From assembly GCF_964275005.1 (NCBI RefSeq), contig NC_092702.1:1713501-1777500 (forward strand): a stretch of DNA of 64,000 bases. Direction: 5' to 3'. The translations under genes and the position numbers were made by a program. This document shows, in pieces, positions 1 to 64,000 of the stretch. This DNA is from Diadema setosum. Lineage: Eukaryota; Echinodermata; Echinoidea; Diadematoida; Diadematidae. A model generated the notes under the pieces. That model searched no databases, was not told the origin of the DNA, and saw nothing but the letters and a program-made list of their open reading frames with translations. Each line of letters starts with the position of its first letter. The stretch's first letter is position 1.

Positions 1-866
1 GACTGAATTCCATCTGTTTTGATGCTGAGGATGAGTTGTTATCATTTATTCACAAAGCACTTGGGAGAAAGAAGGGAAAAAGACAGAAAAAGATTTCATA
101 ATGCTGCATGGTCAATTTAGTGTTCTTTCAGTTTGGTTTTAAGAATATTTTAATTCAAAATGCTTTATAGAATGTGTCTTTTGTTTCTTATTATGGGAAA
201 ACAACCTATGTTTTTTGTTCCTTTGCAGCACCTTTGTAAACCTTTGTATAATAAAAAGAATGCATAGATGTGATAAGATCCCATGTGATCTAAAAATGAT
301 ACATTCATACCCATTTAAGATGTGAGTAATAAAGGCAAACAAGACGGCAACACAGTTCATTGTGATAAATGAGTGACACACTGTAACTAATTAATTGTGT
401 TTGTGAGAAATTAGTTCACTGGGTTGATCTTGTGTGAGTCTACACCTATAGCAGTAAGTGCAAGCTTTTTTTTTTTATATATATAGTCTGTGCTGATAGC
501 CTAGAATAAGTCAGCTTGGATGATATGAAATATTGTAGAAAGTTTCAATACTTTCACTGACAGTAAAATCATTGTTATGAGAGGTATCACATGGTGATTA
601 TCACATAGTTTTGAAGGTTGACTCATTCATTTCTATATACCCCAAAGGTGTTAACATCATTGTTAGTAAGTGTCTGTGCCAAATAACAGTCCTACCTGTC
701 ATATCTGGTAATTATTTCCACATTATCGTAATTGTATGGTGCTAAATTCACACTTCACTGACAATCTAATGTAGATACAGGGATATTTCATGAGACATGT
801 ACACTTGTAAACCTTTGTTTCAAGATCATTAAAATGATATCATTGTTTAAATCTAAATCTATTTAG
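1..866 (+). other. TAPT1 intron (3' part)
   Basis: AT-rich non-coding sequence that ends in an acceptor (ATTTAG at 861-866). The earlier TAPT1 exons lie before the window. I see no convincing exon or repeat here beyond short T and TA runs near 470. Confidence 0.7.
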
Positions 867-3800
867 GAGATCAAGATTGAAGGCAGCTGAGATCTGTGAC
901 TTGTTAAAAGTCATCATTCTTGTGGTGTGCACATATCTGTTGGATAAGCTAGACATATCCATGCTGTATCACATCGTGAGAGGCCAAGCGGTCATCAAGC
1001 TCTACATTATCTACAACATGCTGGAGGTAAGGCTAGCACCAAGAAGTACGCATGATTATAATTTGATATCTTCATTTCTTAGGTTATGAGGAATTTATTG
1101 CAGTTACAAAAGATCAATCAAAGTGCTATATGTATTGTATGTTTATCATGCAGAATTTGGAGTTAAGTGTGTCAGTGGGTGTTTTGAAGAATTGTTCGTG
1201 GTGATTTTAGCAGAAGTCATCAGGTTTTCAGTGTAGTGAATTTTGACAAAGGGGTCATCAGACTTTTACCAAATTTACAAGATGAAAAAACGAACAATAT
1301 TTCAGGTATCAATTTCATGTGGTATGCAGTTTGACATATTATATTGAGTTCCTTTTTCCCTGCCTGTATGCTTTTGTTTCTCTTTCCTGTCTGTCTCTCT
1401 ATCTATCTGTCTGTATGTCTATCTATATCTATCAATCTATTTGTCTGTCTGTCCATCTGTTAATCTGTCTGTCTGTCAATCTATATGTTTATCTGTCCAT
1501 AACTGTCTGTCTATCGATATGACTGTCTGTCTGTCTGTTTGTCTTTGTAGGTGGCAGACAAGCTGTTTTCTTCAGTTGGACAGGACATCCTGGATGCCCT
1601 CTTCTGGACAGCGACCGAGGAGCGAGACAAGAAGCGGGATCATCTAGGGATTGTCCCTCACCTACTCATGGCCATCATCTATGTCAGTATCCTTTCATGC
1701 AGCAAGGAGGACCAATGTGCATTCAATTTAAATTTTGAGCTTAAATCGCTTGTTTTTAAGCCTTTTTTTTAATAGTTCTGACAAGTTTACTGTCCCATTT
1801 AACTCACATGGCCAATATCTATATCAGTATTCTCTTCATGCAGTAATGGGTGCAACTTACTAGGTTTTCAGAAGGAAAAGTGCTATTCTCATGTTCGACT
1901 GTGTTCATCAGTTCTTTGAGATGTAGAGTGGCCACAATCAAGAAAATCCTCGGAAAAGAGCACTTTTAAGAGCAATGCTAAAATCAGGGAGTGTGGTTCT
2001 GTACTTTTAATAGTTTTTCTGTGATATTTTAGAATAGGTGACAGTTCAGTGTGCCCTATTAATCGATTCAGAGATAGTCAGCATACATCAGTACACAGTC
2101 ACTGGATTTCACTCTTTGATTTCATTAACAGCTAGATGATGAACTAGGCTGTACTTAGTTGTGAATATTTTGCTTCCATCTCAAAAGGTGGCAGGCTGTT
2201 GTCTCTAGGTATTGAACTTGATGTTGGAAGTGTGTAATAAATTACAGGCAGTCTACATAACTGTTGATGAGTGTGTGATTCATGTTTAAGGTTCTCATCT
2301 CAAGGCCAGTGTTAAAGCTCTGCTATCAAAATATGTTTGGATTTTTAAAACTTCACTATCTAACTTGTTGCGCAACAAGTCTACTTCTTTGTGATATTGA
2401 AATCTTTTAAAACCCTTACAGTTTGTGACACCCTTAACCCCACCACCCACTCTCCACTTTAAGTTATTCACACTGTCCTAGTTCTCTTTCAAGCCACTAC
2501 TCTCATCGTTGCTTTCAACTCGCAGCAGAACGTTCTAACATACCTCATGGTCAACAATAATGTAAGTGGGCGCAGCGGAAAAAAAAAAAGGAGAGAAAAA
2601 CCCAAGCATTTATTCATGCTGTCAATTTTGGACTTGCCTTGTGCATTTGTGTTGGTGTGAGTGTTGCAGTTCGGGCTGGTAGATTTTAAAGGCAAATAAA
2701 GCATCACTTCATATCATGAAACCATACAGGTTGTGTTCTGTCTTGAAATGAGTGCTGGATGATATTTTACCCCACACACTGTTTATCACAAATGATCATC
2801 TTTATCACAGCAAATGCTTGCATTTCATTAAATCTCACCAGTCAATGCATCAAGCACATTATAAATCAAACACATTATAAATCAAACCAAAATAAGTGTG
2901 TGTCATCTTCACGATGTGGTTATCAAATTTTCCTGTGCACTAGGAACTCCCTCTTTTTTCCTCGCCTCTCCTGGTGTTTAAACATTCTTTCTCCTTTTTG
3001 TGCCTTATCATAGATTGGGGGAGAATTATAGGATTTACTTTAGCACTTGCATTAACAAGATTGACTTTGTGGCAGTGAGCTAGTGAGCCTACTTGGATGC
3101 TGTTAATTTTGTTTGTGAATAAAATTTTAACTCGTTGAATGGTAAGCGATGGAAGTTTTCGTGACAGCTTTAATATGCAGTGTAACCTCTTATATTTCAA
3201 TGATAACCTCTTCTACATGTATGTACCTGGAAACTGTAGTATTTGTGTGAAAAGGAGTAGCATAATTTTGATTTTAATGCTGTTAAAAGTTTAACAGCAT
3301 GTTATCTATGAGATGTGTTTTAAAGGTTTCCAATAGGCTTGTATTTATTAAGCTCCAAAGAATGCTGTGAACTTTACTTTTTGGTGGAAAGTTTTACACA
3401 AAAATACTTGATTATGGCCTCTGCAATGGATATACTTCATCATTTTCTGAATACTCTGTTAAACTCTTGAGGCATGGAGGTAATATTTACTTAACTCTTG
3501 ACATTTTGGACTCCGTGGTCATTCCATAACACAATTTTGTGCAGTTCTTCACACCATTCTAGTCTTGTTTCAAGGCACTTGCATTATAGTAGCTTTCAAC
3601 TCTCACAACCGGGCCTTGCTCACCATTCTCCTGTCTAACAATGTAAGTTGCTGCTCTGATTGGAAGCATGAGAAGCGTGTCTGTTGTGCAATAGTTGTTA
3701 TTGCTCCGTATTATTTCCTCTTTACCCATTTCCATTTTCCATGTTTGTAGGTGTATAGGTGTATTTTTGATCAGTTATTGACTTTTATGGCAGAGAATAG

Positions 3801-6800
3801 TTTAAAATCAGTCACAAGTAAGACTTAGGGGCATCAGAAAATGACATTATATCATGCTGTAAAGCTAAACATAAGTGCATGCTAGATGGTCTTCCAAATT
3901 GATATTCTGTTCAGGCATATAATCTGAAATGTCAAAAAAACAAAAAAAAAAACCACCAAAAAACAACACTCACATGTACTACAGACAACAGCATATCTAA
4001 AACATGGCCATCCAACTACATGTTGCTTAAAATGATAAATAAATTATAGCTTTCACTCCATAAAGGGATCTGTTAACATTCAAACATACATTGTATAATC
4101 TCTTTGCTTTAAACTTTTAAGGGTAACACCCCCCCCCCCCAAAAAAAAGGACTTTTCTTGTTGTTTGACAAAAACACTGCCCATAAACATATATCACAAC
4201 TATTTTCCTGTGGTCTCCACATAAGAATAGATTTGCAATCATTTCTTGGGGTGATGCTCCATAACAATGTCTTGATCAATGTGATTAGCATTAAAAACAT
4301 TGAGTTTCATATTGCTACATGTACACCTGTGAATGCACATATTTTAGTGCCTGTAATTAAAGCTGTGTTGTGAACAGTGGCGAAAAAATAATGATAGCCA
4401 AGTAATAGCTATTATAGTTGCATGTGTTTTTTATGCGAAAGCAGATAGAATCTTTATTAGCCCAATTGTTCCCCTTAAGTGTGCAATGAGTTATACTCCC
4501 CCATTCCTCACCCCATTCAGTGTGCCTAGTTCTATCCAAACTATGATGCTTGATATTTCATGTTTCACCTTCTGAGTGGTTTTCATAAGATCCTGTGGGT
4601 CAGTAATATGGTTTGAGCTGGTAGCTTGTGCAGTTTGAAGTTTGAACCTTGCTTATTGCAAAAGACCTGAGTACTGTTACATTGAGTTTATGTAGTTGTT
4701 TGGTAATGAATGGGTATGAGCATGTTTCGTGTGGTCAAATACTTATCATTTTTTACATGGCTATCTTTTATATTATTTGGGTTTTTGGTTGTTTTTTTTC
4801 TTCTCTCTCTCCCCTTTTCTAATTAACCACTCCTGGGATGTTGCCCTGTATGTAGAAGTCTCTTAGTGTTGTGGATAATTGACATGAAAATTTGAACAAG
4901 CTTGAGGCATATCTGGCTGTGTTGAAAAGCTTGAGATTATGCATTCCCATTTTATTTGATCAAAATCTTTGTATTTAGTTGCAATGTATCTTCTTTTAGG
5001 AGCTCATCAACAGGCTTCAATGAAAGCCAGCAGTTGTACACATTTAGGTCTGAAAAGATTGACCAAGAACAGATTCATTTTGGATGGTCACTCTGTATCA
5101 GTGTAGAATAGTAAGACTTTTTGTAGATATTTTCTTCTATCAGAGTTCTCTTAATATTTTGTGTACTGAACACATACCAATGATCAGTTTGTTACAGTGG
5201 TGAATTATTGTAACATGTTGATAATTTCACATGTAAAATGGATTTTTCACATTGTCCTTCCTGAATATTTTAACCCACTTCAGGATATCACTTTCTGTCC
5301 TATAATATGCACAATCCCATTGACAATATCACACTTTTTCATAAATGCCATGGATGTTTGACAAAAGTTTCAGACACTATTTTGATGAATGAAAGGTTAT
5401 ACAGCCATTTTATAGAACAGATAATGCCCACATTTTTTACCAATGAATATATTTTATTCTTGTCATGATGGAAGTATTGTTCATCAACCTACCCATTGTA
5501 TTCAAAGCTTGCTTGGTATATATACCATCAACCTGCCCCAAGTGGACACATTTGCTCATTTTCATGATACTCAAATGCAAAAAACAATCATGAAATCAAC
5601 CATTTCCACTGCATTCATTTCGAGTAAAATCTCATTTTAAAGATTTTATGACAAAAGCAGAGCAGGCCAATGTGTATTTTGATGGCATGACAGTGTTTGG
5701 AAAGGTGTTTTTTTTTTTCCAACAAATGTCATCTACAAGTTAACAGTAATGAGCTGTGTGAGTTTATGTCCAAGCCCAGCGTAATTTCATAGAAAGCATG
5801 CTTCCGTGGAGAAAGCAGGAATGTGCCTACAAACCATGTCAGTTTGTCAAAGTTTGGTGTGAATTTTAGTTGTAGTCGTCCTCTCATGCTCCAATTTATG
5901 TGTTATTGCTGTGAAGGGGTCATTGGTGGATAATTTCATAATTTTCTTTTACTTATTATGCTTTAATATTTTCAGTTTGATGTGTGCACAGCTGCGTGTT
6001 AACAATGTTTTCAGTCATAAAAATCCTGCAGCAGCAGATGATATTGTGCGTAAAGAACATCTATGTGTTGGCCCTGTTGCTAGAAAAGACTTGCTGTATT
6101 ACAGTAACTTGCTAAAATAGTAACTTTCAAAGCAACGTGCTGTAATCATGGGAATTGAGTGTTGCCGTGGTAGTTGCTGTTAATGTAACTCACTGTTATA
6201 GCGAGTCTTCCTCATAACATGGTCCTAATGTATAATATTTAATGACTCATGCTGTACAGGAAAATGTTGTAGATTAGATTGCATGCGTGTGTCTTGTGAA
6301 TGATAGTTTTTGTTTGGATGACATACTTGAATATTATTTGTTCATTGGGGAGAGCCAAGCTGGGCAGGAAATATGGATTCAACTACACCGAACCAAAACT
6401 GAAATTGGTTAAAAAACGTTTCCATAGACCTTGTGGATTATCAGGGAAAGAAATGAGAAAACTTATAAAATGGTCCTCCAAAAATGATTTGATTGTAGCT
6501 TTTTCATCGAGCTTTTGTGATCGCTTCCTTAACGTGATATCGAAATTCACTGTCTGAAATTTCCGCATCAACCTTTAATCGCATACTCTTCAGCACTCCA
6601 TGCTATTTTAGCCATTTTCCAAGCCACCACACTGAGTGTGGCATTCAACTCCTTCAGCACAGCTCTTCTTACCATCATGATGTCTAATAATGTAAGTACA
6701 ATCTGACCTTTTTTTTTTTACGATTTGACCTCTGTCAGATGCTTGGCAACATGCAAACAGTAACGTTTCATCGCTTGGACCATTTTGTCACATCAGCTCT

Positions 6801-9800
6801 CCAAAGATAGAATATCATCACAAACTTATTAATAGTTATATTTTAAAAAAATAATAATTTTTACTTTTTCTTTGCATTTGACAAAGGTGCAAAGACCCAA
6901 TAGATAATACAATCAGTCTTATTAGTTTTTGTTATTTTTATTTTGTGAATATTTGAGGAGTGCATAAATTTCACAGCATTTTGGTTGAATTCGGTCATTG
7001 ATACATTAAGTTGCCATGCTGCATAAGATGACAGTGGTGTTTTTTCAGACTTGTCAGGAGGAAGCTAGCACAGACAGAAGTATCAAATTTAAATGTGTTT
7101 TCCTGAAAGTTGAGTTTGAAATATGCTAAATCTTCAAAAAGTTGTATGATTCAAAAGTGACCAGATTATTAATTGCATTCTGTAAAATGAATTTATCACA
7201 GTTGAGCGGGATTTACAAATAAGTCCCTCCCTTTAAATGAGAGTACAATGAACTGAGGGATAGGTGCAACAACATAACATGTGCAGCTTTGTATTGGTTG
7301 GGTGGGGAGCATTTTTGGTTTGATTGCATGGCGCTAATACCTAATGGTTTATGATTTCATAATGTTCCCATGCCTTTTGAGTTGCATCAAATTATGAGTG
7401 ATTTCATTTATGCCTACTTGCACGACGGATGAATGTGTGTCATGCTTTAGCATTTTGCTTTTTGTCATTTGATGCAATTTTAAATTCACATACTGTATTT
7501 GTTGCTATGTATTGAGAAAGGAACAGTCTATTTGCCATCAACGTAGACATGTGCTCTGTGCAAAAATGTTGACATCATCACTGTAACAGGTAGTATAGTG
7601 TGGTACAGAAAATTATGTATACATAGGTGTGTGGGGGGAATAGTTCTGTGCAGAAAAAATAATTGTGTTACGACGTTGTCACACTGATCACTGTCAACTT
7701 TTATTTAATATCCAATTTAATATATGACAAATTCTTGTAGAATAGCTGTATTCAAGTCATGCCTCCAAAACCTGATCATCATCAACTTTGTGCATAAAAT
7801 TAATATAGCTCTTTTCATGGGAGATTGTCATGTAGGCCTGCTGCAAGCATTCAGCGATAATGCAGACAGGTAGGCCTATAGCGAGTGGTTATTCAACAGA
7901 AGTTTGCTGGTTTGTACACGGCATCCGATTTTGATTTGGGACCAAGTTTTTATTGTTATTTCTGGCCTGAAATCTATCTCGCATTAAAAGAAACGGCATT
8001 TCTATAGGTTAACATGTAAACGCTATTTGGGACATGACAATTTACCTCGTTAAATGCAAATTCTTGTTGTGTCTGACCTTGCTATAATGGGACTCCCTTG
8101 TATGTCTTATATTGCTGGCAACGTTTGTTACCAACTTTTTACCTACATCTTTGTCTCACTTCACTTCACTTCATAGTTTGTAGAATTGAAGGGAAGCGTG
8201 TTCAAGAAATTTGACAAATTCAACCTCTATCAAATATCATGTTCAGGTGAGTGCACGTAGTGCTTCTAAGGATCCCATTCACTTGCTTGCTAAATATTTA
8301 GTTTGCTTTCTGTAATTTAGATATTAACATTGGTACACCCTGCTGGTTTATCTTTGATCAATGAATTAATACAAGGCGGTTACCATTATACTGTTCTGTC
8401 CAAATTCGTGAGGAAACATTTTTGTGGAATATAGTCAACAGTAGAAAGAAAAGTGAATGCTGGACCATAACATATTGAAATTTCAATGCATTATTTACTT
8501 CATTGTTTGCATGGTGCTTTCTATTGTGAGACACATGCTTTTTTTTTTACGCCTTTTCACTTACTTTCAAGGTATTGACATCCAAGTATTGGTTGAATCT
8601 GTCTAGAGGTATGCAGTTATGAAACCAACAAAGGACTTTTTTTTTTAATCTCACAGAAGAAAGTAATAGTGCTTGTATTAGATTGTACACAAAGTTAACA
8701 CTGTATTTGCCATGATTCTGTTATGTTGAGTATTTTATTGTCCATGTGCAATGTACTGAGCTTTATTTTCTTCCTCATATTTTTCTCTCTTTGCCCCCAT
8801 TGATAGATGTAAGAGAAAGATATCACTACATGGTGCTTCTTTTCTTTGTGGTGCTACGTAACATGGCTGCATTTTCATGGAGTCTGGGTGAGTTTGTCCT
8901 TACCATTAACTGTCCCAGAACAGTATATTGTAGGTATGAACTTGAATTCATACCAGAAAACAGTGTTATGGCTATGTAACTCAGCCCTTTTAAAGTTGAT
9001 TAAGATATATTCTGCTCGTCAAGGTGACCCTATCGCATATTTAACTCCAAAGAGCTTGTGACATTAAACAGGGCTTGACATTAGCACTTTCTTGCTTGCC
9101 TGAAAAAAGTAAAGATTTCTTGGGAAAGTAAAATGTTGACTATTAGAATGAGAAGATCCTTAAGTCAATACATTGGCACTCTTTTTGGCAAGTGCTTTTT
9201 TTTTTTTTATCTGTGAATCAAGTAACAATTTAAAATTTGGTGATTTTACTTAGGCAAATAGAGGAAAAATTTCATGGTGGGCCCTGCATTAAACATATAC
9301 CAAATTGTTTATAGGTTATAACTGATGCCATTTTGCCAAACATAAGAATTAGCCAAGCAGACAATTACCCATGAGTTACATCTAAAGTGTCTGGTGTACA
9401 TACTGTTGTAGCAAAGTTATATCAATTGTGTGGTTGTGTTTGAGAACATGCATCTCTCAAGTCAATCTGTGCTTTAATGACGTAGAAATTTAGATGCTTT
9501 GACTCAAAAAAAAAAAAAAAAAAAAAAAAAACTTTGGTAGCACTATAGCAATGTCTCATATTTCAAGCACTTTATTTTATTGTGAATTTCCTTGTAACCA
9601 TCGTATTCCCTTAGATCATTTTTGGAAGATGCTTCCTGATGTCCTGATGGTGCTCTGTGCTGAAGTCTTGATTGACTGGGTGAAGCATGCTTTTATCAGC
9701 AAGTTCAACGCTCTTTCAGCATCAGTAAGTTGGATGGCTGGTTCAGATAAGAAAGTACAGACATTATCACTTTCTACTAGAATTTTAATGGGACAAAATA

Positions 9801-12780
9801 GGAAAGTTCTTACTTCATAGATTAAGCAAATGGATGGAATTGATGCCTCTGACTTCTATTTCTTCTCCATGGAAGCTATGACGAGTTACAAAATAGAATT
9901 AAAAGAGTACAGAACCCATTAAAAAATAAGATGTTATCTTGCTATAGATGAATTTACTACGAATATTTCCTTCTGGCGCTTCATCATGAGTTGATTATGT
10001 AATGAAATTTGAGAGTTCTTTGGTTGTCTTTGTGACAGTATGTTGCTATTTTGATTGTTTGATTCCTCAACAAAACGTTGCCTGTAGTCACCATGGAGTG
10101 TATCAGCCAATATGTAATCAACACATACTTTTATTTCCGTCTTTAGACTTTTAATTGAAATCTTCTTTCTCTTTCCCACAGAATTACACAGAATTCCGTG
10201 CAAGTCTAGCTTATGACATGGTTATCAGCAGGAAGAAAAATGTGAGTTTGTGTTTTGTGTCAACTAGACAAGATCTGTATAGAATGATGTGAAAAAAAAA
10301 CCCATCCACCCACCCCCCCCCCACACACACACAACATGCACACAAACACACTCTCATACACAAAGAATCATCACCTAATGCTTTTGAATATTTTTTGTTT
10401 TTCTCATCAAAATGGATCGTGCAGGAGAAAATATATAAAAAGGTGAAAATGTAATATATTTCCTTGATATTACCTCTCAAAAAGGAGAGTTCAAAGATAT
10501 ATTCTAATGCTGTTTATTTTAATACTAATCTTGGGGAAAATTTTGAGTATGATATATCTGTTCACCAACAGGTTTTCACTTCTTCATTGTAAAGCTTTTG
10601 TTTCAAAGCTTCATATTCAGACAGTATCGGAGACCCTGGGAGTATATGGTATCATGCAACTCAGATTTATCGAACTGAAAATATTGTTGAACATTACCTT
10701 AAGTGATCCTCACAAATCTTTCTCCTTACACACCTTTTCTCCATAGGCCTTTTCAGACCACTCTGACCTGGTGGCCAGAAGAATGGGTTTTATTCCTCTA
10801 CCCCTTGGCTGTGTTGTGAGTAGTCCAACAAATATTAATTTCAGTTTTTACATTGGAATAGTGTGTGTATGTCGTGAAGAGTGGAATTAGAAATGAAATA
10901 TGACATTCAGTTTTATAAAATGTATAAACAAAAGAAAGAATGGTAGTCATTTATTGTCATATCCGCTGATATTCACCCTTCACAGACAGCAGATGCCAGT
11001 AGGAACAAATTATGACATATGCAATGCTGTTGTAGGAACTAATGATGCTGTCAGGTCAGGTCCTCTCTGCACATAGGAGGTTACATAGAATGATAATTTT
11101 GTGGTCACCTATAATGCCCACCATCAAGAATGTTTGTAACTTTAATAGGTTATACTCACATGCTAGATTTGGTACACCTCTTGTTCTGCTTTAGTTTTTA
11201 TGGTTTGATAGTATGATAGTATGCTTCATCAGGGTTATCATCTTTCAGTGAAATCAAACACCAAAATGAATTCGCAAACATGCATTTGGCCTCAAAGAGA
11301 CTTTGTTACAGTAGTTTGTGCATCACAAACAAATTTAGTGCCAAAAATGTAAACACTAGGTACAGTTACTGAGTAAAACCTGTTAAAAGTAATTATCCCT
11401 CCATGTGTATTGAATGTATGAAGGGAATGGAATTTGATTCCTGTGATCTTTGTGTTGCTACAGGTGATCAGAATTATCAGGCAGACAGTGAAACTAAATT
11501 GGAACACCGCTGTGGTACTCATCTCATTTCTATATGTGTGGTAAGTGTGATAATTAGGACCAGTTTAGTCTAGGTGCTGGATACAAGCTATCTGAAAGAG
11601 TTATGCCATTATTCAGAAACCTGGTCACTTAGATTTGCAGCAATTTAAAGGTTGGAATTCTATAGAATTATTCTCCAATTGATTATTGAATTTGCTTACT
11701 TTTATCAGTGACTCATGTAATATTTACAACAATTGTACAGTGTACCTGTTGTAAGAAACTTTTAATATGTGCAAAGATGTCAGGATGTTGCCTGGAAGTT
11801 AAAAGAATGGCTTGTTGTAGTTGCACCCTTGTAGCATAAGATTCAGGAGTTCACTTCCTGCTTTTGCTGTGATATAAGAAATAGACTAATTGATATAAAC
11901 TCCTTTTATTACTATTAAAACTTGCTTTATGAATTTAAAGTTTATTGAAAGTCAGTAAGTCCTAAAGAAGTACACAAGACGTAGTTGCTTGGCTGTGTCC
12001 CGTTGGGCAACAGACAAGGAAGGTTGGCATCAGATCATTCATGTCACAGGAGTGCGTATTTCTGTCACCTGAAATGATTGATGATGATGAGAAAATCATG
12101 TATGAATTCAGAAAACAAAAGCAACCAGTAAATCAGCCAAACAGAAGTTGATAGTGAATACAGTCCTCACGACAGTGAAACTTCTGGTTGCATTAGGGTA
12201 TTGTTGATTAATGATTTCATCTGCACTGCTTGTTGTAATTGAGGTAGATGTTCAACATTCCATTGTGATATGAAGTTTAGAATTGGTGTTTTCTCCTTAT
12301 GTCCTTAGCCTGGTAGCAGTGAAAATCTTGCTGAGCATCGTATTGTTGGGGAAAGCATGTCAGTATGTGCGAGAAGCCGGTTTGATGGAGGAACTCCTGA
12401 AGAAGAAATCTCCAACTCACGGACCATCTGCTTCCTCCACCACCTCCGCCTCCTCCGCCCCTTCCTCATCCTCCGCTCCTTCTTCATCTTCCCAACCCCA
12501 ACCAACGAAACGCCCCCCTCCAAAGCTGGTCGACCTGAGATCGTCCGACCCCAACCTGACATCACTGCAGTCGCCCACCATCCCACTGTCGCCCACGACG
12601 CTACACTCCGTGAGCTCCCTCAACGTGCCAATATCGGAGACCAGCATCGGCGTGCTGTCCAGCCACGTGGAGGCGGGCGAGGCTGTGCGGAGACCAAAGG
12701 GAGTGGTGCCACCAAAACAGCCGCCAAGAGATATCAAGGACATTGACAGATACATGTTGTGTGGAAATAGGATTGTCTAG
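867..12780 (+). CDS. TAPT1: TAPT1 homologue, C-terminal ~443 residues (5' end outside window)
   Basis: Multipass membrane protein of the TAPT1 (DUF747) family, placed in vertebrates at the Golgi and ciliary base and needed for axial skeletal patterning. Exons: 867-1026, 1551-1686, one of 2464-2561/3545-3642/6594-6691, 8177-8246, 8807-8887, 9615-9724, 10182-10241, 10747-10815, 11464-11540, 12309-12780. All junctions are GT-AG and the phases join without a break to the stop at 12778-12780. Blocks recognised from vertebrate TAPT1 include RGQAVIKLYIIYNMLE, GQDILDALFWTATE, KGSVFKKF, VKHAFISKFN, ARRMGFIPLPL and SIVLLGKACQYV. The last exon adds a Ser/Pro-rich, presumably disordered tail (about residues 340-390 of the visible part) and the family-typical end DIDRYMLCGNRIV. 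The tail differs from the vertebrate one in sequence, as is usual for this family. The assignment is confident; localisation is known only for the vertebrate family. Confidence 0.95.
1376..1545 (+). repeat. TCTG/TCTA microsatellite
   Basis: Degenerate tetranucleotide run (CTGT, CTAT, CTGTCTGT) in the TAPT1 intron. It ends five bases before the acceptor of the exon at 1551, so the repeat supplies the polypyrimidine tract of that exon. Confidence 0.85.
2464..2561 (+). CDS. TAPT1: TAPT1 alternative exon A
   Basis: 98-nt exon (2 nt + 32 codons) after the acceptor TTTAAG and before the donor GTAAGT. With the preceding A it encodes 33 residues beginning IIHTVLVLFQATTLIVAFNS and ending QQNVLTYLMVNNN. 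This fills the membrane segment between IIYV of exon 1551-1686 and FVELKG of exon 8177-8246. It is the most diverged of the three versions: the second half lacks the SHN..LLTI pattern. No stop, no frame change, and a strong donor, so it looks usable. Confidence 0.85.
3545..3642 (+). CDS. TAPT1: TAPT1 alternative exon B
   Basis: 98-nt exon after GTGCAG and before GTAAGT, with the same phase and length as exons A and C. It encodes ILHTILVLFQGTCIIVAFNS then HNRALLTILLSNN. It keeps the SHN motif that I recall from vertebrate TAPT1 at this place but replaces the QATTL stretch with QGTCI. Because 98 is not a multiple of three, using it together with A or C would shift the frame. Confidence 0.88.
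3643..6593 (+). other. TAPT1 intron between alternative exons B and C
   Basis: 2.95 kb of AT-rich sequence with short homopolymer runs (A near 3940, C/A near 4132). I searched it for a fourth copy of the 98-nt exon, using the VAFNS core and an AAT-GTAAGT end, and found none. An open stretch at 6300-6557 has no splice-site or homology support. Confidence 0.6.
6594..6691 (+). CDS. TAPT1: TAPT1 alternative exon C
   Basis: 98-nt exon after CTTCAG and before GTAAGT. It encodes TLHAILAIFQATTLSVAFNS then FSTALLTIMMSNN. It is the version closest overall to the vertebrate sequence as I recall it (QATTL and LLTIMMSNN kept), except that SHNK is replaced by SFST. It lies 2.95 kb after exon B and 1.5 kb before the next constitutive exon. 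Confidence 0.9.
6692..8176 (+). other. TAPT1 intron
   Basis: Non-coding AT-rich intron after alternative exon C. I see no gene, inverted repeat or RNA gene in it. Confidence 0.6.
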
Positions 12781-13280
12781 CGAGTGGCTTCGTGATTTCA
12801 TCACCGCTGTCATGTATTTATTTATGGTATTCCTGTCAACAATTAGTTGATTTTGAGAAGAGGAAGGGAGAGAGAGAGAAAAAAAAAAATATGAGAAAAT
12901 GTGTCTTAGTGTGTGTGAGAGTATGTGTTTCATTCCACAAGAGTATCAAAGATTATCGTGATCTCTGCTGTTAACTCTTACAGAGAGAAAGATCACCTTT
13001 CAATTTATAACAGATTTATGATTTCATGCCACCATATATAGCCTATTCTCTTATCATTTATCTATTATCATTTTTTTTTTTCTGTTTAAAAACCATCTTC
13101 CTCTGTTCTTCCAAGCACCCCCTGTCTCATATTCAAAGTCGTTTAGTGTTTTTTTACCAGTCATCAAAAGTCTGGTGTCTTGCATCAATAGTTGCAAGAA
13201 TAATGCAAAGAATATCCTCTAGTGATGCCAAAGAAACAGGGGAAAGTGTTTTTATTTCTAAAATAGTATGATATATTAAA
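12781..13280 (+). promoter_or_regulatory. TAPT1: TAPT1 3' UTR with candidate poly(A) signal
   Basis: Non-coding, AT-rich sequence directly after the TAPT1 stop. An ATTAAA at 13275-13280 is the first plausible poly(A) signal, but the true end is unknown. The 14.6-kb duplication starts inside this UTR at about 12968, so everything after that point, including the signal, recurs at 27568 and later. Confidence 0.5.
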
Positions 13281-13709
13281 ACCATATCGTAATTTGGCAT
13301 ATTGCATGTGGATCAGTTACAATACCTAGAAAGTCCTGCAGCAGAACGCAGTCATTTTTTGTGAGCTGACTATAGTTAAATCCTTTAGTGAACTTTTTTG
13401 TTAATTAATCACATTGTAAATCACACACTCTATCAGGGGAATTTGGAGCATTGCACACTTTCAATTCTGTGTTTGCTTGGCATTCTTCTGGTAGTGGTGG
13501 TCTATACAGATGAAGCTTACAGCGATTTAGGTATAAAAGTTTCAAATCCATTTATGCATGATACAAAGTGAAAGTGTGAAATGTTGCCATATCTGTTGTA
13601 TAGGTCTAGCAGAAACCATCAAAAGGAATTACATTTCATGAGAGACAAGTATGAGCAGTATATCTTTATTAGTTTGTCTTAGATGTAAACAATCATGTTT
13701 TAAGGGTTA

Positions 13710-14569
13710 TTATACCCCCGCCAAACGAAGTTTGAAGGGGGTATATAGGAATCAGCGGACGGTCGGGCGGTCGGGCGGTCGGTCAGGCGGTCGGGCGGTC
13801 GGTCGGGCGGGCGGTCGGTCCGTTGCAAATCTTGCGTCGCGAACTACTTCCTCAGTTTTCAACCGATTCCCATAAAACTTGGCACAGATGTGTGCCTTGG
13901 GTTGTAGATGTGCAAGACGTATTTTTTGACAGTACCCAAAAGTACGTTGCCATGGTAACGGCATATTATGGGCAAAAATGGGTACAAATCTTGCGTCGCA
14001 AACTCCTCCCACAGTTTTTGATCAATTTTTATGAAATTAGGTACAGATGTTCATCTGAATATGTTAATGTGCAAGACACATATTTCCGCAGTGGCAAAAA
14101 GTGCGTTGCCATGGTAACGGCATGTTATTGGTAAAATATAGGGCAAAATGCTTCATGGCAAAACTGCTTCATCAGTGTTCTTCCAATTCTCATGGAATTC
14201 ATATTGAATGTTTGTCTTAGGATATAGGTCAGCATGACACATTTCTTGACAGTGACAAAAAGTATGTTGCCATGGTAACAGCTCACATATTATGAGCCAA
14301 AATGATGGAAAATTTTGTGTTGCAAACTACTTTCTCAGTTTTTGCCCAATTTCCATGAAACTTGGTACAGATGTGTGCCTTTGGTTGTAGATGTGCAAGA
14401 CACATTTTTCGACAGTACCCGAAAGTACGTTGCCATGGTAACGGCATATTAATGGCAGAAGATCAAGGAAAGATCTTGCGGATTTAACTACTTCCTCAGT
14501 TTTTTGACCAAAGCTTATGAAATGTTGTTTTGACCAAAGCTTATGAAATGTTGTTTGGCGGGGGTATAA
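13710..14569. mobile_element. Non-autonomous inverted-repeat element with ~160-bp internal repeats (copy 1)
   Basis: The ends are inverted: TTATACCCCCGCCAAAC at 13710 and GTTTGGCGGGGGTATAA ending at 14569. Behind the left end lies a GGTCGGGCGGTC-type array (13758-13822). The body consists of about four diverged ~160-bp monomers, each with CTTGG(C/T)ACAGATGT-like text and a perfect GTTGCCATGGTAAC at 13946, 14105, 14266 and 14429. There is no coding capacity. Similar repeats are, as I recall, widespread in marine invertebrate genomes; I cannot name the superfamily. Confidence 0.8.
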
Positions 14570-14596
14570 CCAGTCGCTGTAGCGACATTTCTAGTT

Positions 14597-15932
14597 TCAA
14601 CTGGAAGGTTGCTTTAGTATCCATGAGATGATGTGAAAGATATTTCACTTAATTAAATAGTTTGTATAAAATGATGATATGGATTCTAATCAAATGATTG
14701 AATGAGATCTATCACATGACCAATCTGTTATTTTGCCTGAATGCCCAACTTTACTTTTTACCAGTTGTTAGTGTACCAGACTGCTTGTCTATGCAAAGCT
14801 GCATTGCCTGCGTTTGGAGCTGGTGCTTGCCTGGAGTCTTGGAGAAAATGGCTGCTGCAGAATGTATATCATGTCATTGTTTTTGTTTTTTTTTAAACAA
14901 ATAATATACATTACTTGGATGGGCATTATCAAAATTTTCCACCCTCCATAAGTTTTGCACAGTTCTAAACGCACACATGGCTTCACCTTGTCTGTTTCTG
15001 GCTATTCCAAAGTTACTGTCGGGTGGATAATTGTCACTAATACCCTCTGTAATGTGCATTGTTTGTACACTAGTACAAAAAAGATGCAAAATAAAAGACA
15101 ATGATTTACTATTCCACAACAGTTTAAGAGGAGAATATTTGTGAAGGTCTTGGGTCACATGTTAAAATGAAAGGGCATGACATAGTTTGTAGTCAATCAA
15201 ATTGAAGAGAAGAAAATATTACACATTCATGAGACATATTGTGTCATTGGAGAGATTTTTTTATAGATAATTCATAACTTGTTTTCCAAAGAATTGTATA
15301 AATTCTATGTAGTGTCTCTTTTCTCTCTGTATTAGTGAATAATGCCAAATAGTAATGATTCTTTCCTCTTTTTTTATACTTTTTTGTGAGGGTATAGAAA
15401 AGACTATGGTCTCCACACTTGTCATTTATAGTAGGTATAGTTTTTTTTTTTCTTTACTGTTACTGACTTTAACTTTTGCAGAGAGGCAACTTTATCTGTA
15501 TTTCTGTTCTTGATTTTGTGAAATCCCAAAGTACAGTTTGAAGTGCAATATTATTTCTATTTCCAGCATTTGACAAAATTGTCAAATCTTTTTAAGGTCT
15601 TAAACTCTCATATCAGATTTAGAGTTTGGATGTACAAATAGTTGTATTATCAAAATGTATTTGTCATATGATTCTGTGTTTGTTTTTGATGTCTTGTTTT
15701 GATATGTTCTCATTTCTGATTGCAACAGTTATTACAGTATAAAGATATACCAACCTTAACTAATAGTTATAAAGAAAATATGAAACAGAATCAGTTTGTT
15801 ATAATTCCAGTCATTTGGCTTTGCTCATCGATTTTGTGATGCAAATAGTAAGAGCTCAGTGTAAAGGAATTAATAACCATATTTAAGTCAACTCATATTT
15901 CTCTTTTAAATTGTTTTTACTTCATTTTATGA
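14597..15932. other. AT-rich stretch without a supported gene
   Basis: No exon, RNA gene or inverted repeat that I can support. It may be distal TAPT1 3' UTR or intergenic. It recurs at 29196-30531. Confidence 0.5.
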
Positions 15933-16026
15933 TTAACCCTTTGTGTGCTTTGAGTGCAAATCGGCACAGATAAAATCCATAGCCTTGTACACATTGTCAA
16001 AAATCCCTGGTACAGAAAGGGGTAAA
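15933..16026. mobile_element. Short TTAA-type inverted-repeat element, weak (copy 1)
   Basis: About 94 bp between TTAACCCTTTGTGTGC and CAGAAAGGGGTAAA, which are imperfect inverted repeats of each other. The pattern is that of small TTAA-targeting elements; the right end is degraded. The same element recurs at 30532-30625 in the second large copy. Confidence 0.4.
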
Positions 16027-16606
16027 GTGAGAGAAAATCAGAGTGTCCATCAAGTGTTACAGCAAGCTTTGACCTTGTGTACAAGGCAAGATTCACCACA
16101 TTCTGCTACACACAATATCAGCAACAAATGTAGGGAAAATCCATCCGTAGAAGAAGTATGCGGTGATTGCAATCTATGTGACGCGCCATCGATTGCCACA
16201 AATCCATGGAAATTCATTTGACAGGGAAACAAATTTATCAGTTGAACAAAAGATATTCTCTGATTAGTGTTTTGTCCCTGTAGATTAAAACAACTAAAAA
16301 AAGTTACCTGCTGCAAGAAAGAACATGCTGCTCAGTACTTACAGAATATTTATGCAGTACGCTGTCAAAACTGATTTAATCTTACTGTAGACATTGCCAT
16401 GTGATGCAAGCAATTTGATTCTTGTTTTTTGATACTGTCACATAAAATGCGAAACAGAAAGAGATCATGGAATTCTCAGACTGTAATCATTTGCCTAATT
16501 GTAACGGTAACATGTTTTCGAAGAATGAAATGAATTGGTTATGTAATGTTCAACATTATAACAGCATGACCTGACATTTTGATGATGGATTAATATGCTC
16601 TTGTGT

Positions 16607-16772
16607 CAGGGGCGGATCCAGGAATTCCGTAAAGAGGGGGCACCTTTACAAAATTAAAGGGGGAGGGGCGCACGCACCCCTCCTCCATTTTTCTTTTTAT
16701 TTCTTTTGTTTTAACAAAAAAAAAATAATAAGGGGGCGCGCGCCCGGTGCACTCCCCCCGGATCCGCCACTG
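16607..16772. mobile_element. Short inverted-repeat element, GGCGGATCC family (copy 1)
   Basis: 166 bp bounded by CAGGGGCGGATCC and GGATCCGCCACTG, near-perfect inverted ends, with GC-rich subterminal parts (GGGGGCGCGCGCCC) around an A/T core. This end sequence is common in many animal genomes as a non-autonomous DNA transposon. I do not see a clear target-site duplication. Confidence 0.7.
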
Positions 16773-19700
16773 GACAAAGTCAGTTGTTAATTTTTCATCT
16801 GATTGTTGTCTCATTAAGACAAAAGATGGATAATATGAGGAATGGAATGTTGCCTAGTTGTGTGAATCGGTATTTGACCAAATTAAAGCCTTGATAATCA
16901 ACCATACAATATCTTTTGAATGATGCCTTGTGATTTGACCTGATGTGATTACAACAATCCTGAGAGATGTGGTGGAAAAAGAAATTTAATGGATGGAATA
17001 GAGGATAGAAGAAGAGAAATTGCTTCAGAGAGAGAAGAATCAGTGAATAGAGTACGTAGCAAAATGAGAGATTTGTAAAAATGAGCCATTAGATTGCACA
17101 AAATAGATTTTCAAATCTAAGTGTCGATAAATTATCAACCATTATGCCCTGTGGTCATCTGACATACTGTACTATAAACACTCTGGGGTGGTCATTGTCA
17201 TATCAGATGAGGAACTCCTCATTTATGTGGTTACATATGACTTCAATGGAAACTTACCTAACTAAAATGATTTTCTGAGTGAAGCTTTTTTTTTTCTCTC
17301 TCTCTCTCATCTCAGACATCAAATCGTTGCGACGTTCATTCATTTCCCCAGGGAGTGCAATCTTTGCTTAGTTCTTTTTAAGGCATTCAAAAAGATGAAG
17401 AATTTTACTTTTGCAGAGGACAGTAATGCATCTGATTGTACGTTTGTTTGTGTCTGGATTTTTCTATTTCATTATTGTCCTTCGTAGGATGTTAAACGAT
17501 GTACACAATTTTATTGCATTACACATTCGAGTACATACATGTAAGTATGAACACACTTCTATGTTAATTTTGTTTTATTTCAGACAGATGCACCCGAGTG
17601 ACCCTGATACTCCCATCTGTAAATGTGATAAAAACGGTCGTTTCGAAGGGAGTACGAATATTAAATTTTGTTGAAAGATCATGAATTGGAACTAATTCAA
17701 ACTAATTCTCACTATACTGTGAAAGTAAATAACTCTTTACACTGCCCCTCTCATTCCCTTTTGTTGCTAATTATTAAGACAAACAGAACTCTTTTTATTC
17801 TTTAGTGCGTGCTCCCAGGTTCGTCTTGTTTACTTTTTTCTTCGTCCTAGTTTGTATCGATCCAATTCCATTGACTCGGGGACAATTGTCCGTAACTCGA
17901 CAATATAAAGGTGAAAAGAATGGAATAAAGAACGCTTGTATTCTTCATTGAGGCTTTGAACTCTCCCCACCCCTCTTTTCCATGTCTTAACCGAACATTT
18001 ATTGTGCCATAAATTATGCTCATTACAGGGCCAGGAAACTCCATGTATGATAATGTATACCATGAATATTTGTTATGTCCGCACGCGTTTGATTCAGTGC
18101 GTGCTGTTTGTAAAGCAAGCTGAGGGGACTCTACATTCCAGTTAAAATTAGGTCAGATATTGTGCGAGTATATCTTCCAACATAGAATAACAAGACGGCA
18201 AATCGATGAAATTCAGCTCCGTGTCGTCATCATTGAGGGGGTAGGAGAGAAAGTTCAAACTTTTGCCCTCCCCCAGCCATAGGGGAAGTAAGTCGCAGGA
18301 TGGACAGTTCTGAGAGGTTGAAGAGGTTCCGGAATTGCATCGCCATGAAATTTTGGCGCCGTTTATCAAACGGAAATCGACTATGTGAGAAAGCTTCCCA
18401 TTATTGGTCTGTTTCTTCTTGGTGTGGTAAGTAAAGCCAGGGAGGTGGGATAGACCGTTTTGGTAAAGCAGTCGTGGGTTTACTAAACTGACCAAAAAAA
18501 AATCGTAAATGCATATAGGCGTATACATTGTACCTCTAATGTGGTAGACTTGTCAGCACGTTATTGAGTCGTGTGATTTGAACAGGTATACGATCAAGCG
18601 ACTTATAAAATGTACTTGCAAAGTGGGAGGAAAAATGTCAGTATTTCGCGTATTCATCTTGTCTTGAATGAAATCATCCATCATGACCCTGTGTAGGCTT
18701 ACTTCGTTACACGCTTCTTTGCAGTTAATTTTAATGTTTGTTCGGAAGCACACGTGTAAAAGATCGTGCAATATCCCCATCGATATAAACTATAAGTAGT
18801 AATACACATTGTCTGGATTCACGCAGAGAATGGAATAGATTTCGGACAACACATTAAACATGAACTGTATGAATTAATGTTACTTTCCTGCAATTATAAA
18901 AATCACCTTGAACGCAACACCGTAGCGATGTAGAGCCTGATGTTTGGATGGTAGGCATATTTTGTTGATGTGATTTCAATGATGATTCTGTATAACATGT
19001 CTATGATAGTTATATCCATGCATGAATGTTATGAATAAGATTACTTATACGTGAGAAGAATGAATTTCACGCAGATTCATCAATTCGGTTTTCATCCATT
19101 CTGCCACTTTATTTTGTAGGGACTACTAGTATATCATTTCATATTGATGAGCAATACAATCCCCAGGTCATTTGTTTTACTTTTTTTTTTATAGATCTTT
19201 TAATAGTTACAACACAACACTATATGCATACTTGTTCTCCCGCCACCTTTCTCTATCTCTGAAATTGCTTTCCAATATCTTGTTTGTGCAGGAATTATCA
19301 CTGATGTTTCCGGGTTGATCGAGGGTTTTCGATGTAATGTCAAATGATTTATGTTTTCATCAATCTAAACACAATCCCTCGTCATTTGTTTGAATCAAGA
19401 TGTCAACTATAAAGTAAGCAACAAACGACATTATCATCTCGATAATTATTGGCTGAAATCATGTCATTCTGGGGATACATGAATTTCCCAGGAAAACCCA
19501 ATCTCTTCTACATGTAGTTTGTTTTTGTTTGCTTTTCATTAATACGAACCGAAAGTTTTAGAATAGGTGTTCGGTCAGAAATTGACGGGCGCGCAGTGAA
19601 GATGGAGAAGTTTCGCACTTCCTTTTTGAACTATGATAACGACTTTGGTCCTTGTCTCGTATCGTATAACAGAGAACATTTTCCCGTATCTTTACTCGCC

Positions 19701-19920
19701 ATGTTGCCACGATGTGCAATATCCCTGGTGCAGCGTATCTTTTAGATAGTTGCACATTCTTATGGCGATAGCAGATGAACAGGTCTTTCAGTGATTCAAC
19801 AATATCCCGGCTGGTTTGGCCGACAGAAAATACATGTAGCGCTCTACTGGAACCCAGTGACATTGCCTTTTACATGTACATGTATTGTATAATTTGTGAC
19901 CCGGTTTGTGACATAAAGAG
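16773..19920. other. Stretch with only weak exon candidates (copy 1)
   Basis: Mostly non-coding. Two places look like possible exons: a plus-strand piece after TTTATTTCAG at 17582, open to a stop at 17674, and a minus-strand piece (see 18148-18520). Directly after the stop of the 383-aa gene the sequence (19558-19863) is also open on the minus strand but is most simply its 3' UTR. It recurs at 31373-34520. Confidence 0.4.
18148..18520 (-). CDS. Possible terminal exon, unrecognised (copy 1)
   Basis: On the minus strand a T-rich tract ending GGTCAG is followed by about 124 open codons to a stop at 18148. Composition and codon mix look protein-like: an NPRLLYQNGLSHLPG start and an acidic DDDTELNFIDLPS near the end. 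The reading phase needs two bases from a previous exon and does not fit exon 1 or 2 of the 383-aa gene, so it would belong to another transcript. I do not recognise it; it may be chance. The duplicate is at 32748-33120. Confidence 0.25.
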
Positions 19921-22268
19921 TCAAAAGCTGAAGAGTTTCTTCCCGAAGTCTTTCCCGCGTGCCTTGAGGTAGCGGCAGGCCAGCGAGCTAGCTGCCTTGA
20001 TGGCCGACCAAGTACCATCGACTTGCATCGGCTCTGCGCCCGGCGGGTTGGTGAATTCCACAACCAACGAGTATCGTCCGCACTCCACCGTAAACTCCAG
20101 AGTCTCTTGGAAGTTTTCACCCACCTGCTGCTCGTGTTCATCGACGTCGGTGCATGGGGCGTTTTTGGCTTCGAAAGATGTACTCCCAGGTTCTTGCCCT
20201 ACTCTGACGTTTTCTGCTCTGTCTTTACGTGCTGATATAAGTTTGGACAGTTTATCTGTGTCTGCATCTGAACTTTTCATGTCCCGTTTTGTGGAGAAGG
20301 TGTCAGTCTCTTCAGGAGCTGGTTTGAACGATTCGGACACCGATGTCAAGGTACCATCCTCAACGTCTCCATAGTCGCCGCTCATCGAAGCTTTCACATC
20401 TCCTGCGGCTAGAATGACTATGTCTCGGTGAGACTCAGCGTGGAGTTCCTTCCCCTCGATACGATTGTTTGTGTTGTCATTTGGGACCTTGGCACCCCGA
20501 GGCTGATCACTGCTATACTCTCCCGACACTGAGCCGGAGTTCTCGCACCCTCGCCGTGGTGCTCTGTCACGATGGATTCGAACTTTTTGTGCAAAGGAGT
20601 TAATGACATCCATACAATCTTTAATCTCATCCTCAGCTTCCCTTATTGCAAGGTACAGCTCGTCAAGGGTACCGTCCGTTTCATTGTCGCAGTCGACATC
20701 GCTCTCGTTTAAACCTCCGGACAGATCGCTGACAACGGTTAAATCCTCGCTAGATTCGTCATCTTCTCTGGTGGACAGGTTGTTGAAGGTGTAAGACTGG
20801 TTGAAGTTTTTGATGATTTCTGCTGTCAACTTCGACTCGCTCTCGGGTTTGCATGAGCCGTCATCGTGATTTTGGTCTTCCGTCTGGAATTCACGTCTGC
20901 GAAAATTGGTACTCTTACCAAATTTCTGATAAAATAAATGCCAATGAAATACAAAGGCAGCTTTCAGTTTCACATATTCAAGACAGCTTGTACTTTAATG
21001 CTTTAAATGATGTTATTTTATCTCACTTGTTTTTAACAAACTCACCTTGTTCATTGAAAAGCCCGAGTAAAACTATAAGAAATCAAGCTAGAAGTGAAAA
21101 TAAATCGCAAGATAAGCTTTCTTTCAGGTAGTGAACGAAATCATTGGGGTTGTGGGAAAGTGTATGTAGAGGTAAAATGGTTTTATGAACAAATTTTTCA
21201 ACTACATGGATAACTATAATTTTAGCAAATTGCTCAAGCGATTATGAACTTTGAAAGCAAACGTAACAAACATATAACCAATTTCTCTCAAATATAATTA
21301 AATATAATAGATAGATAGATATAAATATATTATATTATAGGTACATTATATAAATATATATATATCGCGACTTTGCGGGCTGTATAATTGATCTAATAAT
21401 TTCCCCAGTAAGTTGGATATAAAGCCAAGCTATCATTGTAAGGTACAAGCATGTATTATACATTTCAGCGTTAAAACTGTGTTTCAACGATTAATGTAGA
21501 CGAGATAATATCTTTTGTGCTTAACTCGAATCAAATTGAACACAAACGTAAGTGCTCCGCAAATAGAATGAGTGTAACTGTGACTAAATTTCATGAGTGA
21601 CCGTTAACATTTTTCATAACATCAATTAATATATCTATTATACAATTTTGTACGTCCTGTGTTAGATATTTCATTGTGTACCTTCTGATTCTTTGTGTTC
21701 AATCTGGGCCTGGAGTTGGCCACTGCTTTCTCGTCATTCTCCGTTTGACCTGTACCAATGAGACAAAAAGGGGAAAATTTAAATGAAAAGAGAGATATTA
21801 GGATCTATATAAATATATAGAGAGAGGGGGGGGGGGATAATAACCGCTGTTGTCGCAATCTACTGGTAACGTTGATATTGAAATTTTGTTCAGGTTGACC
21901 TATACGGATGCCATTCTTGACAAAGAGTATACACATTTCGTAACTGTTTATAAAGTCCTTGAAAAATTAGTTTATATGTATAGTTTTACTTTCGGTGTTT
22001 CAAAAGCGTCCGGACTCCCTTACTATATAGTTGCTCGAAAAAAAATGTGATACTGTAGTACAAAATGGTGTTCACAGTGTCTGGCTGGGTCATGTGCAAA
22101 GTACATGTATATGGAGATTCCAGACTTTCTTATGAGCGAGAAATACTACAGAAAATTTGTTGCCTGTACTGTATTTGTTGTGGTCTCACCTGATGTAAAA
22201 CAACATGTCAGATATGACTTTGTCAGAAATCCCTTTCTCTTTCGAGCCGGAAATGTTTCCTTTTCCAT
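19921..22268 (-). CDS. Unrecognised 383-aa acidic protein, three exons (copy 1)
   Basis: Spliced minus-strand gene: ATG at 22268, exons 22268-22190, 21749-21682 and 20925-19921, with GT-AG junctions whose phases agree (1152 nt with stop). The start MEKETFPARKRKGF has a basic, possibly nuclear-targeting stretch. The middle is rich in Asp, Glu and Ser and looks disordered; residues about 136-162 (LDELYLAIREAEDEI...) could form a helix or coiled coil. The last 60 residues (323-383) look folded: a beta-like ETLEFTVECGRYSLVVEF, then PPGAEPMQVDGTWSAIKA and a basic KARGKDFGKKLF end. I do not recognise the family. The first 16 residues of the uninterrupted frame in the last exon are intron, because TTTTATCAG gives a phase-matched acceptor. 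Head-to-head with the small gene at 23125. Confidence 0.75.
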
Positions 22269-22435
22269 GGCCTTCTTACGTTCTTTCTATAGCTCGGAAG
22301 ATAACGTAATGCTCCGATTTTCGTACAAGTGACTTGTCACCTCGAAACAATGGATAGCAGTGTAGTACTGCAAGTAAATCAGTGGTGTGCTTTTGTTTAC
22401 ACTTGTCACCACGGTGAAGAATACGCAATTAACTC

Positions 22436-22590
22436 GGACGTCACAATGAAGAAATATTTTTGAAGCGCGTTAGTACGCAGTAACCCATTCCTGACGTCAC
22501 AATAAGACATTATTCAAAGCGCGTTGATGCGCAGCAACTCATTCAGGCGTCACAATACACATGAGTCTAGTTTTGCGCATGCTCATTGGT
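22436..22590 (-). promoter_or_regulatory. Promoter-like direct repeats with CRE and NRF1-type motifs (copy 1)
   Basis: Three consecutive diverged repeats of 54-55 bp begin at 22436, 22491 and 22545. Each starts with a (G/A)CGTCACAAT motif and carries a GCGCGTT..GCGCAG or TTGCGCATGCTC motif 30-35 bp on. The second contains the full CRE palindrome TGACGTCA (22492-22499). An ATTGG (CCAAT on the minus strand) follows at 22585. It lies 170-320 bp upstream of the ATG at 22268 and faces a plus-strand gene on the other side, so it may serve both. Confidence 0.6.
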
Positions 22591-23124
22591 TAGAATAAGC
22601 TGCTTTCTCGCACGCAATTTTCGTCTCAAGCCTGCGCCAGAGCGCCCGATGCTACAGTTAACTTCTCTCTGTACATAAAACACATACTGACATGATTTTG
22701 TGTGATGGACATCGACACAATTCAATTAAGTTCAAGTTGCTTTTTTATTTTATCAACTTTTGCCAGCCACTGTTAATACTGCTTTCCTATCTTATTACTA
22801 GAGCTTACATTGTAAAGTGACTCGTGAAAACATAATATCCAATGTCAGCACTTTTAGCACCTCAAAGATTGCAGACATATAAGATTTATAGATTTTTAAC
22901 TGATGTATAAAAATCATTTTGTGCATACAGATTGTCTATTCAAATTTGATTTGGAGTCTTTTATTGAATTCTTGATAACATTGTGATCCAAGCACAACAG
23001 GTATACATTACGCTGAGTCATTATATCACTTCTCTTGTAAATCAATATTGATTGATATCAATTTTAAGCAAATTGTGCTATGACGTCTTTGTCTTCCTTT
23101 TTGTATATCACATTTTGTTTTTAG

Positions 23125-24097
23125 GCGGGATAACACCATGCTAAAGGTGAACCTTCTTTCTCGTATGTTTGCAGCTTTCCTTGGCATTATCGTCGGTAAG
23201 TGTGTGGGTGAACAGATGGATTTTTCTCTGAGCTGCGCACATACGTGTACTAGCAATATGTAATATGTAATATGTATATCTTGCAGAATGTAATGTATAG
23301 CAATATAAGTACGGTACATTAGTTCAAATGTCGAATGCATGAATTGTGTCTTTGAAGGAGTTAAGTCTTCAGCTTCAAGCTCAAATATCAAAGACGGACA
23401 CTTCTGACGAGAAGCATGTCTCCTCCAATCATAATGACGTCAATAATGATGTACACAGTAGTCTTATCGCTGATTCTTCCTACGATATCTTATCATTAGT
23501 AGAATACTTGTTTTATCAGTCATTCTTCTTTCCGTGTCTTCTTCCCTGACCTTTCCACTGTCATCGCTCGCTATCATCTTACCTCACATCGTTTTTATCC
23601 ATGTTTTTTTTTTTCCTTCTCGGCCTTCTAAAATCTTCTTCATATCTATGGCCATCCCTTAAATCTTATACAGTCAAACCTGTCTATAGTGGCCACCAAA
23701 GGGAGAAGAAAAAAGTGGCCGTTATAGACAGGTGGCCGCTATAGACTTGGCCGTTAGCATGTCTTTTCTCTGGGAAGAAACGTTTTAGTGACCATATAGT
23801 ATGGCGAGTGGCCGCTAAGGCAGGTTTGACTGTAGTCGTTGTCATGTTCTTACTGCTTTTTGTCTCCTTTTCTGCTTGCCATTCTGTGTTTAGTTCGTAT
23901 TCCACTCACGATATGCACCATCTTCCTTACATACACATGTTTACACAGCTACTGATGCTTCGCTCCTAACGTCCACGGGAACACCTAACGACCCGGTGGT
24001 GGGGTCTGCCCGCTCGCTATACCACTCCATTGGGTTGATGTCCGCCTGCTTGGTGCTATGCCTGGCAAGTCATCACCGAGTTGGTGCTGCTCTATAG
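23125..24097 (+). CDS. Small two-exon gene, 68-aa hydrophobic protein (copy 1)
   Basis: Exon 23125-23195 follows TTGTTTTTAG and has 13 nt of 5' UTR, an ATG at 23138 with A at -3, and a GTAAGT donor. Exon 23949-24097 follows TTTACACAG; the phases fit (58 + 149 nt) and the frame ends at TAG 24095-24097. The product starts MLKVNLLSRMFAAFLGIIVA, a likely signal peptide or anchor. A short polar part (TDASLLTSTGTPNDPVVG) follows, then a second hydrophobic stretch (SIGLMSACLVLCLAS) and the end HHRVGAAL. I do not recognise it. At least one non-coding exon must lie upstream, toward the promoter shared with the minus-strand gene. The intron holds a TA-flanked element. Confidence 0.55.
23669..23834. mobile_element. 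TA-flanked inverted-repeat element (copy 1)
   Basis: CAGTCAAACCTG at 23671 and CAGGTTTGACTG ending at 23832 are perfect inverted ends flanked by TA on both sides, as expected for a Tc1/mariner-type non-autonomous element. The inside holds further GTGGCC(G/A)..TATAGAC repeats in both orientations. It sits in the intron of the small gene and recurs at 38268-38433. Confidence 0.75.
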
Positions 24098-24121
24098 CAT
24101 TACGTTGTCGGACCACGTTGT

Positions 24122-24730
24122 GAAATGAAGATTATAGTACAGCTACTGTAAAAAATCAACTGAACTGAAGCTATTCATCCAAGTATACAACTCCCTGTCG
24201 TACTGCACAAGCATCATGAGGTCGTCTCAGCTTCAGCAGCTTTACCTATATAAGCGAGATGAACGCCGTATGCAGTGATTCTACCCTGGATACTCCGGAA
24301 TAGAGATATCCTGTAAAGAAGAAGTCACACAATACATGTTCATGATGTATTTTATTATCATTTTTTTTTATAGAAAGTATAGGCCTTATTATGTATAGGT
24401 GATGACATTATATTTCTGTTTGATGAAAATGAAGATTATAGTACAGCTACTGTAAAAAATCAACTGAACTGAAGCTATTCATCCAAGTATACAACTCCCT
24501 GTCGTACTGCACAAGCATCATGAGGTCGTCTCAGCTTCAGCAGCTTTACCTATATAAGCGAGATGAACGCCGTATGCAGTGATTCTACCCTGGATACTCC
24601 GGAATAGAGATATCCTGTAAAGAAGAAGTCACACAATACATGTTCATGATGTATTTTATTATCATTTTTTTTTTATAGAAAGTATAGGCCTTATTATGTA
24701 TAGGTGATGACATTATATTTCTGTTTGATG
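24122..24730 (+). repeat. 304-bp tandem duplication (copy 1)
   Basis: The sequence from AATGAAGATTATAGTACAG to TTTCTGTTTGATG occurs twice head to tail (24122-24425 and 24426-24730), identical apart from one base in a T run. It starts 25 bp after the stop of the small gene, so it may double the 3' UTR or a terminal exon. The whole arrangement recurs at 38721-39329. Confidence 0.9.
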
Positions 24731-24748
24731 TATATATATATATGAGTG

Positions 24749-24907
24749 TTGGAACAAGTTCACTCGGTTGACAGCAGGTTCATCCGTATTTATTGCTACT
24801 CGGAGTTTCATGCAACCTCCATAAGGCGCAATCATGGAGGTTGCATGAAACTCCGAGTAGCAATAAATACGGATGAACCTGCTGTCAACCGAGTGAACTT
24901 GTTCCAA
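24749..24907. repeat. Perfect 74-bp inverted repeat with 11-nt loop (copy 1)
   Basis: The left arm 24749-24822 and right arm 24834-24907 are exact reverse complements; the spacer is AAGGCGCAATC. Transcribed, it would fold into a 74-bp hairpin without mismatch. A (TA)n tract abuts it at 24731. Overlapping open frames of about 61-64 codons on both strands are a by-product of the symmetry. It recurs unchanged at 39348-39506. Confidence 0.95.
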
Positions 24908-27567
24908 TACTTTCTAAAGCTCTCCCTTTGAGGATATCGAGCACTCTTCATAGAAGGATAGAATCACCAAGTGTATATATATAATTATGTATATATATTT
25001 GTTTTAAAACTGTGCATATAATGCACATAATCACTTCTTTACCATTGATAACATGGTCCCTGATATAGAAGGTGTTATGTAATGTCAATCTTTCGTGCAT
25101 CTGGTAAATTTGGCAAAGTTAATGGTATTTTCGCCGACTAAAACAAAGTCATCTGTCTCCGATTACAATTGTATCATAAAACATCATTAATGCCATATAT
25201 TCTTGATTGCACTATTCTTTTAAGAGTGACAAAGCAGTACTACTGTTTTGGTTAATGTCATGTTTCTTTGTGCGATTTGTTGCCATAATATTAGACTCGA
25301 CAATCAGGATTTTCAAGCACTTCCGTTAACATGGCTTCCGAAGTAGGTACAGACACATCTTATTCAAGTCACTATGCATGACAGATCAGAGCTTGTTTGG
25401 CATCAGTGTGTAAACGTCTTCACTAACCAGAGAATTGCAGAGCTGGAAGTACGCAGTCCATTGGTTAAACTGATTATCTCTGATTTGTATATGAGCAGGA
25501 GCACAGATAGTCAAAATTTAGATCTATGCTCTTATATCGTTCAAGCCGTTCGTATATAAGTATCAATCTATAAGGAAATCATGAATGATTAGTATTTGAT
25601 ACAAGTGATCAAAATGACCATCTATATGCTCTCAATCAACGTGTGTGCGTGTGTACTGGTACTCTGTTTTTCATTTTCTGTAGCTGTCGTTTAATTCCTT
25701 GTGTGGTGTATTGACAATGAATGAATAAATTACAGATTTATCGACAGCTTTTCAGCAATTCGTTATCCTCAATATATCAGAAATTGGTTAATATGCTAAT
25801 AAAAAGATGAAATATAGAGGCGTATAATGCAACAAGTTCTCGTTTTCTACTGCCCCTATATCTTTGCTGTTGTGATATTCCTTTTTTACCCTGTATCATT
25901 GAATTTTGCCATTCTAGTATTTCTTCTCCTTGGGCCTCTTCGCATCATCTCTCCATTCTCTCTGTTTAAACATTGTCCCCGCTAGCTGTCCACTATTCAT
26001 ACGTTCTATATCAGCACTTCGTATGATTTCACCCAAAGGATGAGTATATTAGGCCCAACTGAACCATCGCTAGCATTGCCTCAATATTTGACAATTAAAC
26101 AGAAAACACAAGAAGTAGACACGTTGAGTATAATAAATAACTACTTTATTCAATATAGTATTCATGCTTAAACGCATTTTTTTGAATTCATATTCAGCTG
26201 AACATTTTCTCTGTTGGTAATACCTAATCTAGACAAATTATTGTGCATATCAGGTGTTTGTTTGTTTGTTTGTTTGTTTGTTTGTTTGTTTGTTTGTTTA
26301 TGGATAATCATCATTGGATGACTATTTTGCATTAATCGGTGGTTGGTTGGTTGGTATGTATCCAAAACGGCAACAGCAACAAAATCTCCAGGTAACATGC
26401 TGACCACGGCAAGGCTCACCGTCTTGTCTATGAATGCGAAGCGCGGGAAAACAGTCCAGATGGAGAAGCGGTATGGAAGCTCGACTGATTTGGCCCGATC
26501 GAGTGGTCGAAATGATGCAAGCGCATTAAGAATACGGCTTTAATGAGTTTGAGCAATGCTTGTACTTTTGTGTTGAAATATGAAGGCGCTGCGACTTTCA
26601 GATGACACTTCTACTCAGACGCAATATTTTTTTTTTCAAAACACATCTTAAAATGCTACAATAAACATCATGATAAATTGTCAGCTGCAAGTTAATACAA
26701 AAATATTCAATAAATAGCAATTCATAAGCAGCTGAAAACTTCGACATATACACATTTCAATCAACATCGTTATAGTAATGCGAAACATATTCAAATATAC
26801 TTCTTACTTAAAATTACTCGTACTAATCTACTAACAATAAACGTTGCATGAGATAATCATTGACAAAACATTTCATTTTCAACCTTCTTACAATAATAGA
26901 ATACTGACAAAATCAAAATCAGTTAAAATCATCGATTTACGAAAAAATCATAAAGAGTAAAACAACAACAAAAATAACTAAAAAGATTTCGCAGCAAGCA
27001 CAGTACTATTTCGTTGGTCACTCTTCCTTATATAACTTGGCAACTCCTTGCGATTTAGAATTTGCATGCCGTGAGATACGGGTTACAAATTCGCATGTCG
27101 ACATGAAGAACTTCAATTTGAAATGCCTTCGATGCATGCTGTATTTAAGGACATCGAAAGGCATCCGGGTCTATGTATTGGGTGTATTGGGTATGGGTGA
27201 GTAACGCGCGCAACTCTGAATGATCGGGCCAATAGATCAGCGCTTGCCGCTAGGACTGTTTTCTAATACTCCACGACGCATAGTTGATGTTGATGACGAT
27301 TTAGATGATGTAAGGAGAAACCGACGGAATATTCTTCCGGTTTCTCTCTTGCCTTTGGTAGCAATATTACCTGGAGATGTTTGCTGCTGTTGATTGCCAA
27401 AAGTTTTAAAATTTTGAATATTTTTTTTTTTTTTAAGTTGTTGATTGAGCTGTGGCTATCTGATCACAGACATATTTTTTTTTATTCTTGTAACTTTGTT
27501 TGCTATTGTTCCGACGTGATTTGTTTTGTTTTGTTTTGTTTTTCATTTTGAACTTTTTTGAACGTAT
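24908..27567. other. Intergenic stretch at the end of the duplicated unit (copy 1)
   Basis: AT-rich, without a supported gene. It holds a (TTTG)n array at 26255-26299 (one unit longer at 40854-40902), a GGTT run at 26340, long T runs near 27421, and a (TTTTG)n run at 27525. Short hairpins lie near 27123-27165 and 27315-27350. It recurs at 39507-42176. Confidence 0.5.
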
Positions 27568-28308
27568 CTGTTAACTCTTACAGAGAGAAAGATCACCTTT
27601 CAATTTATAACAGATTTATGATTTCATGCCACCATATATAGCCTATTCTCTTATCATTTATCTATTATCATTTTTTTTTTCTGTTTAAAAACCATCTTCC
27701 TCTGTTCTTCCAAGCACCCCCTGTCTCATATTCAAAGTCGTTTAGTGTTTTTTTACCAGTCATCAAAAGTCTGGTGTCTTGCATCAATAGTTGCAAGAAT
27801 AATGCAAAGAATATCCTCTAGTGATGCCAAAGAAACAGGGGAAAGTGTTTTTATTTCTAAAATAGTATGATATATTAAAACCATATCGTAATTTGGCATA
27901 TTGCATGTGGATCAGTTACAATACCTAGAAAGTCCTGCAGCAGAACGCAGTCATTTTTTGTGAGCTGACTATAGTTAAATCCTTTAGTGAACTTTTTTGT
28001 TAATTAATCACATTGTAAATCACACACTCTATCAGGGGAATTTGGAGCATTGCACACTTTCAATTCTGTGTTTGCTTGGCATTCTTCTGGTAGTGGTGGT
28101 CTATACAGATGAAGCTTACAGCGATTTAGGTATAAAAGTTTCAAATCCATTTATGCATGATACAAAGTGAAAGTGTGAAATGTTGCCATATCTGTTGTAT
28201 AGGTCTAGCAGAAACCATCAAAAGGAATTACATTTCATGAGAGACAAGTATGAGCAGTATATCTTTATTAGTTTGTCTTAGATGTAAACAATCATGTTTT
28301 AAGGGTTA

Positions 28309-29168
28309 TTATACCCCCGCCAAACGAAGTTTGAAGGGGGTATATAGGAATCAGCGGACGGTCGGGCGGTCGGGCGGTCGGTCAGGCGGTCGGGCGGTCG
28401 GTCGGGCGGGCGGTCGGTCCGTTGCAAATCTTGCGTCGCGAACTACTTCCTCAGTTTTCAACCGATTCCCATAAAACTTGGCACAGATGTGTGCCTTGGG
28501 TTGTAGATGTGCAAGACGTATTTTTTGACAGTACCCAAAAGTACGTTGCCATGGTAACGGCATATTATGGGCAAAAATGGGTACAAATCTTGCGTCGCAA
28601 ACTCCTCCCACAGTTTTTGATCAATTTTTATGAAATTAGGTACAGATGTTCATCTGAATATGTTAATGTGCAAGACACATATTTCCGCAGTGGCAAAAAG
28701 TGCGTTGCCATGGTAACGGCATGTTATTGGTAAAATATAGGGCAAAATGCTTCATGGCAAAACTGCTTCATCAGTGTTCTTCCAATTCTCATGGAATTCA
28801 TATTGAATGTTTGTCTTAGGATATAGGTCAGCATGACACATTTCTTGACAGTGACAAAAAGTATGTTGCCATGGTAACAGCTCACATATTATGAGCCAAA
28901 ATGATGGAAAATTTTGTGTTGCAAACTACTTTCTCAGTTTTTGCCCAATTTCCATGAAACTTGGTACAGATGTGTGCCTTTGGTTGTAGATGTGCAAGAC
29001 ACATTTTTCGACAGTACCCGAAAGTACGTTGCCATGGTAACGGCATATTAATGGCAGAAGATCAAGGAAAGATCTTGCGGATTTAACTACTTCCTCAGTT
29101 TTTTGACCAAAGCTTATGAAATGTTGTTTTGACCAAAGCTTATGAAATGTTGTTTGGCGGGGGTATAA
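28309..29168. mobile_element. Non-autonomous inverted-repeat element with ~160-bp internal repeats (copy 2)
   Basis: Identical counterpart of the element at 13710, carried along by the large duplication and not separately inserted. GTTGCCATGGTAAC occurs at 28545, 28704, 28865 and 29028. Confidence 0.8.
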
Positions 29169-31205
29169 CCAGTCGCTGTAGCGACATTTCTAGTTTCAAC
29201 TGGAAGGTTGCTTTAGTATCCATGAGATGATGTGAAAGATATTTCACTTAATTAAATAGTTTGTATAAAATGATGATATGGATTCTAATCAAATGATTGA
29301 ATGAGATCTATCACATGACCAATCTGTTATTTTGCCTGAATGCCCAACTTTACTTTTTACCAGTTGTTAGTGTACCAGACTGCTTGTCTATGCAAAGCTG
29401 CATTGCCTGCGTTTGGAGCTGGTGCTTGCCTGGAGTCTTGGAGAAAATGGCTGCTGCAGAATGTATATCATGTCATTGTTTTTGTTTTTTTTTAAACAAA
29501 TAATATACATTACTTGGATGGGCATTATCAAAATTTTCCACCCTCCATAAGTTTTGCACAGTTCTAAACGCACACATGGCTTCACCTTGTCTGTTTCTGG
29601 CTATTCCAAAGTTACTGTCGGGTGGATAATTGTCACTAATACCCTCTGTAATGTGCATTGTTTGTACACTAGTACAAAAAAGATGCAAAATAAAAGACAA
29701 TGATTTACTATTCCACAACAGTTTAAGAGGAGAATATTTGTGAAGGTCTTGGGTCACATGTTAAAATGAAAGGGCATGACATAGTTTGTAGTCAATCAAA
29801 TTGAAGAGAAGAAAATATTACACATTCATGAGACATATTGTGTCATTGGAGAGATTTTTTTATAGATAATTCATAACTTGTTTTCCAAAGAATTGTATAA
29901 ATTCTATGTAGTGTCTCTTTTCTCTCTGTATTAGTGAATAATGCCAAATAGTAATGATTCTTTCCTCTTTTTTTATACTTTTTTGTGAGGGTATAGAAAA
30001 GACTATGGTCTCCACACTTGTCATTTATAGTAGGTATAGTTTTTTTTTTTCTTTACTGTTACTGACTTTAACTTTTGCAGAGAGGCAACTTTATCTGTAT
30101 TTCTGTTCTTGATTTTGTGAAATCCCAAAGTACAGTTTGAAGTGCAATATTATTTCTATTTCCAGCATTTGACAAAATTGTCAAATCTTTTTAAGGTCTT
30201 AAACTCTCATATCAGATTTAGAGTTTGGATGTACAAATAGTTGTATTATCAAAATGTATTTGTCATATGATTCTGTGTTTGTTTTTGATGTCTTGTTTTG
30301 ATATGTTCTCATTTCTGATTGCAACAGTTATTACAGTATAAAGATATACCAACCTTAACTAATAGTTATAAAGAAAATATGAAACAGAATCAGTTTGTTA
30401 TAATTCCAGTCATTTGGCTTTGCTCATCGATTTTGTGATGCAAATAGTAAGAGCTCAGTGTAAAGGAATTAATAACCATATTTAAGTCAACTCATATTTC
30501 TCTTTTAAATTGTTTTTACTTCATTTTATGATTAACCCTTTGTGTGCTTTGAGTGCAAATCGGCACAGATAAAATCCATAGCCTTGTACACATTGTCAAA
30601 AATCCCTGGTACAGAAAGGGGTAAAGTGAGAGAAAATCAGAGTGTCCATCAAGTGTTACAGCAAGCTTTGACCTTGTGTACAAGGCAAGATTCACCACAT
30701 TCTGCTACACACAATATCAGCAACAAATGTAGGGAAAATCCATCCGTAGAAGAAGTATGCGGTGATTGCAATCTATGTGACGCGCCATCGATTGCCACAA
30801 ATCCATGGAAATTCATTTGACAGGGAAACAAATTTATCAGTTGAACAAAAGATATTCTCTGATTAGTGTTTTGTCCCTGTAGATTAAAACAACTAAAAAA
30901 AGTTACCTGCTGCAAGAAAGAACATGCTGCTCAGTACTTACAGAATATTTATGCAGTACGCTGTCAAAACTGATTTAATCTTACTGTAGACATTGCCATG
31001 TGATGCAAGCAATTTGATTCTTGTTTTTTGATACTGTCACATAAAATGCGAAACAGAAAGAGATCATGGAATTCTCAGACTGTAATCATTTGCCTAATTG
31101 TAACGGTAACATGTTTTCGAAGAATGAAATGATTTGGTTATGTAATGTTCAACATTATAACAGCATGACCTGACATTTTGATGATGGATTAATATGCTCT
31201 TGTGT

Positions 31206-31372
31206 CAGGGGCGGATCCAGGAATTCCGTAAAGAGGGGGCACCTTTACAAAATTAAAGGGGGAGGGGCGCACGCACCCCTCCTCCATTTTTCTTTTTATT
31301 TCTTTTGTTTTAACAAAAAAAAAAATAATAAGGGGGCGCGCGCCCGGTGCACTCCCCCCGGATCCGCCACTG
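31206..31372. mobile_element. Short inverted-repeat element, GGCGGATCC family (copy 2)
   Basis: Counterpart of the element at 16607 inside the second large copy, differing by one A in the central run. Confidence 0.7.
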
Positions 31373-34300
31373 GACAAAGTCAGTTGTTAATTTTTCATCT
31401 GATTGTTGTCTCATTAAGACAAAAGATGGATAATATGAGGAATGGAATGTTGCCTAGTTGTGTGAATCGGTATTTGACCAAATTAAAGCCTTGATAATCA
31501 ACCATACAATATCTTTTGAATGATGCCTTGTGATTTGACCTGATGTGATTACAACAATCCTGAGAGATGTGGTGGAAAAAGAAATTTAATGGATGGAATA
31601 GAGGATAGAAGAAGAGAAATTGCTTCAGAGAGAGAAGAATCAGTGAATAGAGTACGTAGCAAAATGAGAGATTTGTAAAAATGAGCCATTAGATTGCACA
31701 AAATAGATTTTCAAATCTAAGTGTCGATAAATTATCAACCATTATGCCCTGTGGTCATCTGACATACTGTACTATAAACACTCTGGGGTGGTCATTGTCA
31801 TATCAGATGAGGAACTCCTCATTTATGTGGTTACATATGACTTCAATGGAAACTTACCTAACTAAAATGATTTTCTGAGTGAAGCTTTTTTTTTTCTCTC
31901 TCTCTCTCATCTCAGACATCAAATCGTTGCGACGTTCATTCATTTCCCCAGGGAGTGCAATCTTTGCTTAGTTCTTTTTAAGGCATTCAAAAAGATGAAG
32001 AATTTTACTTTTGCAGAGGACAGTAATGCATCTGATTGTACGTTTGTTTGTGTCTGGATTTTTCTATTTCATTATTGTCCTTCGTAGGATGTTAAACGAT
32101 GTACACAATTTTATTGCATTACACATTCGAGTACATACATGTAAGTATGAACACACTTCTATGTTAATTTTGTTTTATTTCAGACAGATGCACCCGAGTG
32201 ACCCTGATACTCCCATCTGTAAATGTGATAAAAACGGTCGTTTCGAAGGGAGTACGAATATTAAATTTTGTTGAAAGATCATGAATTGGAACTAATTCAA
32301 ACTAATTCTCACTATACTGTGAAAGTAAATAACTCTTTACACTGCCCCTCTCATTCCCTTTTGTTGCTAATTATTAAGACAAACAGAACTCTTTTTATTC
32401 TTTAGTGCGTGCTCCCAGGTTCGTCTTGTTTACTTTTTTCTTCGTCCTAGTTTGTATCGATCCAATTCCATTGACTCGGGGACAATTGTCCGTAACTCGA
32501 CAATATAAAGGTGAAAAGAATGGAATAAAGAACGCTTGTATTCTTCATTGAGGCTTTGAACTCTCCCCACCCCTCTTTTCCATGTCTTAACCGAACATTT
32601 ATTGTGCCATAAATTATGCTCATTACAGGGCCAGGAAACTCCATGTATGATAATGTATACCATGAATATTTGTTATGTCCGCACGCGTTTGATTCAGTGC
32701 GTGCTGTTTGTAAAGCAAGCTGAGGGGACTCTACATTCCAGTTAAAATTAGGTCAGATATTGTGCGAGTATATCTTCCAACATAGAATAACAAGACGGCA
32801 AATCGATGAAATTCAGCTCCGTGTCGTCATCATTGAGGGGGTAGGAGAGAAAGTTCAAACTTTTGCCCTCCCCCAGCCATAGGGGAAGTAAGTCGCAGGA
32901 TGGACAGTTCTGAGAGGTTGAAGAGGTTCCGGAATTGCATCGCCATGAAATTTTGGCGCCGTTTATCAAACGGAAATCGACTATGTGAGAAAGCTTCCCA
33001 TTATTGGTCTGTTTCTTCTTGGTGTGGTAAGTAAAGCCAGGGAGGTGGGATAGACCGTTTTGGTAAAGCAGTCGTGGGTTTACTAAACTGACCAAAAAAA
33101 AATCGTAAATGCATATAGGCGTATACATTGTACCTCTAATGTGGTAGACTTGTCAGCACGTTATTGAGTCGTGTGATTTGAACAGGTATACGATCAAGCG
33201 ACTTATAAAATGTACTTGCAAAGTGGGAGGAAAAATGTCAGTATTTCGCGTATTCATCTTGTCTTGAATGAAATCATCCATCATGACCCTGTGTAGGCTT
33301 ACTTCGTTACACGCTTCTTTGCAGTTAATTTTAATGTTTGTTCGGAAGCACACGTGTAAAAGATCGTGCAATATCCCCATCGATATAAACTATAAGTAGT
33401 AATACACATTGTCTGGATTCACGCAGAGAATGGAATAGATTTCGGACAACACATTAAACATGAACTGTATGAATTAATGTTACTTTCCTGCAATTATAAA
33501 AATCACCTTGAACGCAACACCGTAGCGATGTAGAGCCTGATGTTTGGATGGTAGGCATATTTTGTTGATGTGATTTCAATGATGATTCTGTATAACATGT
33601 CTATGATAGTTATATCCATGCATGAATGTTATGAATAAGATTACTTATACGTGAGAAGAATGAATTTCACGCAGATTCATCAATTCGGTTTTCATCCATT
33701 CTGCCACTTTATTTTGTAGGGACTACTAGTATATCATTTCATATTGATGAGCAATACAATCCCCAGGTCATTTGTTTTACTTTTTTTTTTATAGATCTTT
33801 TAATAGTTACAACACAACACTATATGCATACTTGTTCTCCCGCCACCTTTCTCTATCTCTGAAATTGCTTTCCAATATCTTGTTTGTGCAGGAATTATCA
33901 CTGATGTTTCCGGGTTGATCGAGGGTTTTCGATGTAATGTCAAATGATTTATGTTTTCATCAATCTAAACACAATCCCTCGTCATTTGTTTGAATCAAGA
34001 TGTCAACTATAAAGTAAGCAACAAACGACATTATCATCTCGATAATTATTGGCTGAAATCATGTCATTCTGGGGATACATGAATTTCCCAGGAAAACCCA
34101 ATCTCTTCTACATGTAGTTTGTTTTTGTTTGCTTTTCATTAATACGAACCGAAAGTTTTAGAATAGGTGTTCGGTCAGAAATTGACGGGCGCGCAGTGAA
34201 GATGGAGAAGTTTCGCACTTCCTTTTTGAACTATGATAACGACTTTGGTCCTTGTCTCGTATCGTATAACAGAGAACATTTTCCCGTATCTTTACTCGCC

Positions 34301-34520
34301 ATGTTGCCACGATGTGCAATATCCCTGGTGCAGCGTATCTTTTAGATAGTTGCACATTCTTATGGCGATAGCAGATGAACAGGTCTTTCAGTGATTCAAC
34401 AATATCCCGGCTGGTTTGGCCGACAGAAAATACATGTAGCGCTCTACTGGAACCCAGTGACATTGCCTTTTACATGTACATGTATTGTATAATTTGTGAC
34501 CCGGTTTGTGACATAAAGAG

Positions 34521-36867
34521 TCAAAAGCTGAAGAGTTTCTTCCCGAAGTCTTTCCCGCGTGCCTTGAGGTAGCGGCAGGCCAGCGAGCTAGCTGCCTTGA
34601 TGGCCGACCAAGTACCATCGACTTGCATCGGCTCTGCGCCCGGCGGGTTGGTGAATTCCACAACCAACGAGTATCGTCCGCACTCCACCGTAAACTCCAG
34701 AGTCTCTTGGAAGTTTTCACCCACCTGCTGCTCGTGTTCATCGACGTCGGTGCATGGGGCGTTTTTGGCTTCGAAAGATGTACTCCCAGGTTCTTGCCCT
34801 ACTCTGACGTTTTCTGCTCTGTCTTTACGTGCTGATATAAGTTTGGACAGTTTATCTGTGTCTGCATCTGAACTTTTCATGTCCCGTTTTGTGGAGAAGG
34901 TGTCAGTCTCTTCAGGAGCTGGTTTGAACGATTCGGACACCGATGTCAAGGTACCATCCTCAACGTCTCCATAGTCGCCGCTCATCGAAGCTTTCACATC
35001 TCCTGCGGCTAGAATGACTATGTCTCGGTGAGACTCAGCGTGGAGTTCCTTCCCCTCGATACGATTGTTTGTGTTGTCATTTGGGACCTTGGCACCCCGA
35101 GGCTGATCACTGCTATACTCTCCCGACACTGAGCCGGAGTTCTCGCACCCTCGCCGTGGTGCTCTGTCACGATGGATTCGAACTTTTTGTGCAAAGGAGT
35201 TAATGACATCCATACAATCTTTAATCTCATCCTCAGCTTCCCTTATTGCAAGGTACAGCTCGTCAAGGGTACCGTCCGTTTCATTGTCGCAGTCGACATC
35301 GCTCTCGTTTAAACCTCCGGACAGATCGCTGACAACGGTTAAATCCTCGCTAGATTCGTCATCTTCTCTGGTGGACAGGTTGTTGAAGGTGTAAGACTGG
35401 TTGAAGTTTTTGATGATTTCTGCTGTCAACTTCGACTCGCTCTCGGGTTTGCATGAGCCGTCATCGTGATTTTGGTCTTCCGTCTGGAATTCACGTCTGC
35501 GAAAATTGGTACTCTTACCAAATTTCTGATAAAATAAATGCCAATGAAATACAAAGGCAGCTTTCAGTTTCACATATTCAAGACAGCTTGTACTTTAATG
35601 CTTTAAATGATGTTATTTTATCTCACTTGTTTTTAACAAACTCACCTTGTTCATTGAAAAGCCCGAGTAAAACTATAAGAAATCAAGCTAGAAGTGAAAA
35701 TAAATCGCAAGATAAGCTTTCTTTCAGGTAGTGAACGAAATCATTGGGGTTGTGGGAAAGTGTATGTAGAGGTAAAATGGTTTTATGAACAAATTTTTCA
35801 ACTACATGGATAACTATAATTTTAGCAAATTGCTCAAGCGATTATGAACTTTGAAAGCAAACGTAACAAACATATAACCAATTTCTCTCAAATATAATTA
35901 AATATAATAGATAGATAGATATAAATATATTATATTATAGGTACATTATATAAATATATATATATCGCGACTTTGCGGGCTGTATAATTGATCTAATAAT
36001 TTCCCCAGTAAGTTGGATATAAAGCCAAGCTATCATTGTAAGGTACAAGCATGTATTATACATTTCAGCGTTAAAACTGTGTTTCAACGATTAATGTAGA
36101 CGAGATAATATCTTTTGTGCTTAACTCGAATCAAATTGAACACAAACGTAAGTGCTCCGCAAATAGAATGAGTGTAACTGTGACTAAATTTCATGAGTGA
36201 CCGTTAACATTTTTCATAACATCAATTAATATATCTATTATACAATTTTGTACGTCCTGTGTTAGATATTTCATTGTGTACCTTCTGATTCTTTGTGTTC
36301 AATCTGGGCCTGGAGTTGGCCACTGCTTTCTCGTCATTCTCCGTTTGACCTGTACCAATGAGACAAAAAGGGGAAAATTTAAATGAAAAGAGAGATATTA
36401 GGATCTATATAAATATATAGAGAGAGGGGGGGGGGATAATAACCGCTGTTGTCGCAATCTACTGGTAACGTTGATATTGAAATTTTGTTCAGGTTGACCT
36501 ATACGGATGCCATTCTTGACAAAGAGTATACACATTTCGTAACTGTTTATAAAGTCCTTGAAAAATTAGTTTATATGTATAGTTTTACTTTCGGTGTTTC
36601 AAAAGCGTCCGGACTCCCTTACTATATAGTTGCTCGAAAAAAAATGTGATACTGTAGTACAAAATGGTGTTCACAGTGTCTGGCTGGGTCATGTGCAAAG
36701 TACATGTATATGGAGATTCCAGACTTTCTTATGAGCGAGAAATACTACAGAAAATTTGTTGCCTGTACTGTATTTGTTGTGGTCTCACCTGATGTAAAAC
36801 AACATGTCAGATATGACTTTGTCAGAAATCCCTTTCTCTTTCGAGCCGGAAATGTTTCCTTTTCCAT
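34521..36867 (-). CDS. Unrecognised 383-aa acidic protein, three exons (copy 2)
   Basis: Second copy of the gene at 19921-22268, with exons 36867-36789, 36349-36282 and 35525-34521. I see no change in any exon, so both copies would encode the same protein. The promoter repeats upstream are duplicated too, so both copies could be expressed. Confidence 0.75.
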
Positions 36868-37034
36868 GGCCTTCTTACGTTCTTTCTATAGCTCGGAAGA
36901 TAACGTAATGCTCCGATTTTCGTACAAGTGACTTGTCACCTCGAAACAATGGATAGCAGTGTAGTACTGCAAGTAAATCAGTGGTGTGCTTTTGTTTACA
37001 CTTGTCACCACGGTGAAGAATACGCAATTAACTC

Positions 37035-37189
37035 GGACGTCACAATGAAGAAATATTTTTGAAGCGCGTTAGTACGCAGTAACCCATTCCTGACGTCACA
37101 ATAAGACATTATTCAAAGCGCGTTGATGCGCAGCAACTCATTCAGGCGTCACAATACACATGAGTCTAGTTTTGCGCATGCTCATTGGT
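37035..37189 (-). promoter_or_regulatory. Promoter-like direct repeats with CRE and NRF1-type motifs (copy 2)
   Basis: Counterpart of the repeats at 22436-22590, same three units and the same TGACGTCA palindrome at 37091-37098. No difference from copy 1 seen. Confidence 0.6.
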
Positions 37190-37723
37190 TAGAATAAGCT
37201 GCTTTCTCGCACGCAATTTTCGTCTCAAGCCTGCGCCAGAGCGCCCGATGCTACAGTTAACTTCTCTCTGTACATAAAACACATACTGACATGATTTTGT
37301 GTGATGGACATCGACACAATTCAATTAAGTTCAAGTTGCTTTTTTATTTTATCAACTTTTGCCAGCCACTGTTAATACTGCTTTCCTATCTTATTACTAG
37401 AGCTTACATTGTAAAGTGACTCGTGAAAACATAATATCCAATGTCAGCACTTTTAGCACCTCAAAGATTGCAGACATATAAGATTTATAGATTTTTAACT
37501 GATGTATAAAAATCATTTTGTGCATACAGATTGTCTATTCAAATTTGATTTGGAGTCTTTTATTGAATTCTTGATAACATTGTGATCCAAGCACAACAGG
37601 TATACATTACGCTGAGTCATTATATCACTTCTCTTGTAAATCAATATTGATTGATATCAATTTTAAGCAAATTGTGCTATGACGTCTTTGTCTTCCTTTT
37701 TGTATATCACATTTTGTTTTTAG

Positions 37724-38696
37724 GCGGGATAACACCATGCTAAAGGTGAACCTTCTTTCTCGTATGTTTGCAGCTTTCCTTGGCATTATCGTCGGTAAGT
37801 GTGTGGGTGAACAGATGGATTTTTCTCTGAGCTGTGCACATACGTGTACTAGCAATATGTAATATGTAATATGTATATCTTGCAGAATGTAATGTATAGC
37901 AATATAAGTACGGTACATTAGTTCAAATGTCGAATGCATGAATTGTGTCTTTGAAGGAGTTAAGTCTTCAGCTTCAAGCTCAAATATCAAAGACGGACAC
38001 TTCTGACGAGAAGCATGTCTCCTCCAATCATAATGACGTCAATAATGATGTACACAGTAGTCTTATCGCTGATTCTTCCTACGATATCTTATCATTAGTA
38101 GAATACTTGTTTTATCAGTCATTCTTCTTTCCGTGTCTTCTTCCCTGACCTTTCCACTGTCATCGCTCGCTATCATCTTACCTCACATCGTTTTTATCCA
38201 TGTTTTTTTTTTTCCTTCTCGGCCTTCTAAAATCTTCTTCATATCTATGGCCATCCCTTAAATCTTATACAGTCAAACCTGTCTATAGTGGCCACCAAAG
38301 GGAGAAGAAAAAAGTGGCCGTTATAGACAGGTGGCCGCTATAGACTTGGCCGTTAGCATGTCTTTTCTCTGGGAAGAAACGTTTTAGTGACCATATAGTA
38401 TGGCGAGTGGCCGCTAAGGCAGGTTTGACTGTAGTCGTTGTCATGTTCTTACTGCTTTTTGTCTCCTTTTCTGCTTGCCATTCTGTGTTTAGTTCGTATT
38501 CCACTCACGATATGCACCATCTTCCTTACATACACATGTTTACACAGCTACTGATGCTTCGCTCCTAACGTCCACGGGAACACCTAACGACCCGGTGGTG
38601 GGGTCTGCCCGCTCGCTATACCACTCCATTGGGTTGATGTCCGCCTGCTTGGTGCTATGCCTGGCAAGTCATCACCGAGTTGGTGCTGCTCTATAG
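37724..38696 (+). CDS. Small two-exon gene, 68-aa hydrophobic protein (copy 2)
   Basis: Second copy of the gene at 23125, with exons 37724-37794 (ATG 37737) and 38548-38696. The coding sequence is unchanged; one substitution (37835) lies in the intron. Confidence 0.55.
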
Positions 38697-39347
38697 CATT
38701 ACGTTGTCGGACCACGTTGTGAAATGAAGATTATAGTACAGCTACTGTAAAAAATCAACTGAACTGAAGCTATTCATCCAAGTATACAACTCCCTGTCGT
38801 ACTGCACAAGCATCATGAGGTCGTCTCAGCTTCAGCAGCTTTACCTATATAAGCGAGATGAACGCCGTATGCAGTGATTCTACCCTGGATACTCCGGAAT
38901 AGAGATATCCTGTAAAGAAGAAGTCACACAATACATGTTCATGATGTATTTTATTATCATTTTTTTTTATAGAAAGTATAGGCCTTATTATGTATAGGTG
39001 ATGACATTATATTTCTGTTTGATGAAAATGAAGATTATAGTACAGCTACTGTAAAAAATCAACTGAACTGAAGCTATTCATCCAAGTATACAACTCCCTG
39101 TCGTACTGCACAAGCATCATGAGGTCGTCTCAGCTTCAGCAGCTTTACCTATATAAGCGAGATGAACGCCGTATGCAGTGATTCTACCCTGGATACTCCG
39201 GAATAGAGATATCCTGTAAAGAAGAAGTCACACAATACATGTTCATGATGTATTTTATTATCATTTTTTTTTTATAGAAAGTATAGGCCTTATTATGTAT
39301 AGGTGATGACATTATATTTCTGTTTGATGTATATATATATATGAGTG

Positions 39348-39506
39348 TTGGAACAAGTTCACTCGGTTGACAGCAGGTTCATCCGTATTTATTGCTACTC
39401 GGAGTTTCATGCAACCTCCATAAGGCGCAATCATGGAGGTTGCATGAAACTCCGAGTAGCAATAAATACGGATGAACCTGCTGTCAACCGAGTGAACTTG
39501 TTCCAA
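39348..39506. repeat. Perfect 74-bp inverted repeat with 11-nt loop (copy 2)
   Basis: Identical counterpart of the hairpin at 24749 in the second large copy. Confidence 0.95.
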
Positions 39507-42176
39507 TACTTTCTAAAGCTCTCCCTTTGAGGATATCGAGCACTCTTCATAGAAGGATAGAATCACCAAGTGTATATATATAATTATGTATATATATTTG
39601 TTTTAAAACTGTGCATATAATGCACATAATCACTTCTTTACCATTGATAACATGGTCCCTGATATAGAAGGTGTTATGTAATGTCAATCTTTCGTGCATC
39701 TGGTAAATTTGGCAAAGTTAATGGTATTTTCGCCGACTAAAACAAAGTCATCTGTCTCCGATTACAATTGTATCATAAAACATCATTAATGCCATATATT
39801 CTTGATTGCACTATTCTTTTAAGAGTGACAAAGCAGTACTACTGTTTTGGTTAATGTCATGTTTCTTTGTGCGATTTGTTGCCATAATATTAGACTCGAC
39901 AATCAGGATTTTCAAGCACTTCCGTTAACATGGCTTCCGAAGTAGGTACAGACACATCTTATTCAAGTCACTATGCATGACAGATCAGAGCTTGTTTGGC
40001 ATCAGTGTGTAAACGTCTTCACTAACCAGAGAATTGCAGAGCTGGAAGTACGCAGTCCATTGGTTAAACTGATTATCTCTGATTTGTATATGAGCAGGAG
40101 CACAGATAGTCAAAATTTAGATCTATGCTCTTATATCGTTCAAGCCGTTCGTATATAAGTATCAATCTATAAGGAAATCATGAATGATTAGTATTTGATA
40201 CAAGTGATCAAAATGACCATCTATATGCTCTCAATCAACGTGTGTGCGTGTGTACTGGTACTCTGTTTTTCATTTTCTGTAGCTGTCGTTTAATTCCTTG
40301 TGTGGTGTATTGACAATGAATGAATAAATTACAGATTTATCGACAGCTTTTCAGCAATTCGTTATCCTCAATATATCAGAAATTGGTTAATATGCTAATA
40401 AAAAGATGAAATATAGAGGCGTATAATGCAACAAGTTCTCGTTTTCTACTGCCCCTATATCTTTGCTGTTGTGATATTCCTTTTTTACCCTGTATCATTG
40501 AATTTTGCCATTCTAGTATTTCTTCTCCTTGGGCCTCTTCGCATCATCTCTCCATTCTCTCTGTTTAAACATTGTCCCCGCTAGCTGTCCACTATTCATA
40601 CGTTCTATATCAGCACTTCGTATGATTTCACCCAAAGGATGAGTATATTAGGCCCAACTGAACCATCGCTAGCATTGCCTCAATATTTGACAATTAAACA
40701 GAAAACACAAGAAGTAGACACGTTGAGTATAATAAATAACTACTTTATTCAATATAGTATTCATGCTTAAACGCATTTTTTTGAATTCATATTCAGCTGA
40801 ACATTTTCTCTGTTGGTAATACCTAATCTAGACAAATTATTGTGCATATCAGGTGTTTGTTTGTTTGTTTGTTTGTTTGTTTGTTTGTTTGTTTGTTTGT
40901 TTATGGATAATCATCATTGGATGACTATTTTGCATTAATCGGTGGTTGGTTGGTTGGTATGTATCCAAAACGGCAACAGCAACAAAATCTCCAGGTAACA
41001 TGCTGACCACGGCAAGGCTCACCGTCTTGTCTATGAATGCGAAGCGCGGGAAAACAGTCCAGATGGAGAAGCGGTATGGAAGCTCGACTGATTTGGCCCG
41101 ATCGAGTGGTCGAAATGATGCAAGCGCATTAAGAATACGGCTTTAATGAGTTTGAGCAATGCTTGTACTTTTGTGTTGAAATATGAAGGCGCTGCGACTT
41201 TCAGATGACACTTCTACTCAGACGCAATATTTTTTTTTTCAAAACACATCTTAAAATGCTACAATAAACATCATGATAAATTGTCAGCTGCAAGTTAATA
41301 CAAAAATATTCAATAAATAGCAATTCATAAGCAGCTGAAAACTTCGACATATACACATTTCAATCAACATCGTTATAGTAATGCGAAACATATTCAAATA
41401 TACTTCTTACTTAAAATTACTCGTACTAATCTACTAACAATAAACGTTGCATGAGATAATCATTGACAAAACATTTCATTTTCAACCTTCTTACAATAAT
41501 AGAATACTGACAAAATCAAAATCAGTTAAAATCATCGATTTACGAAAAAATCATAAAGAGTAAAACAACAACAAAAATAACTAAAAAGATTTCGCAGCAA
41601 GCACAGTACTATTTCGTTGGTCACTCTTCCTTATATAACTTGGCAACTCCTTGCGATTTAGAATTTGCATGCCGTGAGATACGGGTTACAAATTCGCATG
41701 TCGACATGAAGAACTTCAATTTGAAATGCCTTCGATGCATGCTGTATTTAAGGACATCGAAAGGCATCCGGGTCTATGTATTGGGTGTATTGGGTATGGG
41801 TGAGTAACGCGCGCAACTCTGAATGATCGGGCCAATAGATCAGCGCTTGCCGCTAGGACTGTTTTCTAATACTCCACGACGCATAGTTGATGTTGATGAC
41901 GATTTAGATGATGTAAGGAGAAACCGACGGAATATTCTTCCGGTTTCTCTCTTGCCTTTGGTAGCAATATTACCTGGAGATGTTTGCTGCTGTTGATTGC
42001 CAAAAGTTTTAAAATTTTGAATATTTTTTTTTTTTTTTTTAAGTTGTTGATTGAGCTGTGGCTATCTGATCACAGACATATTTTTTTTTATTCTTGTAAC
42101 TTTGTTTGCTATTGTTCCGACGTGATTTGTTTTGTTTTGTTTTGTTTTTCATTTTGAACTTTTTTGAACGTATCTG

Positions 42177-42444
42177 CTACACTGCTTATGGTTGAATCTA
42201 GAATTCCATTTGAATAGCAATAGCTTTGTGTTGTTAGGTTTTTTCCCTTTCGGTCATTTTTTTTTTCTAAGCCCAATACTGCCCCACATAATATGACGTA
42301 AATAAAGTTCAGGTTGGTCCAGTACCAGCTGGTTTCCATGTACGGCTGTCCGTTTTCACTTCAAACAAAATATCTAATATTGGGATAAGTAGGGCTCATC
42401 AATAGGAAAACTACATTAAATCGCTAAAAGATAATTAGAAATTT
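42177..42444 (-). other. Probable 3' UTR of the coiled-coil kinase gene
   Basis: Non-coding sequence between the kinase stop and the end of the large duplication. The nearest AATAAA on the minus strand is at 42092-42087, just inside copy 2 of the duplicated unit, so the kinase transcript may end within duplicated DNA. Confidence 0.4.
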
Positions 42445-45400
42445 CTAAGCAAAAGAGGCCCAGCTCTCACTGATATCATTGAGCGATAAATCGTCGTCCC
42501 ACTCCTCCAAATGGCAGTCATCTGGCACGTCACCACAACCCTCCTTCACCACCTCCTCCTCCTCTTCCTCTCCACCATCTTCTCCCCAATCCTTCCAGAG
42601 CCTAGACTTTGCCTTCTTAAGCGACGCAAGCAGTTTCTGGAGCGAGTCTGGTCGGTAGATGGTCTCGTACTTGGTACACTCCTCTCCCATCCTCCGCAGC
42701 TCAAACATCGATGCCGTCTTCCCCATGTCCTTGAAGATCATCCCAAGGGAAAAGATATCAGACAGGATGGATGTAGGATGCTCCTGCAGGATGACTTCAG
42801 GAGCCATGTGACTGTAGATTTTCCCTGCCTTGTACTCTGCTTTGACGTCCTTGGACACCTTCCGCCGGAAGGGGAGCGCAATGCTACTCGCCAATCCAAA
42901 GTCGATGATCACACCCTGCCAACGTCCACGACGTGGTTGGAGCAGGACGTTGCCGTTGTGGAGATCGTTGTGGAGAAGACCCTTGTCGTGAAGTACGATG
43001 AGGCCGTTGGTGATGTCGATGGCAACTTCCAACATGTCAACCCTCGTCAGGACGACGTTCTTTAGGGTCTTCTCTAGGATCTGCTTCAGCGAGTACACCT
43101 TCCCGTAGTTCTTTTCGCCGATGAACTCCATGGCGATGCAGAGGTCGTCCTCCATCGTCAGGGTTCCGTAGAATCTCGGGAAAGACGCACAACCGGAAAC
43201 AGCTTGCTGTATCGCCATCTCCTTCCTGGCCCGGAAGTTGTTGATCTCTCTTTCGGCAGCAGCCTCAGACGGGACTAATCCTTTGGGAAGACTTTGCTTC
43301 TTGACAACAATTGCTGCAGAGGAATCCTTCAGTCGGGCCATGGTGACCTCGGAGTAATTCCCTGTGGCCAACCACTTCAGGGTTTCAGGGAACTTGGCGT
43401 CCTGGTAGAATGGCGACACGTCATCGATGGTCATGGACTGGCAAGTGGCTGTCAGCTTGTCAAGGACAACGGAATCGTTGACGACCGTGGTGCTGTGAAG
43501 TGCCCCAGGGGGTATCGAGTGGTGGCGATTTTGCAGTCTGTGAAATTAAGAATGTAACAAGTAAATCAAGTTTAGTGGATTATTGAAGCATTGATGCGTC
43601 ATTCCTTTGAAAATCTTATAATTTTTGAAAGTGGCAACGATACTAAGTGAGAAATCAAAGAGTTTGATGCTTGAATACAGATTTCATTCATCAGACATAA
43701 ACTTTTGAAGGAGTATTATGATGAGGGTAAGATGAGAGTGTCATGTTTAAATCGATGCAGCGTCAACATAGTTTACTTTTTCAGTTACAAAGAATGACGT
43801 GATGCATCAGGTGGAACATAGTCATGTCACTGAAGATGGCAAATACTTTCTGCTCTCTTCACGATCTTCCATGATTTGAAGTTCAGCGATTTGTTGTGGG
43901 TTTTGTGTTTTTTTTTTTCTTTGGCTCTCCCCGTTTATTTAACAACTCTTCGATGTGTGAATGCTCTTATTAATTGTACTTAGATATTGTACAAAATCGG
44001 GTACAAACAAAAACAACAAACAAACAAATAAACAATCCTCAGCTCTCCTGACATCAGATGATAACTGAGTTCTTAGGGACCTGTGTAGACCCAGACAAAT
44101 GCATAGTTTGTGTTATACTATATATTCATCGTACATATATTTTGTATTATACTTTACGACTTTCACTTCCTGTATATTTTGTATTACTATTATCATCTTT
44201 TGTTCGATAAAAATGAAGCAATTGAATTGAATTGAATTGAATTGAATTGAATTGAATTGAATTGAATTGAATTAAACTGAATTGAACTGAACTGAATTGA
44301 AATAAACTGAACTGAATCGAACTTAACTGAACTGAATTGAACTGAATTACAATATTCGTCGAAAACGTACTCGGCAACGAGACGGTAGAGTTGGTCGATG
44401 TTCTCTGTCAGCCGATCGTTGTCAAAGTTGAGTGCCTTGACCCTGAGCTTCAGTCCGTCCCTGGCACTGCGGGTCCTCCTCAGCAGCCGTTCATCCTCTT
44501 CCTTCTCCCGCGAGAGATTATTGAGCCTGCTCTCCAAGCTGGATTTCTCAGCGTTAAGGGACCTGACGTTAACGTGATATTACTGCCACATTACACATTA
44601 CGAGCACACACATACATGTTACAGCCGATTTCACTTTGAAGACAGATTGTTTGGTGCCTGTGATGTTTCAATATTTCTCGGATGTCTGACAAAGTACTGA
44701 GTAAACCGAGAACTGAAATTCATTACAATTTTGCACTGCCTCGAACAGCAGTGTGATGAGGAAAACTCTTATAATGTTCTTTCCCTGATAGAAAAGGAGT
44801 ATTATAGAATTTATGACAGAAAGACCATTCGCAATTCAACAGGACAAAATGCAGATCAACAAAATGTGTCATGAAATAGTGCGTTGATATGAATTGTCCT
44901 GTTGCGGTGTCAAAGTCTTACCAATGTAATCATTATAGTTTAAGTAGCGTATATATCACGAACGCCAATGAAAGATGTACGCGTGTTTCAAGACATATTA
45001 CGTTATAATGACATTCTTTGTACAAAATATAATGCAGAAATACACTGCATTCACATTGCTCTTGCATCGTTGTGGGTATTTCAACAAGAACATTCAAGGT
45101 TTCTCGTGTTCAGCCTGTAATCTAGTTTAATATTTCAGTGATGAAATGGTAGCAAAAACTGCAAATGCATGTACAAAAATAACGGTGAAACACACAATCT
45201 GACAGTGGTATCAATCAATCATGTTACTTACTTGATGGTTTCCTGCAGCTGCCGTATGTTACTAGCGGCTGAATTAGGAGTTCCCTGCAATATTGATAAA
45301 ACAAATAACACATGACTTGATAAAACAATATGCGTTATTTCTCATGACATTCAGCAGAACACACTGAGTGATGATAGAATGGGGAGAGGGTAAATATAAT

Positions 45401-48400
45401 GATGTCACACATACATTTCTTGAAAATTGATAATCACCTATACGCATCACCTCTGTATAGAGATAAATCTCTCAAATCGTGCTCTTGTTTCTTATATGTT
45501 CTCTTTACTTACGGGACCTCGTATTTCTTAGCAATCTTGTAATCCTAAATGGAGCTGTCTCTTCTGCCCTTCTAATCTATTTACCCTTCATAATACTTTG
45601 ACTTTACCTCACTTGAATTTCAAGTCACCTGACTCTTTTCTCTATTTTTCTTGTCTCCCGCAATCTGAATGACAACATTTGTTTGTTATTTTTTTCGTTG
45701 GCTTCATAATTATCATATGTTTCCTAGTGATAAAGACTATGCCATGATAATAGTATACTCTCAGTCTATAATGTACCCTTTTTTTAAATGAAAGGAATTA
45801 AATAAGATGATAAACGTCCATCAGTTTTGTGGGGGTCTAGTACACTTCCTTGTTGAGGTTGCAAGAAATATAAAACAAATGACGAACCATAAATGGCTGC
45901 ACTTTGTTGTTCTTTCTCAGCTTCTTGAAGATTCCTTTCTTCTTGCCTGACAATATGTGCATCTGCTCCGTGACCCTGGTTACCTCGGCTCTCAACGCCT
46001 AAAAATACAATCATACAGGCACGGTTAAAATTCTCACTTACTTATATTTCATTAGGCCCTACTCTGTAAAAGAACCAAAACTTACATTCAGACTTATCAA
46101 ATGAAAGCAGATGGTTATAAAATGCTGAGCAAATTCAGTCTTGCGAACGGATGGGTTTGGAGTAACTGGACACAAGTGGAGAGTAAAATTTTAACACGTC
46201 TTGACATTTTGAAGTGGGGATAAATTTTTATGACTCTTTAAATGTGTGGGACTGAGTCTACCAGCGCTACCGTTCGTGAACAAATCTGAAAACCTTAAAA
46301 GTTTGCAATGTATCATCAAATGGACTGTAGTAAACGGGTCTAGGGCAATTACCCCCTGGGCAATTACCCCGCACCCTTCCCCTGGCCCTTATCCTAATCC
46401 TAATCCTGAACCTAACCCTAACCCTAACCCAAACTCCTAACCCTAAACCTAACCCTAACCCTAATCTTTACTCTATACTTATCAACAACCAGTATTTGGC
46501 CGGGGGTAATTGCCCGGATACGGTAGTAAACAACAACAAACACACGCACACTTTGACATAGTTTTGTCACATATCATGGTACATCCAGCTATGGTTCGTG
46601 AATGAAACTGAACTGCTGACCTTGATTTCGAAGTTCCGTGATTCGATCTCCTGGTCACTCATTAACTTCATCTCTCGAAATTCGTCGCCCTGTGATGTCA
46701 TCCGGGCTGTGACGTTATAGTACGCTTTGAGGATCATGGTCACAATCTCCCGCATGGGGGTGCTCTCTTCGAAATGGATGTTTAACTCTCTGGCTGAATC
46801 CTACAACACACACCCACGCAGAAATGAAGGAATGAATTGCACACTTGAAAAGGCGATGATGATGATGAACATGATGATGATAATGTTTTCGGCCATATGA
46901 GTCGTAGCAAATATATCTGGACAATGATGTAACTGACTAAATATTTCATCTCTAGTGATTCATTTTGGAAAATGATGTAACTGATATGAATATTTCATCT
47001 CTAGTAGGTCCTAATTCATTTTGGAAAACCAACAACACCTAAACCGAACATTCCAATCATCTCAACAGCATTCGGCGTGTTGAACACTGGCTCAGAATAC
47101 ATTTATATACACAAGACCTAGATTCTGGAATTCATTAAGTTGCGAAATAAAAAATTCTCCTTCTTTGTATTCTTTTAAGCGGAAGTTGAAATCCTTTCTG
47201 TTAAACCCTCTCTGATGTTTCGTTTTTATTAACCAAGTCCCTACAACCACAGGGTTCATCATCCAACCATCAATCAATTAATCTCTGAATCTATTATAAT
47301 TAAATAACCATCATAATCTCTGCACGGCTGTATACAGCCACCAGCTGTTTGAAGCACCTCTTCAATTCCCTCTTCAATTCCCTTTTTCATTTCCTTGATC
47401 AGCGTGTAGGCATTCTCTTTCTTCCTTCCTTCCTTCCTTCCATTTTTCCATCTATTCTGTCGAGTCGTGTCATGTTGCTGTGTGTCTCCTATTTTGTTCC
47501 GTCTTGTCTTAAATTATACTTGTGCTAAGCATATTATGCAAATAAGTATTTCATTAGATTTTTCTTGAGGGGTTCACAATCTACAAGCTTGCTTTTTAGT
47601 GGACCTCTCAGTTCTTTTTTTTTCCAACTGAAACATAACGTTGTATTTTTTTTTTTGCGTATACATGCATATAATTATATGTAACTTTGTTATTGTATCA
47701 TTTGATATCATTTGTAAGATGTATGTATACGATTGTAATATGATTCCTAATCTATACTGTGTTATGTTCTGTTGGAAAAAGGAGAATGAAATGAAATGAA
47801 ATGAAATGAAATGAAATATTTGGCACATCTGATATGAGATTACACAAGAGTTTGCCATGCCTCACCTTGATGCAATCCGCCAGGATTCTGGACTTCGCCT
47901 CAAGTGTGCGGATTTCCCTGTCAGACTTCTGTAATTATATACGTTAGAGAGAATTACAACAGTACATTAAGAATATTGCAGATAATAATCTGCCTGCCTC
48001 TAAAGGGCATTTAGATAAAGTTTGTGTATCCTAAACACAAGCAATATTCCATCATGCGATCAGTGAAACAGGAGACTATAAGGAGCGCTGTATAAAAAAT
48101 TCCATCGTGCATATAAAAGCCTTAGTCATCTTAAGTCTGTTTGCATCTCTCTCTGAGGAGCAGTTTGATGACTATTCGTATACAGTCGGTATTGAATAAA
48201 TGTATATCATATTTTTGCCCAACATTGTTATAAAGCACAGATATGAAAAAGGGTTGAGATCATGATCAAAATGGCTGCCATATACCTCTAGAGAGATCTT
48301 CAGCTGGTCCTGGTTTGTCTGGACCCGTTCCCACGCCATGCTCAGATTGTCGGCCAGGTCCTGGGCCTCGAACTGGTCTGGGTCCACCTCAAGAATCTCT

Positions 48401-50259
48401 TCGAGTGGTTTGGTCAAGATCTAGAAACAGAATGAGCCCACAAACTATGACTTAAGAGTATAAAATATGAGAACATAATAATCATATTCTTAAGCAACGT
48501 TCGCAAAATACAGGTACTCATTGTTATTATCTAGAATAGATAAGCCTTTACTTTTTTCTCTCAACAAACTATCTATATATGACAGTCAAGTGGAATTCAA
48601 AATCGATTGCGATCATTTTAAAATGACTAAGGTAAAAATAATATTAACCCACCGAGATTTTTTCGTTGGCAAGGTACAGCTGGGGTTGTAGTTCATTCAC
48701 TGTGGAGTTGTACTTCTCGGAAACATCGGTGTACTTTTTCGAAACGTCGGCATAGTTGTTTGTCAGACTTGCCCAGCTCTCTCGAATAACTTTCCCCGCA
48801 TTCTCCGGGCTAAGCCGAGCCGACGTGCCGGTTACCTCCTTGACGGCGGCAACAAGGTCCTTAGATCGTAGCAGATCAAATAGCAAGTTTAAACATGGGC
48901 ATGTCGACTAGTTGCACAGATTGGTTTGAATATACGCATTCATACATGGGGACATACATTGCACATTACTCGCTCTTCATGAGCAAGTAGACAGGATGTA
49001 CAAAGGAGTCACTTTGAAAAGAAAAGTTAACGTTTTCAGTCAATTCCAGCTGTATTTCGCGAAGTTGCTACCGTTGCAGTTGTTATACCATCTTGATGAA
49101 TAGATAGAGTAACATATAGGCAGGTATACTCTTCAGTGACAGAACAATGCGCCCTTAAATTCGAAGATCGCTGTATATCTGAACGATCCTAAGCAGATTA
49201 GAATACAATGAAGCGAAACCATGCCGATGTAATAATATTATAGCCTTTAAAACTGGTAAAACAGACCAAAATGAATTATAATGATGGGGATATATACAAA
49301 GTCTCAACCAAAGACTTATGAGTACCTTAAGGTTAGCATCAGCCTCCTTCCGTTCCCGCTCCACCCTTTCCATCTTCCTCCTGGCCACACCCAGTTCCTT
49401 CTCCAGTCTCTTCCGTTCCTCTTCGGCCTTCTCCATCCCAAGCCGGAAGTCGCTGGACTCCACCGTCTTCGCTGACCACTTCTCCAGGAGGAGATGGGTC
49501 ATGTCTTCTACCTTACTCACCTCGAACCGATCCGTCACGATGCAGCACGTGTGCAAAAGTTGCTAAATCGGGCAAAATCGAACGAGTATTAGATTGTGTT
49601 GTCCCTGCATGTTCATTATGGAACGATTAAACCGACAGAATGACGTATACATGGATTGCACCAGAAAATGTGATGTTTTTTTTTAGTTAAAAACAGACAC
49701 ATATAATGGAGCTAAAATGCTGAGTTGAAGCATCTTTAACGATGCTCCCGTTGTGACACTGGTCTGAAAAGGTGCAAAACTGTACATATGTTTCTTAAAG
49801 TGTAGGGAGAGAGAAAGACAGGGTGAGAGGACAGGTAGAAAACAACGAGGTTTTGTTTCAGGGATCTTTTAAATTCGTGTGACTAAAATTGTTTTAAAGA
49901 GTGTTTGCGGAGTAATTCGTTTATCAACTAAAACAGGCATTGACATCTCGATTATCCATGGATGGTATGTATGTGCTTTCATGCACCTTTGCCGTTGCAT
50001 GTTGCACTGAATGATATGCACGTAAGACGCACAAACTTACTTTGGTTTCAGCACACTGTTTCAAGAGCAACTTCTCTGCGGCGTCCAACCGGAGGCGCAG
50101 GTATTCGACCGTCGACTCCGAAGCCTGGTACGCGAGAAATCAAAACAAAAATGTTGGAAGAAATTTGCCCGGTTAAGTATGCAGCTAAACACTGGACGGG
50201 AAGGACTTCAGTGTGTAATTTCCTTCAGCATGATTTCAGTGTGCCCAAAATTACTTCAT

Positions 50260-50306
<47 letters not shown>

Positions 50307-52571
50307 CGTGCATCAGTCTGAATTGGTTGTCTTCATCTTTCTAGTTGCGTGTTTCCTCAATTCTTTTCTATTTAGATTTACAACACTTTTTTTTTAATCT
50401 CTGGGTCAGCCCTTTTTATATTGTACAGCTGTTTCAATCTTCTTTTCTTGTTTCGTATCAGTCGCCGACGGAGAAATAATGTCTGAAAAGTTTTCAGGCT
50501 GAAACATTTTTTTTTTTAAATCTCTTGGTGTAAATCTCGTATCGTATAATTTTGTTATGTGCCTGCCATAACTGTCTCTTCACTACCAATGCACGTGTAT
50601 GATATCTTCCACTTCAGTTTGCTTGTATTTTCAGTGACTGCATACACTCAGTTTCGTCTTTAAGACATCAATTACTAATCTTTCTCGCACTCTGTAGCTC
50701 AAAATGTTGTCCTGTTCACCATGCTGAGCTGAGAGTGACTTGTGGCTTAAAGAATTAACACTAAACCTGTAAAACGGAATTATTATTCTTGTGTTACAAC
50801 AACGCACCTCAAGTTTTCCCTTGGCAATCTTCACCTCTCCCTCGCAAGTCTTTAAGGTCTCCTTCACTTGGATTGACTCCGGAGTTAGTTGGTTTGAATC
50901 CGGAGTTACGCCGGTTTCTGATTTTCGCTGCTCCCTGGGTCCGTACAGTTTTTCAATGAGCTTCTTGCCCTCATCGATAGCTTTGAGACGCTCTGAGCGA
51001 GGGACTTTCTTCCAGTCAATTTTCTGCTGAGGAGGCTCCTCAGGGCGCGCCCAGAGGCGGCGGGTGTCGAATCCCTGGCCGGAAGTTCTCCGCGGGCGGA
51101 ATGACGATAGAACGGCCAGCGGTCGCTTTACTAACGGGTGGTAATGATCCATTCCCTAAAACATGAGGAAGTGTCATCCGTTTTGAGACTGGGATCACAA
51201 TGCTGGTATACTGTTTAGAATGTACCCTGGGCATTCAGTTGCAAATAATGATAAAGACAAAGAGTTGAGCCATAGCGCATCGGGCATGAGAGGTTGAAGT
51301 TAAGGTAATGATTCATTAATTCTTGACAGAAAAGGATTGGGGGGAAAGCAACTATTTGCTCACTGAAATACAAAACAATGTAAACTCTAGTGTGGGATTT
51401 CAGTCTCAGACATCCTCTCGCGGGAAAAACTGTTCATATCAGAGGTCACTAACCCATAAAGATTTGGAGATTCATGCTGTAGACATTATACATTCTGTTG
51501 TCTTGTCCTCAAATAATGGACAGCTCTGAATTCTTAGAGTATATAGGCCTATTATATCGGAGAAAAACAGAATTGGTTACTCACATAAAAATCTGCGCAA
51601 AGTCAGAAAAACAAAACCTTTGCCAATTTGAGTAAAGAGCAGAAACATTCATTTTAACATTCTTTTACTCTTTTACTATTAAAAATCATCTATAAATTCA
51701 GTGATTCAGAGGCCATTGATATTTCTCCACCTAAAATGAACAATGGCATAATTATGACCAAACTGGGGTTCAAGTGAAAGAAAATTCACTGTTTTACCGA
51801 ATGAAATGTGAGTGACGAATGATTAACATCATCAATGCTAAAATCTATAACTTACAGTAAGAGAATGTGGTTTCCAGGATATATGACTTCTATGCATGAG
51901 TTAAAAAGGAGCAGCACTTCATCCTAATTTTGGATATTTCAAAAACTAACATAAATACTCACCAAAGCAGCGGAGTGCTCTGTGTGATAACTAGTTGCAA
52001 ATGGTTTCACATTCGTCACCAAGGCGGTCTTTCCATCAGCTAGGGCATCTTCAGCATCAGACGAAATGGTATCTGTCGTCTTGGTAACGGATGCGGCATC
52101 CATTGCCTTGCTGATCTGCCTCCCTACCTCAATGGCCCGAAGTTTCTCCCTCCGTGGGACGATCTCCCAGTCTATGATCGGGCTCTGATCCGGGTCTGGT
52201 CCGTCTGTGGTCCAGGGCATCAGGAAGTGAAGGGGGTGTTTGACTGACGTCATACCGGCTGGTCCAAGGTGAATTGGTGCTGTGGTGGAGGCGCTAATGG
52301 AGGTGGGACTGTTGGTGACATTAGCGATGGAGCTGGTGGTGAGGTTTGCGCTGGTACACGTAGAAGCACTGGTGGTTCCGCTCTTAGGAGCCACGTTGTC
52401 ATCGATGGTGCTGTTGGTGATGACATTGGTGCCGGATGCAGTTGCCTTGGTAACGAGCAACGCGTGCTGTCTGTTCAGTCTCTGCGCCCGACGCTGCCGA
52501 GCTGATCGGATGCCGGCAGGCTTTTCTCCTCCTTCGGCTAACTTGGATGATGATTGGGCGGTCTCCTCCAT
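42445..52571 (-). CDS. Coiled-coil protein with C-terminal protein kinase domain, 1103 aa
   Basis: Coding exons in order: 52571-51963, 51155-50808, 50124-50041, 49562-49326, 48859-48653, 48420-48286, 47928-47866, 46800-46621, 45998-45888, 45284-45232, 44562-44371, 43537-42445. All are GT-AG and total 3312 nt without a break. The N-terminus is basic then Ser/Thr-rich; two related DWxxVPRxExLxAI motifs lie at the ends of coding exons 1 and 2. Residues about 350-740 are heptad-like and charged (for example EKAEEERKRLEKELG), a long coiled coil. The last exon holds the kinase: a degenerate glycine loop ATGNYSEV (797-804), VVKK lysine about 819, catalytic HNDLHNGN (929-936), DFG (952-954) and APE (985-987), then an acidic tail. 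Key residues are kept, so activity is plausible. Substrate and family are unknown to me. The acceptor of the exon at 48859 (CTAAG) is weak. Confidence 0.88.
44217..44350. repeat. (AATTG)n pentanucleotide array
   Basis: Perfect GAATT/AATTG units for about 55 bp, then degenerate units. It ends about 20 bases from the donor of the kinase-gene exon 44562-44371. The AT-rich sequence before it resembles the 3' end of a retroposon with a short-repeat tail, but I cannot show a reading frame there. Confidence 0.85.
46336..46522. mobile_element. Inverted-repeat element with telomere-like CCCTAA core and 9-bp target duplication
   Basis: Flanked by GTAGTAAAC on both sides (46327-46335 and 46523-46531). 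The ends contain GGGCAATTACCCCC and GGGGGTAATTGCCC as inverted repeats. The core (about 46390-46465) is degenerate CCTAA/CCCTAA units, the vertebrate-type telomere unit. It sits in a kinase-gene intron. The duplicated flank argues for transposition, not a healed chromosome end. Confidence 0.75.
47100..47817 (+). mobile_element. 3' fragment of a LINE (non-LTR) retrotransposon
   Basis: In-frame codons 47117-47215 read PRFWNSLSCEIKN then SPSLYSFKRKLKSFLL and a stop, the typical C-terminal tail of a CR1/L2-like reverse transcriptase (WNSLP..I....S..SFK..LK..L). About 570 bp of 3' UTR-like sequence follows, ending in an (ATGAA)n tail at 47787-47817, as such elements often do. It is truncated at its 5' end and lies antisense in a kinase-gene intron. 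Confidence 0.6.
50260..50308 (+). repeat. (AAC)n microsatellite
   Basis: About 16 perfect CAA units in a kinase-gene intron. Confidence 0.95.
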
Positions 52572-53505
52572 TTCTTTGCAGACTACAGTAATGATCACTG
52601 TAAGAAATTTATAAGGAAATGAAATCATTTGAATGGAATTGAATTGAAGAAACGACATTAGATAGATATTGAGTATGATTTGTCTCTGGGATAAATATAA
52701 GTAGTAGTACTGGGAATAGACATTGTGCTGTAAGTAATAAGAAATACTTTCTACCGTTTAGAATAATTGTGTTTCAGCGCAGATGGATGCTGTCATAATT
52801 ATCATCGTAAAAAAGAAAACAACCCAACAACCCAGAAACAAACTTCAAATAATTATACGTTATCTTCAAAGGCAAAAACTGTAAGAGATTAATTCCTTTA
52901 CTAAAATTCACAGTCAGTCTAGGAAAGACTTAGTGTTTACCTGTTCACCCTTGCATTCAATATTGCATTTAATAGCATAAATTTCTAAGGAAGAAATTGC
53001 CAGCACATATTTCAAAACATCCGAGTAAAGAACAAAGATCTATATATAAAAAAGAACCTCGTGTGTTGTCTGTTCTTGCAAGTATACCTTTTATAATAAC
53101 TGAATTGAAGTTCTTCTTATATTTCTCGACACAACCAAACACAAGACATAATATCATCACTGGACCAAATAGTAAGTCGAAATATTGAACTAGCTACAAA
53201 CATAAATGCAATATAATTACTAGTCGGTTCCCTTAATTTAGTGCATTCACAGTATTATAGCGAACAAAATTAGTCACATATTACACAGAACAAATTAGCT
53301 AAAATGAGGCCAATTCCGGTCTGCTGACACAGGTTGTATTGCTAACGAACAGCAAAATGAAAAAAAAAAATAAATGTAAAAGTACTAGTAGGTTTTCTTC
53401 ACTTAACCTCTTTAAACTCAGAGTTGAGGAAAAAAGAATATCCAAATGTCAAACTATATCTCAGTCCGTCTGAACGCCAAAGGATGGAAAATAATTTTCT
53501 TATAA

Positions 53506-53601
53506 ACATTATGGAACAATCTCCCTCTAAACATTAAATGTATTACAGATTTTGATGATTTTGTATCTGTATTGAAAACTCATCTTTTTGATAATTGTTG
53601 A
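53506..53601 (+). mobile_element. LINE reverse transcriptase C-terminal fragment
   Basis: The codons read TLWNNLPLNIKC then DFDDFVSVLKTHLFDNC and a stop, matching the conserved tail of non-LTR reverse transcriptases (LWN.LP..I......F...LKTHLF). It is a short relic antisense to the kinase gene; no 5' part is visible. Confidence 0.6.
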
Positions 53602-53805
53602 TTATGTTAGTAATTTATGAATACTGAAATGTTTGTATGATTTTTGTTTTCTGAATTGCAAGGATACTTACGTGACTAACTTCATTGTAACATTATATAG
53701 GCCTATTTTTACTCTGAAACTATTTGACCAAATTGTTAATGTATTTCTGTTTACCAAAGTGTATGCCACATTATCTAGCTGATAGAAATTTAGACATAGA
53801 TTTAC

Positions 53806-53970
53806 CTCTTCTTGCGGCAAGTGGATCTCGAAGATGAAACTTAATTCTCGAAATTCTGTCAGAAGTTGCAAGTTCTCGAATTTCCGATCATTCAGGGTGG
53901 CAATATGAACCAGCGCTGCTCCGTGTAGAATGCCAGTAATGCACCAAAGATCCACGGTCTGTCATCAATG
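53806..53970 (-). other. Probable 5' exon of the coiled-coil kinase gene
   Basis: On the minus strand an ATG at 53955 opens a frame (MDLWCITGILHGAALVHIA...) that runs to a GTAAAT donor at 53805. Spliced to the acceptor at 52582 it continues out of frame with the main ATG (52571) and stops 15 codons on, so it would be an upstream reading frame overlapping the main start, unless an unseen exon lies between. The 5' end at 53970 is a guess from the promoter position. Confidence 0.4.
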
Positions 53971-53989
53971 CTAGTATGCTCCTCAATGT

Positions 53990-54070
53990 ATCCATGTGAA
54001 CGCGCGCCCGCGCACAGCTCAACGTCGCATTGCGTCACAATGCCCATACTTCCAGCCAATCACAGGAGCC
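53990..54070 (-). promoter_or_regulatory. Promoter-like region of the coiled-coil kinase gene
   Basis: GC-rich, CpG-containing sequence (CGCGCGCCCGCGCAC) in an AT-rich setting, with GCGTCACAAT at 54032-54041 and CCAAT at 54056-54060. The same (A/G)CGTCACAAT and CCAAT combination marks the promoter repeats near 22436. It lies just upstream of the probable first exon. Confidence 0.5.
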
Positions 54071-54543
54071 TGCGGTATCTACTATATCTTCTTCTGGCAA
54101 CTTCACAAGTTTTATCACGTCTAATTTAGATAGTCATTTTGGATTTTCAATGCGATTGTCAATGCGATTGTCAGTCTGTGTATTTGTCGCTTTCTTTGAG
54201 CATAAATCATCCATGTACATGTTTTAGCTTTGATATAGCTCTGTTATAACAAGATTTCAATGCTTCATTACAATGCACGAAAAATGTTCCTCATAGAGAA
54301 ACCCTGGGTAACAGTTTCATTTTATGGAAAATTGAATACCGGTAACCCATATTACACGACGTTCTGTCTCTCCTCTAGAACAAGTGACACCCCATCCTAT
54401 TCTCAAGCTACTTGCACCATTAGTCGTATACTACATTGTCTTGTTCTTGCACACCTTGTAAACATTCTACCACGACAAAAACCAGACAGTTCTTTCACAT
54501 ACACACTCACCTAGCCACCCCCTACACACATTTTTTTTTTGTG

Positions 54544-54544
<1 letters not shown>

Positions 54545-54596
<52 letters not shown>
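54545..54596 (+). repeat. (CA)n microsatellite
   Basis: About 26 CA units. Confidence 0.98.
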
Positions 54597-54599
<3 letters not shown>

Positions 54600-54909
54600 T
54601 AAAAGGGGCATATCGGATTGTTATACAAACGACATCATTGGCTCCACTGAACCAGTAGGACGCCATCACTGGTGACTTTCAGACATGTTCAAATAGGCCA
54701 ATTTTTGTCATCATTGTCGGAATCGCTTATTTTTATTTTATTTGTTTCTTTGATCTTATTAGTTTCACTTTAATTAGGTTCTGTGTTCAATAATACAGTA
54801 TTTCTCCTGTGACAATGAAACCAATCCCAGTAGAAAAGTTGTGTCGAAAATAATGTGCTGTACGTAACAATTGTGTGTAAATAATGTGATTTTTTTGTTT
54901 GATAAAACG

Positions 54910-54910
<1 letters not shown>

Positions 54911-54966
<56 letters not shown>
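54911..54966. repeat. (TA)n microsatellite
   Basis: About 26 TA units, self-complementary. Confidence 0.97.
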
Positions 54967-54973
<7 letters not shown>

Positions 54974-56733
54974 AAACCCAGCTAATGATTGGCCAAAGTT
55001 TGATAGGTGTCTGACAACATAATCTGATGTTAATTCACAGAATTTTATCTTCTAAAAATGTCTAAAACGGATCTTGCAAGGACAAGACACACGTGCATAC
55101 ATGACATGACATGACCCATACCTTAGAAGGACATTATCAATATTCAACATTTCCAATATTTCAGGACAAAACAACTCCAAGGCAACCATGTTCACTCATG
55201 TATTGTCTATCGGTAACATTTCAAAATGGCATGAAAATGGAATACGGATGCACTTTATCTACGTAGGCCTACGTGAAGTTACAGATCAGAGGTTAATTAA
55301 TAGAAACGTCACGCAATACAATTTAAATGACGCCTTTATTGTAATTCTTTTTTACAGTCTTTTCCTTTTTTTTTTCCAATTCTCTAGTCTTAGTCTGACC
55401 TAATAAATTTCGGAGTATTTTTTTTCTAAAACTTAAGAAAGTAAGTCAAGATTAAAAAAAAAAAACCAAAAAAAAAAAACCAAAAAAAAAAAACAACAAC
55501 AACAACAACAAACAACAAACAAAGAAAAATATTCTGTGAGAAACAGAGTGACGAAATCCTGTGGCTCCACGTTTGGGTAATGTGTATTAAAATGCGGAAC
55601 GAATACAGTACTAGTATGCCAAAAGAAAGGTTAGATAGACCTCTATTACATATATACAATAAATTATGTGATGACGCTCTGACGAATGTCGAGAGCAATC
55701 TAGACAAAGCTGAAATCTTTGTCACAAGTCACAATCTTTTTAGTCTAACGACGAAAATGTCGTGTGGTTCATGATTAAGCTTCATAACATCTCAATTGCA
55801 ACATTGTCTTTCATTTTTACGTGACGAGATTGACGTGATTAGTTGCATGAAAATATTGTGAACTAAAATCTCGTTCCTGAACGTCACCAGCAAATGAAGG
55901 TGTAGGTTTCACGCACCGTCGTCGGTAGACTTCATTCTGGGGCTTCATTTCTGAATAGCGCCATCTTTTGGCAATGAAATACAGCGGTTACCGAGAATCT
56001 GCCCTTGGATCATGTTTTGTGTCAGAATTTGTGTGTACATACACTCGTACTCTGTAACATCCGTACCAGGAACAAAAAGTTCAGTGATGTCATAATCGTG
56101 GGACGAGTTTGCGTTACGAAGGGTGGAAAGGGGAGTATCTTCGATGTAAATCTGTATTCAGTCCTTTCAGTTGCATTGCTGTTGATACCCGTGTAGCCTT
56201 TAACCAGTTGAAATCATGGATGAATAGTCGGAAACCTAGACTGGAATTCAGCGTCGGAGAAATTGGCAAATAGAACGGCCGAAAGGTTAGTGTAATTTGC
56301 TGTTGTTTCAGTGCCATGGCCCACGGCCCATGCAGTGGGTGCAGTGACACTGCAATGCAATGCATTCTGATGGCAATGAATCACTGATGACAGTGCAGTG
56401 CACAGTGCAATGATCATGATGATGCCATTAACGCTGTAGCTGTGTGTGTTATTGACTTTGAATAACGTTAGATATGATTCCAATCAATGACAAGGATGTA
56501 ATGAGCTTCAATCCCTTCATCTCCGTAGAGACCGTAAGCTATGTTTGCATTGCCGCAAAGCGATATCCCAATCGGTACACAGTAAAATGGCCAAAAACAG
56601 AAAAAGGAGGTTTGATAAACATGATAAACACGATAAACACGATAGATAAACACGATGATGTGGACATGGCATGAATTGATATTAGGATTAGGAATGATGG
56701 CCAGTCCTTCCATCTCATTAATTCTCATGGACG
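54967..56733. other. Intergenic stretch without a supported gene
   Basis: Contains A-rich runs with AAC units (55455-55520). Two plus-strand open stretches (55580-55774 and 56005-56196) have no splice-site or homology support. A CAGTG-rich patch lies at 56330-56410 and a GATAAACAC tandem run at 56618-56655. Confidence 0.5.
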
Positions 56734-57172
56734 TTACCTCCTCCAAGGAAGGAGGTTAAGTGATCATCGGCATGCGGCATTGGTTTGTCTGTTTGTGAAA
56801 TAACTCAAAAACTTGTGTACGGATTAAAACTTGCATAAAAAGTTGATATTGATAGTAAAAATGATACTATTAATAGGAACACATCATTCAATTTTGGTAG
56901 TGATCTTGGAATATTTATGGATTTTTGAAGGTTTTTTTTTCATCTTTTGGCATAGAATTTAGGGCAATATATAGATAATCTATAAAACGTATAAGGTCAA
57001 TTCAATGAACTTGGGGTTCAAGCTGTGCGTACTGGAGGTTTACATACGTGCACTAAAGCGTGTGCTCTGCTTGGGCGGGGTGATGACATAAACAAAAGGC
57101 TTTTATTTTTGGAAATGAGTAGCTGGCTTGGCAGAGGTCTGTGCTCTCTGAGCTGAGTGCTTTTCTAGGGGT
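56734..57172 (+). repeat. Dispersed repeat of the CTCCTCCAAGGAAGGAGGT type
   Basis: It begins with a short palindrome-like TTACCTCCTCCAAGGAAGG, continues with GTTTGTCTGTTTGTGAAATAACTCAAAA and ACGGATTAAAACTTG, and ends with GCAGAGGTCTGTGCTCTCTGAG..GTGCTTTTCTAGG. I recall this order of blocks from interspersed repeats in many deuterostome genomes. It has no coding capacity. Confidence 0.6.
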
Positions 57173-58917
57173 TCTGGTTGTTACTGTTATGGTGGAGGTG
57201 GGCTAGTGATGCCAGTGATTATCATGGTGATTGTTTTGCCAACATACAATAACTGTCACACTCAACAGAGCATAAATTGAAATTTGTGCAGGTATGGTTG
57301 GACCTACTACTAATCGACCGCCTAATGTTTATTTGCTCGATAAGAATATTTAACACTGAAATTCACGTAAAAAACTTGACCTACGTGATTGAGAAAATCC
57401 AGCTCTATCAAATGCCGTTGTTCCCTTTTCGATTCGAAGTTTCAGTGCAAAAATATCGCCGACGAACTTGCGTGGCCTCGTTTCAGCTCCCCGCGGTAAA
57501 TAGCGTTATTAGGATCGACCGCTGTTTTTGCATTGACAATGCACGCAAACCGAGTTGTATTGAACACCGTGTTGTACGAAGCTTTTTAGAAGCCTTTTAG
57601 AAACTTCCATAGACATTACATTGTGCTGTCATTACGATTCCGTGAAATTATTCATTCGAAATTTTGTCCTTGATTAAAACCATTAATGAACAGTGAATTA
57701 TCGCGTTTTCCCACACCATTCTCATCTACATTCAAAGCCAATCCATTTTTATGTGCTTTGCGTGCAGAGAAGTGCGTACTAAGTGTTCAGTGCGCGAATT
57801 ATACGCGGTCGGTTTCAATAAGGGTGGTCGATATGTAGTAGGGCTACCATACAGTAGGGGCAAGCGTGTTACTGGACACCATGGTATTACCGGACACGCA
57901 CATTTTTGCGTACTAATGACATTCTGTACGCGTGAGACTTCATAGATTAGCCTCACAGAACTTTGTGTGGACCGAAATCGCAAAAAAATGCGACATAAAA
58001 ATGTAAAAACACGAAGAAATTCACATTCTATCTCAAATTCATAGTTGAGTGACCCGCACCTCGTCATAGTTAATATTTATGCATGTTCGAATCACATTTC
58101 ACAACTGAAATTCTATGAAATCCACCTCACATAAGGAAAAATGCTGAAGATTCCAATAGAACCAAAAGTTCACTGATCGATATCGGAAATTTGTAGAGCT
58201 CGTCCTCAAACGCGAACGATGCGGAATACTGTAGTTGTGCACTAAGGGGCCCGCAACTCGTCGCCCGCACGTGCAGCTCCCATAGACAAAGCACATAAAC
58301 TAGAAGTAGAGTCTAACCAGTTGTCGATTTCTCACAAGGTTTTATTGCGTGAACTGTTCGAAATGTTCAAGACAGATATTTTACCGTAAAATACGAAATT
58401 TGAGCGTCATTTGCCAATTTTTTCTTTGTCATCTGTTTGGAGAGAATGTGTACGGTGATTTGTGGGATAAATTGTGATTCTGGTGCAAGGACTAGGTGCG
58501 AAAGATGTCGATTATTTCATTGCGAAAATTGTGTCCGGTAATGCAATGCGATTTTGCGCCGCGCAAAAAGACAACTTTTTTAGAGGGGTATGTTTGAAGC
58601 GTATTTTCTAAAAACTGGAGCGAACAATTGACATGAGTTGGCTGAATTCGTAATTTCCAGGAGTCTGTGAATGAGTGATGTTATTTTTAGCCAAAATTTC
58701 ATCCTCAGTACGGAATTCAAAGCCACAAAAAAAAAGCGTCCGGTAATTGTATCTACCACCCTACAATAGAACAAGTACAGCAATTGCTTTTCACTTTAAA
58801 TGATAACGGTGATATATTGATACAGACCCCAACACTGTAAATTCAGAGTAACTAAATACTGTGGGGCCTCATTTCCCTCCACTTACTGGTACCTGGCAAG
58901 ACTCTATATCTCTGATC
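57173..58917. other. Intergenic stretch, one Cys-rich short frame
   Basis: No supported gene. A short frame at 58446-58541 (MCTVICGINCDSGARTRCER then CRLFHCENCVR, stop) has zinc-finger-like cysteine spacing but no detectable partner exon. TTACCGGACAC/GTCCGGTAAT strings occur near 57886, 58527 and 58738 in both orientations. The upstream non-coding exon of TMEM127 could lie in this stretch. Confidence 0.35.
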
Positions 58918-59136
58918 TACTGTAAAAGTGGAAATTTTCACGGTGTTGAAATTTTCACACATTTTGCGCAACCAGAAAGTACCGCGAAAATAAAAGCACA
59001 CGAATATTTTGGCCTGCCATACATGTATGTTCCTGTGTGTGATGTATTGATTCCGCGGAATTATAAACACGCGAAACCCTTCTTACAACGCCAAGCGCGA
59101 AAAATTAGTTGTGCGAAAATATCCACTTTTATAGTA
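58918..59136. mobile_element. TA-flanked inverted-repeat element, CTGTAAAAGTGGA family
   Basis: 219 bp with TA-CTGTAAAAGTGGA at the left and TCCACTTTTATAG-TA at the right, plus subterminal GAAATTTTCACGG and CGAAAAT motifs. The ends and TA flanks fit a Tc1/mariner-type non-autonomous element. Confidence 0.75.
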
Positions 59137-59732
59137 GTCTATACTTGTAGATTCAGCCCCAACATGGCGTTCAACAGTCAATAAGCACAGCAATGGGGCT
59201 TTCATGCACAGTATAATACTGAGTTCTTGTGAATACATCCTTACAAAGTGACGTGATGTTTAATGCGCAATTGATAAGTTGTGTTAGCATGGCCTATTTC
59301 TGCAGCAGAGCATTTTCTGTCCTTCTTTCCCCTTTTTTCTTATACCTTTCCTTTGATCTTTCTTTTCTTTCTTCTGTTTTGTTCTTGGAGAGACTTTCTA
59401 ATGTCCTCCACTAATTTCACCATACAACTCTACATACATGTACCTACATGTACACCACCCTAACCGTGCTTCCTTTCATACTCATGGATGCACACACTAC
59501 CTGCCTCCTGTGGTGGAGGGGGCCTATTCACAATTTTGCCAATGTCAAAATAGTTTCTTTATGTCTGAATCAAGTGGTGTTTTGCCATGTTAGGTTGTAA
59601 AAAGTGCAGTTTGGGTCGGTGATCCACAACTTGATGGATATACCTGTGTCATTATTTTGCTACAAAATGAACACCAGGCAGGAGTGTGAAGTGTCTATGG
59701 GGTCCATGGCGTACTCGAGGGCCTTGGAATCT

Positions 59733-60112
59733 TTATGCCCCAGTCACATAGACATCCCGGATCACCCCGGACCACCCCGGATCTGATCGGGGAGAGATCC
59801 GTGTTGACGCTGGGAGGCCAACACGGCAACTTTTGGAGGTCAAAAACATCCGGCATCATCCGGGGATAGCCGTGTTGGCAGAGCAATCCGGGGTGGTCCG
59901 TGTGGGTGCCGTGTAGCTGCCGTGTTGATCCATGTAGATGCCGTGTTTGTCCGTGTAGACGCCGCGCTCTTTGGCCTTATCCGTTTAGCTGCCGTGTTGA
60001 TACCGTGTGTACAGTCATACCAAAATCCCGGATCTCCCCGGATCTTCCTGGACGTCCCCGGATCACCGTGTAGATCCTTGAGCATCCGTGTTTATATGTG
60101 ACTGGGGCATAA
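59733..60112. mobile_element. Inverted-repeat element with perfect 18-bp ends
   Basis: TTATGCCCCAGTCACATA (59733-59750) and its exact reverse complement (60095-60112) bound a 380-bp body rich in CCGG and in (GTAGA/C)TGCCGTGT-like units of 12-18 bp. No coding capacity. I cannot assign the superfamily and see no clear target duplication. Confidence 0.8.
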
Positions 60113-60493
60113 GGACTCTAGACTCTCTCTGATGCCATCTTAGCATTATTTTTTATCATTTCACCATGGTGAATGAGCTGTCTTTCTGGTCCAAGAACAC
60201 TAGGTCTTTATCTTTGACCAGTTTTAACTTTTAGTACTTTTTGCAGACATTTTACTCATTAGCAAAATTCTCCTTTTCAGCATGTCATCATTTTTAAATT
60301 TTTTTATTAACATGGTTCCTGTGTAATGTTGCATATATCTGAAAAGGATGCTGCGCACATATTTTAGAATGTTGCTGTGACATGCCAAAGTAAAAGCCCT
60401 TGTGAACCTTCCTGGCCATTATGATCAGTATGGAACAAAAGGATCCCAGAAGAAAATATGGACATTCCTGAAAGAAGATAATTCTGCTGACTG

Positions 60494-60858
60494 TTAAAGG
60501 GGAAGGCTAGTAACTGATCAGTGGGAATCAGTGGAAATGCTGGGAGTTGATTGTTCCAATCCTTATGGGATTCATTCAAGAGTTCATTGTATATCTATTG
60601 TTGTGTGAAAATGATTTGCTTCAGAATGGTCTCATATCCAAGTAATGTGCAGTTTAATGCTTCCAGGTTAGCGTCCCTGGTCAGTGACGGAGCATTACTC
60701 TGCACATTACTTGAATATGAGACTGTTCTGAAGCAAATCATTTTCACACAACAATAGATATACAATGAACTCTTGAATGAATCCCATAAGGATTGGAACA
60801 ATCATCTCCCAGCAGTTCCACTGATTCCCACTGATCAGTTACTAGCCTTCCCCTTTAA
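60494..60858. mobile_element. TTAA-flanked fold-back element with ~160-bp arms
   Basis: TTAA-AGGGGAAGGCTAGTAACTG at the left and its mirror CAGTTACTAGCCTTCCCCT-TTAA at the right; the arms of about 160 bp differ at only a few bases around a core of about 30 bp. TTAA flanks fit piggyBac-type insertion, although TTAA is itself a palindrome and proves little alone. Confidence 0.75.
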
Positions 60859-61187
60859 TGTTGGGTAACTGATGATAGCGGGTGGTCCAGATCCAAAATG
60901 TCAAGTCCAGGTCAAGAACAAATACAGATTCAAGTCCTTAGCTACAGTTGTGGATATTGGCTTTAACTCATCTAGGAAAAGCCAGGAGTCTGGAAAGAGG
61001 GATAGAAGCTAAGGAATTCTCTTCTATGTGAGATAGAGGACATGTTGCATTTGGTAACCCCGTGAAAAAAATAAAAGAAGAGAAATTTTGCACTGTGCTT
61101 GATAAAACAGGCAAGAAATCAAGAAAGTAGTTGCCACAAGCTCTAGAGACTGTAGGAACCTCACTGTGTGTATCTTACACTTCACAG

Positions 61188-63812
61188 ATGCCTTCATCGA
61201 GTCGTTCATCGGCGGGCTCTTCCCGTCGCAGCCGGTCCAACCACAGTCACCACAGGCACCGGAGAAGACACCGGCTGAGGCCCAAGCAGACAGAGCGGAA
61301 CCTTGTGGCCGCCATCCTGGGCATGGTGGTGATTGCGGTGCTCATCTCGGCACTGGCCGACAAGAACTGGTTTATGCTCCACGGGGGCCAGTGCTCTGCT
61401 ACACACCTGGGTGCTTACCAGTTCCTCACTCCAAATCTGGATAACATTGCTGGTGAGTTTGACCATACTGCACCCAACATTGCCGACTTTAAAATCACAT
61501 ATTCCAGCTAGTTTAGTAGGGGGTGTGTAGCGTGAGGATGGTGACGTACATTTTGAAATTCTGGCAGACAACACCAGGTGACAATGAAACCTTAACCTGA
61601 TGAGGACGGGCTGATTTTGCTACAACAGGCATTTCCTTTAGACACCTGCCCAAGTATACTCAGGACTCGTCCTCAACGTGTTAACAGCTTATGCTCTTCA
61701 CTGCATATATTTTACCCAATAATTGCCATGGTTGTGTGAAAAATTGTGTATCAGTGAAATAAGATGCCAAAAACTTTGTAATGACCCTATTTATTAATAT
61801 ATAACATTTCCATTCAATGTCTTTTGTCAAAGGGAATGCCCTTAAATTGTGTGGTATGGTTAGTATAAGGTTATGAGGTACAAAATCAAATGACGTTTGT
61901 ACATTTAAGAAGCTTAGAATGTCACTTCCAGTTTGTGATAGAACTACCTCCTTAGCACTTATGGTCCACTCGCTCATGGCTGTAATACCGGGTAACTAAT
62001 GCTCAACTAACTCTAGATATAAGGAAAAGAAGGTCATGTTCAATGTTACAAGTTTATTATTTTTTTAATCTAAACAAAACCTTTGGGCATGGTGAAAACA
62101 TGTGTATACACTGTAGTTGTTGTACATGGACAATACAGTATAGTACAGTAGTTGATCATACAGTTTTTAAGGAGATGTAGTTACATATTTAGATGTAGGT
62201 AGATGTTTCAAGACTGTTTAATTATTTGAAGTCATTCTTGTGTAGACAGCAAAGTGAGTTTCTGGTGTGCTGAATTTTTGTACAGTTCAGTATATTGCAT
62301 TCTCTTAAAGATAATAAAAAGTTTTGGCACCTCAAAAGTGTCCTTGAATTTCCTTGTCTTAGTTTGTGTTTCAGGTTAAAGTACCTTTCATATAACTAAC
62401 ACTGTGAGACTTACTCGCCCCAAAGTGCTCTCATGTCTTAGTAATCATGCAATTAACTGCGACCAGCAGCCCCATACGCATAGCGACCAGCAGTCCCATA
62501 CGCATAGCGTAATCGGGCTTCGCATTGTAGCATTCAGGATCATGACAGATTTAGTATCGCAGGGTAAATGTCAACTTAAAATCCCATAAATTCTTCAATT
62601 TGAAGACTTACCAATTAAGTTGAAGTATTGAAAACAGGCTTCGGGCAACGTTTGGTTCTGCCTATAGTCCCTTTCTGTTTGAATTGATGACTGAATGTGA
62701 CTCGGTCGACAGGACCTTAGGAGAGCTACAAACAGTACAATGAATACTACAGCCAGTGCCTGCGAACACATCACATGCGCACAAAATTTCACATGAACGG
62801 ATAAGATGTTTGTGTGCGCACGCGCTGGCCATAGTATCCAGTGTATGTAGCTCTCCCAAGGTCCTCTCGACCGAGTCACATTCAGTCATCAATTCGAACA
62901 GAAAGGGACTATTGGCAGAACCAAACGTTGTTCGAAGCCTGTTTTCAATACTTCAACTTAATTGGTAAGTCTTCAAATCGAAGAAATTTTTGGATTTTAA
63001 GTTAACATTTACCCGCGATACTAATTCTGTCATGATCCTGAATGCTACAATGCGAAGCCCCATTACGCTCTGCGTATGGGGCTGCTGGTCGCAGTTAGCT
63101 ATGCGTACAATGGGCTGCACGCTGCTGGTCGCAGTCAGTGGTTTCGTACAGTATTTATCGACGCTGTACAGCGTCAGCTCTGGTACGAAACCATGATTGC
63201 ATGATTACTAAGACATGAGAGCACTTTGGGGCGAGTAATTCTCACAGACAACGTACTTTAACCCGAAACACAAACCAAGACAAGGAAATTCAGGGGAGCT
63301 TTTGAGGTACCAAAACTTTTTATTATCTTAAAAAAGAAAAATGTTATTGATAAACAAAGTGTTGTGTATTCAAACCTTTTCATCAGTTGCTGTACACGTA
63401 TAGGCTTGTGTCCCATTTTCAAAGTTCTTTTGCACAGATGCAAGGTCATGTATCATGTCCTTCAAATCTAGTCCTCTTGCAATTTTAAGAATTATCGGGA
63501 TATGTTTGCTATGGAATTCAAATGACATTAAATCACCTTATACAAAGGGGTCTGCTGAATACAATTCATGAACTACACGTGTACATGAACAACCGTCAAC
63601 TTGGTAATATTTGTGTACATAACTTTCCCCCCGTTGTACAGCGTACCAGCATTGCTTTGATGTCCAGACCATTAGCGTGATGAGGGCAGTGATTGGATTC
63701 CTGTTTCTAGCCATCACCTCCTCCCTCATTGCCTTCTTTCTCGACACCCTGGGACCCATGAAGACTGCCCTCAAGATGTGTCGACGCTTTGCATGCTTTT
63801 CCATCATTACTG
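61188..63812 (+). CDS. TMEM127: TMEM127 homologue, first two coding exons (3' end outside window)
   Basis: Exon 61188-61452 starts at the ATG right after CTTCACAG and encodes a Ser/Arg/His-rich N-terminus. Next come RPKQTERNLVAAILGMVVIA, a first membrane segment, and ALADKNWFMLHGGQCS. Exon 63642-63812 (after TTGTACAG, before GTATGT) encodes HCFDVQTISVMRAVIGFLFL, a membrane segment, then AFFLDTLGPMKTALKMCRRF. Order and motifs match TMEM127, an endolysosomal membrane protein that restrains mTORC1 and is a tumour suppressor in humans. The phases fit (265 + 171 nt), leaving one base for the next exon. The frame is open upstream of the ATG (to 61131), but the acceptor at 61186 makes the 61188 start more likely, with a non-coding exon further upstream. 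Confidence 0.9.
61592..61684. mobile_element. 93-bp TTAA-bounded inverted-repeat element
   Basis: TTAACCTGATGAGGACGGG at the left and CTCGTCCTCAACGTGTTAA at the right: imperfect inverted ends sharing TTAAC....GAGGACG. It lies in the TMEM127 intron, 140 bp after the donor. I recall this end sequence from echinoderm genomes. Confidence 0.65.
62305..63331. mobile_element. 1-kb TTAA-flanked fold-back element in TMEM127 intron
   Basis: TTAA plus AGATAATAAAAAGTTTTGG at the left and CCAAAACTTTTTATTATC plus TTAA at the right. The two arms, about 470 and 520 bp, are reverse complements with scattered differences (for example GTGACTCGGTCGACAGGACC against GGTCCTCTCGACCGAGTCAC) and meet near 62790. No coding capacity beyond frames forced by the symmetry. 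The arm divergence suggests an older insertion than the fold-back at 60494. Confidence 0.8.
63140..63192. repeat. 53-bp palindromic insertion inside one fold-back arm
   Basis: GGTTTCGTAC and GTACGAAACC are perfect 10-bp inverted ends around a perfect 16-bp palindrome GACGCTGTACAGCGTC (63159-63174). The corresponding place in the left arm (near 62450) lacks it, so it arose after the arms formed. Confidence 0.7.
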
Positions 63813-64000
63813 GTATGTAAACCCCCATTTTGTCCCCAGGCAAGACCACTAGACTTTTTTCTCAAAGCAAAATTAGCTGCTGTTGTTGATTATAGCAGTG
63901 ACACACCCCATTAATTGATTGAAAAAAAAAATCTAATTTTTACAGTAGCGCTGAAAAAACAAAAGTGCTTTTGAATTATTGATCATCATGGGTATATGTA

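Follow-up and report, generated by a model that had tools for sequence, protein, structure and literature searches.

The TAPT1 gene of the sea urchin Diadema setosum was predicted to contain a tandem-triplicated, mutually exclusive exon, and it is quite probable, judged from the sequence, that this exclusivity is enforced by spliceosome incompatibility (Table 1). The gene part concerned lies within a stretch of 64,000 nucleotides of contig NC_092702.1 (assembly GCF_964275005.1, positions 1,713,501 to 1,777,500), referred to here as the window. In the proposed mechanism, the single upstream U12-type donor at 1687 would join only U12-type acceptors, i.e. those of exons A, B or C, and the U2-type donor behind each exon would join only the U2-type acceptor at 8177, not the U12-type acceptors of the other exons. 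Provided that U12 sites are not joined to U2 sites, any one transcript would therefore take a single exon, and exon choice would be a competition of three minor-spliceosome acceptors. Messages with none, two or three exons would encounter an early stop and be removed by nonsense-mediated decay. The likely effect would be an ER membrane protein in which one membrane helix ends in three alternative ways, with the conserved stretch after it varying as well.

Table 1. Features of the TAPT1 exon cluster (positions are those of the window)
Feature	Position	Strand	Details
TAPT1 (DUF747) gene part within the window	868..12780	+	DUF747 matches, tblastn for upstream exons; stop codon 12778-12780
Earlier TAPT1 exons			Upstream of the window
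Constitutive exon upstream of the cluster	1551..1686	+	Ends in phase 1
Weak U2-like donor GTCAGT	1683..1688	+	Overlaps the U12-type donor; phase 0
U12-type donor GTATCCTTTC	1687..1696	+	Ends the upstream exon; score 15.7
U12-like branch site of A, CACCCTTAAC	2429..2438	+	Score 11.8; branch A to exon 26 nt
Alternative exon A	2464-2561	+	98 nt; acceptor AAG; donor GTAAGT at 2562
U12-like branch site of B, ATTCCATAAC	3521..3530	+	Score 8.3; 15 nt
Alternative exon B	3545-3642	+	98 nt; acceptor CAG; donor GTAAGT at 3643
Possible U12-like branch site of C, AACCTTTAAT	6570..6579	+	Score 3.6 (weak); 15 nt
Alternative exon C	6594-6691	+	98 nt; acceptor CAG; donor GTAAGT at 6692
Constitutive exon downstream of the cluster	8177..8246	+	Phase 0 at entry; presumed U2-type acceptor

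The identification of the gene as TAPT1 in the first-pass annotation was borne out by profile comparison, as the three single-exon forms scored 203.9, 208.4 and 214.1 bits against PF05346 (DUF747), well above the cut-off of 25. A profile search of the genome returned eight DUF747 matches, seven of them above the cut-off and all at the TAPT1 locus; in this search, in which only the best candidates were scored, no second TAPT1 locus was seen. The upstream TAPT1 exons were located by tblastn with a human segment as the query. A 154-aa segment of form B found no relative of solved structure at E values up to 0.1.

The three diverged 98-nt exons lie exactly where they had been annotated, and all have a phase-1 entry, a phase-0 exit and a GTAAGT donor, i.e. 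they are tandem homologous exons of equal phase, as is characteristic of mutually exclusive clusters. Including the split codon, they encode the peptides IIHTVLVLFQATTLIVAFNSQQNVLTYLMVNNN (A), ILHTILVLFQGTCIIVAFNSHNRALLTILLSNN (B) and TLHAILAIFQATTLSVAFNSFSTALLTIMMSNN (C). As had been proposed, these are versions of one 33-residue TAPT1 stretch: aligned alone, all match positions 93-125 of the Pfam DUF747 profile, with 23.5, 28.5 and 33.7 bits, respectively. Exon C is thus the nearest to the profile and exon A the furthest, the A peptide being slightly below the 25-bit cut-off alone and reaching 57.8 bits with short flanks. Identical residues numbered 20/32 for A-B, 18/32 for A-C and 20/33 for B-C (56-62% protein identity), with exon A aligned using a gap of one codon behind SQQ and without its terminal Asn. 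The description of the exons as encoding a membrane segment applies to the first half, which continues a hydrophobic stretch of the upstream exon; the second half (NS....L.....NN) is, judged by eye, less hydrophobic.

Chance likeness of the exons was ruled out by these shared profile positions and by shuffling, with the exon-to-exon DNA scores of all three pairs exceeding 200 of 200 simple shuffles. Silent change was far in excess of replacement change among the copies (A-B dN/dS ~0.29, a pairwise ratio that cannot show constraint on both copies), with saturation at silent sites in the A-C and B-C comparisons, and protein-level constraint among the three copies is evident. Recent duplication or an assembly artefact was rejected, because the silent sites have diverged and the flanking introns do not align convincingly above shuffles. 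No fourth copy was seen in the window, where the best further scores were 18 (positions 1-13000) and 22 (remainder), compared with 113-120 for A to C. We infer that all three isoforms would be made and that they differ in function.

Mutual exclusivity, as annotated previously, was backed by translation of the eight possible spliced combinations. The three single-exon forms cross the cluster junctions with an open frame, which persists in each through the six following constitutive exons, whereas the other five (none, the three pairs and all three exons) reach an early stop. The first-pass annotation had attributed this to the exon length of 98 nt, an argument which holds for none or two exons but not for three, as 294 nt restore the length frame; in the three-exon form, it is the second exon, read off-frame, that stops at its sixth codon. 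An off-frame TAG at codon 6 is common to all three exons. No claim is made that this TAG is a selected feature; in those constitutive exons that were examined, 9 of the 34 Leu codons are CTA or TTA. Joint inclusion or omission from donor 1687 thus yields no normal protein in any of the five combinations. The overlapping candidate donor at 1683, joined to 8177, would allow the cluster to be skipped in frame.

Splice site classes were scored with U12 matrices built from general consensus sequences. The donor at 1687 obtained the highest U12-type score of all 4,091 GTs on the + strand, the next being 9.8, and the donors of exons A, B and C scored -13.9, -9.3 and -15.0, respectively. The cluster is therefore flanked by a U12-type donor on one side (1687, score 15.7) and by U2-type sites on the other (GTAAGT in 3/3, U12 scores of -9.3 to -15.0), which is the configuration expected under incompatibility; acceptor 8177 was classed as U2-type from the absence of a strong U12 branch site (score 3.8). 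Five GTs at 1620-1769 can be reached with an open frame. Phase 1 applies to only two of them, at 1687 and 1717, and the latter (AAT|GTGCAT) is, judged by eye, a poor donor. Transcripts that use A, B or C in frame should therefore be spliced from 1687.

U12-like branch sites were found upstream of exons A and B, that of A strong though far from its exon and that of B good, and a weak candidate site upstream of C. Seven other TAPT1 acceptors scored -3.0 to 3.8, and the site of C (3.6) does not surpass that of acceptor 8177 (3.8). Random AG triples equalled or exceeded the summed score of A, B and C at a frequency of 8.4e-5, pyrimidine-rich AG triples at 1.3e-4. The optimum distance from branch to acceptor is given as 11-13 nt (PMC3584512, in the part available), compared with 26 nt for A, and no U12-like branch site was present within 8-22 nt of exon A (best score -1.4, equalled by 35% of AGs). 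Pairing energy with the U12 snRNA of this genome failed to set A to C apart, five of the seven other acceptors pairing better than any of these three (with acceptor dn2 taken as 8806). Upstream pyrimidine content did not separate the acceptor classes either (A 0.82, B 0.59 and C 0.68; 0.68-0.82 for the seven others, one of which, dn2, was placed two bases off). We infer that acceptors A to C would all be recognised by the U12 snRNP, with C the least certain.

The genome encodes a minor spliceosome, as U11, U12, U4atac and U6atac were all detected above the Rfam cut-offs. JNK, the sole U12 control used, was found to carry the donor GTATCCTTTC as well, together with TTCCTTAAC at 25 nt before its exon, and a distance like that of exon A therefore occurs in this genome. 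Two further candidate controls were dropped: CTNNBL1, in which a likely U12 donor (ATATCCTCT) follows one exon and no acceptor was assigned, and TRAP-gamma (SSR3), in which the site was unconvincing.

Exclusivity could also arise from reading frame and nonsense-mediated decay alone, with mixed products made freely, one-exon messages surviving and the U12-type donor being an old feature of the gene that plays no part in enforcing the choice. The early stops in all five mixed or empty combinations are what such a scheme would produce, exon lengths that break the frame occur often (377 of the 629 human clusters in the available text of PMC5740500), and the U12 character of acceptor C is weak. Nevertheless, this explanation needs no consensus U12-type donor common to three exons with U2-type donors behind them, whereas general knowledge of splice classes (PMC3584512, in part) predicts incompatibility from these sites, and we regard enforcement by frame and decay alone as unlikely. 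It is quite unlikely that the transcripts draw on just one or two of the exons, with the others decaying or serving as poison exons. Exon A would be the likeliest candidate, being furthest from the family profile: its family score is below those of B and C, it carries a codon gap and an extra terminal Asn, and its branch site is distant; yet it retains its frame, its donor and a strong branch motif, and the A-B substitution ratio, within its pairwise limit, also argues against decay.

Docking/selector RNA pairing is a known mechanism in larger tandem arrays, such as insect Dscam, and the introns of the TAPT1 cluster are long enough to accommodate it. The first-pass annotation had suggested looking for such pairing here, but the longest exact complements in four docker-selector layouts were 9, 8, 7 and 9 nt, lengths reached by 35, 35, 197 and 85 of 200 shuffles, respectively, in a single-species test of low power. 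Enforcement by such pairing is thus considered very improbable. The shared, predicted U12-type donor, which had previously been missed, offers a different explanation of exclusivity.

The chances are about even that the cluster constitutes an old one-of-three protein switch decided wholly within the minor spliceosome, with one U12 donor facing three tandem U12 acceptors; it is called old because two of the three pairs have reached saturation at silent sites. Were this true, isoform ratios would depend on the U12 snRNP and on acceptor factors (ZRSR2-type; PMC10853781, in part) ranking branch sites at 26, 15 and 15 nt, TAPT1 would provide a natural readout of minor-spliceosome activity, and the donor at 1683 would offer a fourth form without the segment. 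If the choice among the three exons is made at U12 acceptors, the minor spliceosome would prove able to handle a choice of more than two, and the cluster would illustrate how exon duplication beside a minor intron can give mutually exclusive exons at once, without regulatory sequence. It would also put natural variation into a part of TAPT1 that is conserved, and loss of this gene has been connected with a human progeroid syndrome (PMC9906387, in the part available).

Among the open-licence matches listed, no description of this TAPT1 exon set was found, whether under mutually exclusive exons, U12-type splicing or minor introns of TAPT1, under minor introns of echinoderms, or in the best 20 of 72 on U12 and exclusive or tandem exons and 12 of 580 on exclusive exons in echinoderms; the best 20 of 989 open-licence matches on TAPT1 with alternative splicing, sea urchin, exon duplication or SUCO likewise held no such description. 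As far as the available portions of the sources report, exclusion by splice-class incompatibility is a rarity, with 5 cases among 629 human clusters (PMC5740500), and both vertebrate examples described are pairs of exons where U2 acceptors are in competition with U12 donors (PMC8329584, PMC6717393). In the same partial sense, a 2012 review described alternative splicing at U12 introns as almost absent (PMC3584512), and a 2019 survey reported tissue-dependent cases (PMC6717393).

The available text of PMC8329584 and PMC3584512 describes exons 6a/6b (7a/7b) of JNK (MAPK8/MAPK9) as mutually exclusive, with one U12-type and one U2-type intron. The vertebrate JNK pair and the TAPT1 cluster would be alike in placing exclusive exons between introns of both types. 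In JNK, however, the competing sites are two U2 acceptors together with two U12 donors, whereas TAPT1 has one U12 donor and three acceptors read as U12-type, a mirror image with three exons instead of two; a scan of 10 kb in this genome showed the JNK exon as a single copy. TMEM87A/TMEM87B exons 11/11a (72 bp) are likewise mutually exclusive around a minor intron and tissue-dependent (PMC6717393, PMC8329584, in part), but concern a different gene and two exons, with a U2 acceptor competing with a U12 donor. Human TAPT1 itself has a U12-type intron, which in vertebrates forms a twintron with a U2 alternative (PMC3564746, in the part available). Diadema TAPT1 resembles it in its weak U2-like donor overlapping the U12 donor, a likeness at the level of the gene, and exon triplication is not mentioned in that part of PMC3564746. 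Dscam-type arrays, as partially described, are similar in that one among several tandem homologous exons would be used; they differ from the TAPT1 cluster, in which no docking/selector pairing was detected and splice-site classes would suffice.

The three tandem homologous 98-nt exons of the Diadema setosum TAPT1 gene (A, B and C, tabulated below) are probably used one at a time owing to incompatibility between U12-type (minor-spliceosome) and U2-type (major-spliceosome) splice sites, as judged from their sequences. In this scheme, splicing from the U12 donor at 1687 would be limited to the U12 acceptor of A, B or C, and splicing from the chosen exon's U2 donor to the U2 acceptor of the exon that starts at 8177; neither joining of two exons nor skipping of all three would then occur, with frame stops as a backup. 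The boldest form of this reading is evenly balanced between right and wrong. All three exons would be used, the minor spliceosome would recognise C as well, and the resulting isoforms may differ in function.

Tandem alternative exons of the D. setosum TAPT1 gene (window positions; branch sites are putative; U12-type donor scores are from a consensus-based matrix)
Exon	Position	Strand	Length and splice sites	Off-frame TAG (codon 6, phase 0 entry)	U12-type donor score	Putative branch site	Branch A to exon (nt)	Branch-site score	DUF747, single-exon form (bits)	DUF747, exon peptide alone (bits)
A	2464-2561	+	98 nt, AG acceptor, GTAAGT donor	2479-2481	-13.9	CACCCTTAAC	26	11.8	203.9	23.5
B	3545-3642	+	98 nt, AG acceptor, GTAAGT donor	3560-3562	-9.3	ATTCCATAAC	15	8.3	208.4	28.5
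C	6594-6691	+	98 nt, AG acceptor, GTAAGT donor	6609-6611	-15.0	AACCTTTAAT	15	3.6	214.1	33.7

The transcript forms containing a single exon all matched Pfam DUF747 (PF05346), a family whose animal name we take to be TAPT1. The 33-residue exon peptides alone aligned to profile positions 93-125, with peptide A just below the cut-off of 25 bits and peptide C the best fit to the family profile. A DUF747 scan of the whole genome (912,680,840 bases, 102 contigs; best candidates scored) returned eight matches at E up to 10, seven of them above the cut-off and all within this TAPT1 gene. Earlier exons were located upstream of the window by comparison with a human segment. The final exon, located by eye, terminates at the stop codon at 12778-12780. 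No solved structure resembling a 154-aa segment of form B was found at E up to 0.1.

The first-pass annotation had described three such exons sharing one phase, and its coordinates proved exact, as did the AG acceptors and GTAAGT donors; the reading frame is in phase 1 where each of them joins on to the exon ending at 1686, and in phase 0 at its junction with the exon that starts at 8177. Its further claim, that inclusion of two exons or of none breaks the frame, was borne out by translation of all eight exon combinations: the cluster junctions were open in the three single-exon forms, each of which runs on through the next six constitutive exons, and an early stop was encountered in the other five (none, the three pairs and all three). 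Any second joined exon stops at once because of an off-frame TAG at the matching place in all three exons, so that the triple form is broken despite its 294 nt. A search of the window revealed no fourth copy.

The donor at 1687, GTATCCTTTC, obtained a U12-type score of 15.7, the highest among 4,091 plus-strand GTs (runner-up 9.8), while the three alternative exons have donors that look U2-type in sequence. Between 1620 and 1769, five GTs can be reached in an open frame, of which only 1687 and 1717 provide phase 1, the latter being a poor donor by eye; C, if used in frame, is thus most likely joined to 1687. Together with the closeness of C to the family profile, this choice of donor constitutes an independent argument covering C. 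The U12 donor is itself overlapped by a weak U2-like donor (GTCAGT at 1683), whose putative use with the 8177 acceptor would leave out all three exons without breaking the frame. On the minus strand, the best U12-type donor (53667, GTATCCTTGC, score 14.3) follows no recognised exon.

Branch-site scores at seven other acceptors of the gene ranged from -3.0 to 3.8, such that A and B stand out but C alone does not. Random AG triples attained the summed score of A, B and C at a frequency of 8.4e-5, and triples sampled from 496 pyrimidine-rich AGs at 1.3e-4; for each of the three exons the acceptor is the first AG past the putative branch site. Pyrimidine content did not separate A-C from the other acceptors, nor did free duplex formation with the U12 snRNA of the same genome (A -5.4, B -6.7, C -6.4), for which five of the seven other acceptors pair better. 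An optimum of 11-13 nt is given for U12 introns in PMC3584512; the distance at A is twice this, which counts against the U12 reading, and no U12-like branch site lies within 8-22 nt of A (best score -1.4, a value that 35% of AGs attain).

A spacing similar to that at A does occur in this genome, since in its JNK gene, read as a control, TTCCTTAAC lies 25 nt ahead of the next exon. The preceding exon ends in MFPGSD, with GTATCCTTTC after it; in line with published work on JNK, we take this to be the U12 intron conserved in that gene. Only one copy of the JNK exon was seen in the 10 kb scanned, which covered ~1.5 kb upstream of it. The minor snRNAs U4atac (98.1 bits), U12 (118.2), U11 (102.9) and U6atac (134, with a second match at 105.7) all exceeded the Rfam gathering scores. 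At the CTNNBL1 locus (L046, around 5320), a conserved exon of that gene precedes ATATCCTCT, which is a likely U12 donor of the AT-AC type. In COX1, on a 15,708-base contig, three of the four AAA codons in the stretch read align, as counted by eye, with Asn and none with Lys of the best PDB chain (8d4t_N), and of five ATA codons two align with Ile and one each with Leu, Phe and Met; this agrees with the echinoderm mitochondrial code (table 9, also used by flatworms).

Aligned peptides were identical at 20/32 (A-B), 18/32 (A-C) and 20/33 (B-C) residues. Nei-Gojobori estimates for A-B were dS 1.09 and dN 0.31, a ratio of ~0.29 which, being pairwise, is no proof of present constraint on each copy; silent sites were saturated for A-C and B-C (dN 0.35 and 0.32). 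Among six pairs of 200-base intron flanks, no alignment was convincingly above shuffles (score reached by 16 to 179 of 200). The copies are old, and protein-level selection acted on them during at least part of their history.

Elsewhere in the window, a tandem duplication of ~13.2 kb (13,066-26,306, with a copy 14,599-14,600 bases on, at about 27,665-40,905) shows 99.7-99.8% identity in three blocks with one-base register shifts, and represents either a recent duplication or an assembly duplication. Judged by eye, a 366-aa open frame on the minus strand (42445-43545) resembles a protein kinase domain, with the stretches HNDLHNGNVLL and DFGLA.

Splice-class incompatibility is an established but rare basis of exon exclusion, with 5/629 human clusters reported in PMC5740500. 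Within a limited literature collection, no description was found of such exclusion in TAPT1, with three exons, or choosing among U12 acceptors. Human TAPT1 has a U12-type intron within a twintron, the U12 form encoding 567 aa and the U2 form 338 aa (PMC3564746). The competing sites in MAPK8/9 are two U2 acceptors and two U12 donors (PMC8329584), and the arrangement proposed for the TAPT1 cluster would follow the same logic as JNK 6a/6b in mirror image.
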